Source: Phellopilus nigrolimitatus
Taxonomy: Eukaryota > Basidiomycota > Agaricomycetes > Hymenochaetales > Hymenochaetaceae
Direction of reading: 5' to 3'
DNA length: 64,000 nt
NCBI GenBank assembly: GCA_021029095.1
Contig: JAJOHG010000082.1
Coordinates: 54,484 to 118,483, forward strand
Positions within the stretch are counted from its first letter, which is position 1. Each line of letters begins with the position of its first letter. The position numbers and the translations under genes are program-made. The notes beneath the pieces are model-generated. The model worked only from the letters and a program-made list of their open reading frames with translations. It did no database searches and was not told the DNA's origin. This document shows positions 1 through 64,000 of the stretch, piece by piece.

Positions 1-67
1 TGTATGAAAGCTCGTCAGAAATTTACATATTTTGAAAAGAGCGGAAACTCAACTATCATCTTGTTCA

Positions 68-2164
68 TCATGCTCCAATATGAATAAAATTAACCCATCT
101 CTCGACCGTAATACCCCGCTTCTTTCGCAGGTGCTGTATCGTTTCACGAAGAGCCCTCGCAGACCGCTTGAATCCCAACTCGGGTGAGTCCTCTTCCGCA
201 AACATACGCTTGTAAAATTCCTTGGCGAGAAAAGGCCCATCGTAGTCAGCCATCGCCCACATCGTACCGATTACGCTTCGAAAGCCAGAGAACTGCATGG
301 CTGCAGCGAGATGAAGCACTTCTTCGCGGGCACTGCTAACAGTCTGTCCTGCACTGTGACAGGCGGATAGAAATGCGAATTCAGCGTTCGGTAGATTGGA
401 TTGAACAATGTCGAGCAAGGTGAGACGGTCTCCGTCGGAAAGCTGAAAAGCGTGGAGGAAGGGTTCTTCGGGATTTAAATGTCCATGGCAGGCAAAATGT
501 ACCCAGTCATGGTCACGAAAGTTGGCGATAACAGCTTCGCGAGTAGCTTGCTCACGAACAAGACAATTGACAAAATCTCTGTCCTTCCGTATGGCACGAT
601 ATTCTTTTTCTACCTTGGGGAGACTATCATCAGGCAAAGCAACAACGAGCAGTTGTGGTCGTCCAATGTCGGGTCCCCTAATTTCAGGTTTGGACTCCCG
701 TGCAGTGATCAAGGCTGTGAGTGTCGGGGTGTACGACGAGATGTAATCGTCTAAAAGATATTTTCTGCTGCGATTCTCAACGCGGATTGGCCCTGCCGCA
801 TGAAAAGGTAGAACAGATAAGCGAGACGTGGGGCACCACCAGATACGAGTCTGTTTCTCAAACCCGAGCTCGCCCAGTCTCTCAACCACCCGAGAAACCA
901 CCCGGTTCCACAGGGACTCCAACACACTTTCAATACCCGCATCACATTCATTCGGCTCCGTCTGGACCTTCTGAAGTGCAGACTGAAGATCTCTCACAAG
1001 CGACGGGCCGTTGTCGTCGAAGTCAGAATCCAGTTGGATGTTGACAGGCGGGCGATCATGAAGAACAATTAGAGCATCGGAACGATATTCACTGTGGCTG
1101 ATGATGATGACTGGGCCCTCGACAGCAGCCTCTCGAAGAACGCTAAATCGTCGGGCTCGTAGGAAGTCTTCAAATCCAGACGTCGCGCGAACCTCTGCGA
1201 CGATGCCCTCCAATTGGGATGCAAGACGCCGCTTTCGAGAATACATTTCGTCCACGAGTTTCTGCGATGTACCTGTCACGCCATCCTGTGCAAGCAAAGT
1301 AATCGGCTTCGACTCGGATGAAGTGGCAAGTGATTCCAGTTGACGGCTGGTATTTAGGAACCTGTCTGCCAAGCCTTCGTTGACTTCCCTAAGCTGTTCA
1401 ATTGGCGTTCGGAAACCGCGTAACTGCGACCAGATAAGTGCTCTTCCTTGTTCGAGCATCTCGACAGCCTGGGCCACTTCACCGATCTCTATGGCATATG
1501 AGGCCGCATCCGAAGCCAGTGTTGGATAGCCGTTTCTGCCACTAAAAATCTTATGCTGCATCTGCACCGTGGGACTTATAACGAGGGAGCTTTCGAGGAG
1601 TGACAGAGTTAGACTGTAAGCTTTTAAGGTGGAATCATGACGCTGTGCTCGCGCTAAAGCCGCCCATCTCACTGCTACTGAGAGCCGCGTTAGCGTATTG
1701 GAGAAGACATGATCAGCGCCTTCTTCATAAATACGGAGCGACTCCTCGAGATCCTCCATCTGACCGCTTTTCTCGAAACGAATCCGCACGGCACCCGCGA
1801 GGTTGCCAAATGACATGGAGCGATCAGGGTGTCCAGGAGGACGCAGTTCTAGAGCGCCGCGATTGAGGGCAATGGACTCCTCCAGATCCTCCGTCCGACC
1901 GGTTTGCTTGAACCGAGTCAAAACGGCATTCGCGAGGTTGTTCAACGATGAGGAGCGAAGAGGGTGTCCAGGAGGACGCAGTTCCAACGCGTCGCGATTG
2001 AGAACAATAGACTCCTCGAGATCATCCATCCGACCGCTTTGCTCAAATCGAGTGAACACGGCATTTGCAAGATCATACAGAGATGCGGAGCGGTCGGGAT
2101 GCCCAGGAGGACACAGGTCCAATGCGTCACGCAAGTTGGCAATCGACTCCTCGACATCGTCCAT
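68..2164 (-). CDS. TPR-CHAT protein A (caspase-like protease, short arm)
   Basis: Uninterrupted 698-codon gene. Residues 1-150 hold about three 45-residue tetratricopeptide-type repeats of the form QTGRMEDLEES...PPGHPxRS...NNLAxAV, plus a degenerate one. A helical linker and a C-terminal CHAT domain (caspase HetF-associated with TPRs) follow. The His-Cys dyad is intact: H560 in the ACHG motif and C602 in the LSAC motif. In this clan the His and Cys cleave peptide bonds; TPRs normally bind partners. The start is the ATG in the context CGTACGGATG, which marks the start in all four paralogs. Compared with them, A lacks the N-terminal cap and the first half of repeat 1, so its arm is truncated. 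Likely cytosolic, with no signal peptide or membrane segment. I infer an activating protease for the gasdermin-like proteins nearby; substrate unproven. Confidence 0.85.
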   Translation of the reverse strand: MDDVEESIANLRDALDLCPPGHPDRSASLYDLANAVFTRFEQSGRMDDLEESIVLNRDALELRPPGHPLRSSSLNNLANAVLTRFKQTGRTEDLEESIALNRGALELRPPGHPDRSMSFGNLAGAVRIRFEKSGQMEDLEESLRIYEEGADHVFSNTLTRLSVAVRWAALARAQRHDSTLKAYSLTLSLLESSLVISPTVQMQHKIFSGRNGYPTLASDAASYAIEIGEVAQAVEMLEQGRALIWSQLRGFRTPIEQLREVNEGLADRFLNTSRQLESLATSSESKPITLLAQDGVTGTSQKLVDEMYSRKRRLASQLEGIVAEVRATSGFEDFLRARRFSVLREAAVEGPVIIISHSEYRSDALIVLHDRPPVNIQLDSDFDDNGPSLVRDLQSALQKVQTEPNECDAGIESVLESLWNRVVSRVVERLGELGFEKQTRIWWCPTSRLSVLPFHAAGPIRVENRSRKYLLDDYISSYTPTLTALITARESKPEIRGPDIGRPQLLVVALPDDSLPKVEKEYRAIRKDRDFVNCLVREQATREAVIANFRDHDWVHFACHGHLNPEEPFLHAFQLSDGDRLTLLDIVQSNLPNAEFAFLSACHSAGQTVSSAREEVLHLAAAMQFSGFRSVIGTMWAMADYDGPFLAKEFYKRMFAEEDSPELGFKRSARALRETIQHLRKKRGITVERWVNFIHIGA

Positions 2165-2199
2165 CCGTACGAGTTACTTGAGAATCCTTACACGGCAAC

Positions 2200-2282
2200 C
2201 TGCGAGGATGAACACGAACGTTGACCAATCATGGTTATAGTAATGGTTATAGTATCCTAAAACTATACTCACGCCGGGCTTG
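2200..2282 (-). promoter_or_regulatory. Predicted 5'-UTR intron of TPR-CHAT A
   Basis: GTGAGT donor and CCTCGCAG acceptor lie just upstream of the start codon. The same donor and acceptor are kept in front of paralogs B, C and D. No ATG precedes the donor nearby, so the intron is likely untranslated leader. A carries an extra roughly 20 nt relative to the others, a local duplication of a TATAACCAT-type motif. Confidence 0.5.
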
Positions 2283-3150
2283 AAGGATATAGTTGCCTAT
2301 ACTGAAAACTTGCGTATGGCAAGTCACATGAAGAATCAGTGTAATCCGTCGTCGGTCAAGGTAGATCCTACCTCTGTCTATTTCGCGCCGATAGTCTCAG
2401 GTAAAAAGTTACGCGAGGCTGCAAGTGCGTCCCTGGGCTATGAGCGTCAGAAAAGTGGTCATTGCCCAGGCGATTCCAGATTTCGCTCACCTTCCGCGAT
2501 CTTGTACTTTCCTATGTTGTTCTTATATCGAATTTGAGATAGTTCTCGGGCGGCAAAGACTACTTAACATGAGAGGAGGGAAAGGGTCAAAAGTGTGAAA
2601 GCAGCGCTCCCATGGTATTCGTATCTATATAGTGTTGACTTTGATTCCCGCAAACTTCGGACTGTTCGAAAGGCAAGAAGCTGGATGATGCCGAAAGCTA
2701 ACACGTGGGCAGGTAGCACAGTGTAAGCAAACACGCACCTTGCTTTCCGTGTAGCATCCTGATTGTTACCCGGCGCTCATACTCGTCGCGCGTTCGTTTT
2801 CAGCTCTGCCGCCCTTACCGCTGCGGGCAACGTCTTTCGCCTCGAAAAGAATTGAAAAAAAAGCATTGGAAGTATCAGAGGTGCAAGTAATTATGCTTTG
2901 CCGAAAATACTCACTTCATCACCAAAAACGTGTCCTTGCGGTATTATCGGGGGCGCGGTGCTATAAGTAATTGATATGTCCATTCGAGACTTCCAGGTGT
3001 AAACCACCTGTTAGAAGCCATACGCTTGTTCATGCACTGCAGTCCGCATGTACGTTTTGACCATTTACGGTTCGCCAATATCTTCCTTCCACTCCCTTCA
3101 AAGATAACCAGAATCATCGTATGAAACTCGAATAACAAATGAAGAAAACA
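2283..3150 (-). other. Shared upstream block of the TPR-CHAT genes, copy A
   Basis: No gene was found here. The sequence is homologous to the upstream regions of B (14289-15300), C (25277-26280) and, in inverted orientation, D (about 30820-31271). It includes a conserved TATAGTTGCCTATACTG element next to the 5'-UTR intron, probably core promoter. The distal part (2944-3138) is a flank that recurs beside the cytosine-deaminase relics. Confidence 0.5.
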
Positions 3151-3159
3151 GCTTACCTT

Positions 3160-3740
3160 GCGTGCTCTTTAATGAACTTCGACACCAAGTCTTGCAGTCC
3201 AGATCATCGATATCGATGACCTTGACACCCCGTGAGCTCAGAGGTTTATCCGCACTTTTGAAGGCTAGGGATGCTGTAGGTGAGCGAGAGGATCCGCCTT
3301 CGTAACTTGTTAGGCCGGCGAGATATGTGGACTCGATGATGGTCGGATGCGTCCCGAGTCAAGATGCTGATTTACGAGCGTCTCCCGACGTTTGCGGTAC
3401 TTGCGCGGACACGAACAGACTTATTTGCGTCCCCGAGCTTGTAAATAAAAAACATTTGTCGCGAGTTGCCACCAGCGCAGACATCGCAGGGGCTGAAAGT
3501 GAGTTCGATTTTAGAAACATGGGCAGCGTCTTTCCTGAGAGAGTCAATGCGAGAAAGGTTGTTGACACTTACGATTGTGGTTATTCGAGGCACGTGTCTT
3601 CAGCATGTCCGCCTGTTCGAGCATCTGGATGCCCTGGTTGTGCGATGCGCCCATAACTTTCAGCTCCTTCGCTAGAACTCTCCTTTGCCTGCTCGATGAA
3701 AGCGTGGTAGTCGAGGATTATGGTCGGCGTTACGTCATAG
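3160..3740 (-). pseudogene. FCY1: Cytosine deaminase relic (FCY1-like), copy A
   Basis: Minus-strand fragments resemble fungal cytosine deaminase, which converts cytosine to uracil in pyrimidine salvage. A GASHNQGIQ piece corresponds to the family's GxGHNxRxQ region (about 3650-3610). An FSPCDVCAG piece corresponds to the zinc-binding SPCDMC motif (about 3500-3480). A GVKVIDIDDLDCK piece corresponds to the C-terminal GxEVVxVDDxxC segment (about 3225-3185). The pieces lie in different frames, and the catalytic HGE motif is not recoverable between the first two. It is a decayed copy, one of five in the window. The order FCY1 relic then TPR-CHAT repeats in modules A, B and C, which points to segmental duplication. 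Confidence 0.65.
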
Positions 3741-4677
3741 CATCGAAGATGAACTTATGTAAGTTCTCGCACGTGCTCAATCTTTACGAGTTGTCCAGGC
3801 AGTCCGCGATGCGGTTGTTGACACTTCTCCGACGCGAACACTTTGAACTCAGAGGAAAGAAATGCACTGCTGATGAGTTCGTGGCGTAGATCTGGCTGGT
3901 CTTGACGCACCTTCGTGTGTGAGGTGGTTGCCCGTCGCGAGTGAGAACGTCGCCGCGCACGAGGACAAAGTGTGTTGTCCTCGACTTGCCACCTTGACTC
4001 AGGAGGTACGAAGCTCTATTTGAGAAGATCATTTCTGTATCCACATATTGAAGCTTTTGTATTTTGCGCTGATGCTTGCGTTAGTGTCAGTGCGATTCAA
4101 GGCGCCGGCCATCGTGAAAGCAAACGAGTTCAGCGGGGTGCATCTTTTTAATCTTGTTCTTCTTATACCCAAGCGGGCGTCTTCGAGCCGATTCGCGTCC
4201 CTTCCGTTGCTCTCCCCATAGCTCACAGCGAGCCGGCAAGCGTTCTGGCAGATGGCGAGCGCCATGCTGAAGGAGATGCCGAGCAGGCTGGGGAAAATTG
4301 GTGTACAGGCGAGCACGAGCTAGAGACGACGCGCGCGTTCGTCAACGTGTGTAGGCCTATACAGGAGTTCCCGGAGGTGCGCCGTGCTGTATATCGGCCT
4401 TCTCTTTATTTTCTGATCCAATGATATTCTGATGTAGTTCGAGCGCGACTCGCTCGTGGACATCGCGAAGCGCCTCGGGGATGGGATGTCCACAAGCGCG
4501 TCATTGAGGGCGTCGGGAAGGACATTGCGACTGAGCCTCTCCGCTCCGATTCAAGTTGCATGTAAGCTCAGCTTCGCCATATCTGAACTTGCATTCTCAT
4601 CCTTCCCTCCCGCGCTTGCTTTCTTCTCATCACTCACCACCATTCAGACGATGACACGACACCCCGAGCCCGGACTC
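3741..4677. other. No recognisable gene
   Basis: Only short frames without family similarity. The stretch separates the cytosine-deaminase relic from the G-alpha relic and has no clear counterpart in the other modules. Confidence 0.4.
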
Positions 4678-5350
4678 CATGGAGGCCTGCGCATCCGTCC
4701 AGGACCGCACCAATACGGAGCGCTCCGAGGCGATTGACAGGCGGATCGAGGACGACTCGCTCAAGGTACGCAAAGAGCCCTCTTGCTAGGTGTGTTTACT
4801 TTCGTCTTCGATTCCATTTCGGACCCGTGCCCCGCCCCCGTCCCCGCCTCGTACGCCACCAGGCTCCGGCGGATCCGGCAAGTCGACGATTGTGAAGCAG
4901 ATGAAGATCGTCCACCAGGACGGGTAGACACGCGACGAGCTCGCGTCGCTCCGCTTGACCGTGTACTGCAACCTGCTCAAGTCTGCGCAATCTAAGCGTC
5001 GACCCAGTACTGCACGCGGACGCGATCCCCGACTACAAGCTCGCGCGGGCGCAGGCGGGGCGGTGGCGGCGTTCAGCGAAGATGCCGCGGGCGCGATCAA
5101 CACGCTGTTGGCAGACCTGATCGTCCCACGCATCATGGACCACAGCAGCGAGTTCTACCTGACTGACAACACGTTGTACTTCTTCAGCGAGGTCAAGCGC
5201 GTCGGGAGCACGGGCTACGTACCCACCGAGACAGACGTGCTGCGCGCGCGCCAGAAGAGCACCGGCATCATCGAGACGTGCTTCAACATGGGCCAGCTCA
5301 GCATACAGATGTTCGACGTCGGCGGCCAGTGCTCGGAGCACAAGAAGTAG
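4678..5350 (+). pseudogene. Heterotrimeric G-protein alpha subunit relic
   Basis: Three pieces of a G-alpha GTPase are readable. The N-terminal exon (from 4678) reads MEACASVQ...AIDRRIEDDSLK and ends at a GTACGC donor. The P-loop exon (about 4855-4990) contains GSGGSGKSTIVKQMK. The switch region (about 5090-5350) contains DVLRARQKSTGI and MFDVGGQ. It is broken: an in-frame TAG stands at 4925-4927 inside what should be a HQDGYTRDEL-type segment. The last piece stops right after DVGGQCSEHKK, where the family has DVGGQRSERKKW, so the whole C-terminal half including NKxD is missing. The usual Gly2 myristoylation site is Glu. It lies in the duplicated block but has no sister copy here. Confidence 0.75.
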
Positions 5351-5990
5351 GTGCACGTCGCGTAGATAGACATGGTGTACATATCTGTGAAAATAGACTT
5401 TTGACTTAAGAAAGCACTTGAAAATGTTCAAATTTCCTGTTTGAATAACTGTGAGGCCGGAATTTCGGCTACGATTTTTGCTTTTTCGCAAAGCTACGCT
5501 ATACACGGCAGGACGGGATCTGTCCCCTGAAGAACAGACCCGCCGCTCGAGCCACTCTGCCGGCCTAATTTATGATTCAGCGCGGCAAAGACTCAACGTA
5601 GTTCGAGACACTCCGGCCGTCCGTAGACATACGCTCGGATGAAGCGGGTAGGGAATTGTGGTGTACCTCAGCATTCTTCCCTTCCTTCCAACCAGCCGTG
5701 CGTGCGACGAAGGTGGGGGGAGAAAAAGGGAGCTGGGGGGATTCTCCACTCTTTATACCCGAGTCACCCCTTGCAACGCGCAAAGCGGCGCTTGCGAGCT
5801 GCTCATTCACCCGGGCGTCTGGAACGCAATGCAGCGCTATCTCCTGTTCTGAATTCTCGTAACCTCTGTTGCTTTGCGTCATTGAGATCGTCAGAAACAA
5901 ATGACGGCATGAAAGAGACTTACAAAGAGATCGACGGCGAGAAGTCGAAGTTACGAATAAACTCTAAATTGCTTCCGCAGGGCGTGCCTC
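5351..5990. other. No recognisable gene
   Basis: Only short overlapping frames; no motif, no repeat shared with other modules. Spacer between two relics. Confidence 0.35.
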
Positions 5991-7036
5991 ACTCATGACG
6001 TAATGGGCGACGGTACTGGTCCTCCCCAACGGCGCGCGAACAGACGACTCATCGCTCGTCGCCTTCCCCGCGTTCCCACGCGATGCTGAGCTGCCCCTAT
6101 CCGCCGACTGCGTGCCCGACGCGAGCGCCGGCGTACCCCGCCGCCGGGGAGGATTACGTTAGATGATTTATCGGCGGCCGTCTCTGGGTGACGATGCACA
6201 CGCAGGAGGTCATCCATACCGAACGCGACCGGCCTTGCGGAGTTCCTCCTCCACTCCGGGCTCGCGCGTCTCGCGCTCCCAGGCGCGCCATCCCCCTTCG
6301 CCTCCCCCTCAAACGAAACTGAAACCGAAAAATTCGAACGGGCGCCCGAGCTCTTCCTACCTTCTGGCAGGGCGCCGGCACGGGCCTCGCGCTGGCTGCG
6401 GCACGCGCCCGACCACGCGCCCTTCCCGCACACACAGTCCTTCATGCGCAGCACCCACTCCAGCCGTCGAAGCCGCCCGGCGGCGCGCTGCTCTACTCGC
6501 GCTCCTGCGCGCCGGAGCGCGCGGTGCTCGAGCTCATGTAGATAAAGGTGCGCTCGTTTCTTTCTTTCGTCACAAAGGAGCTCTCTCTGATATCTGGCGA
6601 AGGATAATCACGTCGCGCCGTACGTCCCCGCCGGCGCGCAAGACTGCGACCGCGGGCTGCACGTCCTCGTCAGCGAGACAGGTTGGGCGTCTTCCTCCCT
6701 CTTTTTATTCTCCTTCTTATCTTGGCCCACTAACTCATTCGAACCTCGCGCACAGTATAAGCGTGGTTCCGCTCGATCACGCACTACATCTTCCTCGCGG
6801 AGGCGCGCACGGCGCGCGCGTCGTCGGCGAGCCGAAGCGCGCGAATGCCGCGATCGTCCGCACGTCCGTCGACTCGGGCATGCACCTCGAGACCGTACAT
6901 CCCCGCCCCTCCTTTCGTGTACCCTACTAAGAGCGCGGAATATTATTTATTGTAGTCGTTCTACTTCCCATACAAGCACTCCGTGATGACGATGAACCTC
7001 CGCGAGCGGCTGATCAAGGGGGACATGTTCCATTGA
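5991..7036 (+). pseudogene. Siderophore N-acyltransferase relic (IucB/SidF-SidL type), copy A
   Basis: Plus-strand fragments of the acyl-CoA N-acyltransferase that acylates hydroxyornithine or hydroxylysine during fungal siderophore synthesis. Readable pieces in order: FASPSNETETEKFERAPELF (about 6297-6356), RPPGGALLYSR (about 6475), KDNHVAPYVPAGAQD and DRGLHVLVSE (about 6600-6680), HYIFLAEARTARVVGEPKR (about 6780-6836), and a C-terminal exon FYFPYKHSVMTMNLRERL ending at TGA 7034-7036. Frames change several times and TAG/TGA codons interrupt it, so it is dead. Parts of the same gene recur at about 16050-16700 and 27290-27720, each time following an FCY1 relic. Confidence 0.7.
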
Positions 7037-7199
7037 GCAGAGCGGGGACGGGATGCGCGACAGCAGTTCGCTGCATTATCAAAGATACACCTGCGCCGCC
7101 CTTGCTCTTGCATAGCGTGCGGGAACCTTGGAATGAACTCGGAGGCATTTGTTATTTATTGGAGTCTCGGGGCATTGAGATAATGGAAAATGTGGAGTT

Positions 7200-8814
7200 C
7201 CGGATGGAGGCCTCTCAAGTTGGCAAATTAAAGTAGTTGTGCTTTATTATGGTACTTTCGGCCGCGTACTGGCCCTCATCGTATGAGCAGCCTTGCGTTC
7301 GGTTTGCAGATTACAGCAGCTACAACCTCGAGAAACAACACATAAACGCATTGGTAAATGTCATAGATTCAGCGGGAGGGAAGACGAACGGAAAGTACCG
7401 CGGTAAAGCGGTAAAAAGAGGAGATTAGACACGTTAAACTGAGGATTGTATTCATGCGAAAATACTCGCACCAAGTAAGTATTGTAAAGCAGTTTTGCTC
7501 ATCAACGCGTGGGGAAGCCGCCGCCAGGGAGCGCTGCAGCCTGGGCGTGGTCGCGGGCTCTCTATAAAGCATGTCGCCTTAGTATACGTTTTGTTCTTGG
7601 TGGTGTTGCCACGTCGGGACGTATTCGCGCTCACACTCCTTCGTGCCCCTCACAAGCTCTCATGCATCTACGCTGATATGCTACCGACCTACGTCGCCAT
7701 ATCTCATGCGCACGATGCTCGGGTAGCGCGAGCCGTCGTGTGCGTGTGCGTTTCCCTCTTATTTCGTGACAAACCTGCTGTCGTATTTTACGCCATCCGC
7801 ACCGGGTGGTGCAGAAATAGACACGGGCATGCCTACGCCAAAGAGGTTTCATGCTCGCAGAGGTAGGTCGCCAGAACATATGTCGGCCCACTGCCATGGG
7901 GCGGGTGCGGCGCAGCTCGTGCGGTCCAGGGAGTTGGGCGGGGGACGTACGTCCTAAATGATGTGGGACCGAAGCGGCGGAAAGCGCGGTTGAGTGCGCG
8001 GAAAGAAGGTGGGATCCGTGGATATGGGCGTACGGGGGGCCGGTAGCATGGACATGTGCGTGTTCAGGCGGGGAGACCGACGGCTGGGAGCACATAACGC
8101 TAGTCAGTATAAGAAAATACGATTTCATAAATAAGAGCAAACCCGAACTTATAGAGTCAACCTCCATCTCCCATCCGCCGACTCTGCGTCCCTTCTCCTC
8201 GAACTGCCTTTCGTACTCGTCGTTGAGCAGGTCCTCCGGCTCTTGTGACTGCTCTCCGCGGGCACGACTCTCGCTGCGAACATCGAGAGCCTCGCAGCGA
8301 AAGGCGGGCGTGTGTAGAAAAACACTGTTTTAAAAGTGCCCTGCCTAAGGTGCCCAGAGCCGTGTCCGTGCGCGTGTCCAGAGCTGGGGTAGAGCGCCGA
8401 GAATGCACCTGCGGCTCGAAAATGCGGACGTAACGGGAGGACGTGGACGACGGCGGCGGTGCGGGGTGCGCATACTAATTCCAGCGGATGGAGCGCCGAT
8501 GGCATGAGCGCGGATAGCTGAAAGTATCTTCCCTTTGTTCGCGTTGAAAATATGGACTCTGGTTGTACGCTGCAGGGGCATGCGACGACGACGAGAATTG
8601 CGCGCAATAAAGCGGCATGGATTCAACAAACGCAGAAAAATCTTCTGCTTGCTGCACAGCGCACGTCGAGCTTCCACAGCACTTGGACTCTGTTTTCGCG
8701 TTTATCCTTCTGCGTTGGTTTTCTCGCTCTCCGTATTTGGGTCAGAAGATGTGCCATTAGGCAAGCCTTGCATAGAGTCAGCGCTAGTCAGCGTCCTTTT
8801 TCGCTTACAAGATA
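7200..8814 (-). pseudogene. Unidentified relic family U, copy 1
   Basis: A long block without an intact frame that is homologous to about 20790-21795 and, inverted, to about 34030-35600; its distal part also matches about 37690-38060. On the minus strand one conserved peptide is visible (about 8230-8160), with the core LNDEYE.QFEEK..RVGGWEMEVD, and stop codons or frameshifts surround it. I do not recognise the family. It appears to be a dead gene carried by the segmental duplications. It is interrupted on its right side by the transposon at 8815-9969. Confidence 0.4.
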
Positions 8815-9969
8815 CTGTCAAAAATGCGGCAACGACTCATCCTGTGTTTCCAGCTTCGTATCTCAACGGATATTTGACAGAAATTCTTCATTGTTGTACC
8901 ATTGCAAAGAGAATTGTCTTGGCTCTCTGAATATATGGTTTTTATGATTTTACGGAATACATTTCGTGCGAGAGAAATATAGTTCTGTGATGAGTCAGAA
9001 ACCGATAAATAACCGGCAACGACCCACATTGCCCCGGCCTCGTTGAAGGTTTTTGACACAAAACTACTACAGCCCTCAGATTTTTTATTAGACAGATATT
9101 AGGTCTAACATACAGGCATTTTATATCCACAATTTTTTTTTGAAAATTGAGACCGAAAGTGATAAAACAAACAATATTTATTGAGACTTAGACAGCTCTG
9201 TTTGTCCTTATTTGTCAGAGCTGTCTTTTTACCTTGCTCACGAGGGTATCAAAGAGAGTTGGTATCATATCTCAGCAACGCGTATCTCTACAGCTTTATA
9301 AATTTGCATAGCAAATATTGAATTGTTTTGAAATGAGAATTTGATTTTTTATCGAAATATGATTTGCCAATGCCTCCTAATAAAACTGGTTTAGAAAGGT
9401 TGAAACAGCCATCATTAGTTGCATATATGCAGGTTGTTGAGCTGTTGATGTCGATTTAAAATACAAGAAAATTCACAGAGGATATGTAGTATATAATTAG
9501 TTAGTATGTGAAGTTTAAAGATGTACTTCGTACTTGATCATGCTCGGTGCTTGCAACTCAATGCTCTGTGAAATTAGAAGAAATCCGCAATTGAGCTTCA
9601 ATGATAGCACAACCAGGAGCTCCAGAGATACCTACAGGCTACCAAGTTTTACCCTAGAGAAGAATAGCATGCTTAAATATCCCATGCAAATTTTCAGAGA
9701 GAAATATGAACTCTTTGCTGAGTCCGAGACAAGTCCTTCTGGCCTATCCTCAGATGCAGTTTCCAATTTGAGAAGAAGTACCAAAATTCGAATATATTTT
9801 AGCATTTGTAGAGCATACACCAGACCAATCAGCTTAAAATTTTACGTGCGGCATGCCATTAGGTATATCAGAGTATGTGCAAATTTATTTGAGAAACGGT
9901 GCTGTTTTGATTGGTCTGTGCACAAGGTGAGTCGTTGCTGTACGTGGGTCGTTGCCGCTTTTGTGACAG
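8815..9969. mobile_element. Non-autonomous DNA transposon with TA target duplication
   Basis: Both ends carry an imperfect terminal inverted repeat of about 25 bp beginning CTGTCA and containing GCGGCAACGAC (22 of 25 positions match by eye). TA dinucleotides flank it at 8813-8814 and 9970-9971. The homologous sequence at about 21785-21800 has a single TA (21794-21795) and no insert, a paralogous empty site. Subterminal copies of GGCAACGAC(C/T)CA occur near 9015 and 9950. An internal hairpin AGACAGCTCTG/CAGAGCTGTCT lies at about 9189-9228. The interior is AT-rich with no transposase that I can recognise. TA duplication points to the Tc1/mariner-pogo superfamily. Confidence 0.8.
9189..9228. repeat. 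Internal hairpin inside the transposon
   Basis: Inverted repeat with an 11-bp perfect arm (AGACAGCTCTG and its complement) and a loop of about 18 nt. It lies in the AT-rich interior of the element and may fold as DNA or RNA; role unknown. Confidence 0.6.
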
Positions 9970-9971
9970 TA

Positions 9972-10373
9972 TCTCTTCTATTTAGTAGATTCTTCTCAGG
10001 CAATTGCTGCGAGACTCTACCTTCTGTACATGTACTTTTACTTACTATCGTTCGCCATTTTATAATTGTGCTTTCAATCGAGCTGTAGACGACAAGACAT
10101 ATGCACTCGAGTAACCGACTGTTGCAGATATCAACGGCGAAATTCAGTGGCACTAGACAGTAAATTATGTTTCAAATGTCAAGTACAAAGAGCAATGAAT
10201 ATAATAGTAGTCGATCGAATCTCGATGCTGTCCTGATGAGTACAGTGCATGATAAGAAAACACAGAACCAGGGCGCTTGTTGAAGAGCGAGGTGAAAGAA
10301 ACGGCTGAATGGAAAACGCGTCAGAAATATACATAATTGAAAAACGTCGTAAACTCAACTAATATCTTCCTCA
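9972..10373 (-). other. 3' flank of TPR-CHAT B
   Basis: No gene. The sequence matches the 3' flanks of C (about 21800-22286) and D (about 33569-34000 in opposite orientation). It includes a shared AGAGCAATGAATA-type segment, so the duplicated unit extends beyond the coding region. Confidence 0.5.
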
Positions 10374-13300
10374 TCATGCTCCGATGTGAATCAGATTGAC
10401 CCATCTCTCGACCGTGATGCCAGGCCTCTTTCGCAAGCGCTGGATCGTTCCATGAAGAGCCCTCGCAGACCGCTTGAATCCCAACTCCGATGATTCCTCC
10501 TCCGCAAACATATGCCTGTAAAATCTCTTGGCGACGAAAGGCCCATCGATATCAGCCATCACCCACATCGTACCGATCACACTTCGAAAGCCGGAGAACT
10601 GCATGGCTGCAGAAAGATGAAGCACTTCCCCGAATGCCATGTCAAGACCTTGTTCCGCACTGTGACAGGCGGATAAAAATGCGAATTCAGCGTTCGGTAG
10701 ATTGGATTGAATGATGTCGAGCAAAGTGAGACGGTCTTTGTCGGAAAGCCGAAAAGCGTGGAGGAAGGGTTCTTCGTGGTTTAATTTGCCATGGCAGGCA
10801 AAATGAACCCACTGATGGTCACGAAAATTTTCGATAACCGCCTCGCGAGTAGCTTGCTCACCAACGAGGCATTCGACAAAATCCCTGTCCTTCTGTATGG
10901 CACGATACTCTTCTTCGACTGAGGGGAGACTTTCATCAGGCAAAGCAACAACGAGGAGCCGTGGTCGTCCATTGTCGTGCCTCCTGATCTCAGGCTCGGA
11001 CCGAGCATTAATCAAGGCTGTAAGTGTTGGAGTGTACGACGAGATGTAATCATCTGGGAGATATTGCATTCTGCCACCCACAACACGAATCGGACCTGCC
11101 GCATGAAAAGGTAGAGCAGATAAGAGAAACGTGGGGCACCACCAGATACGACTCTGTTTCTCAATCCCGAGCTCGTCCAGCTTGTCGACCACCCTCGAAA
11201 CCACCTGGTCCCACAGGGCCCTCAACACATCTCTGATATCCGCATCACATGCATTCGGCTCCGTCTGAACCTTAAGAAGTGCGAGCTTAAGATTTTCAAA
11301 GAGCGGAAAGCAATTCCCGTCGAATGTTGAATCCAGCTCGATGCTGACAGGCGGGCGATCGTGAAGAACAATAAGAGCATCGGAACGATATTTGCTGTGG
11401 CTGACGATGATGACGGGGCCCTCGACAGCAGCCTCCTGAAGAACGCTAAATCGTCGCGCTCGTAGGAAGTCTTCAAATCCTGACAATGCACGAATCTCTG
11501 CGACGGTGTTCTCCAATTGGGATGCAAGACACCGCTTTCGAGCATACATTTCGTCCATGACTTTCTGCGATGCACCTGTCGCGCTATCCTGTGCGAGCAT
11601 AGTTGGCTTCGATTCGGATGAAGTGGCAAGTGATTCCAGTTCACGGCTGGTGGCCAAGAACCTGTCTGCTAAATCCTTGTCGACTCCTGCAAGACGATCC
11701 ATTGGTGTTCTGAGGCCGCGTAACTGCGACCAGATAAGGGCCCTGCCTTGCTCGAGCATCTCGACAGCTTGAGCCACCTCACCGATCTCTATAGCATATG
11801 AAGCCGCATCCGAAGCGAGCGTTGGATATCCTTTTTTACCGCTAAGAATCTTATGCTGCATCTGCACCGTGGGACTTATAACGAGGAAGCTTTCGAGGAG
11901 CGTTAGAGCGAGACGGTAAGCTTTTACGGTGGAGACATGACGCTGTGATCGCGCTAGAGCCGCCCATCTCACTGCTACTGAGAGCCGCATTAGCGTATTG
12001 GAGAAGACATGATCAGCGCCTTCTTCATAATAACGGAGAGACTCCTCGAGATCCTCCGGCCGACTGCTTTTCTTAAACCGAGTTCGCACGGCTACTGCAA
12101 GATTATGTAGCGATGAGGAGCGATTAGGGTGTCCAGAAGAACGCAGTTCCAGCGCATCGCGAAAAAGGGCAATGGACTCCTCGAGATCCTCCATCCGACC
12201 TGTCTGCTGAAACTGAGTCTGCAAGGCCCCGGCGAGGGAGTTCATTGCCGAGGAGCGATCAGGGTGTCCAGGAGGATGCAGTTCTAGCGCGTCACGATGG
12301 AGGACAATCGGCTCCTTGAGATCCTCCATTCGACCTATCTGCTTAAACTGAGTCATCATGGCTATTGCAAGGTTATGAAGAGATCCGGAGCGATGAGGGT
12401 GTCCATGAGGATACAGTTCTAGCGCTTTGCGATAGAGGGAAATGGACTGCTCGAGATCCTCCATCCGACCTGTTTGCTCAAACCGAGTCTGTATGGATTT
12501 TGCGAGGTTGTGCATCGACGAGGAGTGAAGAGAGTGTCCAGGAGGATGCAGTTCTAGCGCATCGCGATAGAGGACAATGGACTCCTCGAGATCGTCCAAC
12601 TGACCGGTCTGATCAAAGCGAGTGCTCACGGCATTTGCGAGGTTGTTTATTGACATGGAGCGACCAGAGTGTCCAGGAGGACGTAGTTCTAGCGCTTCGC
12701 GATACAGGGCAATGGACTCCTCGAGATCCTCCATCCGACCGGTTTGCTGGAACAGAGTTTTCACGGCATTTCCGAGGTTGTTCATTGATAAGGAACGACC
12801 AGGGTGTCCAGGAGGACACAATTCTAGAGCATTGCGATGGAGGGTAATGGACTCCTCTAGATCCTCCATCCGAGCTGTCTGCTTAAACTGAGCTAGCATG
12901 GCTACTGCAAGGTTATTAAGAGATCCAGAGCGCCCGAGGTGTCCAGAAGGACACAGATCTAGCGCGCCGCGAAAGAGGTCAATGGACTCCTTGAGATCCT
13001 CCAGTTCACCGGACTGCTTGAACCGAGTGCACACTGCATTTGCGAGGTTTCTTAGCAATGAGGAGTGATGAAGGTGTCCACGAGGAAACAGTTCTAGTGC
13101 TTTGCGACAGAGAGCAATGGATTCCTCTAGATCCTCCATCCGACCGGTAAGTTCGAACCTAGTACGCATGGCTGCCGCAAGATTATTTAGCGATAAGGAG
13201 TGGTGAAGGTGTCCACGAGGAAGCAGTTCTAGTGCTTTGCGATGGAGGACAATGGACTGCTCGAGATCCTCCATCCGACCTGTTTGCTCAAACCGAGTTT

Positions 13301-14192
13301 GCATGGCTCTTGCGAGGTAGTTCATTAACGAGGAGCGACTAGGGTGTCCAGGAGGACATAGCTCTAGTGCATCGCGACTGAGGACGATGGCCTCCTCGAG
13401 ATCCTCCATCCGACCGGTCTGCTTGAACACGGCATTTGCGAGGTTGTTTATTGCTGAGGAGCGATCAGAGTGTCCAGGTGGAAACAGGTCCAGTACGCCA
13501 CGAAATTTGGCGACCGACTCCTCTAGATCCTGAATCCGACCTGTCAGCTCAAACTGAGTCATCATGGCTACTGCAAGGTTATTAAGAGATCCAGAGCGAT
13601 CAGGGTGCCCAGGAGGACGCAGTTTCAGCGCATCGCGATGGAGAGCAATGGACTCCTCGAGATCCTCCATCCGACCGGTTTGCTCGAACTGAGTACTCAC
13701 GGCATTTGCGAGGTTGTTAAGAAATGTGGAGCGATCAGGGTGTCCAGGAGGACATAGTTCTAGTGCATCGCGATGGAGAGCAATGGACTCCTCGAGATCC
13801 TCCATCCAACCGGTTTGCTCGAACCGAGTGCCCACGGCATTTCCGAGGTTGTTCATTGATAAGGAACGACTAGGGTGTCCAGGAGGACATAGTTCTAGTG
13901 CATCGCGATGGAGAGCAATGGACTCATCTAGATCCTCCATCCGACCGGTTTGCTCGAACTGAGTACTCACGGCATTTGCGAGGTTGTTAAGAAATGTGGA
14001 GCGATCAGGGTGTCCAGGAGGAAGCAGTTCTAGCGTGAGGCGATAGGACAAAATAGACTCCTGGAGATCATCCATCCGACCGGTCTCCTTAAACTGATCG
14101 AACAGAGTCATTGCAAGGAAACCTAGAATAGCGAAACGAGAAGGATCTCCAGGCGGAAGAATATCTAGCATAAGACTTCTGACGAAATCCAT
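10374..14192 (-). CDS. TPR-CHAT protein B (caspase-like protease, 15-repeat arm)
   Basis: Single open frame of 1272 codons. A 35-residue cap (containing ILPPGDPSR) is followed by 15 tandem 45-residue TPR-like repeats and a divergent 16th (about residues 36-730). Then come a helical linker and a CHAT domain with an intact dyad, H1134 (ACHG) and C1176 (LSAC). Repeat 5 has a 3-residue deletion at its end. At DNA level the repeats are a 135-bp tandem array with very similar units, so unequal exchange is easy and recent expansion likely. Start, 5'-UTR intron and upstream block are shared with paralogs. It is the longest of the four and probably catalytically competent. Role inferred: sensor-protease that could process a gasdermin-like partner. 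Confidence 0.88.
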   Translation of the reverse strand: MDFVRSLMLDILPPGDPSRFAILGFLAMTLFDQFKETGRMDDLQESILSYRLTLELLPPGHPDRSTFLNNLANAVSTQFEQTGRMEDLDESIALHRDALELCPPGHPSRSLSMNNLGNAVGTRFEQTGWMEDLEESIALHRDALELCPPGHPDRSTFLNNLANAVSTQFEQTGRMEDLEESIALHRDALKLRPPGHPDRSGSLNNLAVAMMTQFELTGRIQDLEESVAKFRGVLDLFPPGHSDRSSAINNLANAVFKQTGRMEDLEEAIVLSRDALELCPPGHPSRSSLMNYLARAMQTRFEQTGRMEDLEQSIVLHRKALELLPRGHLHHSLSLNNLAAAMRTRFELTGRMEDLEESIALCRKALELFPRGHLHHSSLLRNLANAVCTRFKQSGELEDLKESIDLFRGALDLCPSGHLGRSGSLNNLAVAMLAQFKQTARMEDLEESITLHRNALELCPPGHPGRSLSMNNLGNAVKTLFQQTGRMEDLEESIALYREALELRPPGHSGRSMSINNLANAVSTRFDQTGQLDDLEESIVLYRDALELHPPGHSLHSSSMHNLAKSIQTRFEQTGRMEDLEQSISLYRKALELYPHGHPHRSGSLHNLAIAMMTQFKQIGRMEDLKEPIVLHRDALELHPPGHPDRSSAMNSLAGALQTQFQQTGRMEDLEESIALFRDALELRSSGHPNRSSSLHNLAVAVRTRFKKSSRPEDLEESLRYYEEGADHVFSNTLMRLSVAVRWAALARSQRHVSTVKAYRLALTLLESFLVISPTVQMQHKILSGKKGYPTLASDAASYAIEIGEVAQAVEMLEQGRALIWSQLRGLRTPMDRLAGVDKDLADRFLATSRELESLATSSESKPTMLAQDSATGASQKVMDEMYARKRCLASQLENTVAEIRALSGFEDFLRARRFSVLQEAAVEGPVIIVSHSKYRSDALIVLHDRPPVSIELDSTFDGNCFPLFENLKLALLKVQTEPNACDADIRDVLRALWDQVVSRVVDKLDELGIEKQSRIWWCPTFLLSALPFHAAGPIRVVGGRMQYLPDDYISSYTPTLTALINARSEPEIRRHDNGRPRLLVVALPDESLPSVEEEYRAIQKDRDFVECLVGEQATREAVIENFRDHQWVHFACHGKLNHEEPFLHAFRLSDKDRLTLLDIIQSNLPNAEFAFLSACHSAEQGLDMAFGEVLHLSAAMQFSGFRSVIGTMWVMADIDGPFVAKRFYRHMFAEEESSELGFKRSARALHGTIQRLRKRPGITVERWVNLIHIGA
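12050..14090 (-). repeat. 135-bp coding tandem repeat array (15 units)
   Basis: Inside TPR-CHAT B. Each unit encodes one 45-residue TPR-like repeat. Units carry near-identical stretches such as TCCTCGAGATCCTCCATCCGAC on the plus strand. One unit is 9 bp short. Arrays of the same unit occur in A (3), C (8) and D (3). Confidence 0.85.
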
Positions 14193-14226
14193 CCGTACGA
14201 GTTACTTGGGAATCCTTTCACAGCAC

Positions 14227-14288
14227 CTGCGAGGATGAGCACGAACGTTGATCGATCATAATACTCGGTATCCTAGAATTATACTCAC
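14227..14288 (-). promoter_or_regulatory. Predicted 5'-UTR intron of TPR-CHAT B
   Basis: GTGAGT donor and CTCGCAG acceptor, 62 nt, immediately upstream of the start codon. It corresponds in position to the introns of the other three paralogs. Confidence 0.5.
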
Positions 14289-15329
14289 GCCGGGTTTGAA
14301 GGATATGGTTGCCTATACTGAAAAATTCGCGCGCTCTGTACAGCAAGTCACAAGAAGGATTAGTGCAATCCATCGGCGAGTAAGGTGGATCCTACCTCTG
14401 TCTGTTTTGCTACGATAGTCTCAAGTAAAATGTTACGCGAGGCTGCAAGTGTGTCCGTAGGCTATGACCATCAGAGGAAGTATTTAGCGCAGTTAAATGG
14501 TGCTCTCGGCGATCCTAGATATCGCTCACCTCCTGGGGTCTTGTACTTTCCTATGTTGTTTTTTTGTCGAATTTTAGATAGTTCTCGAATGGCGGAAACC
14601 AGTTGAAATGAGAGGGGGAAAGGGTCGAGGGTGAACGTGAAAACAGCGCTCCCATGGTGTCCCCGAATTTATATCGTGTTGACTTCAACTTCCGCACTTC
14701 GAACCATTCGATAGGCGAGAGGCCGAATGTTGCCGAAATCAAAAACCCAGATACATGTCCATATGTTAAACAACGAGGCTTCATTGTCCTTACCCTCTTT
14801 TGCGAAGGTGGACAGCACGGCGTAAACAAGGATGTACCTGGTCTTACTTTTATCATTTGTCCATTCTCGTCGCGCATTTGTTGGTTCTTCCCCGATTGGC
14901 AGTGTCTATCGCCTGGGCAAAAGAAAAAGTCAGTAGCCATTCGGCGATGTTTACAAGTCAAATGCGCTGATAGTGGTGCGAAACTTTCTTGCACCGCCGA
15001 TAGTCAACGTCCTTGGGACTTCGACCGGCGCAATCATGAGACCGTCATGGAGAAAAGAACAAGAACTCACCGCCTCATCAAGGACACATCCTCGTTGTGC
15101 TCGCCAGAGGCACGGTGCATTTGATATGGCTATTGGAGACTCCCTGGTGTATCACACATCTAATAGACGCCATACGCTTATTCATGCCCTGCAGTCCTGT
15201 ACAACTTGACCTTTTACGGCTCGCCGGTATCTTTGTTCCATTCCTATTGAAAGTAGCTAGAATCATCGTACCAAACTTATAGAGCAAAATTAAATATGAC
15301 TTGCTTTCGTGCTCTCTAATGAACTTCAC
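14289..15329 (-). other. Shared upstream block of the TPR-CHAT genes, copy B
   Basis: No intact gene. About 1 kb, clearly homologous to 25277-26280 and partly to 2283-3150 and the inverted stretch left of D. Conserved core-promoter-like element as in copy A. Confidence 0.5.
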
Positions 15330-15950
15330 TCCTGATCATCGATAAAGACGACCTCGACACCTTGTGCGCTCAGATATCTATACATACTTGGGAAATTGAC
15401 ATTTTCGCAGACGAAGACCCGGGATGCTGTAAGGAAGCGAGGGAATCCATTTTTGTGACGAGGAAGGCCAGTGAGGTCTATAGATTTGATGACGATTGGA
15501 TGCGCCCCGCGTCTAAAGCTGTCTGACGAGCATCTTCCGATACTTGCGGACACCGTCTTGATGCGTTCTTGAGATTGAGAATATGGAAGACGTTTGCTGG
15601 AAGATGGCAACAGCGCAGATGTCGCAAGGGTGGAAAGTGATTTAGAATTTGTTGAAACTCGGGGTAGTGGTTGTCATCGTCTCGCCTGAGAGTGGTATAC
15701 AGCGAGTATAGAAAACTCGACAACGCGCTCAGTTGTAAGGAAAATACTTGACGCTTACAATCGCGGAGTTTTGAGACACGTTCACCTTCAACATGCCCGT
15801 CTGTTCGAGCGTCGCCGTCTTGCCACGCAGGATAGCTGAGTGCTTCTGGATGCGCTGATTGAGCGAGGCGCCCATAACTCTCAGCTCGTCACGCACCTTC
15901 GCAACTATCGACGAGCCAAAAATTGGGACTTGACCACGATGTAAGTCTTG
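15330..15950 (-). pseudogene. FCY1: Cytosine deaminase relic (FCY1-like), copy B
   Basis: The best preserved of the FCY1 relics. Minus strand: VPIFGSSIVAKV..., then GASLNQRIQKHSAILRGK at about 15875-15820, where the family has ...SAxLHGE. A HPCDICA zinc motif follows at about 15640-15620, and a C-terminal ENVNFPSMYRYLSAQGVEVV segment at about 15410-15350. The zinc-ligand His and catalytic Glu of HGE are changed to RGK, so it would not work even if spliced. Frames also shift between pieces. The ENVNF...VEVV part is what identifies the family. Confidence 0.72.
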
Positions 15951-16049
15951 ATACCCAGTGCTTCATCAAACATTCTATTCGCGATTCAAAGAGGAGCGCA
16001 GTCGCGGTAGCGCTGAGAAATTTGGGGGCTGCCCTGTATGTGTCATGCA

Positions 16050-16700
16050 CGTCGTGCTCTCCCCATCTTTGCCTTACGCGACCGACATCGCGGGTCGTTC
16101 CGGGTCGCTCCGGGTCGCAAGCGCGCACTCCGTCTTCGCTTCGCCTTTAGAAAAGCCTGAAGGGGTGCCCGAGCTGTTCCTCGACCGCGCCGCTTTCTGG
16201 CAAGGCGCCGACACGGGTTTCGCTAAGGCGTCGCGCGCGGGTAAGTCATTCACGCGCAGCGCGTGTCATCGCACTGCATCCGCTCCGGCCGCCCGGCGGC
16301 GCGCTGCTCCACGCGCGCTACTGCGCGCCGTGTGCGCGGCGCTTTATCTTGGATCTGGGGTGTGAGGACGACATGGAAGTGTTCCGCCGCTGGATGAATG
16401 ACGAGCGCGTGAACAGCGATTGGGGCGAGAAGGGCAGCTGGGCGAAGCATGTGGAGTATGCGAGGGACGCTGTGGACGACCCACATGTACTGCCACTAAT
16501 CATGAGCTGGGACGGTGCGCAGATGGGCTACGCCGAGCTCGTCTGGATAAAGGTGCCTCGTTCTTGCCTCCCGATGGAAGGATCTGTCTCACATCTGGCG
16601 AAGGAGAGCCTCCTCGCGACCGTGTTATTAAAAGTCGATAAATATCTGTTTCTCTCAAGAGCCGATGAGGTTCCTTCAAAAGGTACTATGGATCAAGGAC
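16050..16700 (+). pseudogene. Siderophore N-acyltransferase relic, copy B
   Basis: Fragment of the same acyltransferase as at 5991-7036. In one frame from about 16277 it reads HPLRPPGGALLHARYCAP, then EVFRRWMNDERVN, WGEKGSW, DDPHVLPLIMSWDGAQMGY and ELVWIK, ending at a GTGCCT splice-like site near 16550. Upstream (about 16150-16230) EGVPELFLDRAAFWQG is in another frame. The C-terminal half is missing here but present in copy A, so the two copies are complementary remnants of one ancestral gene. Confidence 0.7.
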
Positions 16701-17200
16701 TTGAGGGAAAATGAGGTTTCCACTATTCAGAATCTTATTCGAGTGTTTGGCCGTGATCCGTTGAACTTACGATGTGTATAATGGAGGCTATGTCCTTGCA
16801 AATAGCACCAAGTTACTCTGATAAATTCATTATCTGGTATAATAGCATGTGCTATCTCCATATACATGTATATGTCAGAGTTTTGCCCTTTTCTCTGGAA
16901 TAACTGCAAACTCGCTTTACGACATTAATTCTCGATTACTCCAGATGTATGGGCGTTTTTTTCACTGTTTAACAAAGAACGAAGTCGAGATCGTAAAAAA
17001 TCATGCAAGTCACAAGTCGAACTCACAAGTATTATGCAAGGTTATAAGAATTTATGCTAGTGCTAGATCGAGATCGCAGTTCCCACGCATTACCTATGCG
17101 AACTCCCGACTCCCCCCCAGCGTCTGCCTCCTTCAGTGAGCGCTTGAGCGTTCTCAAGCGCTCGCGTCCGTATCTGGTGAGTACTCCCCACCCTTAGACT
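16700..17200. other. No recognisable gene
   Basis: AT-richer spacer with only short frames. Nothing shared with other modules was noticed. Confidence 0.35.
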
Positions 17201-18340
17201 TTGATGTGAAGCTGATATGGTTTTTTCTCGCCGTCACTCTCCTAAGCACCTCGCACTCGCCCGCCTTTCAGTTCGCAATTGACCACAGGTCATTAGGCCA
17301 CCTGCGCTGTCCGCTCAGCGTGCTCTCTCTGCTCTCTTCCTTTGTCTCCCCCGGTCCTTCAAACTCCGAGCTCCGTGATCAAGCCGAACACGCACAAGGA
17401 CCTCCCGACGTCGCTGCGGCTCGCGGCCATCGGTGGCAGCTCAGGCGCATTCTGGGGCGGCCAGACGGGCGCGGCGCGCTTTGGTGTCACACTCATGCAC
17501 GCCGTCAATGCTGTCGCCGCCTGCGCCGCTCATCCCACTCTCTCCGCTCTTCTCCTTCGCCTCCCCGGGGCCTTCAAGATCCGTGATCAAGCCGAACACG
17601 CACAAGACCTCCCGACGCTGCCGTGGCTCGCGGCCATTGGTGGTGGCTCAGGCGCGTTCTGGGGCAGCCAGGTGGGTGCCGCGGGCTTCGGTGTCACACC
17701 CGTGTACACACCACACTCATCCTGGAGACGACGTTCGGTGCTCACGCACACTCCCGAACGAGAACATGAACCCCGCGCTCAACCAAATTCCGGCCCACTT
17801 GCTGTCGCAGCGAGCAAGGTTTTCGGTTCTGGAAGCGCCCAGCAGCAGCAGCAACATCAAAACAACCTACTCATGGTCAGGTCCTGTCGCAGCTCAACGG
17901 AGCCGCCGGCGGGTTTGACAGCTTCTCAGACACGAACCCGTTTACACTGAAGACGCTCGATGCGTATCGCATGCAACTCTGGAACCGCATTGCCATGCAG
18001 GCCCAGCAGCAGCGCGCACATGCGCCTGCTCCGAACAGCGCGAAACAGCGCGAATACGTCGCCTGCGAGCAGCCCTCACGCAAACACGAACGCGAACCTC
18101 TCCGGCCTCGCGAGTGGGCTGCGCCCGCATTACTTCAACAGCGTCTCTTCAAATTCTTCAAGCACCTCTTTGTCGACGCCCCCGAGCCCCAGTTCGGGTT
18201 CAAGCAAGGTGCCGTTCAGCACGCTTCTCGCAAGGGTGTGGGTGGGTATCTTGCGTTGTTTTGCATGGATAAGTGGTAGTTTTATTTCTGTATGCTTTTC
18301 TGTATGTTTTTGTATGTACACGAAGACGGCGATTTTGCCT
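17200..18340 (+). pseudogene. Unidentified relic with internal tandem duplication
   Basis: Several plus-strand frames look coding, but no single model joins them. They include NPALNQIPAHLLSQRA, SSNIKTTYSWSGPV, then GGFDSFSDTNPF and LKTLDAYRMQLW followed by a Gln/Ala-rich stretch. A segment encoding VIKPNTHKDLPT...LAAIGGSSGAFWGG is present twice at a spacing of 208 bp (17375 and 17583). The low-complexity, Ser/Gln-rich style resembles fungal transcriptional regulators, but I do not recognise the family. It is single-copy in this window. Confidence 0.4.
17375..17710 (+). repeat. 208-bp tandem duplication in the 17-18 kb relic
   Basis: The sequence starting GTGATCAAGCCGAACACGCA at 17375 recurs at 17583 with moderate divergence, including a one-base gap (AAGGACC versus AAGACC) that changes the frame. 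The duplication is therefore old or unselected. Confidence 0.7.
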
Positions 18341-18409
18341 TAAAAAGGAAGGTCGGTGGTGTCAAGGGGGTGTGCAAGCTTTGGAGGCCGCCGAAATCAC
18401 GTGAGAAAA

Positions 18410-18490
18410 GGACCCTGGTGTCCCGTCAGGGTCCGGGACACGGGGGCGGTGCGCTGAGGTAAGCGGTTGGCGGAGCGCCACCGTGTCCCG
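18410..18490. repeat. Nested palindromes
   Basis: Two inverted repeats side by side: GGACCCTG...CAGGGTCC at 18410-18434 (8-bp stem) and GGGACACGG...CCGTGTCCC at 18435-18489 (9-bp stem). No gene overlaps them. They may be a small foldback element remnant. Confidence 0.5.
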
Positions 18491-18599
18491 CGTCAGAGAA
18501 GTTCGTTTTTTCAGCGATAACAAATGCCATACAGATGGTTTGCTCGAGACAAGTAGGGTAAGCATTCTAAAAGCCACACCAGCGACGAGGAATTGTTAA

Positions 18600-18957
18600 C
18601 GTATAACTCGGGCAGTAGGTGATCGAATGATAACTCGACATTTGACTACAAGGCGCAATTCTCTTACGTCGCCTGCACACGTCGACGGCGCCCGTGCTGC
18701 CGCGCCAAACGTCGCCGTGGCGCTCAGATCGTTGTCCATGACCTCCGCAACTTCCACACTCCTGCCCTGTAGACGTGGGCGCTCATCTTTGCGACCAGAA
18801 CATTCGATATTATAGTGAATTTTGTAAATCACTGTGTCCGCAGCTCAATGAATTTGATAGAAACTATCCTGTACATGCGCACATATCGCTAAAATCATTG
18901 ACAGCATCCCGTTTCGAATCTGGAGAGGAAATAATCATCAGACAAGCTTTTTCGTTT
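18600..18957 (-). other. 3' flank of gasdermin-like gene 1 (shared with gene 2)
   Basis: No gene assigned. About 300 nt match 27735-28069 downstream of gasdermin-like gene 2. A minus-strand peptide with the core KDERxRLQGRSVE..EV.DN.LSAT is readable in both copies; it may be a relic exon of an unknown gene. It is absent downstream of gene 3. Confidence 0.4.
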
Positions 18958-20057
18958 TTAATCAGAGTCTGAATCATCCTAAGCCCAAGCGCCATCAATA
19001 AAGTATAATGCGATAGTGCTACGAAACTCACCATGTACTCGATGACCTCTTCCTCTCCATCGTCGTCCAGGAATCCCCACGGAGCTTCCACGTTTGCCCA
19101 GCTGATCGTCGCAGTGTTATCCGAATGTGCTCGAGAATCAAGAATCAAATACTTACAAATCACCCGTGGGAGCATTTTCGTCGAAGCTTTCGCGTCGTAT
19201 TTTACGCTTTGTGATTTTCTTGATGGAATACAGAGGGACGAAGACCGCCTCGTCGTTATATCCCTTCTGCAACAGGCCAGCAGTGCCGTCGCCCACCCAT
19301 TTTGTACCGATTCCTGCCCCGGGTGAGACGCTCGGAGCAACATTGCTGGGAACGTCTGCTACTAAAGCGATGCTGACCGTCTCGCTGGCTGTAGTACCAT
19401 TAGCGTCAGATCGAGGGATTCCAGATACAGGATTAAATACTTGCTCTTGTTAGAAAGATACAACGCATACGCGGGGCATGAATACACATGTGTTACAAGT
19501 GTCTTGCCTTTCAACAAGCCACGGCCGAGGGATTCAGCAAGGAACTCGTCCGGGACTCTTGTAATGCGAGGCACGTGCATGATGAGAAGAGCCCCACGCG
19601 ACTCGTTAAATTTCCATTGACCTTTGAGGGACGCTTCTGCAAAATCAGCGACGTTGCTGCAAATCCAATTAATCGCAACAAAGACGGAGTTGGCATTGAG
19701 TACTCACACATTGATGTCAGCTCCAAGCTCGCATTGCTTTGCACTCGATGAATTTATGATATATTTATCGAGAGCCGCTTCGGGTACCAGCTGGAATTGT
19801 GCCGCGAGACCGGCGATAGATTCGTCACTGCTAGTGTAGATATTGCCCTCCTTCACGAACTGGCCAGACTTGATGTCGATTTCACCATAGTCCCCTGCCT
19901 GCAACCCATGTCCATGTAAGTGAATGCCGCGTAACATAGGTCGGGTAGAGCTGACCGTAATCTGAATCGACGGATTCCAATTTGCCCACCAGGACGAGGA
20001 TCGTCTGATCAAATCTATAAACTTGCGAGAGGCCTCTTTCTTGGTCCAAAAGTCCAT
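18958..20057 (-). CDS. Gasdermin-like pore-forming protein 1 (275 aa, 6 exons)
   Basis: Model (high to low): 20057-19956, 19898-19708, 19656-19445, 19388-19157, 19101-19032, 18978-18958; 828 nt with stop. Visible: N-terminal amphipathic stretch KKEASRKFIDLI, then WWANWNPSIQIT, AGDYGEI, GNIYTS, the middle motif RGALLIMHVPRI, CPAYALYLSNK, a short basic cluster before FDENAP, and an acidic tail ending DDSDSD on a 21-nt last exon. Length, the GDYG/GNIY motifs and the basic-then-acidic C-terminus fit fungal gasdermin-like proteins (RCD-1, HET-Q1), whose N-terminal part makes membrane pores after removal of a short C-terminal tail. Intron 3 starts with GC (GCAAGT). Start chosen by alignment with genes 2 and 3. 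The family call is from memory; the gene model is firmer than the name. Confidence 0.68.
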
Positions 20058-20105
20058 GCTGCGTATGTTGAGGGGATACGGAGAGGAAGCTGTTGACGCT
20101 CGGAT

Positions 20106-20117
20106 GAGTATATAAAT
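20106..20117 (-). promoter_or_regulatory. TATA-like element of gasdermin-like gene 1
   Basis: Minus strand reads ATTTATATACTC about 52 nt before the start codon. The identical element at the same distance precedes gene 2, and a close variant precedes gene 3. Confidence 0.5.
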
Positions 20118-20199
20118 GACTGATAAATAGCGTTCGTTTAGGACACTTGCTATTGCTATCAGTCTTATCTGACGCCGAGTCGACAAATGACCATCTACA

Positions 20200-20680
20200 C
20201 AGCTGAACGGTGATGATGAGAGGCGCTCATACACTGAACTTTGTCCATTAAGAAGTCAGTAGGGCACCGCACCGCATCGCATACGGATGCGATTGTACAA
20301 TTCGAACCCCTATACGAGCACGAACCGTATACAACGTGTCGTGCAGCTGCTTGGAAGCCACATACGGTACAGCACGAATTTCATTCAGCCGTAGACGCCG
20401 TTGCGGTACATCGGTACATCAAATTGGCGCACCATGCCGAAGCACACAAGAAGTCCTAAGAGCAGGGCACTGAAAAGGTCTGTGTCACATCGCTTCCTGA
20501 TTCCTGTGTTGTCATCAGGCGTGGATAAAAGACGACGACTTCGTCTATTGATTGCTTCCATGAACCTTCATCGGGGGAGAGCAGCACGGCGATGTCCAAG
20601 GATGGACACACGCGTCGCTCTGAAGTAATCTCGAAAAGAAATGGTTTAAGAGAGCGCGGTAGACCAGGCGCGTATACCAC
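20200..20680. other. Shared upstream block of the gasdermin-like genes, copy 1
   Basis: No intact gene. Homologous to about 29345-29750 and 37340-37690, each lying just upstream of a gasdermin-like gene. Long enough (about 400 nt) to hold promoter sequences. Minus-strand frames are open in places but not conserved in frame. Confidence 0.5.
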
Positions 20681-20789
20681 TTAGGAAAAGGCGTTCAAAA
20701 ACAAGCAGTCTATATGAAATAGCACGATGAATTTGTACTTCATGATAAGGCATTCATAGGATTCATGGAATGCTGTGTCTGGGTGAAAA

Positions 20790-21795
20790 ACCGAGCACGT
20801 GATGGTGCTGCCGTCACGGGATGTATTTGCACTTCGCGTCCGTTACATAATACAGTGTAACTTCAAAAACACACTGATATGCTCCCAACCTGCGTCGTCA
20901 TATTTCCTGTGTGCGTGTGCATTACCGTCTTATTTAGCATCGAGCCTGCTGTTTTACTTCACTCCGTTCGCACTGGGCGGCGCAGAAACCGATACAGCAC
21001 CAAGAGCCTCGCGTTCGCAGAGGTAGATCGCCGAAACATACACCGGCAGCATGAACTCCTTTTCATGCTCGCCATTAACCAGCTCCTCCGGCTCCTGTAA
21101 CTGCGTTTCGCGGACACGACACTTTTGGTGAACATCGAGAGTCCCGCAGAGCACGGCGGCGGCGGGAATGTAAGCGTGTGGAAAACGCGCTTTGCTGAAG
21201 CCCTACTTGCCGTGTCCGTGCGCGTTTCCGGTATAGAGCCGAGTACGCCCGTGCGGCTTGCGAATTCGAGCGTAGCGCGAGGACGTGGGAGGGGAGGGGA
21301 GGGGGGGGGGGGCGGCGGCGTGGGCCGCGTACCTGGACCGGCAAGCATGCTAGTGCCAGAAAGTAATGCGCCGACGGCGTGTGGTAGAGGGAGCGCGAAT
21401 AGGCTGAGAGCATCTTCCTTTTGTTCGCATTAAACATGCGGGCTTTTGTGGTATGCCGCAGGCACTTGCGACGCCGTCGAGAGGGATACGCAAACGCGGT
21501 ACTTACGTGCGTCGACCAAGCAGAGGGAGTACGCGTGCTCGTACCGCTCGACCTCGGTGCACTGCGCGCAGAGGGGCTACGAGAACTGCACGAGAACTAT
21601 GTGGCATACGTTCAACACCCAAAGAAAATCAGAGACAATGTGCTACTTGACGCTCAACGTGTGCCTCGGCGTCGAGCACGGTCTCGGACTCTGCTTTTGC
21701 GTCTTTTCCCCTTCTCTCTATCCGTTGGGGTTCTCATTTGGGCCAATAGGCTACTCTGCAGAGGGTGCTCGACGCGAACCAGTTTTTACTAGATA
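20790..21795 (-). pseudogene. Unidentified relic family U, copy 2
   Basis: Homologous to 7200-8814. The minus strand shows REAQLQEP-type and YVSAIYLCEREA-type peptides near 21110-21010. Compared with copy 1, a different middle part is kept. It contains the empty insertion site corresponding to the transposon at 8815-9969, and a G-rich tract at 21287-21312. Confidence 0.4.
21287..21312 (+). other. G-run tract (G-quadruplex potential)
   Basis: Uninterrupted purine run GGGAGGGGAGGGGAGGG followed by a G homopolymer of about 11, within relic U copy 2. It meets the simple G3+ four-run pattern. The homologous copies lack the long run, so it is a local expansion. Confidence 0.6.
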
Positions 21796-21799
21796 TCCC

Positions 21800-22286
21800 T
21801 TTTATTTAGTAGGTTCTCCTCAAACGGTCGCGACCAGAACGAAGAGCGAGGTGAGTGTCCTAGTTGTTACATTCCTTCTGTATTTTTTACCTTACTATGG
21901 TTCATCTGCACTACTCTTTCATAATTGGAACTTCGTACTCGTATTTCGCTTCGGCACGTTTCAGTCGAGTCGCGCGAAGTCGACGAGATGTATTATTGCA
22001 CTCGAGCGACCGATCATTGCAAACGTCAACGGTGAAATTCAAAGCGCTAGACAGTGAATGATCTTCTAATTGTCAAGTACAAGAGCAATGAATAAAATAG
22101 TAACTGAACGGATCTCCATGTAGTCTGGACTACCAATATGCAGCATACATGTCGAAACCCACACAGAGAACGAGAGCGCTTGTGGAAACAGCGGGGAGAA
22201 AGAAAAAAGCTACATGTGGCTGCATGATAACTCGTCAGAACATCCGTATTCGAAAAACGTCGGAAACTCAACTGTTATCTTTCTCA
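21800..22286 (-). other. 3' flank of TPR-CHAT C
   Basis: No gene. Homologous to 9972-10373 and to the flank of D; marks the edge of the duplicated CHAT unit. Confidence 0.5.
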
Positions 22287-25181
22287 TCATGCTCCGATAT
22301 GGATAAAATTGATCCATCGAGCAACCGTCATGCCCCTCCTCATTTGCAAGCGCTTGATCGCTTCACGAAGAGCCCTCGCAGACCGCTTGAATCCCAACTC
22401 GGGTGAATCCTCCTCCGCAAACATACGTTCGTAAAACTCCTCGGCGACGAAAGGCCCATCGATATCAGTCACCGCCCACATCGTACCGATCACACTTCGG
22501 AAGCCGGAGAACTGCATGGCTGCAGCGAGATGAAATACTTCCTCGCGTGCCCCGCCAACAGTCTGCCCCGCACTGTGATCGGCGGATAAAAATGCGAATT
22601 CAGCATTCGGTAGTTTGAATTGAATGATGTCGAGCAAAGTGAGACGGTCTTCGCCGAAAAGCTGGAACGCATGGAGAAAGGGTTTTCGAGGATTTAGATA
22701 GCCCTGGCAAGCCAAATGTACCCAGTCATGGTCACGAAATTTGTCGATGACTGCTTCGCGCGTAACTTGCTCACGGACAAGACATTTGACAAAATCTCTG
22801 TTTTCCTGTATGGCACGATACTCTTCTTCGACTGAGGGGAGACTTTTATCAGGCAAAACAACAACGAGGAGCCGTGGTCGTCCAATGTCGTGTCTCCTAA
22901 TCCCAGGCTTGGACTCCCGAGCATTGATCAAGGCCGTGAGTGTCGGGGTGTACGACGAGATGTAATCATCTGAGAGATACTGTTTTCTGCCATTCACAAC
23001 GCGAATCGGGCCTGCCGCATGGAAAGGTAGAGTAGATAAGATAGATGTCGGGCACCACCAGATACGTGTCTGTTTCTCAATCCCGAGCTCGTCCAGCTTC
23101 TCGACCACCCGCGAAACCACCCGGTTCCACAGGAAGCTCAACACACCTTCAATGACCTCATCACGTGCTTTTGGCTCCGTCTGAGCCTTCTGAAGTGCAG
23201 TTTTGAGATCTTTCACAAGCGAGGGGCCGTCGTGGTCAAAGTTTGAATCCAGTTCGATGCTGACAGGCGGGCGATCATAAAGAACAATAAGAGCATCGGA
23301 ACGATATTTACAGTGGCTGATGATGATGACGGGTCCCTCAACAGCAGCCCCTTGAAGAACACTAAATTTTTGAAGTCGTAGGAAGTCTTCAAAACCTGAC
23401 AACGTGCGAATCTCTGCGACGATGGCCTTCAATTGGGATGCGAGACGCCGCTTTCGCGAATACATTTCGTCCACGAGTTTCTGCGATGCACCTGTAAGGC
23501 TATTCTCCGAGACCAGAGTAGTTGGCCTCGGCTCGGATGAAGTGGCGAGTGATTCCAGTTCGCGGCCGGTAGTTGAAAACCTGTCTGCCAAACCTTTGTT
23601 GACTTCCCTAAGCTGTTCAATTGGCATTCTGAGACCGCGCAACTGCGACCAGATAAGGGCCTTGCCTCGCTCGAGCATCTCGACAGCCTGGGCCACCTCA
23701 CCGATCTCTATGGCATACGAAGCCGCATCCGAAGCGATTGTTAGATAGCCGTTTCTGCCACCAAGAATCTTATGCTGCATCTGCACGGTGGGAGTTATGA
23801 CGAGCCAGCTCTCGAGGAGTGAGAGAGCGAGCCGGTAAGCTTTCAAGGTAGAAGTATGACTCTGTGATCGCGCTAAAGCTGCCCATCGCGCTGCTACTCT
23901 GAGCCGCGTTAGCGTATTGGAGAAGACATGACCAGCGCCTTCTTCATGATAACGGAGCGACTCCTCGAGATCGTTTACCCGATCGGTTTTCTCAAACCGA
24001 GTCCATATGGCTCCTCCAAGGTTGCTCAGAGATACTGAGCGGTCAGGGTGTCCAGGAGGGCACAGCGCAAGCGCGTTGCGATGGAGGATGATGGACTCCT
24101 CGAGATCCTCCATCCGACCGGTTTGCTCAAATCGAGTCTGCACGGCTACTGCAACGTTGCTCAATGATGCGAAGCGAAGTGGGTGCCCTGAAGGACGTAG
24201 TTCTAGCGCTTCGCGACTGAGGACGATGGACTCCTCGAGATCCTCCATCCGACCGGTTTGCGTGAACCGAGTCCATACGGTATTTGCGAGGTTGTTCAAA
24301 GGGACGGAGCGACCAGGGTGTCCAGGAGGACACAGCTCAAGCACCTCGTGTTGGAGGGAAATGGACTCCTCGAGGTCCAACATCCGACCGGTGTGCTCGA
24401 ACCGAGCGCTCACAGCTGCTGCAAGGTTGTTAAGAAGCCGAGAGCGACGAGCGTGCTCATGAGGACACAGATTTAGCGCGTTGTGGTAGAGGGCAATAGA
24501 CCCCTCGAGATCCTCCATCCGACCTGTGTGTTCGAACCGAGTGCTCATGGCTACCGCAAGGTTGCTAAGAAGTCCGGAGCGACGAGTGTGCTCAAGAGGA
24601 CACAGATTTATTGCGCCGCGGTAGAGGATAATGGACTCCTCGAGATCCCCCATCCGACCGGTGTACTCGAACCGAGTGCTCACGGCTGCTGCAAGGTTGT
24701 TAAGAAGTCCAAAGCGACGAACTTGCTCATGAGGACACAGATTTAGCGCGTCGCGTTGGAGGGAAATAGACTCCTCAAGATCTCCCAGCCTACCTGTCTG
24801 CTTAAAACGAGTGATCAAGGCATTTGCAAGGTTTTTTATTGATCTGGAGCGATCAGGAGGACGCAGATTTAGCGCGTCGCGTTGGAAGACAATTGGCTCC
24901 TCGAGATTCTCCGACCGACCTGTCTGCTTAAAACGAATGCCCACGACGTGCGCACGGTGGCCCAGTGACCAGGAGCGCTCAGGTTGTCCGGGTGAACACA
25001 GGTCCAGTGCGTCACGGAGTTTGGCAATCGACTCCTCGAGATGCTCCATCCGACCGGTCTCCACAAACCGAAAAAACAGAGCCTTTGCACGGAGTTCCAG
25101 AAACTGGTAACGAAGAGGGTCTCCAAGCGGAAGAACATGATCTAGTAGGGATCTGACAGTGAAGAGCGTATTGTCATCCAT
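22287..25181 (-). CDS. TPR-CHAT protein C, predicted catalytically dead (pseudoprotease)
   Basis: Open frame of 964 codons: 40-residue cap (LPLGDPLR), eight 45-residue TPR-like repeats plus a degenerate ninth, helical linker, CHAT domain. Repeat 2 lacks three residues (PPDRS for PPGHPDRS). Repeats 3-5 form a distinct sub-family with CPHE or CPLE in place of PPGH. The frame is intact throughout, but both catalytic residues are replaced: ACHG is ACQG (Q826, codon at 22704-22706) and LSAC is LSAD (D868, codon at 22578-22580). Everything around them is well kept, which suggests a retained non-enzymatic role such as decoy, scaffold or inhibitor rather than decay. Its 3' end faces gasdermin-like gene 1 in the same orientation, 2.2 kb away. 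Confidence 0.85.
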   Translation of the reverse strand: MDDNTLFTVRSLLDHVLPLGDPLRYQFLELRAKALFFRFVETGRMEHLEESIAKLRDALDLCSPGQPERSWSLGHRAHVVGIRFKQTGRSENLEEPIVFQRDALNLRPPDRSRSIKNLANALITRFKQTGRLGDLEESISLQRDALNLCPHEQVRRFGLLNNLAAAVSTRFEYTGRMGDLEESIILYRGAINLCPLEHTRRSGLLSNLAVAMSTRFEHTGRMEDLEGSIALYHNALNLCPHEHARRSRLLNNLAAAVSARFEHTGRMLDLEESISLQHEVLELCPPGHPGRSVPLNNLANTVWTRFTQTGRMEDLEESIVLSREALELRPSGHPLRFASLSNVAVAVQTRFEQTGRMEDLEESIILHRNALALCPPGHPDRSVSLSNLGGAIWTRFEKTDRVNDLEESLRYHEEGAGHVFSNTLTRLRVAARWAALARSQSHTSTLKAYRLALSLLESWLVITPTVQMQHKILGGRNGYLTIASDAASYAIEIGEVAQAVEMLERGKALIWSQLRGLRMPIEQLREVNKGLADRFSTTGRELESLATSSEPRPTTLVSENSLTGASQKLVDEMYSRKRRLASQLKAIVAEIRTLSGFEDFLRLQKFSVLQGAAVEGPVIIISHCKYRSDALIVLYDRPPVSIELDSNFDHDGPSLVKDLKTALQKAQTEPKARDEVIEGVLSFLWNRVVSRVVEKLDELGIEKQTRIWWCPTSILSTLPFHAAGPIRVVNGRKQYLSDDYISSYTPTLTALINARESKPGIRRHDIGRPRLLVVVLPDKSLPSVEEEYRAIQENRDFVKCLVREQVTREAVIDKFRDHDWVHLACQGYLNPRKPFLHAFQLFGEDRLTLLDIIQFKLPNAEFAFLSADHSAGQTVGGAREEVFHLAAAMQFSGFRSVIGTMWAVTDIDGPFVAEEFYERMFAEEDSPELGFKRSARALREAIKRLQMRRGMTVARWINFIHIGA

Positions 25182-25215
25182 CCGTACGAATTACTTGAAA
25201 ATCCTTTCACGGCAA

Positions 25216-25276
25216 CTGCGAGGATGAGCACGAACGTTGATCAATCATGGTACTCGGTTCCTAGAAATACACTCAC
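25216..25276 (-). promoter_or_regulatory. Predicted 5'-UTR intron of TPR-CHAT C
   Basis: GTGAGT donor, CTCGCAG-type acceptor (CTCGCAG then TTGCCGTG), 61 nt, same place as in the other paralogs. Confidence 0.5.
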
Positions 25277-26280
25277 GCCGGGTTTGAAGGATATAGTTGC
25301 CTATACTGAAAATTTGTGCGCTCTGTACAGCAAGACACAAAAAGGATTAGTGCAATCCATCGACGAGTAAGGTAGATCCTACCTCTGACTGTTTAGCTGC
25401 GATAATCTCAGCTTTAATGTTATGCGAGGCTGCAAGTGCGTCCGTAGGCTCTGAGCACCAGAGGAGGTATTTAGCGCAGTTCAATGGTGCTCTCGACGAT
25501 TTAAAATATCGCTCACCTTCTGGGATCTTGTACTTTCCTACGTTGTTTTTATGTCGAATTTTAGATAGTTCCCGAATGGCGCGGATAGATTGACATGAGA
25601 GGGGGGAGGAGTCGAAGGTGAACGCCCATGGCGTCCCCGGATTTATAGTGTGTTGACTTCAACTTCCGCAAACTTCGAACCATTCGAAAGGCGAGGGACC
25701 GAATGTTGCCGAAATCCAAAACCCAGATACATGTCCATATATTAAACAACGAAGCTTCATTGTCCTTACCCTTTTTGCGAAGGTGGACAGCATGGCGTGA
25801 ACAAGGATGTACCTCGCCTTACTTTTATCATCTGCCCATTCTTGTCGCGCATTTGTTGGTTCTTCCCCGATTGTCAATGTCTATCGCCTGGGTAAAAGAA
25901 AAAGTCAGTAGCATTCGGCGATGTTTACAAGTCAATTGCGTTGAGAATGGTGTAAAATGTTCTTGCACCGCCGATAGTCAACGTCCTTGGGACTTCGACC
26001 GGTGCCATCATGAGACCATCATGGAGAAAAAGAACAAGAACCCACCGCCTCATCAAGGACACATCCTCGTTGTGTTCGCCAGAGGCGCGGTGCGTTTGAT
26101 ACGGCAGTTCAAAACTCTCTGGAGTATCACATCTGTTAGACGCCATAGGCTTCTTCATGCACTGCAGTCCTGTACATTTTGACCTTTTACGGCTCGCCGG
26201 TACCTTCATTCCATTCCTATCGAAAGTAACTAGAATCATCGTACCAATCTTATAGAGCAAAATTAAATATGACTTGCTTT
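25277..26280 (-). other. Shared upstream block of the TPR-CHAT genes, copy C
   Basis: No intact gene; about 1 kb that follows 14289-15300 closely, including the promoter-like TATAGTTGCCTATACTG element. Confidence 0.5.
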
Positions 26281-26284
26281 CGAT

Positions 26285-26960
26285 GCTCTCTAATGAGCTT
26301 CACTCTCCTGATCATCGATAACGGCGACCTCGACATCCTGTGAGCTCGAATCTTTATGCGCGCCTAGGAAATCGACGTTCTCCGCGATAAGAATGCTGTG
26401 AGGAAGCGAGGGGATCCGGTTTGCAATGAGAAAGACCAGCGAGGAATATGGACTTGATGATGGTCAGATGGGTCCCGCGTCTAAGCGCTGTTTGACGAAC
26501 AACCCCCAAATGTTCGCGATACCTGGGACACGAGAAATTCCGCGTCTTGATGCATTCTTGAGCTTGAGCGTGCGGAAGAAATTTGCCGGGAGTTGGTACC
26601 GGCGCATATGGTGCAAAGGTTGAAAATGAGTTAGAAACATGGGATAGAGGTATCGTCTCGCCTGAATGGTGTATATGAGTATGAAAGGCTCGTCAACGCG
26701 CCCCGTCGTAAGAAAGGCACATAATGCTTACGATCGTGGAGTTCTGAGACACATTCGCCTTCAACATGCCCGTCTGTTCGAGTGTCGCCGTCTCGCCGTG
26801 CAGGATTGCTGAGTGCTTCTGGATGCGCTGATTGTGCGGGACACCTATTCAGGTCAGCTCGCCGCTGGTACTCTTTTTCGCCCGTTCGACAATTCCGATA
26901 CCGAGCACGTCGTCAAAATATTCCAATCACGATTTTAGGCGCAACGCGGTCGTGGTGGTC
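26285..26960 (-). pseudogene. FCY1: Cytosine deaminase relic (FCY1-like), copy C
   Basis: Minus strand near 26835-26780 reads GVPHNQRIQKHSAILHGETATLEQ in the FCY1 active-site region; here the HGE motif is retained. It is dead for other reasons. A stop codon directly precedes GVPHNQ (TSGELT then TGA). The zinc motif region (about 26620) reads LCTIC instead of PCDMC. The C-terminal ENVDFLG segment is in another frame. Confidence 0.68.
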
Positions 26961-27289
26961 GTGGTCTATGGTACAATCGACCGACGGCCGTTGGTGCTGG
27001 CCCTTATCGTAAAGATAGCCCCGCGTTTGGTATTGAAAAGAAAGTAGAATAGACTCGAGTACTGTAGACCGGAATTCCAAGTCCAACTAATATTGTCAAA
27101 TGTTCGATATAGCACATTCGCAAGAGAAAGCGCGAGTCCGTCCCGGCCTCCTCACTGCGACCATTCCTTCTGTTCTATGGTACGCGCAGTTGAGCATCAC
27201 CTGGCGCTTAGCGAGTTGCGTGCATGTCGGCGCCGCGAGCTTCACGGCCGACTTGAAGGGCATTCACACTACGACTCATAGAGAGAGCT

Positions 27290-27720
27290 GATAAACTCAC
27301 GAAGGCCTCATTGGACGCGCCCGAGCGGCCGAGGAAGAAGCGCAAGCTCGATAGCCCGCTTACGCCAAGGACCCGATGACTCCGCCGTGCATGAGCCCGA
27401 CGGTGCGCATACCTCTGTCCTGACACGTACAAGCGGCGCGCCGCTCATCACACTTGACGCGCGCCTCCCCGCGACGCTGCGCTGGCCCCATCCGTCGCCG
27501 GCGTGCCCGACGCAAGCGCAAACCTAACGCCGGCGTACCTCGTCCTCGAGCTCTTCTTCCCTGCCACGGACGCAGAGCAGAGGCCGGAGAGGATCGCTTT
27601 AGATGATTTATGGGCCGTAGTGTACGAACTCTGGATGACGATGCACGCGTAGGAAGTCATCCTTTGCCTAACGCGGCCGCTCTCGCGGTTACCTCCTTCG
27701 CTCGGGCTCGCACGTCTCGC
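27290..27720 (+). pseudogene. Siderophore N-acyltransferase relic, copy C (N-terminal part)
   Basis: Plus-strand pieces of the same N-acyltransferase. An N-terminal DAPERPRKKRKLDSPL piece (about 27325-27372) is followed by ASANLTPAYLVLELFFPATD (about 27509-27570) and RIALDDLWAVVYELWMTMHA (about 27593-27652), then a TAG where the 6-kb copy continues with QEVI-like sequence. It supplies the N-terminus missing from the other two copies. Confidence 0.65.
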
Positions 27721-27734
27721 GGCTACACATTTGA

Positions 27735-28069
27735 TTACATTAATTCAGCAGACAAATTTTTTTCTACCCTCAACCTGCGCCTGCACACATCGACCGGCGC
27801 CCGCGCTGCGCCAAACGTCGTGGCGCTCAACTCGTTGTCCGTGACCTCTACAAGTTCCACACTCCTGCCTTGTAGACGTAGGCGCTCATCTTTGCGGGCA
27901 GAACATTCAATACTATAGTGAACTTTGTAAATCACTGTCTCCCGCAGATCAATGAATTTGATAGAAACTATCTTGTACATGCGCACATATCGCTAAAATC
28001 ATTGACAAGCCGTACGCATCTAGCTTCAAATTTGGAAGAAAAACAATTGTCAAAAAAACTTTGTTCTCT
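27735..28069 (-). other. 3' flank of gasdermin-like gene 2
   Basis: Homologous to 18600-18957. Contains the same readable peptide core KDERLRLQGRSVELVEV on the minus strand; no gene model built. Confidence 0.4.
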
Positions 28070-29175
28070 TTAATCAGAATCCGAATCGTCCTAAGGTCAA
28101 GCGGCATCAATAAAGTATTATATACGATAGTGCTACGGGACTCACCATGTACTCGATGACCTCTTCCTCTCCATCGTCGTCCAGGAAGCCCCACGGAACT
28201 TCCACGTTTGCCCAGCTGATCGTCGCAGCGTTAACCAGATGTGTCCGCTCACCAAGAATTAAGTACTTACAAATCACCCCTGGGAGCCTTTTCGTCGAAG
28301 CTTTCGCGTCGTATTCCTCGCTTTCGAATTTTTCTGATGGAATACAGAGGGACGAAGACCGCCTCGTCGTTATATCCCTTCTGCAACAAGCCAGCAGTGC
28401 CGTCGTCCACCCATTTTGTACCGATTTCTGCCCCGGGTGAGACGCCCGGAGCAACAATACTGGGAATGTCCGCTCCTAAAGTGATCTTGACCGTCTCATT
28501 GGCTGTAATATCGTCAGTGTCAGATCGGGTGGCTCCAAACACATATATAGTGAAACACTTACTCTTGTTGGAAAGATACAGCGCATATGCGGGGCATGAA
28601 TACACATGTGTCACAAGTGTCTTGCCTTTTAACAGTCCACGAGCAAGGGATTCAGCGAGAAACTCGTCCGGGACTCTTGTAATGCGAGGCATGTGCATGA
28701 TGAGAAACGCTCCACGAGACTGATTAAACTGCCATTGGCCCTTGAGATACGCATTTGTAACACCAGCGACGTTGCTGCAAATCCAATAAATTTCAATAAA
28801 GGTCGAAACGACATTGGATACTCACACGCCGATGTCAGCTCCGAGTTCGCATTGTTTTGCACTCGATGAACTTATTATATATTTGTCGAGAACCGGTTCG
28901 GATACCAGCTGGAATTGTGCCGTGAGATCGACGATAGATTGGTCACTGCTAGTATAGATATTGCCCTCCTTGACAAACTGGCCAGACGTGGTTTCGATTT
29001 CTCCATAGTCCCCTGCCTGCAACCCATGTCCATGTGAGAGAATGCCATAAAACATAGGTCGGATTGAGCTGACCGTAATCTGAATCGACGGATTCCAATT
29101 TGCCCACCAGGACGAGGCCCGTCTAATTAAGTCTATAAACTTGCGAGAGGCCTCTTTTTTGAACCAAAAGTTCAT
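28070..29175 (-). CDS. Gasdermin-like pore-forming protein 2 (275 aa, 6 exons)
   Basis: Exons (high to low): 29175-29074, 29016-28826, 28774-28563, 28502-28271, 28215-28146, 28090-28070. All introns are 51-60 nt and GT-AG. Residues 36-39 GDYG, 50-53 region GNIY, about 118-127 RGAFLIMHMP, about 158-168 CPAYALYLSNK, 220-230 PLYSIRKIRKR, then a basic cluster (225-234) followed by FDEKAP, a tail with GFLDDDGEEE (255-264) and the terminal DDSDSD. It differs from genes 1 and 3 at many positions, yet exon lengths are identical (102, 191, 212, 232, 70, 21), which argues for selection. It is divergent from TPR-CHAT D, whose start is 2.2 kb away. Intron 1 is 57 nt with no stop in frame, so retention would give a 294-residue form. 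Predicted target of a neighbouring CHAT protease; inference. Confidence 0.72.
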
Positions 29176-29223
29176 ACTGCATGTGTTGAGGGGATACGGA
29201 GAGGAACCTGTCGACGCTCGGAT

Positions 29224-29235
29224 GAGTATATAAAT
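29224..29235 (-). promoter_or_regulatory. TATA-like element of gasdermin-like gene 2
   Basis: Minus strand ATTTATATACTC, about 52 nt upstream of the start, identical in sequence and spacing to gene 1. Confidence 0.5.
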
Positions 29236-29344
29236 GACTTGAAGTAGTGTTCATTTTGATCACCTCCTATTGCTATCCGTTCTTATCTGACGCCGAATCG
29301 ACAAATATCCCTCTACATAGCTAAGCGATGATGAGAAGAGGCGC

Positions 29345-30090
29345 TCATATACTGAAGTTTGCTTCCTTAGAAGCTCGGGTAGGACACCGCACCGTATCGC
29401 TTACGAATACGGCCGTATAAATCGAACCCGAGTACGAGCACGAACCATATACAACGTGCTGTACAGGTGTTTGGAAGCCACATACGGTACAGCGCGAATG
29501 TCTTTCGTTCGTAGACGCCGTTACAGTACATACGCACATCACATTGACACACCATGGCAATGCACATGCGGAAAGTCCCAAGAGCAGTGTGCTGAAAAGC
29601 TCCGTATCGCATCGTTTACTGTCTCCTGTGCTCTCATCAAGCGTAAATAAAGGATGAAAACCTCTTCTATCGATACGAATGCCATTGCCTCCAGGAGCCT
29701 CCATCGGGGGAGAGCAGCAGCGCGCGGACGTAGCGTGAGGACGAGGACACCGTCGAGAAGAGACGTGCAAATGCGGTACACGCGTCGGCGGAGGGAGCAT
29801 GCATGCTCGTACCGCTGAACCTCGGTGCACTGCGCGCAGACGGACTGCAGTGAGGCGGCGAGGTCTACGTAAGAACTGCTCGGTATGCATTCAGCGGGTG
29901 AAAAAAATAGGAGAAGATATGCTTTTACCGCGCAGGGCGTGCCTCGCGTCGAGTACGGCTTTTAAAGCATCGTGAGTATCGGAAATAGAAAAACTGTGTT
30001 GCTTAGCCGATCGTCTACGTACGTCCTTGGGACTACGTCTGGCGCAGCACGAAATCACCATGGAGAAAGAAATAATTAATGCGAAAGATA
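29345..30090. other. Shared upstream block of the gasdermin-like genes, copy 2
   Basis: No intact gene. Follows 37340-38210 over most of its length, including a run of relic U sequence (about 29700-29900) and the CCTTGGGACTACG segment that also flanks the FCY1 relics. Confidence 0.5.
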
Positions 30091-30099
30091 AGAAACAAA

Positions 30100-30330
30100 T
30101 ATAACTAAGAGCTCACCTCCGGATGCCCTTTTGAATCAAGTCCTCGTACACCTGATTATCGACAACTATGCTCGACACCCCACGAACGTAGATATTCGTT
30201 CCCAGCCAAGAGATTAACGTTCTTGCCTATGACGACCCGATAATAGCATTAGTGCACATATCGCATGGCCTGAGAGTGGACAGGCTGTCGCATCTTACCT
30301 GATAGTAGTGTACTCGCGTATTAAATTTTG
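30100..30330 (-). pseudogene. FCY1: Cytosine deaminase relic (FCY1-like), copy D, C-terminal piece
   Basis: Identified through its close match to 38465-38700, where the ENVNFLGG and GVE segments of cytosine deaminase can be read. Only the last part of the gene is kept; frames are broken. Confidence 0.5.
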
Positions 30331-30741
30331 TTAGCGCGGCAACCAGTGCACAAGAATCTCATGGTCAAACGGTCGGAAAGGAAGACAGTCTTCCAGTGCG
30401 ACGATTTGGACGGGATGGTCAGCGTCGAGCAGTACTTTCAACGAAGTAAGCACAACGGGCTGTGTGAATACATTACATAAATACGCGTGGCAGTGTTCTG
30501 TATAGAATTCAATATTCGCCTCCAACATGCGGATGACTTGTCTTTCATCAATATGGGAAACAAAGCCAACGATACCTTGGTTCCTGCCGAACTCTGCGAG
30601 ATCGAGCCAGGCTATGCTCTCCGAGTGCGAAACTCTGGAAATGGCAAAGTACACGACAATTCCACCTTTCGTCAGCGCTAAGACGATCGCCGAACAAGGA
30701 ATCGAAGTACTGGGTCTGTGCCAGGGCGGCGCACCGCTCAT
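30331..30741 (-). other. Open frame of 136 codons, unrecognised
   Basis: ATG-started minus-strand frame with no clear family similarity; it contains FVSHIDERQVIRMLEANIEF and ends LVHWLPR. It has no counterpart at the matching place in the other modules. Between relics, with no supporting introns or promoter, it may be a fragment of a larger dead gene. Confidence 0.25.
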
Positions 30742-30819
30742 ACAGTAACAACCAGGATGCTACAAGGAAAGCCAGGTGCGTGGTTGTTTGCACTGTGCTA
30801 TCCGCCTCCGTTTTCGCTT

Positions 30820-31271
30820 TCGGCAACTCTCGGGCCTCGCCTTTCGAATGGTTCAAAGTTTGCGGAAGCTGAAGTCAACACGATATAAATCCGGGGATAC
30901 CTTAAGAGCGCTGCTTTCACGTTCACGTTCACGTTCACCCTCGACCCTTTCCTCCTGTCATGTCAAGTGGTCTCCGCCATTCAGGAAACTTCGACATAAG
31001 AACAACGTAGGAAAGTACAAGATCCCAGGAGGTGAGTGATATCTAGGATCGTCGAGAGCACCATTGAACTGCGCTGAATACTTCCTCTGATGCTTATAGC
31101 CTACGGACATACTTACAGCCTCGCGTAACACTTTACTTGAGACTGTCGTAGCAAAACAGACAGAGGTAGGATCTACCTTGATCGCCGGTGGATTGCACTA
31201 ATCCTTCTTGTGACTTGCTGTACAGAGCGCGCAAATTTTCAGTATAGGCAACTATATCTTTCAAACCCGGC
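30820..31271 (+). other. Shared upstream block of the TPR-CHAT genes, copy D (inverted)
   Basis: No gene. Inverted relative to the other three copies, like its gene. Contains the conserved CAGTATAGGCAACTATATC element just before the 5'-UTR intron. Confidence 0.5.
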
Positions 31272-31333
31272 GTAAGTATATCTCCAGGATACTGAGTACC
31301 ATGATCGATTAACGTTCGTGTTCATCCTCGCAG
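31272..31333 (+). promoter_or_regulatory. Predicted 5'-UTR intron of TPR-CHAT D
   Basis: GTAAGT donor, ATTAAC branch-like site and CTCGCAG acceptor; 62 nt, ending 24 nt before the start codon. Confidence 0.5.
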
Positions 31334-31357
31334 TTGCCGTGAAAGTAATTCGTACGG

Positions 31358-33568
31358 ATGAATATCATTGCCGGCGGTCGTAATATGCTAGATCGTCTTC
31401 CGCCTGGAGACCCTTCTCGTACCAAGCTGGATGACCTTGCAATGGCTCTGTTCATTCGCTTCCGGAAGGCCGGTCGTATGGATGATCTCGAGGTGTCTAT
31501 TTCACTCTATCGCCGCGCGCTAGAACTGCGTCCTCCTGGACACCCTCTTCGTTCCATGTCACTTAGCAACTTTGCAATTGCCCTGAGCACTCGCTTTGCG
31601 CAGACCGGTCGGATGGAGGATCTCGAGGAGTCTATTGCCCTCGATCGCGACGCGCTAAAACTGCATCCTCCTGGACACCCTCTTCGCTCCATATCACTTA
31701 ACAATCTCGCAGTTACCATGCAGACTCGGTTTCAGCAGACCGGCCGGATAGACGATCTCAATGAGTCCATTGTCCTTCATCGCGACGCGCTGGGACTTCG
31801 TCCTCTCGGACACCCTGAACGCTCCATGTCGTTTTACAACCTCGCGAGTGCCGTGCAGACTCGGTTCAAGCAGACCGGTCGGATGGAGGATCTCGAGGTG
31901 TCTCTCCGTTATTATGAAGAAGGCGCTGATCATGTCTTCTCCAATACGCTAACGCGGCTCGGTATAGCAGTGCGTTGGGCAGCTTTAGCGCGATCGCAGA
32001 GTCATACTTCCACCTTAAAAGCTTACCGCCTTGCCCTGTCACTCCTCGAGAGCTCCCTCGTTATAAATCCCACGGTGCAGATGCAGCATAAGATTCTTAG
32101 CGGTAAAAACGGATTTCCAATACTCGCTGCAGATGCGGCTTCGTATGCCATAGAGATCGGTGAAGTGACTCAGGCTGTCGAGATGCTCGAGCAAGGCAGG
32201 GCCCTTATCTGGTCGCAGTTACGCGGTTTCAGAACGCCAATTGAACAGCTTAGGGAAGTCAATAAAGGCTTGGCAGATAGGTTCCTAACCACCAGCCGTG
32301 AACTAGAATCACTTGCCACTTCATCCGAGTCGAAGCCAATTACTTCACAGGATATCGCGACGGGTGCATCGCAGAAACTCGTGGATGAAATGTATTCTCG
32401 TAAGCGGCGTTCTTCATCCGAAATGGAGGACATCCTTTCACGGATTCGCGCGACATCAGGATTTGAAGACTTTCTACGAGCCCGGCGATTTAGCGTTCTT
32501 CAAGAGGCTGCTGTCGAGGGCCCCGTGATTATCATCAACCATAGCGAATATCGTTCTGACGTTCTTATTGTTCTTCACGATCACCCGCCTATCAGCATTG
32601 AACTAGATCCAAAATTCGACGCTGATTGCTTTCTTCTCTTGGAAGATCTTAAAACTGCACTTCAGAAGGTTCAGACGGAGCCGAATGCATGTGATGCGGG
32701 TATCGAAGGTGTGTTGGAGTTCCTGTGGCACCGGGTGGGATCCCGGGTGATCGAGAAGCTGGACGAGCTCGGGATTGAGAAAAATACTCGTATCTGGTGG
32801 TGTCCGACATCTTTTTTATCTGCTCTACCTTTCCATGCGGCAGGCCCGATTCGCGTTGTGAATGGCAGAAAACAGTATCTCTCAGATGATTACATCTCGT
32901 CATACACCCCGACGCTCACAGCCCTGATCAATGCTCGGGAGTCCAAGCCTGGGATTAGGAGACACGACATTGGACGACCACGGCTCCTCGTTGTTGCTCT
33001 GCCTGATGAGAGTATCCCCCTAGTCGAAAAAGAGTATCGTGCCATACTGAAGGATAGAGATTTTGTCAAATGTCTTGTTCGGAAGCAAGCTACTCGCGAG
33101 GCGGTTATCGACAAATTTCGTGACCATGTCTGGGTTCATTTTGCTTGCCATGGTCATCTAAACCGCGAAGAACCCTTCCTCCACGCTTTTCAGCTTTCTG
33201 ACAGAGACCGTCTCACCTTGCTCGACATCATCCAATCCAATCTACCGAACGCTGAATTCGCATTTTTATCCGCCTGTCACAGTGCGGGACAGGTTATTGA
33301 CATGGCATACGGGGAAGTGCTTCATCTTTCTGCAGCCATGCAGTTCTCCGGCTTTCGAAGTGTGATCGGTACGATGTGGGCAATGGCTGACGACGATGGG
33401 CCTTTCCTCGCCAAGGAATTTTACAAGCGTATGTTTACGGAGGAGGATTCACCCGAGTTGGGATTCAAGCGGTCTGCGAGGGCTCTTCGTGAAACGATCC
33501 AGCGCTTGCGAATGAGGAGGGGCATGACGGTTTCTCGATGGATCAATTTTATCCATATCGGAGCATGA
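31358..33568 (+). CDS. TPR-CHAT protein D (caspase-like protease, 3-repeat arm)
   Basis: Open frame of 736 codons: cap with RLPPGDPSR, three 45-residue TPR-like repeats and a degenerate fourth (about residues 37-190), linker, CHAT domain with intact dyad H598 (ACHG) and C640 (LSAC). It is the only plus-strand copy. Its start faces gasdermin-like gene 2 (divergent, 2.2 kb), and its stop faces gene 3 (convergent, 2.6 kb), the tightest protease-gasdermin arrangement in the window. Beyond the repeat region, identity with A, B and C is very high, so sequence exchange between copies is likely. Confidence 0.87.
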   Translation: MNIIAGGRNMLDRLPPGDPSRTKLDDLAMALFIRFRKAGRMDDLEVSISLYRRALELRPPGHPLRSMSLSNFAIALSTRFAQTGRMEDLEESIALDRDALKLHPPGHPLRSISLNNLAVTMQTRFQQTGRIDDLNESIVLHRDALGLRPLGHPERSMSFYNLASAVQTRFKQTGRMEDLEVSLRYYEEGADHVFSNTLTRLGIAVRWAALARSQSHTSTLKAYRLALSLLESSLVINPTVQMQHKILSGKNGFPILAADAASYAIEIGEVTQAVEMLEQGRALIWSQLRGFRTPIEQLREVNKGLADRFLTTSRELESLATSSESKPITSQDIATGASQKLVDEMYSRKRRSSSEMEDILSRIRATSGFEDFLRARRFSVLQEAAVEGPVIIINHSEYRSDVLIVLHDHPPISIELDPKFDADCFLLLEDLKTALQKVQTEPNACDAGIEGVLEFLWHRVGSRVIEKLDELGIEKNTRIWWCPTSFLSALPFHAAGPIRVVNGRKQYLSDDYISSYTPTLTALINARESKPGIRRHDIGRPRLLVVALPDESIPLVEKEYRAILKDRDFVKCLVRKQATREAVIDKFRDHVWVHFACHGHLNREEPFLHAFQLSDRDRLTLLDIIQSNLPNAEFAFLSACHSAGQVIDMAYGEVLHLSAAMQFSGFRSVIGTMWAMADDDGPFLAKEFYKRMFTEEDSPELGFKRSARALRETIQRLRMRRGMTVSRWINFIHIGA

Positions 33569-34030
33569 TGTGAAAGATAACAGTTGAGTTTCCGACGTTT
33601 TTCGAATACGGATGTTCTGACAAGTTTTCCATACAGCTGCATGTGGTTGTCTCCTTTTATTTTGCTGTGCTTGCAAGTACTCTAGTTCTCTGTACAGTTT
33701 TCAACATGTATATTCTACTCATCTGCAGTTCAGACTGCACCGAGATTCGATCGGTTACTATAATATTCATTGCTCTTGTAATTGATTTTTTTTCATAATT
33801 ATGTACCTAGTGCCACTGTTGACATTTTGAAAGGTCGCTCGAGTACATAAATATCTTATCGTCGGCTTTGCGTACGACTTGACGAAGCGAAACGCGAGCC
33901 AGAAGATTCAATTATAAAGTAGTACTGCAGATGAACGATACTAAGTAAAAATACAGAAGCAATGTAATAGCCAGAACACTCACATCTTTCTCTATCCTGG
34001 TCGTGACCGTCTGAGGTGATCATTTAAACC
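33569..34030 (+). other. 3' flank of TPR-CHAT D
   Basis: No gene; inverted match to 9972-10373 and 21800-22286. Confidence 0.5.
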
Positions 34031-35600
34031 AAAGAAGTATTTGAGCGAAAGGTGGTTTGTGCCGAGCGCCTGCTATCCTCTGTGCAAGGCTTGCCTACTG
34101 GCACGTCTCTTGACCGCGAAGACGAGAAAACAAACGAAGGAGAAAGGGAGAAAGACAGTGAATCAGAGTCCAAGTATACAAGGTTTTCTCTCGTTTTTCT
34201 TCGCCGACCCCTTGCGTAATGCACCGAAGTCGAGCGGCACGATCACGTATCCGCCGACGCGCATTTGCGCATTTCTCTCGACGGCGACGCATGCGCCTGC
34301 GGCATATCCTAATTACCTGGTTGTCGTCTCTCCCAACAGCCCGCATTTCCAACGCAAACAAAGGGAAGATGCTCTCAGGCTCCATCCTCTGGAACTAGAA
34401 TGCGCACCCTGCACCGCCGCCACCGTCCACGTCCTTGCGCTACCGAGCCGCAGGTGCCTTCTCGATGTTCTAGCCCAGCTCCGGACACGCGCACGGGCAT
34501 GGCTCTGGGCACCTTAGGCAGGGCAGCTTTTAAGGCATGTTTTTCTACGCGGTCCCGGTCCCGCTGCCGCCCTCCGTCGCGAGGTTCTCGATGTCTGCCA
34601 CGAGGATCGTTCCCGCGAAGCACAGCCACAAGAGCCGGAGGAGACACTCAACGACGAGTACGAATGGGAGTTTGAGGAGAAGAGATGCAGAGTCGGCGGG
34701 TGGGAGATGGAGGTTGACTCGTTAAGTTCGCTTTTCTTTTATTTGTGAAGTCTTCAATACTTATACTGACTAGCGCTTTGTACTCCCAGCCGCCGTTCTC
34801 CCCGCCTGAACATGTACATGCACATGCTGCCAACCCATATCCACGAATCCCACCTTCTTTCCGCGCACTCTTCCGCGCTTTCCGCCGCTTCGGTCCCTCG
34901 CGTCATTTAGGACGTACGTCCCGCACCCAGCTTCCTGGACCATGATACTGCGCCGCACCCGCACCCTGGCAGTCGGTCAGCGTATGTTCCGGCGATAGAC
35001 CTCTGCGAGCGTAAAACCTTTGGTACAAGCGGGCTCGTATCTGTTTCTGCACCACCCGGTGCGGATGGAGTGAAGTACGGCAGCAGGTTCGATGCGAAAT
35101 AAGAGGATAACACACGCACACGCATGATATATGACGACGCAGGTCGGAATTATATCAGCGTAGACGCACGGGAGCTTGTAAGAGACACGAAGGAATGCGA
35201 GCGCCGTGGGTGTCCCGACGCGTTAACACCACCGAGAACAAAACATATACTGACGCAACATGCATTACAGACAGCCCGCGACCGCGCCCCAAACTGCAGC
35301 GCTCCCTGGCGGCGGCTTCCCGCGAGGTTGATGGCTGAGTACGTAACTACAATTCATGCTTGGTGCAAGTATTTTCGCACGATACAACCCTCACGTCTAA
35401 TCTACATTCGTCTCTTTTTTTTCCACTTACCGTAGTACTTTCCCTTTGTCTTTCCTCCCGCTGAATCTATGACATTTGCCAATGTTTACATGTGTTATTT
35501 CTTGAAGCTGTAGCTGCAAACCGAACGCAAGCTACTCATACGACAAGGGCCAGTACGGCGGGTGTCGGTCGACATTACCATACATAAACCACAACAGTGC
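34030..35600 (+). pseudogene. Unidentified relic family U, copy 3 (inverted)
   Basis: Inverted relative to copies 1 and 2. The peptide with core LNDEYE.EFEEK and RVGGWEMEVD is readable on the plus strand at about 34650-34720, again flanked by stops and frame changes. The block ends with the segment that resembles 7200-7450 and 39000-39130. Confidence 0.4.
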
Positions 35601-36140
35601 TCCGCCTTGAACCGTGAGACGTCGATGTCAGAACATACGTCGGCCCACAATACGGGCGGCGCAGCATGCGCGGTTCGTACAGGTCATACGCTAAGCGTAG
35701 TTGTGAGCGCGGAAAAAATGTGGGAACCGTAGATATAGTGTATGGCTAGCAGGGAGCGCGACCGCTGTGATTACATAACCCCGAAAGGAGAGATTATACA
35801 CTCGTAGCGGGAGTCATCAGCGAAAGCACAGAAGACGGAGAGAATGAGTCCTGTGCTGTACATATACTGCCCATATAGCAACTAAAGGGCTTTTGTACAT
35901 ATTAGCAAACCCGTTCCTACGCTTACGAGTATTGATAACACCCTTCTGCATGTCAAAAGTTCCTCTTCGGATAGTGGGCCTCTCATCAGGCGTCATGGGG
36001 TACTCTGCAAGTGAAGTGATTGGAAGATATATCTTCTAGTTCATGTACACAAGGTTAAATTCGCTTAAAAGCAGTTTTCGGCATACGCATCCAGCTTCGA
36101 GTTTGGAAAGAAACCAATCGTCAGACAAGCTTTATCGCTT
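35600..36140. other. No recognisable gene
   Basis: Spacer between relic U and the 3' end of gasdermin-like gene 3. Unlike genes 1 and 2, the distal 3' flank here is not the shared KDERxRLQGRS block. Confidence 0.35.
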
Positions 36141-37239
36141 TTAATCAGAGTCCGAATCATCCTAAGTTCAAGCGCCATCAATAAATTATAATTCAATAGT
36201 GCTACGAGACTCACCATGTACTCGATAACCTCTTCCTCTCCATCGTCATCCAGGAAGCCCCACGGAGCTTCCACGTTTGCCCAGCTGATCGTCGCAGTGT
36301 TATCCAGATGTGCTCGCGAACCAAGAATAAATACTTACAAATCACCCCTGGGAGCATTTTCGTCAAAACTTTCGCGTCGTATTTTACGCTTTGTGATTTT
36401 CCTAATGGAATACAGAGGGACGAAAACCGCCTCGTCGTTATATCCCTTCTGCAATAGGCCAGCAATGCCGTCGTCCACCCATTTTACACCTTTTCCTGCC
36501 CCTGGTGAGACCCCCGGAGCAACAATGCTAGGAACGTCCGCTGCTAAAGCCAGACTGACCGTTTCGTTGGCTGTAGTATCATCAGTGTCAGATCGGTGGA
36601 TCCCAAACTCAGGATTAAATACTTGCTCTTGTTGGAAAGATACAGCGCATATGCGGGGCATTTATACACACGTGTTACGAGTGTCTTGTCTCTCAACAAC
36701 CCGTCGGCAAGGGATTTATCGAGAAACTCGTCCGGAACTCTTGTGATGCTAGGCATGTGCATGATGAGTAGAGCTCCACGAGAATGATTGAATTTCCATT
36801 GGCCCTTGAGACACGCGTTTGCGAAACCAGTGACATTGCTGCAAATCCAATTAACTGCAAGTATCATGGAGCTGGCATTGAATACTCACAAATTGACGTC
36901 AGCTTCAAGATCGTGTTGTTTTGCCGTCGATGAATTTATGATATATTTGTCGAGAGCAACTTCGGATACCACCTGGAATTGCGCCGCGAGATCGGCGATA
37001 GATTTGTCGCTGCTGGTATAGATATTGCCTTCTTTGACAAACTGGCCAGACGTGGTGTCGATTTCACCATAGTCCCCTGCCTGCAACCCACGTCCATGTG
37101 AGAGAATGCCATAAAACCTAGATCGGGTGAAGCTGACCGTGATCTGAATCGACGGATCCCAGTTTGCCCACCAGGACGAGGATCGTCTGATCAAATCTAT
37201 AAACTTGCGCGAGGCCTCTTTCTTGGACCAGAAGAGCAT
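36141..37239 (-). CDS. Gasdermin-like pore-forming protein 3 (275 aa, 6 exons)
   Basis: Exons (high to low): 37239-37138, 37080-36890, 36838-36627, 36570-36339, 36284-36215, 36161-36141. Exon lengths equal those of genes 1 and 2. Key motifs: KKEASRKFIDLI, WANWDPSIQIT, AGDYGEIDT, GNIYTSSDKS, RGALLIMHMPSI, CPAYALYLSNK, the basic run RKITKRKIRR, GFLDDDGEEE and terminal DDSDSD. Intron 3 begins GC (GCAAGT), as in gene 1. An in-frame ATG 24 nt further upstream (37263) exists, but paralogy favours 37239. It is convergent with TPR-CHAT D. Family call as for genes 1 and 2. Confidence 0.7.
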
Positions 37240-37280
37240 GCTGAGTGAGTTGATGGAAAGCAAGCGTTGTCGTTCGAATG

Positions 37281-37292
37281 CGTATATAAGTG
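37281..37292 (-). promoter_or_regulatory. TATA-like element of gasdermin-like gene 3
   Basis: Minus strand CACTTATATACG about 44 nt before the start; matches the element of genes 1 and 2 in place. Confidence 0.45.
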
Positions 37293-37339
37293 ATTGTTAA
37301 ATAGTGTTCAGTTGGATCACCTGCTATTGCTATCGGTCT

Positions 37340-38210
37340 TATCAGACGCCGAATCAACAAATATGAATCGAACCCGTGTACGAGCACGAACCTTATACAA
37401 CGCGTCATATAGGTATTTGGAAGCCACATCCGGTACAGCACGACTTTCATTCGGTCGTAGACGTCGTAGACGCCGTTACGGTACATACGTACATCACATT
37501 GGCACACCATGCGAAGTACACGAGAAACGTCCTAAGAGCAAGGTGCTAAGAAGGTCCGTATCGCATCGCTTCCTGATTCCTGTGCTGTCGTCAAGCGTGA
37601 TTAAAAGACGAAGACGTCTTCTATCGATGCGAAAGCCATTGCCTCCAGGGGCCTTCATCGGGGAAAGCAGCAGAGCGCGGACGTAGAGTGAGGACGAGGA
37701 CGGCTGCGCCGGCACGACCTTGGACTAGTAAAAATGCTAGTTCCAGAGAATGCGGCGCCAATGGCGTGCTACGGAAGGAACGCGAATAGGCTGAGAGCAT
37801 CTCCCCTTCGTCCGCATTTCAAATGCGGGCTCTTGGGAAAAAGGCGACAGCTAGGTAATTGGGGTATGCCGCAGGCGCATGTGACGCCGTGAAGAAGAGA
37901 CGTGCAAATGCGGTACACACGTCGGCGGAAAGGAGGAAACATGCGTGCTCGTACCACTGGACCTCGGTGCACTGCGCGCAAACGGGTAAACGGACTGCAG
38001 TGAGGCGGCGAGGTCTGCGTAAGAATTGTTCGGCATTCGGCAAGTGAAGAAAAACCGGAGAAATCATGCTTTTAGCGCTCAGGTGTGCCTCGCGTCGAGC
38101 ACGGCCTTCACAGCATCGAGAATACCAGAAATGTAAACTCTGTTGCTCTACCGAACATCAACATCCTTGGGACTACGACTGGTGTCAGCACGAAATCACC
38201 ATGGAGAAAG
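37340..38210. other. Shared upstream block of the gasdermin-like genes, copy 3
   Basis: Matches 20200-20680 and 29345-30090. The distal half (about 37690-38060) is a piece of relic family U (ACTCGGTGCACTGCGCGC-type sequence shared with 21550). No intact frame. Confidence 0.45.
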
Positions 38211-38399
38211 AGAGAACCAATGCGTACCATATCACCAAAAGCAAATCCTGGTTGTAGAATCGAAGACGCGGTGTTGAATAGTCAAGGCGGCCCTAGCGTG
38301 TCTGTCTTCGAATCGGAAGTTTTGGCCATTTCGAATCCCTCGATGACACGCAAGCGCATCCACCTATTGACGCTTCTTCATGTACGACAATGATAACCG

Positions 38400-39120
38400 A
38401 TTCCATGTCTTCATTCCACTCCTTTCTGAAGCGGCCAGGATCATCGTACCAAAGACAAGAAACAAATACACTAAGAGCTCACCACCGGATGCTCTCTTAT
38501 GAACTTTGACATCAAGTCCTCGCACTCCTGGTCATCGACAACGATGCTCGACACCACGCGAACGCAGATATTCGTCCCCACCCAAGAAATTGACGTTCTC
38601 GCTTATGACGACCCGATGATAGCACCAGTGCACATATCGCACAACCTGAGAGTGGGCAGGCTGTCGGCATCTTACCTGAGAGTAGCGTACCACGCGTATG
38701 AAAGTTTGTTAGCCGTCCGGTCATAACGAAAGAACATATTACTCACAACTGCGGACGTATATTTTCAGCCTGCCCGCTTGTTTGAGCGCCGCCATCTCGC
38801 CATGCAGGACAGCTGAGTCCTTCGGGATGCACTGGTTGAGTGAGGCGCCAATAACCTCAGCTCACCATCCACGTCGACGAGCCGATCGGGATGCCGCAAT
38901 CACTAAAGCTCTTTATGTTGCCTGTTCGACTGCAATCTCGCTAGCGAGTACATCGTCAAACCTCCAGTCGCGATTCGTGTTAGTTGTGATTTATGGCGCA
39001 ATCGGCCGTCGGCCGCCGATACTGGTCCTTAGCCTCGCTTCGATTTCCAAAGTACAGCAGACGTATTTCGAAAAACAACATATTGATAAAATGTCAAAGA
39101 TTCAGCAGGAGGAAGGCAGA
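38400..39120 (-). pseudogene. FCY1: Cytosine deaminase relic (FCY1-like), copy E
   Basis: Minus-strand pieces in order: SLNQCIPKDSAVLHGEMAAL at about 38845-38790 (HGE retained), a CAICAL remnant of the zinc motif near 38640, ENVNFLGG near 38595, and a weak C-terminus. Frames change between pieces. It lies at the right edge of the duplicated block. Confidence 0.65.
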
Positions 39121-39129
39121 GATAGGCTA

Positions 39130-39777
39130 GTTACATAAATACGAGTATTGTATTCGTGCGAATATACAGGTGGTCTCCGGCCCTCCTAAATAAGGAAGGC
39201 AGTTCCCGTCCGCCTTTACGAAATCCTTATTTGAGAAATATACTTCATTTGCTCTGAGTTCTGTCGTTATATACCCAGGCAGAGTTCCAGATCGTTGTAA
39301 CGATGGTTTGAAAAGGTTCAGGAAATGGAGATCTTTAAATCGTGAATCGCCATTTAGCTGCGTTTTTTACTCGGACCTCCACATATATCCTGTTCTCCTA
39401 GGATTACTGTAAGTAGCTTATGATTTTGTGGCCTACAGTTAATTTGATTTTTTCGACAACATGCTACCTTGTGATCGCAATACCTCACAGCACACGCGCG
39501 CGCAAGTAGTATCTAAGGCGCGTACAAGATCAACATCCGAGTCCATCCACATCTATTGCAATGAACCAGCTCTTCAAAAAACTCGAAGGAGAAGGAGATC
39601 TACACAAATATACTACAGGTACACAGTAAGCTTAGTGACTGGAATCGAGCCAGGGTACTACCTCCCTCCTTTAATCCTAGAACGAGAAATAGTTGGACAT
39701 ACATGAGAAGAGTGAAATGAAAAGAGTCGTCTAAGTATTCTATGAATTTTTATAATTGCAGGCACCGGTGAAATTAC
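39130..39777. other. No recognisable gene
   Basis: Spacer at the boundary between the duplicated block and ordinary chromosome; short frames only. Confidence 0.4.
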
Positions 39778-41788
39778 TCAGAAAAGGAGCGCAAGCGAAT
39801 AGGCGGAGAGGATCGTCATAGTCACGAACATGAGAGCGTACTGCGGGATGAGAAACGCGGACAGCGTCTCCGCGCTTCCCGTACCGGAGTATACCTGCGT
39901 GAGGAAGACCTGAAAAACAAAACGATTAGCTCGAGCTTGCTCGGATTAATTATTACAAAATGCTTACTTGTGTCGTTGCAGTCGGAATGCAGGATATAAA
40001 CCTGAAAGAGGCGCGTGGGTGGTCAGCGTCAGCAGTCGAAAAACGCCGGTGAGACACGCACATGCAGACGAAGCGCAGGACTTTCTGGTCTTCCCCGATT
40101 ACTCCGCCGTGCACGAGCCCCTGCGTGATCAGGACGCCCAGTACGGGCATGATGATCATTTTCCCAATCGCGAGCCACGTGATCGCGCCAATCGGCAGGT
40201 CCTTCCACTGGTCGCGCGGCACGTTCAGGCGCGCGAGCGCGGAGCCGAGGCAGGTCAGGCCGAGCGGCACGCTCGCCGCGCCGATGAAGTTCGCCGTGTC
40301 CAGGATGAACGCCAGCGGGGGCTGCCCGTCCGGCGCGTTCGGGATCGGCGAGTGCGGCACGGGCGTGAAGAGCGCCTTGAGCGGCGTGATCAGCGCGATG
40401 GGGAACGCGACGAAGATCGCGATCGCCTGCGGCGTGAGCAGCGACGCGAGTGCCGTGCGTGCGTGCGCGAACATGCGGTGCTGCAGCGCGCGCGAGCGCG
40501 GCGGGACGGTCGTCGACGGCCCGACGCTCGCGGGGTGCGCAGGCCCCGGGGAATTGGGTGTCTCGTCGCCGTCGAATCGCGTGACGGAGGCCACCGGCGA
40601 GGTGATGCATGAGGGGACGTGCTCGGTGTGCGCAGGCGAGCAGACGCGCGAGGCGAAGGGCTCGGTGGGGACTGCGGTCGCGGCGTCGTCCGTGTGCGCG
40701 TAGAAGGAGACGTGCTTTGAGGGCCCCGGGCGCACATGGCGCTGGGAGAGGTGTGAGGGCTTTTCTTGCGCATCCGTCGCTTCTCCAACTGTCGTCTCCG
40801 TGAACTCTGTTTTCTTCGGTTCGTTTTCGATATCCCTCTGAGAAGATTTTTCGTCGCTGGCTGAACGCTTGAGAGGGTTCGGCACTACGTGTCGAATGAG
40901 GGTGGCGCCCTTTGTCCAGTTCCGAAACGATTCCTTGGTTTTGGCGATCATAGACATCCGAAGCTCAGAATCGTCAACCTCTGGACCAACAAAATCCAAT
41001 GCGATCAAGCGGTGACCGCCCATGGGAAAGAGGGAAACCTAGCAATGTTCCATTCAATGAAGGGGAGAGGAGAGGGGAATAGTTTCTCAGCCGTATCAAT
41101 CGTGCTCACAAAAAATACAAGAATGAAGGCAGCAACATAAGCAACAGATAATGTCTGGTCAGTAGAGGGATTAAAGGGCGCAGCACCGGTGATGCTCATA
41201 ATAACGGCCGTTGCTGAAGAAAAAGTCAGCTCTTCGGAGAAATAACCCATCTGCGTAAATGTTGCTTACGGACATCGCCGACGTTACCCCATCCTCCTGC
41301 CACGAGAATACCGTAGCGGAAGCGATGGGGTACCCAGAAAAACTGTTTAATTATCCATGCCAAGAGTATACCTAGTAGCTCGTACGTGACACCCACGAGA
41401 ACAAGGGGGCCTGAGTACACTCGATTAACAAAAAGCGTGACTCGACAAGTCAGAACACTAACCGAGAGCACTGATGTTTTCCGATGTGAAAGCGGGAACA
41501 ATTTTGGAGAACATTAGGGATGGGTATGTTATGTTCTGAACCTCGGGCATAAGCCGAAACGCAGCGCCATCCTGAAGGTCTGAACATACCAGCATGATTT
41601 GTCCGGCGCCTCTGGCTGCAACGAGTGGGAAGATGTCCGCCTTGGTAATTATGAAACCACCAGCTGTGCATATCACGCTGAAAGTAATCTCGATCGGACA
41701 TATACATTTGCGCTGTAGAACATTCGTTGACTCACAGCCGCAGTAATGGGCGAATAGAAACCCAGATCAAAGCGCCCACAGACAACAT
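39778..41788 (-). CDS. Auxin-efflux-carrier family membrane transporter
   Basis: Eight exons (high to low): 41788-41736, 41677-41590, 41535-41463, 41410-41270, 41213-41110, 41038-40062, 40001-39968, 39909-39778; 533 residues, frame checked. The N-terminus LIWVSIRPLLRL is followed by AGGFIITKADIFP, SLMFSKIVPAF, ILVAGGWGNVGDVPTAVIMS and AYVAAFILVFF. A long hydrophilic central loop (about residues 165-330, Ser/Pro/Thr-rich) comes next, then C-terminal membrane helices with LGSALARLN and LTQVYSGTGSAETLSAF. This five-plus-five helix layout with a long loop is that of fungal AEC-family (PF03547) transporters, usually placed in the ER or plasma membrane. Substrate unknown. The central exon is GC-rich, unlike the flanking duplicated block. 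Confidence 0.9.
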
Positions 41789-42460
41789 CTCGACAGTAGC
41801 GCGGCTCCGCACAGTGCACTTTCCGCGGGGAAGATGGGCGTCGTTTGCAGAGTACTCCCAATCTCCCACAGAATTTGCCCCACATAATAGAAGAAGTGGG
41901 GGCCTCAAGTTTTGTACGCGACCGCACGCGAAAGAAAGTCCGGACCGAGGACTAGAGTTTCGGTATCAATAATGATCCATGAGCGATTTTTGCGCAATTT
42001 CATCCCAAAACATACCATTTCGGAATGCTAAAAAGACGTAGGATGTCATATGAGCAGCATAAATAGGTAGCAGGATGCTGTGCATATCTTCCACCAAGGG
42101 CAGCCGTAGCATGCAAAAGACAGGGAAAAAAGAGCCCCCTGGAAGATTTGTCAACCTTTTGTAAGTTTTACGAAATTCTCCTATCGCACAGCCACCCGAA
42201 CACTCTGGCATGTCGTATGACAGCCGATCTGGATTTCCCAAAACTCAAAGTGTAATTAATTCTATCTTTAGATTTTGTAACGGGCGTCTGTTAACTTTCA
42301 AATGCCCGAGGCAAACTTATAAAAACCCTCATGTCTTTCAACTCTCAATCACCACCACCTCGTAGACTAAAGCTATCTGGCTGCGCTTTTTTCTCGGTTT
42401 TCCTTCTGTCGCGTACTTCATGCTTTGATTCAGAATACTATACTAGCCGACGCGGCGAAT
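41789..42460. other. Divergent promoter region
   Basis: Lies between the starts of the AEC transporter (-) and the first ArAE_2 gene (+). Short frames only. A CTCATGTCTTTCAACTCTCAATCACC-type pyrimidine-rich leader precedes the plus-strand start. Confidence 0.4.
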
Positions 42461-45400
42461 ATGGACCCCCACTCGCCACGGAACGATCATGACTCGGAAG
42501 GCGATCACGGTTTTCATCTCTGCGGGCGCCCGGACTATAACCTACCGGGGAGAGGAAATCGTCCGAAGCTAAGGGTACAGCTTTCTGAGCGTCACGATAG
42601 CTCGTCTACGGAAGAAAAACCAGAGGGATTCGACTCGGAATCTGACCTTTCGAATAAAGGCGCGGCAGGCGGCACTTCTACTACACCCTCTAATAACAAA
42701 CTTTCGAATCCGAAATATCTGCTTTCTCGTCCTAATGTTGCCTGGATAACTAACAACTTGGATATTGCTCATCTAAAACCGGTCATACGGACAGCGGTTG
42801 CGACTTGGATATGCATAGTGCTATTAATCATCCCTGCCACAGAGAAAGCGATGGGAACAGTGCGTGTGTTTCTAACTGTAAACACCGCAAACTACGCTGA
42901 CTGATAACATCCAGGCGAGCTATCTAATTCTCGTAGGTACGGAATTCGGTATCTCAATTAACGAGCCCGTCTGATGTTCTTATATCCAGCCGCCGCTCTT
43001 TCTCCTCCTGCAGAACCTTTCATAGCCGTCTTTGAGAGCGAAATAGCGATCCTTCTCTTCGTCACTATTTCTTTCGCGTGAGTTAGTACTCACTGTCATA
43101 TTCATCAAAACGTCATAGATTCTTCTAGTTGGACCTGCTTAGGAATTTGTCTCGCGAATCTAGCTCGGAAGGAATTCAACACCTCCGCATCAATGGAGGA
43201 TATAATTTCTGGCCAGTATCTTGAAGCTGCGGTATGTCCCAGACTTTAAGTTTGATATAGCTTTTATAGAGTTTTGACACCCAACCCAGCCAACCATCAT
43301 ATGTGCTATTTTTCTTTTCGTAGGCACTGCGGTTTTTCAATACACGAAAGCACGAGTCGGTATGGGACCCTACACGATGGCTCTTGTTCTATCTTGTATT
43401 TTAATGAGTACGGTGCAATAAAACGACCAGTTAGCCTTTCTTACGTTTTATATTTAGATATGTCGTTGACCGTAGGCCAATTGTACCCATATCCATTCTA
43501 TAAAGTGAGCTTCTCTTCAATTCTGCTTCACCGATCATTTAAACAGATTTGTTCAGGGCGGAGAAGCGGTTTTAATACCAATAGCTGTGCATTCCGCCGT
43601 CTCTTTGGTGTGCTCGGTATTCGTTTTCCCAGAAACTGTCAACGCACAGTTCATCAAGCGCTTCCGCAATGTCTTCATACCTCTTTCCAAAGCTATGCGC
43701 ACGCAGACCGCCCTCTTCACGACTCCAGCAATATCACGCGATTTCGATACAGGGTTGTTCAAGCAAATATCGGCAGCGGAGGCTGCGCTCGCCCCGCTCG
43801 CTGTTTCAAGTCGTCTCTTGAAGAAGGACCTCTCGTGGGGACGGTTCGGATCGAAGGACTTTTCGCGCCTGCACGAGTTCGCGCGGCGTATGGCGGTCCG
43901 TGCGAACGGAATGGCATTTTACTTCAAGATTATCGACCCCGTTGTGGACAAGCAGCCGGGTTTCGCGACGTCCTCGGCTGTGAACACTCCGCTATCGACG
44001 CCTGGACAATCACTTGCACCAACACGTACACCATCGCCGACACCGCCGCAAAGCGGAGCCAGTACCTCGTCCAATAATTCAATTGTTTCGACCACACGGC
44101 CGCGCAATCGCCATCGCCACCACTCGCCCCATCACTCTATATACCAGCATTTTCACAATTCGCACCATCGCCAGTACCGTCACAAATTTTCCGTTTTCGG
44201 GAACCCGGCCTCGCTCTTCCAGGAAGCGCTCAGCCGCTCCACCGGAAACGCAGTGGGCGTATTTGAATCGCAGCGATACCTCAATTTAGAATCGCGTCTT
44301 GCGCACCCGGACGCCGACCAACTAAGACAGCATGTTATGGAGCTCCTCGGCGAAAGCACGAGCGAGCTTCGAGCATGCTGTGCGGACGCGCTGGAACACC
44401 TTGTGAGCTGGCTCGAGCGGATGAATCAGGACCGTTTCTGGAAGTTGTTCAGACGAGAGCGCTTGAAGACATGGGAGGAGAGTATACGCGACGACGAAGC
44501 TGTAAAAGACAGACTTCGGCGAGTGCTAGATGAGTTCCGAGAGAAGAAGAGGTTTGTTCGCCAAATATTTTATTTTATGACTATGAAGTCAAGCTTACTT
44601 GTATACGCTACAGGCATCGTGTGCTAGACATGTATCGCAGTTATCTCGATCCCGATTATGTCGGTTCACTTTCTGGCGAAGAAGTACCATCGCACCGCTA
44701 CCTCTTCCAAAGTTATTTATACCAGTATCATCTCATGTCATTCTCTGAGCTCCTCTTCAGTTTGGTGAGCCACAAACTGCAAAATTTCTTCGTGTTCTTA
44801 TTCTCGCCCCCTTTTTTTTCATTGCTGTGAAGCTCGAGGAAATCACTCGTTTGGGAAAGACACGGTCTCGCTCGCGTCTATGGTTCCCGGTCCTTCCACT
44901 GAAGAAGATCTTGACTTGGAGTAAATGGGAGCCAACGGAAACTAATTTACAGCAGGACGAAGATGAGGATCCCAGTGCGCATACACCATTGATCGTGTCT
45001 CAGGCCGGGACAGACCTCTGCTCTCTTTGCAGACATTATTCAAGGCATCGATCCCGAGACGCAGGAGTCACTCGGACAGACAGAAAGACGCGATCCCGAT
45101 GCTCTACCTCCTGGGAACGCATTCGAGGCTATTGGGAATGTTTTGTATCATTCTATCAGCGCACTGGGACGCGGGAACGCTATCTTCGGCTTTAAAGCTG
45201 GAGTACTTTCTAGTGAGCTGCAGCCTAGTATTCATGTCCGAAAAGTATAATTTACTCCGAATGACTTGTCGTCGCTAGTATTGATGAGTCTGCCGAACTT
45301 CTTGCCAAGTTCTACGCGCTTTGCATATGGTATGCCCCCTATTCTGCCGGTTGCACTGCGTTCACTGAATTAAATATGTCAATAAGTGAACAGATCTATC

Positions 45401-47004
45401 TGGGCACTGTACGGACAATAGTAATTTACTGAACAACCAGATTCTGAAACCCTTGACTTGACAGTGTTATCGGCCAGCTAACCCTCAGCCGCTTTCGCGG
45501 CGATACAAGTTACAATTGGTCCTCCAGAGTGATAGCCACATTTCTCGGCGGTTTGGTGGGCTCTGCAATGTGGTGCGTGCATTTCGAAGACAAGTCTCCA
45601 TCCCATGTTTCGCGATTTGAGCCTGATTTCTATACAGGTATATGTCAACGGGGTTGGGCGACGGCAACGCCTTCGGCTTGGCAGCCGTCTGCGCCGTCTG
45701 CTTCCCGATTATCTTCTTCATAAGGCTGTACTATCCTGCGCCGATGTTAACGCTTATAATATTTCTTTTGACAATCGTGCTTGTCTTAGGCTATTCATGG
45801 CAAGACGAGCACTTTCCGACATTGTCGAACAAAGGTAAGTGATGAATGCAATTGTCCATTCCGCAGCGTTCACCAGGCACTGCATTTTAGGGAAGGGAAT
45901 TCATGTCGCCTGGGTACGTCGAAACCGATATTGCAGTACTTACTATAATCCGACCAGTCCTTCCATTTCTACAATTTTAGGTTCGTTTTGTCCTGGTCTC
46001 TATCGGAGTCACGGTTGCTTTGTAAGTACACAAGCATTCCGTTTGCATGCAAATTTACTCAAATATATCTCAGCATCTTTTCCTTTTTACCGCCTTCCAC
46101 GACACTCCGCCGGTACCTGCGCACGACATACGCCACGACTTCGCAGCGGCTCGGCCAGGCGTACTGCGATGTCGTTTCGCATGCGACGCTGCAGGACGGC
46201 TCGCACTCTGGGATCATCGTCAAGGACCTCATCGCGATCCGGATGAAGCTCAGGCGCTCGCTCGTGCTGATGACGAACGTCACGTACGAGTACTCGCTGC
46301 GCGGGAAGTGGCCGAAGGAGCGGTATAATACCGTCTATGAGATCCAGATGCAAGTATTCCTGTAGCAAACGAACGGTGTCCTGTATTGACTGTCGGTTAT
46401 TTGGGGTTTTCCCCTCATAGGGAAATCGCGTACCTGCTTTCCCATTTACGCTCGATCACGGAGCACCTCGAATTGTCGTGGTCACAGGCCTTTCTGAAAC
46501 GCACGCGGTTCCTAGAGCCGGACTTTCAAGGCGACGTGCTAGCAGTCATCAGTATGCTTTCCTTTCCAGTTCTTATTCTTTCGATGCTTATTAACGCCTT
46601 TTCAGGTATGATCTCGACGGCGCTACGTACGGGCGCGCCGCTGCCGCAGGTCACGCCGTGCCCGCTGCTAGACCGCTTCGTCGCGCATAGCCACGGACTG
46701 AACGTCCTGCGCAAGGAGGAAGATGGCGATTACGGCCTCCCGCGCACGCTTACCATCGAAACGCTCGAGGACGAGCAATATCTGTGCGCCCTTCTTTCAT
46801 TCCACGATGTTGCTCTCGTTATTGATTCTGCGCTTGCTTAAAAAACAAATCAAAAACAGAAATTTCAGCGTCGGTGTCTCGACGGCGTTTGGGATCGTGA
46901 CGCGGCTGGACAGGCTGATGATGGCGACGAAGGAGCTTGTCGGGGAGCAGTTCCATATACACGGCCTGCCGGTGCATGTCGCGAAGGCGAAGAGCGCGCT
47001 CTGA
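42461..47004 (+). CDS. ArAE_2 / DUF2421-type membrane protein 1 (1135 aa, 20 exons)
   Basis: Exons: 42461-42859, 42915-42936, 42990-43077, 43129-43231, 43290-43407, 43458-43504, 43557-44551, 44614-44764, 44833-44974, 45033-45212, 45279-45329, 45387-45408, 45465-45572, 45638-45834, 45891-45913, 45981-46021, 46074-46349, 46421-46551, 46606-46783, 46869-47004; frame continuous. The hydrophilic N-terminus is followed by helices (TAVATWICIVLLIIP, PTIICAIFLFVG, SLVCSVFVFP). A large soluble loop with His/Ser-rich stretches follows. A second membrane cluster (SIWALVIGQ, FLGGLVGSAMW, FGLAAVCAV, YSWQDEH) then precedes a soluble C-terminus. This two-cluster layout is that of fungal aromatic-acid-exporter-like proteins (PF10337/PF10334, BRE4-like); transport role unproven. 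Intron 17 has a GC donor. Two paralogs lie further right. Confidence 0.85.
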
Positions 47005-47210
47005 GTTGTGATAGAAGATATACTTATTGTAGAATTTAGCTTATACAACTTATAATATGTAGAATGAAATTGAGGATGCACATCTTCGCCCGGGCGGACA
47101 TAACGCATTCGTAACTTCCTCCAAATCTGCGAGAGCTGCTGGCACTCGAACTATTTTACACCACGTATGCATCCCTCCCGATGCTTTTCACCCGCTTCAG
47201 CTCCCCTTTC

Positions 47211-47649
47211 TTACTTCCTTCGTGCAAGCTTATTCTGCAGCGCTTCTATCCGCAGTGCATATTGCGCCGCCGCGTCATTTAATTGGGCCGCAATATCTTT
47301 CAGGGGGTCTATATCTATCGTGTTGTTTCCTTTGAGATCTTTGTGCGTCACTGACCGTTGGATTATTTTCCGAAAGCTCAAATAAGAATCGCTTCAGGTA
47401 AGAAAGGCTGATACTTACGCTTTATGCTGAGCTTGTTGAGCTCGTTGAGACTGTAGGTGACACTAGGCTTTTCTCCATTCAACGCCAATGCCTCAATGTC
47501 TAAAACGTCGCATCATAGCGCAAGGTTAGGTCGGCTTGCAAGCATGCTTCCTTACTCTTGGTCAGAAACAGACCTTTCTTGAAACTCTCTATTAGATCTC
47601 GAGACTCTTGAACCCGGCGTGAAGCCTGTTTGCGGTCTCTGGTAGACAT
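47211..47649 (-). CDS. Small coiled-coil protein, unrecognised (104 aa)
   Basis: Three exons: 47649-47556, 47499-47419, 47350-47211, with introns 56 and 68 nt. The model needs the acceptor GGTCAG at 47351; the nearer TTGAG site would break the frame. Very charged and helical: RRVQESRDLIESFKKGLF in exon 1, TYSLNELNKLSI in exon 2, and a heptad-like end (LNDAAAQYALRIEALQNKL) finishing ARRK. No signal peptide or membrane helix. The size and helical end suggest a subunit of a multi-protein complex, but I cannot name it. Convergent with ArAE_2 gene 1, 206 nt between stop codons. Confidence 0.6.
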
Positions 47650-47659
47650 GCCTATAGCG

Positions 47660-49090
47660 TCTGAAGGCTTTCAGTATACGCAATCCGCGAATAGCCATAG
47701 ATTTCTAAACACGAACCTTTTCGTGAATTATTGCGCCGTCTGCACAGATAGTTTTGAAGGAGGGAAAAGGGCATGTATCGCTGTGCAGAGGAACACCTGT
47801 GTCAAGCAGGCACGTCGTCTACTTTCGCAGAGGGAGGACCTAGGTGAAGTTCAGGAGATGCGCTCTCAGAGTTGACAGAATGGGAGTGCCTGCAGCAAAA
47901 CGGTTCTCGTTGCGTCTCTATAAAGGCCGGTTGACGGACATTGGACCTGGGGGGCCGCCGCCGTCTGGGCCCGCATATCATGAGTTTCGGAACTTACCTG
48001 CTCGCAAAGATATGGTTTCATCCTAAAACTAGTTTCAGATTCATTGCAGCTGTGGACGGAAGCAAAGTTAGAAGTCTACGACGTGGGACTGAACGAATCA
48101 GGGATAGGTTCTAAAGCTTGGATTCTGGGATGGAAAGAATCGCATTGCCTCATCTAGATGAACGGGAAGATTGTCGCCACGAGACGCTACGTTGGGGGGT
48201 AGTTGAGAATTGTTTCCGAAATACAACACCAAACCTTGAGGGCGAGGCGCATCAATATCAGATACCTTGGGTATGGGAAAATAACTGCGCAAGCAAAGTT
48301 GCTCTGCGAGTCTATAATTAAAGCCGCCAACGCGGCGACTTGTGTGAAACAACATATTTCAACTGGCATATCGCTGTGGCGATTAGTTACGAGCCTAGTA
48401 GCATAGCGTCCGGGCTCATGCCACCATACCAATACTTTGCTTCGGGCGCGGACTTCAAAACGCAAAACTGAAACCCAAAGCCCGCCGTCAAATCCGGATT
48501 CAAATTATGTACGAAGGAACTCACCGAAAAGCGCGTCTCACAAGAATTATAAGATGATTTATCTCTTTCATGAAAGTAACGTTTACATTCATTGTAAAGC
48601 TGCGAGGACACCGAAGCCCGCGCCAAGCCCGAGCTAGGCAGCGCGCTGGCGCTTTTATGTTCTTCAAAAACAATGATTTATAGGGATGTCTCAAAGATGC
48701 GCAGCCAGAGAACATAGAGCATTCGATCGTCCAGCTCAGGCAACTCAGCGCCGCTATTCAATATCTCTGAAGGTCGGACGACGATTCTTCAGTACATGTA
48801 GAAACGTTCCAACGCTAAACACGTACCAGTGTGCCCCAAATAACAGCAATGATGAAGCGGGAATTTGATCTCGATACTCACTGGTTCTTGTCTCAAGTCC
48901 AAATGCTGAATATTCTTCCCGCCTGCCATGACGAGTAGAGCATCCCGGGCAAGTCAGCCGTCCCCCGCGATGAGCTCTTCAAAAGATTTATAATCCCTTG
49001 TTCGCATCCAGACTGGAGACGTTCGAAATAAAGGCAGAAAAGACACCGGGGAATAAGATAATACAAAAGGCAGAAAAACGCGCCGCGCGC
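47660..49090. other. No confident gene
   Basis: Several medium frames on both strands but none with a recognisable family or a convincing splice chain. A minus-strand piece starting MAGGKNIQHLDLRQEP at 48929 with a GTGAGT donor could be a first exon, but I could not extend it. It includes the 5' region of the small gene at 47211-47649. Confidence 0.35.
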
Positions 49091-49093
49091 GCC

Positions 49094-49593
49094 TCACGAA
49101 GCGGCTTTCTCCGCCGCTTGCTCCGTCCCCGGCGCACTCGCCGGTCCCGCCGTCGACCCCGCCGTCGACCCCGCCGCCGACCCCGGGCCCCGACCCGCAC
49201 GCTCCGTCTCGGGGCTCTTCAGGACCTTGTACAGCGCGAAGCGCTTGCGCGCGGACACGGGCGGGCAGTTCTGGATCGTGACCACGTCGTCCTGGCGCAG
49301 GCCTGCGTGCGCGCGCGGGCGCGGGTCAGCTTCGCGGCTACTATGAGTGAGTTGAGGAAGAAGAGGGGGCACGCACTGTTCAGCGGGTCGTGCGTGAGGT
49401 ATTTTTTTGATCGCTCGAGGCGCTGCGGGGAGAGAGCGTCGGGTCAGCGGGTGCGGGGGATGGTGAGGTGGGACGGGACGGGGCGCACCTTCCGCGTCCG
49501 CGGGTGCACGGTCCAGCGCGAGACGGTGACCGTCGCGGTCTTGTTCATGCACCCGGCCTTCGTGACAATTCCTTGCAGGATGAGGGGCGGCAT
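49094..49593 (-). CDS. MRPS17: Mitochondrial small-subunit ribosomal protein uS17 (MRPS17)
   Basis: Three exons: 49593-49489, 49422-49377, 49302-49094; 119 residues. GIVTKAGCMNKTATVTVSRW, VHPRTRK, RSKKYLTHDP, then RQDDVVTIQNCPPVSARKRF is the S17 OB-fold pattern (bacterial form: DKMDKT..V..ER...HP, SKKY.AHD, GD.V.I.E.RP.SK.KR). S17 binds 16S-type rRNA early in small-subunit assembly; the absence of the eukaryotic cytosolic N-terminus points to the mitochondrial protein. A Gly/Ala/Pro/Glu-rich tail of about 35 residues extends the C-terminus beyond the usual end. Divergent from VTI1; starts 196 nt apart, so a shared promoter is likely. Confidence 0.88.
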
Positions 49594-49788
49594 CGCAGGA
49601 GTGCTGGCGAGAAGAAATGTCGCGAGGTAACAAAATTGTGTAGAGTACATTATGTATTGACGTCGCGCGTTCCCACGAATACAAACGTGTGCGCGATTAC
49701 ACGTACTGCGCACGGGTGCCACGGTGACTGCTTGCTCTGCTTGTTTGCTTGCTGCTGACCGCTGACCGCCGACCGCCGACCGCCGACC
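49594..49788. promoter_or_regulatory. Bidirectional promoter between MRPS17 and VTI1
   Basis: Only 195 nt separate the two start codons. Just before the VTI1 start is a short direct repeat GACCGCC/GACCGCT, about five units (49755-49787), which may bind a factor or be simple slippage. Confidence 0.45.
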
Positions 49789-50830
49789 ATGGACACCTCG
49801 CCGACCGCGCTGTTCGACTCGTACGAGCAGGACTTCAAGCAGATCGTCGCCAGCATCCGCGACAAGGTCGATGGCGACGGCGCGGGCGAGCGCGGAGGTG
49901 AGCGCCGCCGCCTCCTCTCCTGTCCGCCGACACACCAAGCGCGCGTTATGCTGACTTACCCGTTCGCAGAGCAGAGGAAGGCCGCGCTGCGCCGCGTAGA
50001 GATGGAGCTCGATGAGGCGGACGAGATGGTGCGTGCGCCCCCCGCCCCCTGCCTCTAACAATAAACCAGGACGATATGCTCACGCAACGCCCCGCGGGCG
50101 CACACAGGTCTCGCAGATGGAGATCGAGCTGCAGGGCATGCCGCAGTCCATCCGGGCGTCCTTCGGCGCGCGCGCGCGCAGCGCCAAGGCCGAGCTCGGC
50201 GCGCTCAAGGCGCGCGCGCGGGAGCTGCACGCGCAGGGCGCGCGCGCGGCGCTGCTCTCCGACGCGGGCGGCTCGCCGTTCCGCGACGCGCCGGACGATG
50301 ACGGCGGTGCAGGCGGAGACCGCGTGCGGCTCCTCGCGGGCACGGAGCGCCTCGAGGGCGGCTCGCGCCGCCTGCAGGGTGCGCAGCGCGTCGCGCTCGA
50401 GACGGAGGACCTGGGCGCGGGGATCCTGCGCGACCTGCGGCAGCAGCGCGAGCAGATCGAGAATGCGCGCGATACGGTGCGTGGCGGTGTTCTTTTTCTC
50501 TCCTCTTTTTTTCATTTTATTTTTACTTACCCTGGAACTTGACTTTATTTATTTATTTTCCTCGTTTGCGGCTTAGCTGAATACGGCGGACTCGTCCCTC
50601 GACCGGGCGTCGGGGACGCTGAAAAAGATGATCAGGAGGTGCGTCCCGCGTGTCCCGCCCCTCCCGCGTCTCTAAACGCGCGAAAAACAACAACTGACGT
50701 TCAGATGGATATAACTCACGCCGCTTGCGCCCCCGACAGTATGTACAAGCAGCGCGTCGTTACAGCAGCAATCATCGTCGTGCTCATCGTGCTCATCGCC
50801 GTCATCCTCTGGGAGAAGCTGTCTAAGTGA
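49789..50830 (+). CDS. VTI1: Vesicle v-SNARE Vti1
   Basis: Five exons: 49789-49897, 49970-50028, 50108-50476, 50577-50638, 50740-50830; 229 residues. N-terminal Habc-type helix (LFDSYEQDFKQIVASIRDKV), the V-SNARE stretch DEADEMVSQMEIELQGMP, the C-terminal SNARE helix (residues about 140-200, ending with LDRASGTLKKMIRS), and a single C-terminal membrane anchor (VVTAAIIVVLIVLIAVILW) with a short tail EKLSK. Vti1 is a Qb-SNARE in Golgi-to-endosome/vacuole traffic. An Ala/Arg-rich segment of about 30 residues (about 95-125) in the middle is typical of high-GC drift. Confidence 0.93.
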
Positions 50831-51097
50831 CCGCCAATCTCGCCCGCCTCGCTGGAGGGCGGTTTCTTTTCTTTCTTCTTTCTATGATTTATGATACAAA
50901 TACCACTGCTTAGTTCTGCGCACTATGTATTTTCTCTGCACCCTGTTCTCTTGTTATTGGTATTGTTCTTGTCGCCCGGCTACCGATACTTTTGTTCCTA
51001 AGACGTCCGAGCGGACAGTTTAGTGAAAGGTGTTGACCAGTACCCGACGAGCCCGATGAGCCCGATGGACTGTCGGTTGTGCGTTTGTGCATTTTGT

Positions 51098-51688
51098 CTA
51101 CTGGACCTGCACCGGCGCGCCTGGCTTCTGCTGCGCCGCCTGGTGGGCGGTCTGAATCTCGACGATCTGGCGCATAGTGATCAGTATAAAGGCCCTTCGC
51201 ACCACATCGCCCTCGAGACGCACCTCCATGCGCCGCTTCTCCGTCCTCTCGTTAATGTCTTTGATCCCCGCCTCCACGCGTTGTCTACGCATATCCCCCA
51301 GTCAGCGTTTACCGTTTCGCCAGCTAGAAGGGAAGAGAAATGGAGCCGGCACGCACATCTCGCTCTTGATGAAGGCGAGCCGTTTGTCCACGTTCGCCTT
51401 CGCCTCGGGCTGGTCCTGCTTCACGAGGATCGGCCCGACGAGCTTGTACACCTCGCTCGTGGGCTGGAGCAGCACGAACTCCTGCACAGAGAATAGAAGA
51501 GGGCGTTATTCCCGGGGTAACGCAGGATGTATATATGCATGCATGCACGCGCGGCGCACCTTCTTGACCATGCCCGTCTCGGTGAGCTGCGCGTCGAGGC
51601 GCTGGCGCGCGTCGACGGCGGCGCTGAGCTCGAGCTGCAGCTTCTGGTAGTCGGCCGTCGCGCTCTGCAGGCGGGCTTCGAGCGACAT
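51098..51688 (-). CDS. YKE2: Prefoldin subunit 6
   Basis: Three exons: 51688-51560, 51481-51357, 51284-51098; 146 residues. N-terminal coiled coil (LQSATADYQKLQLELSAAV), the beta-hairpin segment EFVLLQPTSEVYKLVGPILV typical of beta-type prefoldins, KQDQPEAKANVDKRL, then a second coiled coil (QRVEAGIKDINERTEKRR). Prefoldin is a hexameric co-chaperone that hands unfolded actin and tubulin to CCT. About 35 residues past the second helix (FILITMRQIVEIQTAHQAA...) exceed the usual length of about 115-130. Ends convergent to VTI1, 268 nt apart. Confidence 0.92.
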
Positions 51689-51968
51689 ATGGTCGGCGGT
51701 CGGCGGTTGGCGGTGGTGACGGTGACGGTGCGGATGGACGAGCGCGGTTGGCTGCCTAAAGCGTGCGAGGCGGCCCTGCCTGTCTAAGTATATGCGGGGT
51801 AGTCGGCTACAAAAGAAGTATGTAGGGCGGCGCCTGCCTTAGTCTTGGGAGCCGACGCCAGCTCAATCGACCTGCAGGTTCCTTCCTGCGTCCATCTGCT
51901 CGCCTCGACTTTTTTTCTTCTTGGTTTAATCATCTACCCCGTCGAATTCGAAACAAAAAACAAAAAAG

Positions 51969-53013
51969 ATGGCATCGCTACTCCGCGCCTACAAGTGCGT
52001 GTCTCTCCAGCTAACAAGAGAAGGGAAAAAAAGGCTGAAAATTTTCGCGCGGACACAGCGCGCTCCTCCAGCGCCGGCCACTGCTCACGCAGAGCGTGAC
52101 CGCAGGCGTGCTCTTCGGCGCAGGCGACGTGATCGCGCAGCAGGGCATCGAGCGGCAGGGCAAGAACCACGACGTGCGTCTGCGTCTCCTTCCCCGCTTT
52201 CCCCGCCCGCTTTCCCCACACCCATCCACACTCATCTGCACCTATCTAACACACGCATCGCACACACAGTTCGCGCGCACGGCGCGCCTCACGTTCTACG
52301 GCGGCGCGCTCTTCGGACCGCTCATGACCAAGTGGTACCAGGCGCTCAACCGCCTCACGTTCGCATCGCCCGCGCGCGCCGTCGCGGCCCGCGTCTGGCT
52401 CGACCAGGCCCTGCTCACCCCCGGTGCGCCGCCCCCTCCCTCTTCTCTCTAATGCGTGTGTTTAGCGTGCTGACGCGCCCGCGCGCAGCGGCCGTCGTGT
52501 TCTTCTTCTCGTCGATGACCTTCCTCGAGGGCAAGGGCGTGGGCGAGGCCAAGAAGCGCGTCGAGACGGTGCGTGCACTCCCTCTCCCTCTCCTCCCCGC
52601 CCCGCCCTGCGGTGTGCTCTGACACAATACCGAGTGCAGGCCTACGTCCCGACGCTCCTGCGCAACTGGGGCGTCTTCGTCCCCGCGCAGATCGTCAACT
52701 TCGCGCTCGTCCCGACGCACATGCGCTTCGTCTTCGTCGGCGTCGTCAGCTTATTCTGGAGTGCGTCTTCCCCCTGTCTTCTCCCTCCCCCTCCTTCTCT
52801 TCTCTCCCAATTCACATTTTACATTCTACATTTTGTATGCGATCTATTGTTTACCCGCCTGCTCACGCGCGCACCCTAGACACCTACCTGAGCTACGCCA
52901 ACACGCAGACGCAGCGCGCGCTCCTCGCGCAGCAGGTCGGCGTCGACGCTGAGGAGCGCGCCACCGCCGCTCTCGAGAAGGCGGAGAAGGGCGAGGCACC
53001 CGTGCCAGTCTGA
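51969..53013 (+). CDS. SYM1: Sym1/Mpv17/PMP22-family inner membrane protein
   Basis: Six exons: 51969-51994, 52059-52173, 52270-52423, 52489-52568, 52640-52760, 52880-53013; 209 residues. MASLLRAYNALLQRRPLLTQ is the classic short start, then SVTAGVLFGAGDVIAQQ, FYGGALFGPLMTKWYQAL, the WLDQALLTP motif, VPTLLRNWGVFVPAQIVNF, LVPTHMRF and LFWNTYLSYANT, all signature segments of Mpv17/Sym1. Four predicted helices. Yeast Sym1 is a mitochondrial inner membrane channel needed for ethanol metabolism at high temperature. A 30-residue Ala/Glu tail follows. Confidence 0.94.
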
Positions 53014-53381
53014 AAAGCCACCATCTCGAGATCTTTTGTAGTCTGCCGTGGTATCTTGCGGGATTTGCTAGAATATATAGGTGCGCCCATCTGGTCTCTG
53101 CGGAATGTTCAGTGTGCATGCTGATACGTCTTTTTGTTCACCCCGTCTTTCGTTGGCTGGTAGAGGAAGGATACAGTACTTATACGGATGCATTGATTTC
53201 TGACTGCTTACGAGTGTGGAGGAACAAACCGAGGAAAAGGCCCGCGTACACTGATACGTACCCCGCGGTCACATAATTTCTGTCTTGCAGCTTGTACCAT
53301 ATACAGACCTTCAGAGTTCTTATTCATCCCTTTTTTCTCCTTCTGTTTTCGCACAGAAGACCGGCCAGCCTCTACCGCAGG
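53014..53381. other. 3' flank shared by ArAE_2 genes 2 and 3
   Basis: No gene. About 250 nt match 58310-58620 (CACCCCGTCTTTCG, TACGGATGCATTGA, TTTCTGTC-type segments). The right-hand tandem duplication therefore begins near 53.1 kb. Confidence 0.5.
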
Positions 53382-56300
53382 TCAGGGCACGCTCTTCGCC
53401 TTCGCGACGTGCACCGGCAGGCCGTGTATATGAAACTGCTCCCCGACGAGCTCCTTCGTCGCCATCATCAGCCTGTCCAGCCGCGTCACGATCCCAAACG
53501 CCGTCGACACGCCGACGCTGAAGTATCTGAAAATTCGCACAGCAGGCGAAAAATCCGTGATGAGGGTGGCACAATGAGATGCGAAGAGATCGTACAGATA
53601 TTGCTCGTCCTCGAGCGTCTCGATGGTGAGCGTCCGCGGAAGGCCGTAATCGCCCTCTTCCTCCTTACGCAGGACGTTCAGTCCGTTGCTATGTGCGACG
53701 AAGCGGTCTAGTAGCGGGCACGGTGTGACCTGGGGCAGCGGCGTGCCCGTACGTAGCGCCGTCGATATCATGCCTATTAAGGCGTCAATAAGCATCGAAA
53801 GAATAAGAACTGGAAAAGGAAAGCATACTGATGACTGCTAGCACGTCGCCTTGGAAGTCCGGCTCTAGGAACCGCGTGCGCTTCAGAAAGGCCTGCGCCC
53901 ACGACAATTCGAGGTGTTCCGTGACCGAGCGCAAATGGGAAAGCAGGTACGCAATTTCCCTATGAGAGGAAAATCCCAAATAACCAATAGTCAATACTAG
54001 TCACCGCTAGTTTGCTACAGGAGTACTTACATCTGGATCTCGTAGACGGTATTATACCGCTCCTTTGGCCACTTTCCGCGCAGCGAGTACTCGTACGTGA
54101 CGTTCGTCATCAGTGCGAGCGAGCGCCTGAGCTTCAAACGAATCGCGATGAGGTCCTTGACGATGATCCCAGAGTACGGGCCGTCTTGCAGGGTCGCGTA
54201 CGAGACGACATCGCAGTATGCCTGGCCGAGCTGCTGTGAAGTCGTCGCATATGTCGTGCGCAGATACCGGCGGAGCGTCGTCGAAGGCGGCAAGTAAGAG
54301 AAGATGCTAAGACATCTGAGCAATCTTGGGGGATAAGCATAGCACTGGTGTGCTCACAAAGCGACGGTGACTCCGATGGTGACCAGGACAAAGCGTACCT
54401 AAGGAGAAAGAAAACGAGTGGCTGATTTAATATAGTGAGTAATGCAGTGTCATTTTCGACGTACCCAGGCGACGTGAATTCCCTTCCCTAAAGTGCAATG
54501 CTGGGTGAACGCTGCGGAATGAGCAGCCGAATGCATCACTCACCTTGATTCGACAGCGTCGGGAAGTGCTCGTCTTGCCACGAGTAACCTACAACAAGCC
54601 CGACCGTCACCAGAAAAATCGTAAGCGTCATTGCCGGCGCAGGATAGTTTAGCCTTATAAAGAAAAGGAACGGAAAACCGACAGCGCAGACAGCCGCCAA
54701 GCCGATGGCGTTCCCATCGCCCAACCCCGTTGACGTATACCTATGTGAAAAAATCAGGGGAAGAAGAAAAGAAAGCCCTCCCAAAATGCACGAACCACAT
54801 CACCATGCCCACCAGGCCGCCGAAAAACGTAGACATCACTCGAGAGAACCAGCCAAAAGTCGTATCGCCGCGGAAGCGGCTGAGGGTAAGCTGACCGATA
54901 ACACTGACAAACCGAAGGTTTCAGTAGGAGTCTCTTCAGCTCATGATTATAGTCCGTACAGTGCCCAAATCGATCTGTTAACTTTAGGGTATATCTGTGT
55001 TATTAAACAGTGCTTTCAGCAGAACGTAAAAGACGAGCGTACCATATGCAAAGTGCGTGGAACTTGGTAAGAAGTTCGGCAGACTCAACAATACTGTGTA
55101 TTATTCGATGAGCTCCTTCGATATGAATGATGAGATGTAACTGACCAGAAAGTATTCCAGCCTTGAAACCAAAAATAGCGTTCCCGCGCCCCAGAGCGCC
55201 GACAGCATGATATAACACATTCCCGATAGCTTCAGATATGTTCCCGGGAGGTAACGCATCAGGATCTCGTCTTTCCGTTTGTCCAAGTGAATCTTGAGTC
55301 TCGGGATCGATGCCCTGAATGATGTCTGCAAAGAGAATGGAAGTCAATCTTTACTTCAATGACAAACACTAGAGTATACGCACCGGGATCCTCGTCTTCG
55401 TTCTGCTGCAAATTAGTCTCCGTCGGCTCCCATTTACTCCAAGTCAGGATCTTCTTTAGCGGGAGGACTGGGAACCATAGACGTGAGCGAGCGCGTGTCT
55501 TTTCCAAACGGGTGATTTCCTCGAGCTTTAGACAGAAAATAAAACGGAGTAAGGATCAGAACAGCAGCACGCCCTCGCAATCTCTGACTTACCAAATTGT
55601 AGAGGTGCTCAGAAAAGAACGTGAGGTGATACTGGTACAAATAACTTTGGAAGAGATAACGGTGCGGTGGTACGTCTTCGGCAGGAGGTGAACCGACATG
55701 ATCAGGATCGAGATAACTGCGATACATATCCAGCACTCGGTGCCTGTAGCGTGTAAGCATAGGTAAGCTTCAAAGTTTTTAGAGTGAGATGTTTAATTTA
55801 CAAACCTCTTTTTCTCACGAAACTCATCCAGCACCCGCCGAAGTTTGTCTTTTACAGCTTCATCGTCACGTATGCTCTCCTTCCATGTTTTCAAGCGCTC
55901 TCTCCTGAACAGCTTCCAGAAGCGGTCCTGGTTCATGCGCTCGAGCCAACCCGCAAGATGGTCCAGTGTGTCTGCGCAACATGCGAGAAGTTCACCCGTG
56001 CTTTCGCCAAGGAGCTCCATGATGTGCTCAGTTAGTCGACCAGCGTCCGGATGCGCCAGACGCGACTCTAGATTGAAGTAGCGTTGGGATTCAAACACGC
56101 CCACCGCGTTCCCGGTGGAGCGGCTAATTGCCTCCTGGAAAAGCGATGTCGGGTGCCCAAACATGGATAGCATGTGACGGTGATGCGGGCTGTGGCTCTG
56201 GCCGTGAAGATGGTGGTATATAGAGTGATGGAGCGAGTGCTGACGATGGCGATTTCGCGGCCGCGTAGTCGACACGATAGAAACGTTGGATGGGGTGTTG

Positions 56301-57922
56301 ACTTCGCTATGTGACGGTGTGGGCGATGGCGGACGTGTCGGCGCTCTTGACTGTGCAGGCGTCGATAACGGGGTGTTCACAACGGAGAGTGCCACGAAAC
56401 CCGGCTGCTTGTCCACAACAGGATCGATGATCTTGAAGTAAAATGCCATCCCGTTTGCGCGGACCGTCATACGCCGCGCGATCTCGTGCAGGCGCGAAAA
56501 ATCCTTCGATCCAAACCGTCCCCACGAGAAATCCTTCTTCAAGAGACGACTTGAAGCAGCTAGCGGGGCGAGCGCCGCCTCTGCTGCCGCTATGTGTTTA
56601 AAGAATAGGCCTGGATCGAATTCGTCTGACATCGCTGGAGTCGCAAAGAGGTCAGGCTGGGTGCGCATAGCTTTGGAAAGAGGCACGAAGACACCGCGGA
56701 AGCGCTTGATGAACTGTGCGTTGACAGTTTCTGGGAGAACGAATATAGAGCACACCAAAGAAACGGCGGAATGCACAGCTATTGGTATTGCGATGGACTC
56801 TCCAGTCTAAATAATTTAGCTTAACAGATAAAAGAGCAAAAATCTAAGAGAAAGTCACTTTATAGGATGTATACGGGTACAGATGGCCTGTGGTAAACGA
56901 GATATCTAGACATAAAATGTGAGAGGCGTCAACTTGTTGTTATACTGGAACCGTACCCATCATAATACAGGATAAGACAGTAGCGATAGAATAAGGTCCC
57001 GGGCCGACCCGTGCTTTCGTATACAGTAAAACGGCGGTGCCTACAAAAAGGAAGATGGCACATATGATGGCAGGCTGGGTTGTGAGTCAGTCCTTTATGA
57101 AAATCTATGTCGACACAAGAGGTTCGAACATACCCAAGCTTCAAGATACCGGCCAGCGAATATGTCATTTACTGACGCGGAAGTGTTAAACTCCTTCCGA
57201 GCGAGGTTTGCGACCCGAATTCCTAAGCAGGTCCAACTAGACGGACCTAAGACGTTTTGTTGGCACTGACCGTGACCACTAACTCACGCAAAAGAAGCAT
57301 TGACAAAAAGAAGGATCGCCATTTCACGCTCGAAGACGGCTATGAAAGGTTCTGCAGGAGGGGAAAGAAAGGCAGCTGTACAGAATCAACGTTACATGGG
57401 CCGATTAGCTGGGATACTGGATTTCATACCGACGAGGACCAGAAAGCTAGCCTTAGTGCTATCAGTCATCATCTTTAGGGCACTTGCAAATATAAACACA
57501 CTCACTTGTCCCATCGCCTTCTCGGTTGCAGGGATAACTAATAGCACTATGCATATCCAAGTCGCGACCGTTGTCCGTATCACCGGTTTGAAATGAGTGG
57601 CATCCAGGTTGTTATTTATCCAGGACAGATCAGGAAAAGGAAGCAGATGCTTCAATTTTAAGAGTTTGTTATTACAGTTCCGCTTCAAGAAAGAAGTGGA
57701 TCCGATTGCAGTCCGCGCAGACCCGTGCGCTTTATCCGAAGGATTTGATACAGAGGCCTTTGGTTCTTCTTCCCTAGACGTGCTGTATTGAGGCTCAGGA
57801 AGCTGTATCCTTAGTTTTGGATGATTTCTTCCCTCCGTTAAGTTGGAGTGTGTTTGCTCGCAAAGTTCAAGACCTCGGCTAATTTCCGAGTCACTGCTGT
57901 TCTGCGGCGAGTGTGGGTCCAT
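53382..57922 (-). CDS. ArAE_2 / DUF2421-type membrane protein 2
   Basis: Multi-exon minus-strand gene starting MDPHSPQNSSDSE at 57922 and ending VHVAKAKSVP-stop at 53382. All sections of copy 1 are found in order and in frame where checked: TVATWICIVLLVIP, PAIICAIFLFVG, SLVCSIFVLP, RVLDMYRSYLDPDHVG, the DIIQGIDPETQDSLGQ exon, a 22-nt microexon NRSIWA, GQLTLSRFRGDTT, FGGLVGMVMW, YSWQDEHFPTL, EIAYLLSHLRS and SVGVSTAFGIV. Same family and layout as copy 1, with likely export or ER role. Direct tandem with copy 3. Confidence 0.82.
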
Positions 57923-58642
57923 CGTGATAACGTTGGCTAGCACAGTACTCTGGAGCAGAGATCAAGCATGAAGTACCAAGCAAGAAGCGAGAAGAAAACG
58001 GAGACGAAAGCGCTGCCGGATAGCTTAAGACTGAGATGGTGGTGGTTGAAGTACAAGAGAGCTAAGGTCCGGCTTTTCAAGATCCAGAACGCGTCTAGAC
58101 GTCATTTATCTTAAAGAAGATTTCCCGATTATGTAACTCTTATCTAAGCGGCGACGATGACTACGACGCTGTCGCCCCGGCGTGCGAACTTCAGCAGTGT
58201 TGTCACACTTCAATACAACGATGGCGAGATGGCAGTGGGATTGTGAAGTCGAAAAGTGACGAAGCGGACAGGTGGCAGCGCCTTTGTGGAATGTTCGGCG
58301 TACATTTTGATACCGCTGTTTTCACCCCGTCTTTCGTCGGTTGGTAGATTATACGGATGCATTGACTTCTGACTGCTTAGAGAGACCGCGTACACGGATA
58401 TGTACCACGCGGCCGTATAGTTTCTGTCCTGCGGCTTGTAGCATATACAGGCCTCTAAATCTACTCATTACGAAACAGCTCTTGTAAATCCCTTGTTTCC
58501 GCACAGAAGGCGGTCAGCAGCGAGGCGAACCCGTAGCCAAGGATTAAGCGATTAAGCGCCGGCGCTTTCTGCACTCTCGTATACTTCCAGCCTCGATCCT
58601 CTCCAGTTTTTTCACTTCCTGGTTTTTCGGTCCCTGGAACAC
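57923..58642. other. Spacer between ArAE_2 genes 2 and 3
   Basis: Contains the promoter of gene 2 and the 3' flank of gene 3. The part near 58310-58620 matches 53130-53380, the duplication boundary. No gene. Confidence 0.45.
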
Positions 58643-61600
58643 TCAGCGCGCGTTCTTCACCTCCGTGACATGCACCGGCAGGCCGTTTATATGGAACTGC
58701 TCCCCGACCAGTTCCTTCGTCGCCATCATCAACCTGTCCAGCCGCGTCACGATCCCAAACGCAGTGGAGACGCCGACGCTGAAATATCTGAAGTTTTCAT
58801 ACACAAGCGCACAATCAGGGGATAGCAGCAGCATTGTAAACCGAGGAAAGGGCGAACAAATATTGCTTGTCCTCGAGTGTCTCGATGGTGAGCTTGCGCG
58901 GGAGGCCGTAGTCGCCATCTTCCTCCTTGCGCAGGACGTTCAACCCATGGCTATGCACGACGAAGCGATCGAGCAGCGGGCACGGCGTGACCTGCGGCAG
59001 CGGCGTGCCAGTGCGTAGCGACGTCGAGATCATGCCTAATAAGACATCGTCACTAAGCAAGGACCAGGAATAAGAAAAACTGGAGAGAAACCCACTGATG
59101 ACTGCCAGCACGTCGCCTTGAAAGTCCGGCTCTAGGAACCGCGTGCGCTTCAGAAAGGCTTGCGCCCACGACAATTCGAGATGTTCTGTGACAGAGCGCA
59201 AATGGGAAAGTAGGTACGCGATTTCCCTATGAAATAAATTAAAAGCAAAATAAGGAGCAGTCAATATAATTCGTCATTTTGTGTCCTAAAGGTACTCAGC
59301 GAGACTTACATCTGGATCTCGTAGATGGTGTTATACCGCTCCTTCGACCACTTCCCGCGCAGCGAGTACTCGTACGTGACGTTCGTCATCAGTGCAAGCG
59401 AGCGCCTGAGCTTCAAGCGGATCGCGATGAGGTCCTTGACGATGATATCAGAGTGCGGGCCATCCTGCAGGGTCGCGTACGAGACGACGTCGCAGTACGC
59501 CTGGCCGAGCTGCTGCGAAGTCGTGGCGTACGTCGTGCGCAGGTACGCTCGGAGTGTCGTCGAAGGCGGTAAAAAGGAAAAGATGCTGAGATATATTTGA
59601 TTAATTTCGCGGGTAAACGTAGCACTGATGTACTCACGAAGCAATCGTGACTCCGATGACGACCAGGACAAAGCGTATCTAATGGAGAAACGAAAGGAAA
59701 AGACTGAGTACTTTATTGCAATACTATATCGAATTCGGCGTACCCAAGCGACGCGAAAGCCCTTCCCTAAAGTGCAATGTCGGGTGAACGCTGCAGAATG
59801 AACAGCCGAATGCATCACTCACCTTGATCCGATAGCGTCGGTTGGTGCTCGTCTTGCCAAGAATATCCTAAAACAAGCCCAACCGTCAAGACCAAAATCG
59901 TGAGCGTTATCTCTGTCGCAGGATAGTTAAAGTTTATAAAGAAGAGGAGTGGAAGACCGACGGCGCAGACAGCCGCCAAGCCGAAGGGGTTCCCATCGCC
60001 CAACCCTGTCGAGGTATACCTATGTGAAAATCAGGCTCAATTCGCAAGGCGGTAAAAGAACAAGAAAGGATTCTCTTTCCAAAAGGCACGAACCACATAA
60101 TCATGCCCGCCACACCACCGGCAAACGTGGCCATCACTCGAGAAAACCAGCCGAAAGTAGTGTCGCCGCGAAACCGGCCTATGGTTATCTGGCCGATAAC
60201 ACTGTCAAGTCGAGGTTTCAGTAACAGTTCCTTCAGTTCATGATTATAAACCGTACAGTGCCCAAATAGATCTATTGACTTCATGGTACATTTAGGTTCG
60301 TGAACGCGTGCGTACAGCAGAACTTGAATGGCGAACATACCATATGCAAAGCGCGTAGAAGTTGGCAAGAAGTTTGGCAGACCCAACAATACTGTGCATT
60401 ATTCGATGAGCTCCTTTGATATGAATAAATGAAATATAACTGACCAGAAAGTATTCCGCACTTCAAGCCAAAGATAGCGTTCCCGCGCCCCAGAGCGACG
60501 ACAGAATGATACAACACATTCCCGATAGCCTCAGTTATGTTCCCGGGAGGTAACGCATCAGGATCTCGTCTTTCCGCCTGTCCAAGCGAATCCTGAGTCT
60601 CGGGGTCGATGCCCTGAATAATGTCTGCAAAGGGAAAGGGAGTCAATCTTAACCTTGGAGACAACTACTACAGTATACGCACTGGGATCCTCATCTTCGT
60701 TATGCTGTAAATTGCGTTCCGTCGGTTCCCATTTGCTCCAAGTCAATATCTTCTTCAGCGGAAGGATCGGGAACCATAGGCGCGACCGAGCTCGTGTCTT
60801 ATCCAAAATAGTGATTTCTTCGAGCTTTAGACAGAAAATAAAACGGGGCAAGAATCAGAACAACAGCGCGCTCTTCCAGCCTCTGACTTACAAAATCGTA
60901 GAGGTGCTCAGAGAAGAACGTGAGGTGATACTGGTACAAATAACTTTGGAAGAGGTAGTGGTGCGGTGGTACATCTTCTGCAGGAGATGAACCGACATGA
61001 TCAGGATCGAGATGACTGCGATACATGTCCAACACGCGATGCCTGCAGCGGGGAAAGAAAATGAATAACTGTGACTTCAAAATCATAACAATTGTTGAAC
61101 AAACCTCTTCTTCTCCCGAAACTCGTCTAGCACTCGCCGAAGTCTATTCTTCACAGCTTCGTCGTCAAGTATGCTCTCCTTCCACGTCTTCAAGCGCTCT
61201 CGTCTATATAGCTTCCAGAAGCGGTCCTGATTCATGCGCTCGAGCCACCTCGCAAGATGGTCCAGTGTGTCCGCGCAACATGCGAGAAGCTCGCCCGTGC
61301 TTTCGCCGAGGTGTTCCATGATACGCTGGGTTAGTTGAACGGCGTTCGGGTGCGCAAAACGCGATTCTAAATTAAGATATCGCTGCGATTCAAACACGCC
61401 CACCGCGTTTCCGGTGGAGCGGCTGAGTGCCTCCTGGAAGAGCGATGTCGGGTGCCCAAGCATGAATAGCATGTGGTGGTGATGCGGGCTGTGGCTCTGG
61501 CTGTGATGATGATGGAATATAGAATGGTGGAGCGAGTGGTGGCGATGGCGATTGCGCGGTCGCGTGGTTGACGCGATAGAAAAGTTGGATGGGGTGCTAA

Positions 61601-63221
61601 CTTCGCTATGTGACGGTGTGGGCGACGGCGGTCGCGTTGGCACGCGCGACTGCGCAGGCGTCGACAGCGGAGTGTTCACAGCCGAAAAAGCCGCGAAAAT
61701 CGGCTGCTTGCCCACACCGGGGTCGATGATCTTGAAGTAAAATTCCATTCCATTTGCGCGGACCGTCATACGCCGCGCGATCTCGTGCAGACGCGAAAAG
61801 TCCTTCGATCCAAACCGTCCCCACGAAAGGTCTTTCTTCAAGAGACGACTTGAAACAGCGAGTGGGGCGAGCGCCGCTTCTGCCGCATCTATGTGTTTGA
61901 AAAACGGCCCTGGATCAAATTCGTTTGACGTCGCTGAAGTCACGAAGAGGTCAGGCTGGGTGCGCATAGCTTTGGCGAGAGGTACGAAGACACCGCGGAA
62001 GCGCTTGATAAACTGTGCGTTGACAGTTTCGGGGAAAACGAATATAGAGCACACCAAAGCGACGGCGGAATGCACAGTTACGGGTACTGCGACGGCTGCT
62101 CCAGTCTAAATAATAAAATTTTAACAGGGGAAAGACCCATAATTTAAGAAAAAGTCACTTTATAGGATGCATACGGGAACAGATGACCAGTAGTAAATGA
62201 GAGATCTAGATATAAAATGTGAGAGGTATGAACTAATTGTTATACTGGAACCGTACCCATCACAATGCAGGATAGAATGAGAGCGGTAGTGTAAGGTCCT
62301 GGGCCCACCCGTGCTTTCGTGTATAGTAAGACAGCGGTGCCTACAAAAAGGAAGATGGCACATATAATGGCAACCTGGGTCGTGAGTCAGTCGCTTTTCA
62401 AAAGGTATTTCGGTATAAGAGGCTTAAACATACACGAGCTTCAAGATACCGGCCAGAGTATATATCGTTTGTTGTCGCAGACGTATCGAATTCCTTCCGA
62501 GCGAGACTTGCGAGACCAAGTCCTATGCAAGTCCAACTAGAACAATCTAAGACGTTCGTTGGCGACGACAGTGAGCACTAACTCACGCAAAAGAAGCATT
62601 GACAAAAAGAAGGATCGCCATTTCACGCTCAAAGACAGCTATGAAAGGGTCTATAGAAGGGGAAAGAAAGGCAGCTGTACGAAAACAATGTCACACGGGC
62701 CAATTGGCTGGGATACCGAATTTCATACCGACAAGAATCAAAAAGCTCGCCTGAGTGTTATAGGTCAGCATATCTGGGACGTTTGCAAGTAGAAATACAC
62801 TTACTTGTCCCATCCCCTTCTCGGTTGCAGGGATGACCAATAGCACTATGCATATCCAAGTTGTGACCGATGCCCGTATCACAGGTTTGAGATGAGTGGC
62901 ATCCAGGTTGTTACTTATCCAGGAAAAACCAGGAAAAGGAAACAGATGCTTCAGTTTCAGAAGTTTGTTAATCCAGTTTCGCTTCAAGTAAGAAGTGGAT
63001 CCGATTGCAGTCCGCGCAGACCCGTCCGCTTTATTAAAATGATTTGACTCAGAGGCTTTTGGTTCTTCTTCCCTAGACGTGCTACCTTGACGCTCAGGAA
63101 GCTGTATCCTCAACTTTGGATGATTCCTTTCCTCTCTTTGATCAGAGTCCGTGTGCTCGCAAAGTTCCAGACCTCGGTTAAGTTGTGAGCCACTGCTGTT
63201 CTGCGGCATGTGTGGGTCCAT
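58643..63221 (-). CDS. ArAE_2 / DUF2421-type membrane protein 3
   Basis: Starts MDPHMPQNSSGSQ at 63221 and ends VHVTEVKNAR-stop at 58643. Same exon order as copies 1 and 2, including the conserved 22-nt microexon (AAG acceptor, GTACGG donor) and VAIICAIFLFVG, ALVCSIFVFP, RVLDMYRSHLDPDHVG, GQITIGRFRGDTT, AGGVAGMIMW and SVGVSTAFGIV. N-terminal 130 residues are hydrophilic and the most variable part between copies (Ser/Asn/Glu rich). Clearly the closest relative of copy 2; together with its flank it forms a tandem duplication of about 5.2 kb. Confidence 0.82.
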
Positions 63222-64000
63222 CGTGATAGCGTTAGCTAGTACAGTGCTTTGAAGCAGAGACCAAGCATGAAAAACCAAGCGAGAAGGAAACGGAGACGAA
63301 AGCACAGCCGGATAGCTTAAGATTGTGAGGTGGTAGTGGTTGAAGTGCAAAAGAGCTATGCTAAAATCCAAGACGTCATGCCCGAGACTTTCCAATTATG
63401 TAACTCCTCATTCTCCGACCAATGACAGCAACGACGACGAATGACGACGACGATGATGCTGTCGCCTCACAGTGTGTTCAGATAACCTCAACATTTCAAT
63501 ATAACGATGGCAAGACCATAGCAGGATCATGATGTTGGAGGGTGAGAAGGCTGCAAGAGTGGGCACGAAGCGGGCGCTCGTCGAGTAATCAGTGGCACGT
63601 GACATGAAAGTTCTGCGTCTTATCCGATTCGCGGAGGCGGGCGCGCTTCGATGTGTCGTTTCTCTTTTATTTCTCTTTCTTTTCCATGTCCTGTATATAG
63701 TATGTAGAATTTAATCCAAAATTTCCGGATACAATTGGCATTGACATTATGTGTCCCGCTTTCAATCTAATAACCCTCCGCCCGTCCGTTTTCGACAGTC
63801 GGCGGGGACCAAGTAGCCACCGGAAATGTCCGACGTGTGTTCTACATAATTAAAACATATTCATTTTGTGTTTGTTCGTGAACTTGGGTTGCCGATAGAG
63901 CCGTCGATTTAACGCCCGCATCGCCACGGAGTGAGACATCGAACTCACGTAAACCTGGACTCCTTCCGTGGCACCCGAAAGCATGAAAGATACCTTCACG
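63222..64000. other. No recognisable gene
   Basis: Upstream region of ArAE_2 gene 3 up to about 63400, which resembles the region upstream of gene 2 (57923-58080). The rest is spacer with nothing recognisable. Confidence 0.4.

Follow-up and report, generated by a model that had tools for sequence, protein, structure and literature searches.

One of the closest systems described so far is the two-gene cluster of Podospora anserina, in which a gasdermin gene lies beside a gene for a TPR-bearing CHAT protease (PMC12881547, PMC10197012). Gasdermin allorecognition has been described from two ascomycetes (PMC12881547, PMC10197012), and NLRs with CHAT domains adjoin gasdermin genes (PMC9815663). The stimuli that trigger fungal gasdermins have been called an open question (PMC12881547), and fungal "defence islands" have been raised as a hypothesis only (PMC10197012). 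Here we describe a locus of Phellopilus nigrolimitatus that is probably a basidiomycete gasdermin/TPR-CHAT cell-death island, based on a stretch of 64,000 nucleotides (the window) and on related loci elsewhere in the assembly.

As in the P. anserina cluster, gasdermin genes adjoin TPR-CHAT genes. Unlike that single ascomycete pair, as it has been described, the Phellopilus locus is an array of many units in a basidiomycete, some of its CHATs lack catalytic residues, and cleavage is presumed. The ascomycete systems HET-Q1/HET-Q2 and RCD-1 have a predicted fold in common with the Phellopilus proteins, but HET-Q2 is a serine protease and RCD-1 requires two antagonistic variants (PMC10197012), both unlike the Phellopilus system. 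The hetB gene of Aspergillus fumigatus likewise carries a CHAT domain and has strongly different alleles, although its other allele encodes a 149-residue protein without known domain, and a gasdermin is not shown in the part of that source drawn on here (PMC11138114). Bacterial gasdermins (8sl0/9a84) are also predicted to share the fold and Craspase shares the TPR-CHAT architecture, whereas the Phellopilus genes are eukaryotic, contain introns and have no CRISPR partner. Neither a basidiomycete gasdermin-CHAT array nor inactive fungal CHATs were found among the matches listed in the open-licence literature (titles and abstract starts). While gasdermin-CHAT pairs themselves were already known in fungi, what is added here is the island of many units in a basidiomycete, its second divergent version, the hypervariable TPR positions and the non-catalytic CHAT3.

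Gasdermin and TPR-CHAT genes

Three gasdermin genes were modelled on the minus strand of the window by spliced alignment. Gasdermin A (18958..20057; exons 20057-19956, 19898-19708, 19656-19445, 19388-19157, 19101-19032 and 18978-18958) was spliced by alignment to gasdermin B (28070..29175; exons 29175-29074, 29016-28826, 28774-28563, 28502-28271, 28215-28146 and 28090-28070), for which structure models were also obtained. Gasdermin C spans 36141..37239 (exons 37239-37138, 37080-36890, 36838-36627, 36570-36339, 36284-36215 and 36161-36141). Their pairwise identity is 83-86%, and all three have six exons of 102/191/212/232/70/21 nt and 275 codons. Gasdermin A contains no internal stop and its intron 3 is GC-AG; its public model, DFH11DRAFT_1277139, has 274 aa and a different last exon. 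A 5-exon model of 294 aa was rejected as it retained a 57-nt intron, the homologues and a second alignment giving 275 aa; the initial sequence searches had used this 294-aa query, with 19 extra residues. A further intact gasdermin gene is found on the island contig (C617, 53107-54162), just beyond the window edge on the CHAT1 side.

The CHAT domain and a TPR array were detected by Pfam in all four CHAT genes of the window. CHAT1 (68-2173, minus strand, 701-codon open frame), CHAT2 (10374-14201, minus strand, 1275 codons, with a long TPR array) and CHAT4 (31349-33568, plus strand, 739 codons; PF12770, E 1.5e-33) retain the catalytic His and Cys. CHAT3 (22287-25190, minus strand, 967 codons; PF12770, E 1.1e-30, plus TPR_10) lies between gasdermins A and B and carries ACQG in place of ACHG and SADHS in place of SACHS (codons CAG and GAT). 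Since its catalytic His and Cys are replaced by Gln and Asp, CHAT3 was classed as a CHAT pseudoprotease and not as a protease. An earlier note on this DNA had proposed three intact 275-codon paralogues with identical exon lengths and gasdermin features among four TPR-CHAT genes with catalytic dyads. The intact frames and exon lengths were recovered, as were the four CHAT genes, two of them within 18958..37239, and CHAT4 (the note's CHAT D) is indeed oriented away from gasdermin B and towards gasdermin C; the dyads held for CHAT1, CHAT2 and CHAT4 and failed for CHAT3. The gasdermin features were borne out by structure prediction, though sequence searches name no gasdermin.

Specifically, no gasdermin was matched in Pfam or PDB sequence searches with the 275-aa family, and its profile did not retrieve the RCD-1 chains of the PDB. 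Solved gasdermins were the top structural matches of two AlphaFold models of gasdermin B built from different input alignments: the best 21 and best 18 VIA rows and the best 9 and best 10 Foldseek rows, respectively, were all gasdermins. The RCD-1 pore ranked first in Foldseek for the first model and seventh for the second, and the highest Z belonged to the bacterial gasdermins 8sl0/9a84. These rows make it very improbable that the proteins are other MACPF/cytolysin-like or unrelated beta proteins. By predicted structure, the 275-aa proteins have the gasdermin N-terminal pore-forming fold and are gasdermins, in a basidiomycete lineage where they are annotated as hypothetical. One of 97 homologues matched the PADLOC model PDC-M11B (E 3e-4).

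Homologues were aligned in two sets, one with 24 of 26 sequences (A2; P0003 and P0025 left out) and one with 97 of 126 (A3; the other 29 excluded by hand). The gasdermin homologues have a poorly conserved stretch at about residues 230-244 (the hinge), in which Arg 233 is kept in 83% of 96 homologues, followed by a strongly conserved C-terminal part at residues 245-266 (W247...PWxxLDxDGxE). This pattern would fit a putative C-terminal inhibitory part that is released by proteolysis, leading to a membrane pore. On the CHAT side, TPR units were sought in 28 genes with a scored scan, which replaced a strict TPR anchor that missed units. The repeats vary mainly at a few hypervariable positions. At most four units were obtained per gene, because the sequences scanned extend only about 1.5 kb beyond the CHAT domain, and one of the 28 genes gave none.

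Gene pairing and the second version of the island

One contig carries five gasdermins and ten CHATs. Across the genome, a CHAT domain lies within 5 kb of nine of the ten close gasdermin genes, and at 5.5 kb from the tenth. As only about 0.5% of the assembly falls within 5 kb of a CHAT domain, this proximity exceeds chance, the ten copies representing about three independent loci by our own grouping. All ten distances to a CHAT domain also fall inside the 10 kb between gasdermin and protease gene that is given for a fungal two-gene cluster (PMC10197012). A more distant gasdermin locus (C312) is on a contig without any CHAT. In Sanghuangporus, a gasdermin homologue and the best CHAT match outside Phellopilus bear consecutive locus tags. 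The genome-wide proximity and this neighbouring pair support the protease-executioner pairing proposed in the earlier note. Its suggestion of several such pairs calls for caution, as the CHAT closest to gasdermin A is CHAT3, in which neither catalytic residue is present.

A second contig (C212) is collinear with the right side of the island; it has fewer copies, diverges in a mosaic fashion and carries a CHAT4 that is much changed. Two 4-kb probes of the collinear right flank showed 98-99% identity between the contigs, and V-ATPase C was found at a single locus; for these reasons, within the one strain compared, the sequences favour C212 as an alternate haplotype rather than a second locus formed by segmental duplication. 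The two CHAT4 copies differ with a dS of 0.239, and non-coding stretches have diverged too. Gasdermin C differs from its C212 copy by one residue. The gasdermin B copies differ at eight (142, 176, 181, 219, 228, 231, 240 and 252), all in the C-terminal half, with 228, 231 and 240 in or adjoining the hinge, and from residue 220 onward the C212 copy equals gasdermin C.

Proposed mechanism and its trigger

Each TPR array may sense a cue of non-self or of damage, and binding of this cue would free the attached CHAT protease. The freed protease would cut the gasdermin in the hinge (residues about 230-244, with Arg 233) and thereby remove the conserved C-terminal latch (residues 245-266). The released 1-230 domain would then oligomerise into a membrane pore and kill the hyphal compartment, while the copies would be reshuffled by duplication and gene conversion. 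Cleavage, pore formation and allorecognition are putative for this locus. A striking difference between its two versions would be expected if the locus serves self/non-self recognition or immunity, and the cue may accordingly take one of two forms within this cell-death explanation. The first, to which we assign somewhat less than an even chance, is a general innate-immune island in which the TPR-CHAT sensors respond to viruses, to other microbes or to damage, and in which an arms race, rather than recognition of other individuals, lies behind the contig differences. The large repertoire of 28 CHATs, the hypervariable TPR positions and the copy number difference between the contigs agree with it. 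Furthermore, if C617 and C212 come from the two nuclei of a single dikaryon, each is tolerated by the other in a shared cytoplasm, and such coexistence makes a simple allelic killer pair less likely. Against this reading, hetB, a mapped CHAT-domain heterokaryon-incompatibility gene with idiomorphic alleles (PMC11138114), indicates that an allorecognition use exists.

Allorecognition is plausible here, judging from the diverged second copy and the hypervariable TPR positions. We regard as doubtful, however, its stricter form, a dedicated somatic-incompatibility locus in which balancing selection preserves divergent forms of CHAT4 and of the gasdermin tails, which kill upon fusion of unlike mycelia. 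The contrast between the CHAT4 copies and the right flank points in this direction, as do the placement of the gasdermin B differences and the hetB precedent (PMC11138114). Yet such a pattern also arises from gene conversion between paralogues: in the tree, the two CHAT4 copies do not group as sisters (at weak support values of 62 and 44), and the C212 gasdermin B has the gasdermin C tail. In addition, the divergence extends to non-coding stretches, and the data come from one strain only.

CHATs without catalytic residues

The catalytic Cys is missing in three of the 28 Phellopilus CHATs (CHAT3, one on C45 and one on C334) and in none of 100 non-Phellopilus CHATs, many of them metagenome proteins (all non-Phellopilus among 120 listed of 4,954 matched). 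That these genes are merely decaying pseudogenes seems unlikely to us. Their open frames of 967, 1049 and 1019 codons are intact, without a stop within the match. The sister genes on C45 and C334 differ as under purifying selection (dN 0.053 and dS 0.175, a ratio of 0.30; equal rates rejected, Fisher p 4e-6). For CHAT3, the probability of remaining stop-free on a neutral branch of 0.087 substitutions/site is 3e-4, but it rises to 0.15 if only 0.02 followed the loss. On the other hand, the gasdermin copy next to the C45 gene is broken as aligned, with no start codon at the corresponding position and a first stop at residue 91, as in a decaying pair. The dN/dS against live CHATs has a median of 0.32 (CHAT3) and 0.36 (C334), compared to 0.29 among live CHATs, so some relaxation is possible.

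Because the non-catalytic CHATs look selected, they may serve as brakes or decoys, or as sensors that do not cut. The pseudocaspases cFLIP and caspase-12 are caspase-like yet lack catalytic activity, and the non-catalytic CHATs resemble them in this inactivity, by analogy only. As a speculation in which we place low confidence, the non-catalytic TPR-CHATs could be maintained by selection as hypervariable sensors and, by holding, titrating or blocking live CHATs, adjust the threshold at which neighbouring gasdermins are triggered. They would then be a fungal counterpart of pseudocaspase brakes, in a "defence island" that varies between haplotypes and might be the basis of basidiomycete somatic incompatibility. 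The locus of this wood-rotting fungus is a concrete basidiomycete candidate for such an island. Because it has numerous gasdermin/CHAT units and exists in two very different versions, and because the hypervariable positions of its sensors are mapped and a cut site is predicted, sensing, cleavage and incompatibility can be tested directly. Its non-catalytic CHATs hint at a further level of regulation.

Gasdermin genes and their CHAT neighbours

The window spans positions 54484-118483 of contig C617 (118,483 bases), and the gene products of the assembly are those of Phellopilus nigrolimitatus. Three intact gasdermin paralogues of six exons and 275 codons were located on the minus strand, namely gasdermins A (20057-18958), B (29175-28070) and C (37239-36141), together with four TPR-CHAT genes, each with a long open frame. 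The paralogues have the same exon lengths and 83-86% identity, and their public models (274, 275, and 270 aa) are mismatched only in the final exon of A and of C. The third intron is GC-AG in A and C and GT-AG in B. Among the ten gasdermin copies, seven carry the GC-AG form (A, C and five further), while the GT-AG form occurs in B, its C212 copy and the copy on contig C45. On its right the island is bordered by a segment of a membrane transport protein gene (PF03547; 39953-41038, minus strand). The right-hand portion of the window is filled with genes of a separate repeated family, ArAE_2_N (putative ER transporters), at 43509-44627 (plus) and 55793-56806, 61083-62105, and 62691-63395 (minus); related stretches, 76-84% alike, are also present on contigs C212 and C170.

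Genome-wide, at least 28 CHAT domains were detected, along with ten close gasdermin copies and one distant relative. All ten close copies have a CHAT domain no more than 5.5 kb away, and nine of them have one within 5 kb, a zone comprising 0.5% of the assembly; they amount to some three independent loci by our grouping and all descend from one duplicated unit. Likewise, in Sanghuangporus vaninii a gasdermin homologue (ACEPAH_9479) adjoins by locus tag ACEPAH_9480, the top-scoring CHAT outside Phellopilus among the matches listed. The distant relative, a gasdermin-like gene with 48% identity across residues 119-264, occupies 2534-3055 of locus C312:196000-201999; the genome-wide search found no CHAT on contig C312, and visual inspection of the ORFs listed over these 6 kb revealed no evident protease.

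The conservation profile of 97 gasdermin homologues revealed a conserved C-terminal peptide at residues 245-266 (including W247, P253, W254, L257, G261, and E263), preceded by the least conserved segment, 230-244, the last nine residues aside. We read the latter as a putative hinge and the former as a candidate inhibitory latch. Within the segment, Arg233 is retained in 83% of the 96 sequences having a residue there; enzymes of the caspase clan frequently favour a basic residue.

Two versions of the island

Two 4-kb probes showed contig C212 (404 kb) to be collinear with the right-hand part of the window, with an identity of 98-99%. Across the island, identity measured in 500-base steps was a mosaic: 98.8-100% in gasdermin C, 97-100% in the 5' half and 93% in the 3' half of gasdermin B, and 77-92% in CHAT4 (31349-33568, plus strand) and its borders, where one array stretch contains 945 gap columns. 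Divergence also extended beyond these genes, to 26-27 kb (83-89%) and 38-39.5 kb (90-92%). Between the two CHAT4 copies, the CHAT domains have diverged by dN 0.066 and dS 0.239, and these copies do not cluster in the tree (weak support). The gasdermin B copies differ at eight residues between 142 and 252, and from residue 220 onward the C212 copy is identical to gasdermin C, a pattern pointing to gene conversion.

Copy number differs too, with five gasdermins and ten CHATs on C617 and two and five on C212. In a BLAST comparison of the window with C212:30000-39999 and C212:45000-74999 (hits of at least 250 bases), gasdermin A had no counterpart besides the B and C copies, the rest of C212 being covered by the genome-wide gasdermin search only. 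Near-identical CHAT domains occur at non-matching positions across C617, C212, and C631 (e.g., C617:3334 and C212:55250; C617:36169 and C631:9800), which suggests recent ectopic copying of units.

Catalytically dead CHATs and TPR arrays

The catalytic His and Cys are both present in 25 of 28 CHAT domains. The exceptions are CHAT3 of the window (22287-25190, minus strand), with Gln and Asp at these positions, the C45 CHAT, whose Cys is replaced by Asp, and the C334 CHAT, with Tyr and Gly. Among the matches listed, 99 of 100 non-Phellopilus CHATs carry both residues and one lacks the His; none has lost the Cys. Since the C45 and C334 CHATs are sisters (bootstrap 99) with a common altered neighbourhood, STxHSA, their catalytic loss probably predates their split. 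Given the dN/dS of 0.30 between them (Fisher p 4e-6), the dead domain seems to have remained under selection. The case is weaker for CHAT3 because its placement is poorly supported (62), its dN/dS against CHAT4 is 0.43, and its stop-free frame would be surprising only if catalytic loss preceded most of its branch. Against a selected role of dead CHATs, the gasdermin beside the C45 CHAT appears broken in the alignment.

The TPR arrays consist of 45-aa units, of which 102 (95 unique) were drawn from 27 of the 28 CHAT genes. Among the unique units most positions vary little, and at positions 12, 21, 27, 30, 37, and 40 non-synonymous change exceeds the mean synonymous level. Shuffled conserved repeats with exposed-surface residues under diversifying selection are described for fungal NLRs in PMC10197012.

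Proposed mechanism

Most likely, the TPR arrays would sense a cue, the CHAT would then cut the gasdermin hinge, and the freed core would form pores. The cue may come from another mycelium, from a parasite or from damage; CHAT genes can act as incompatibility genes, as described for hetB of A. fumigatus (PMC11138114). What makes this a variant deserving to be tested is the scale of the island, the mosaic between its two versions, and the retention of dead CHATs.
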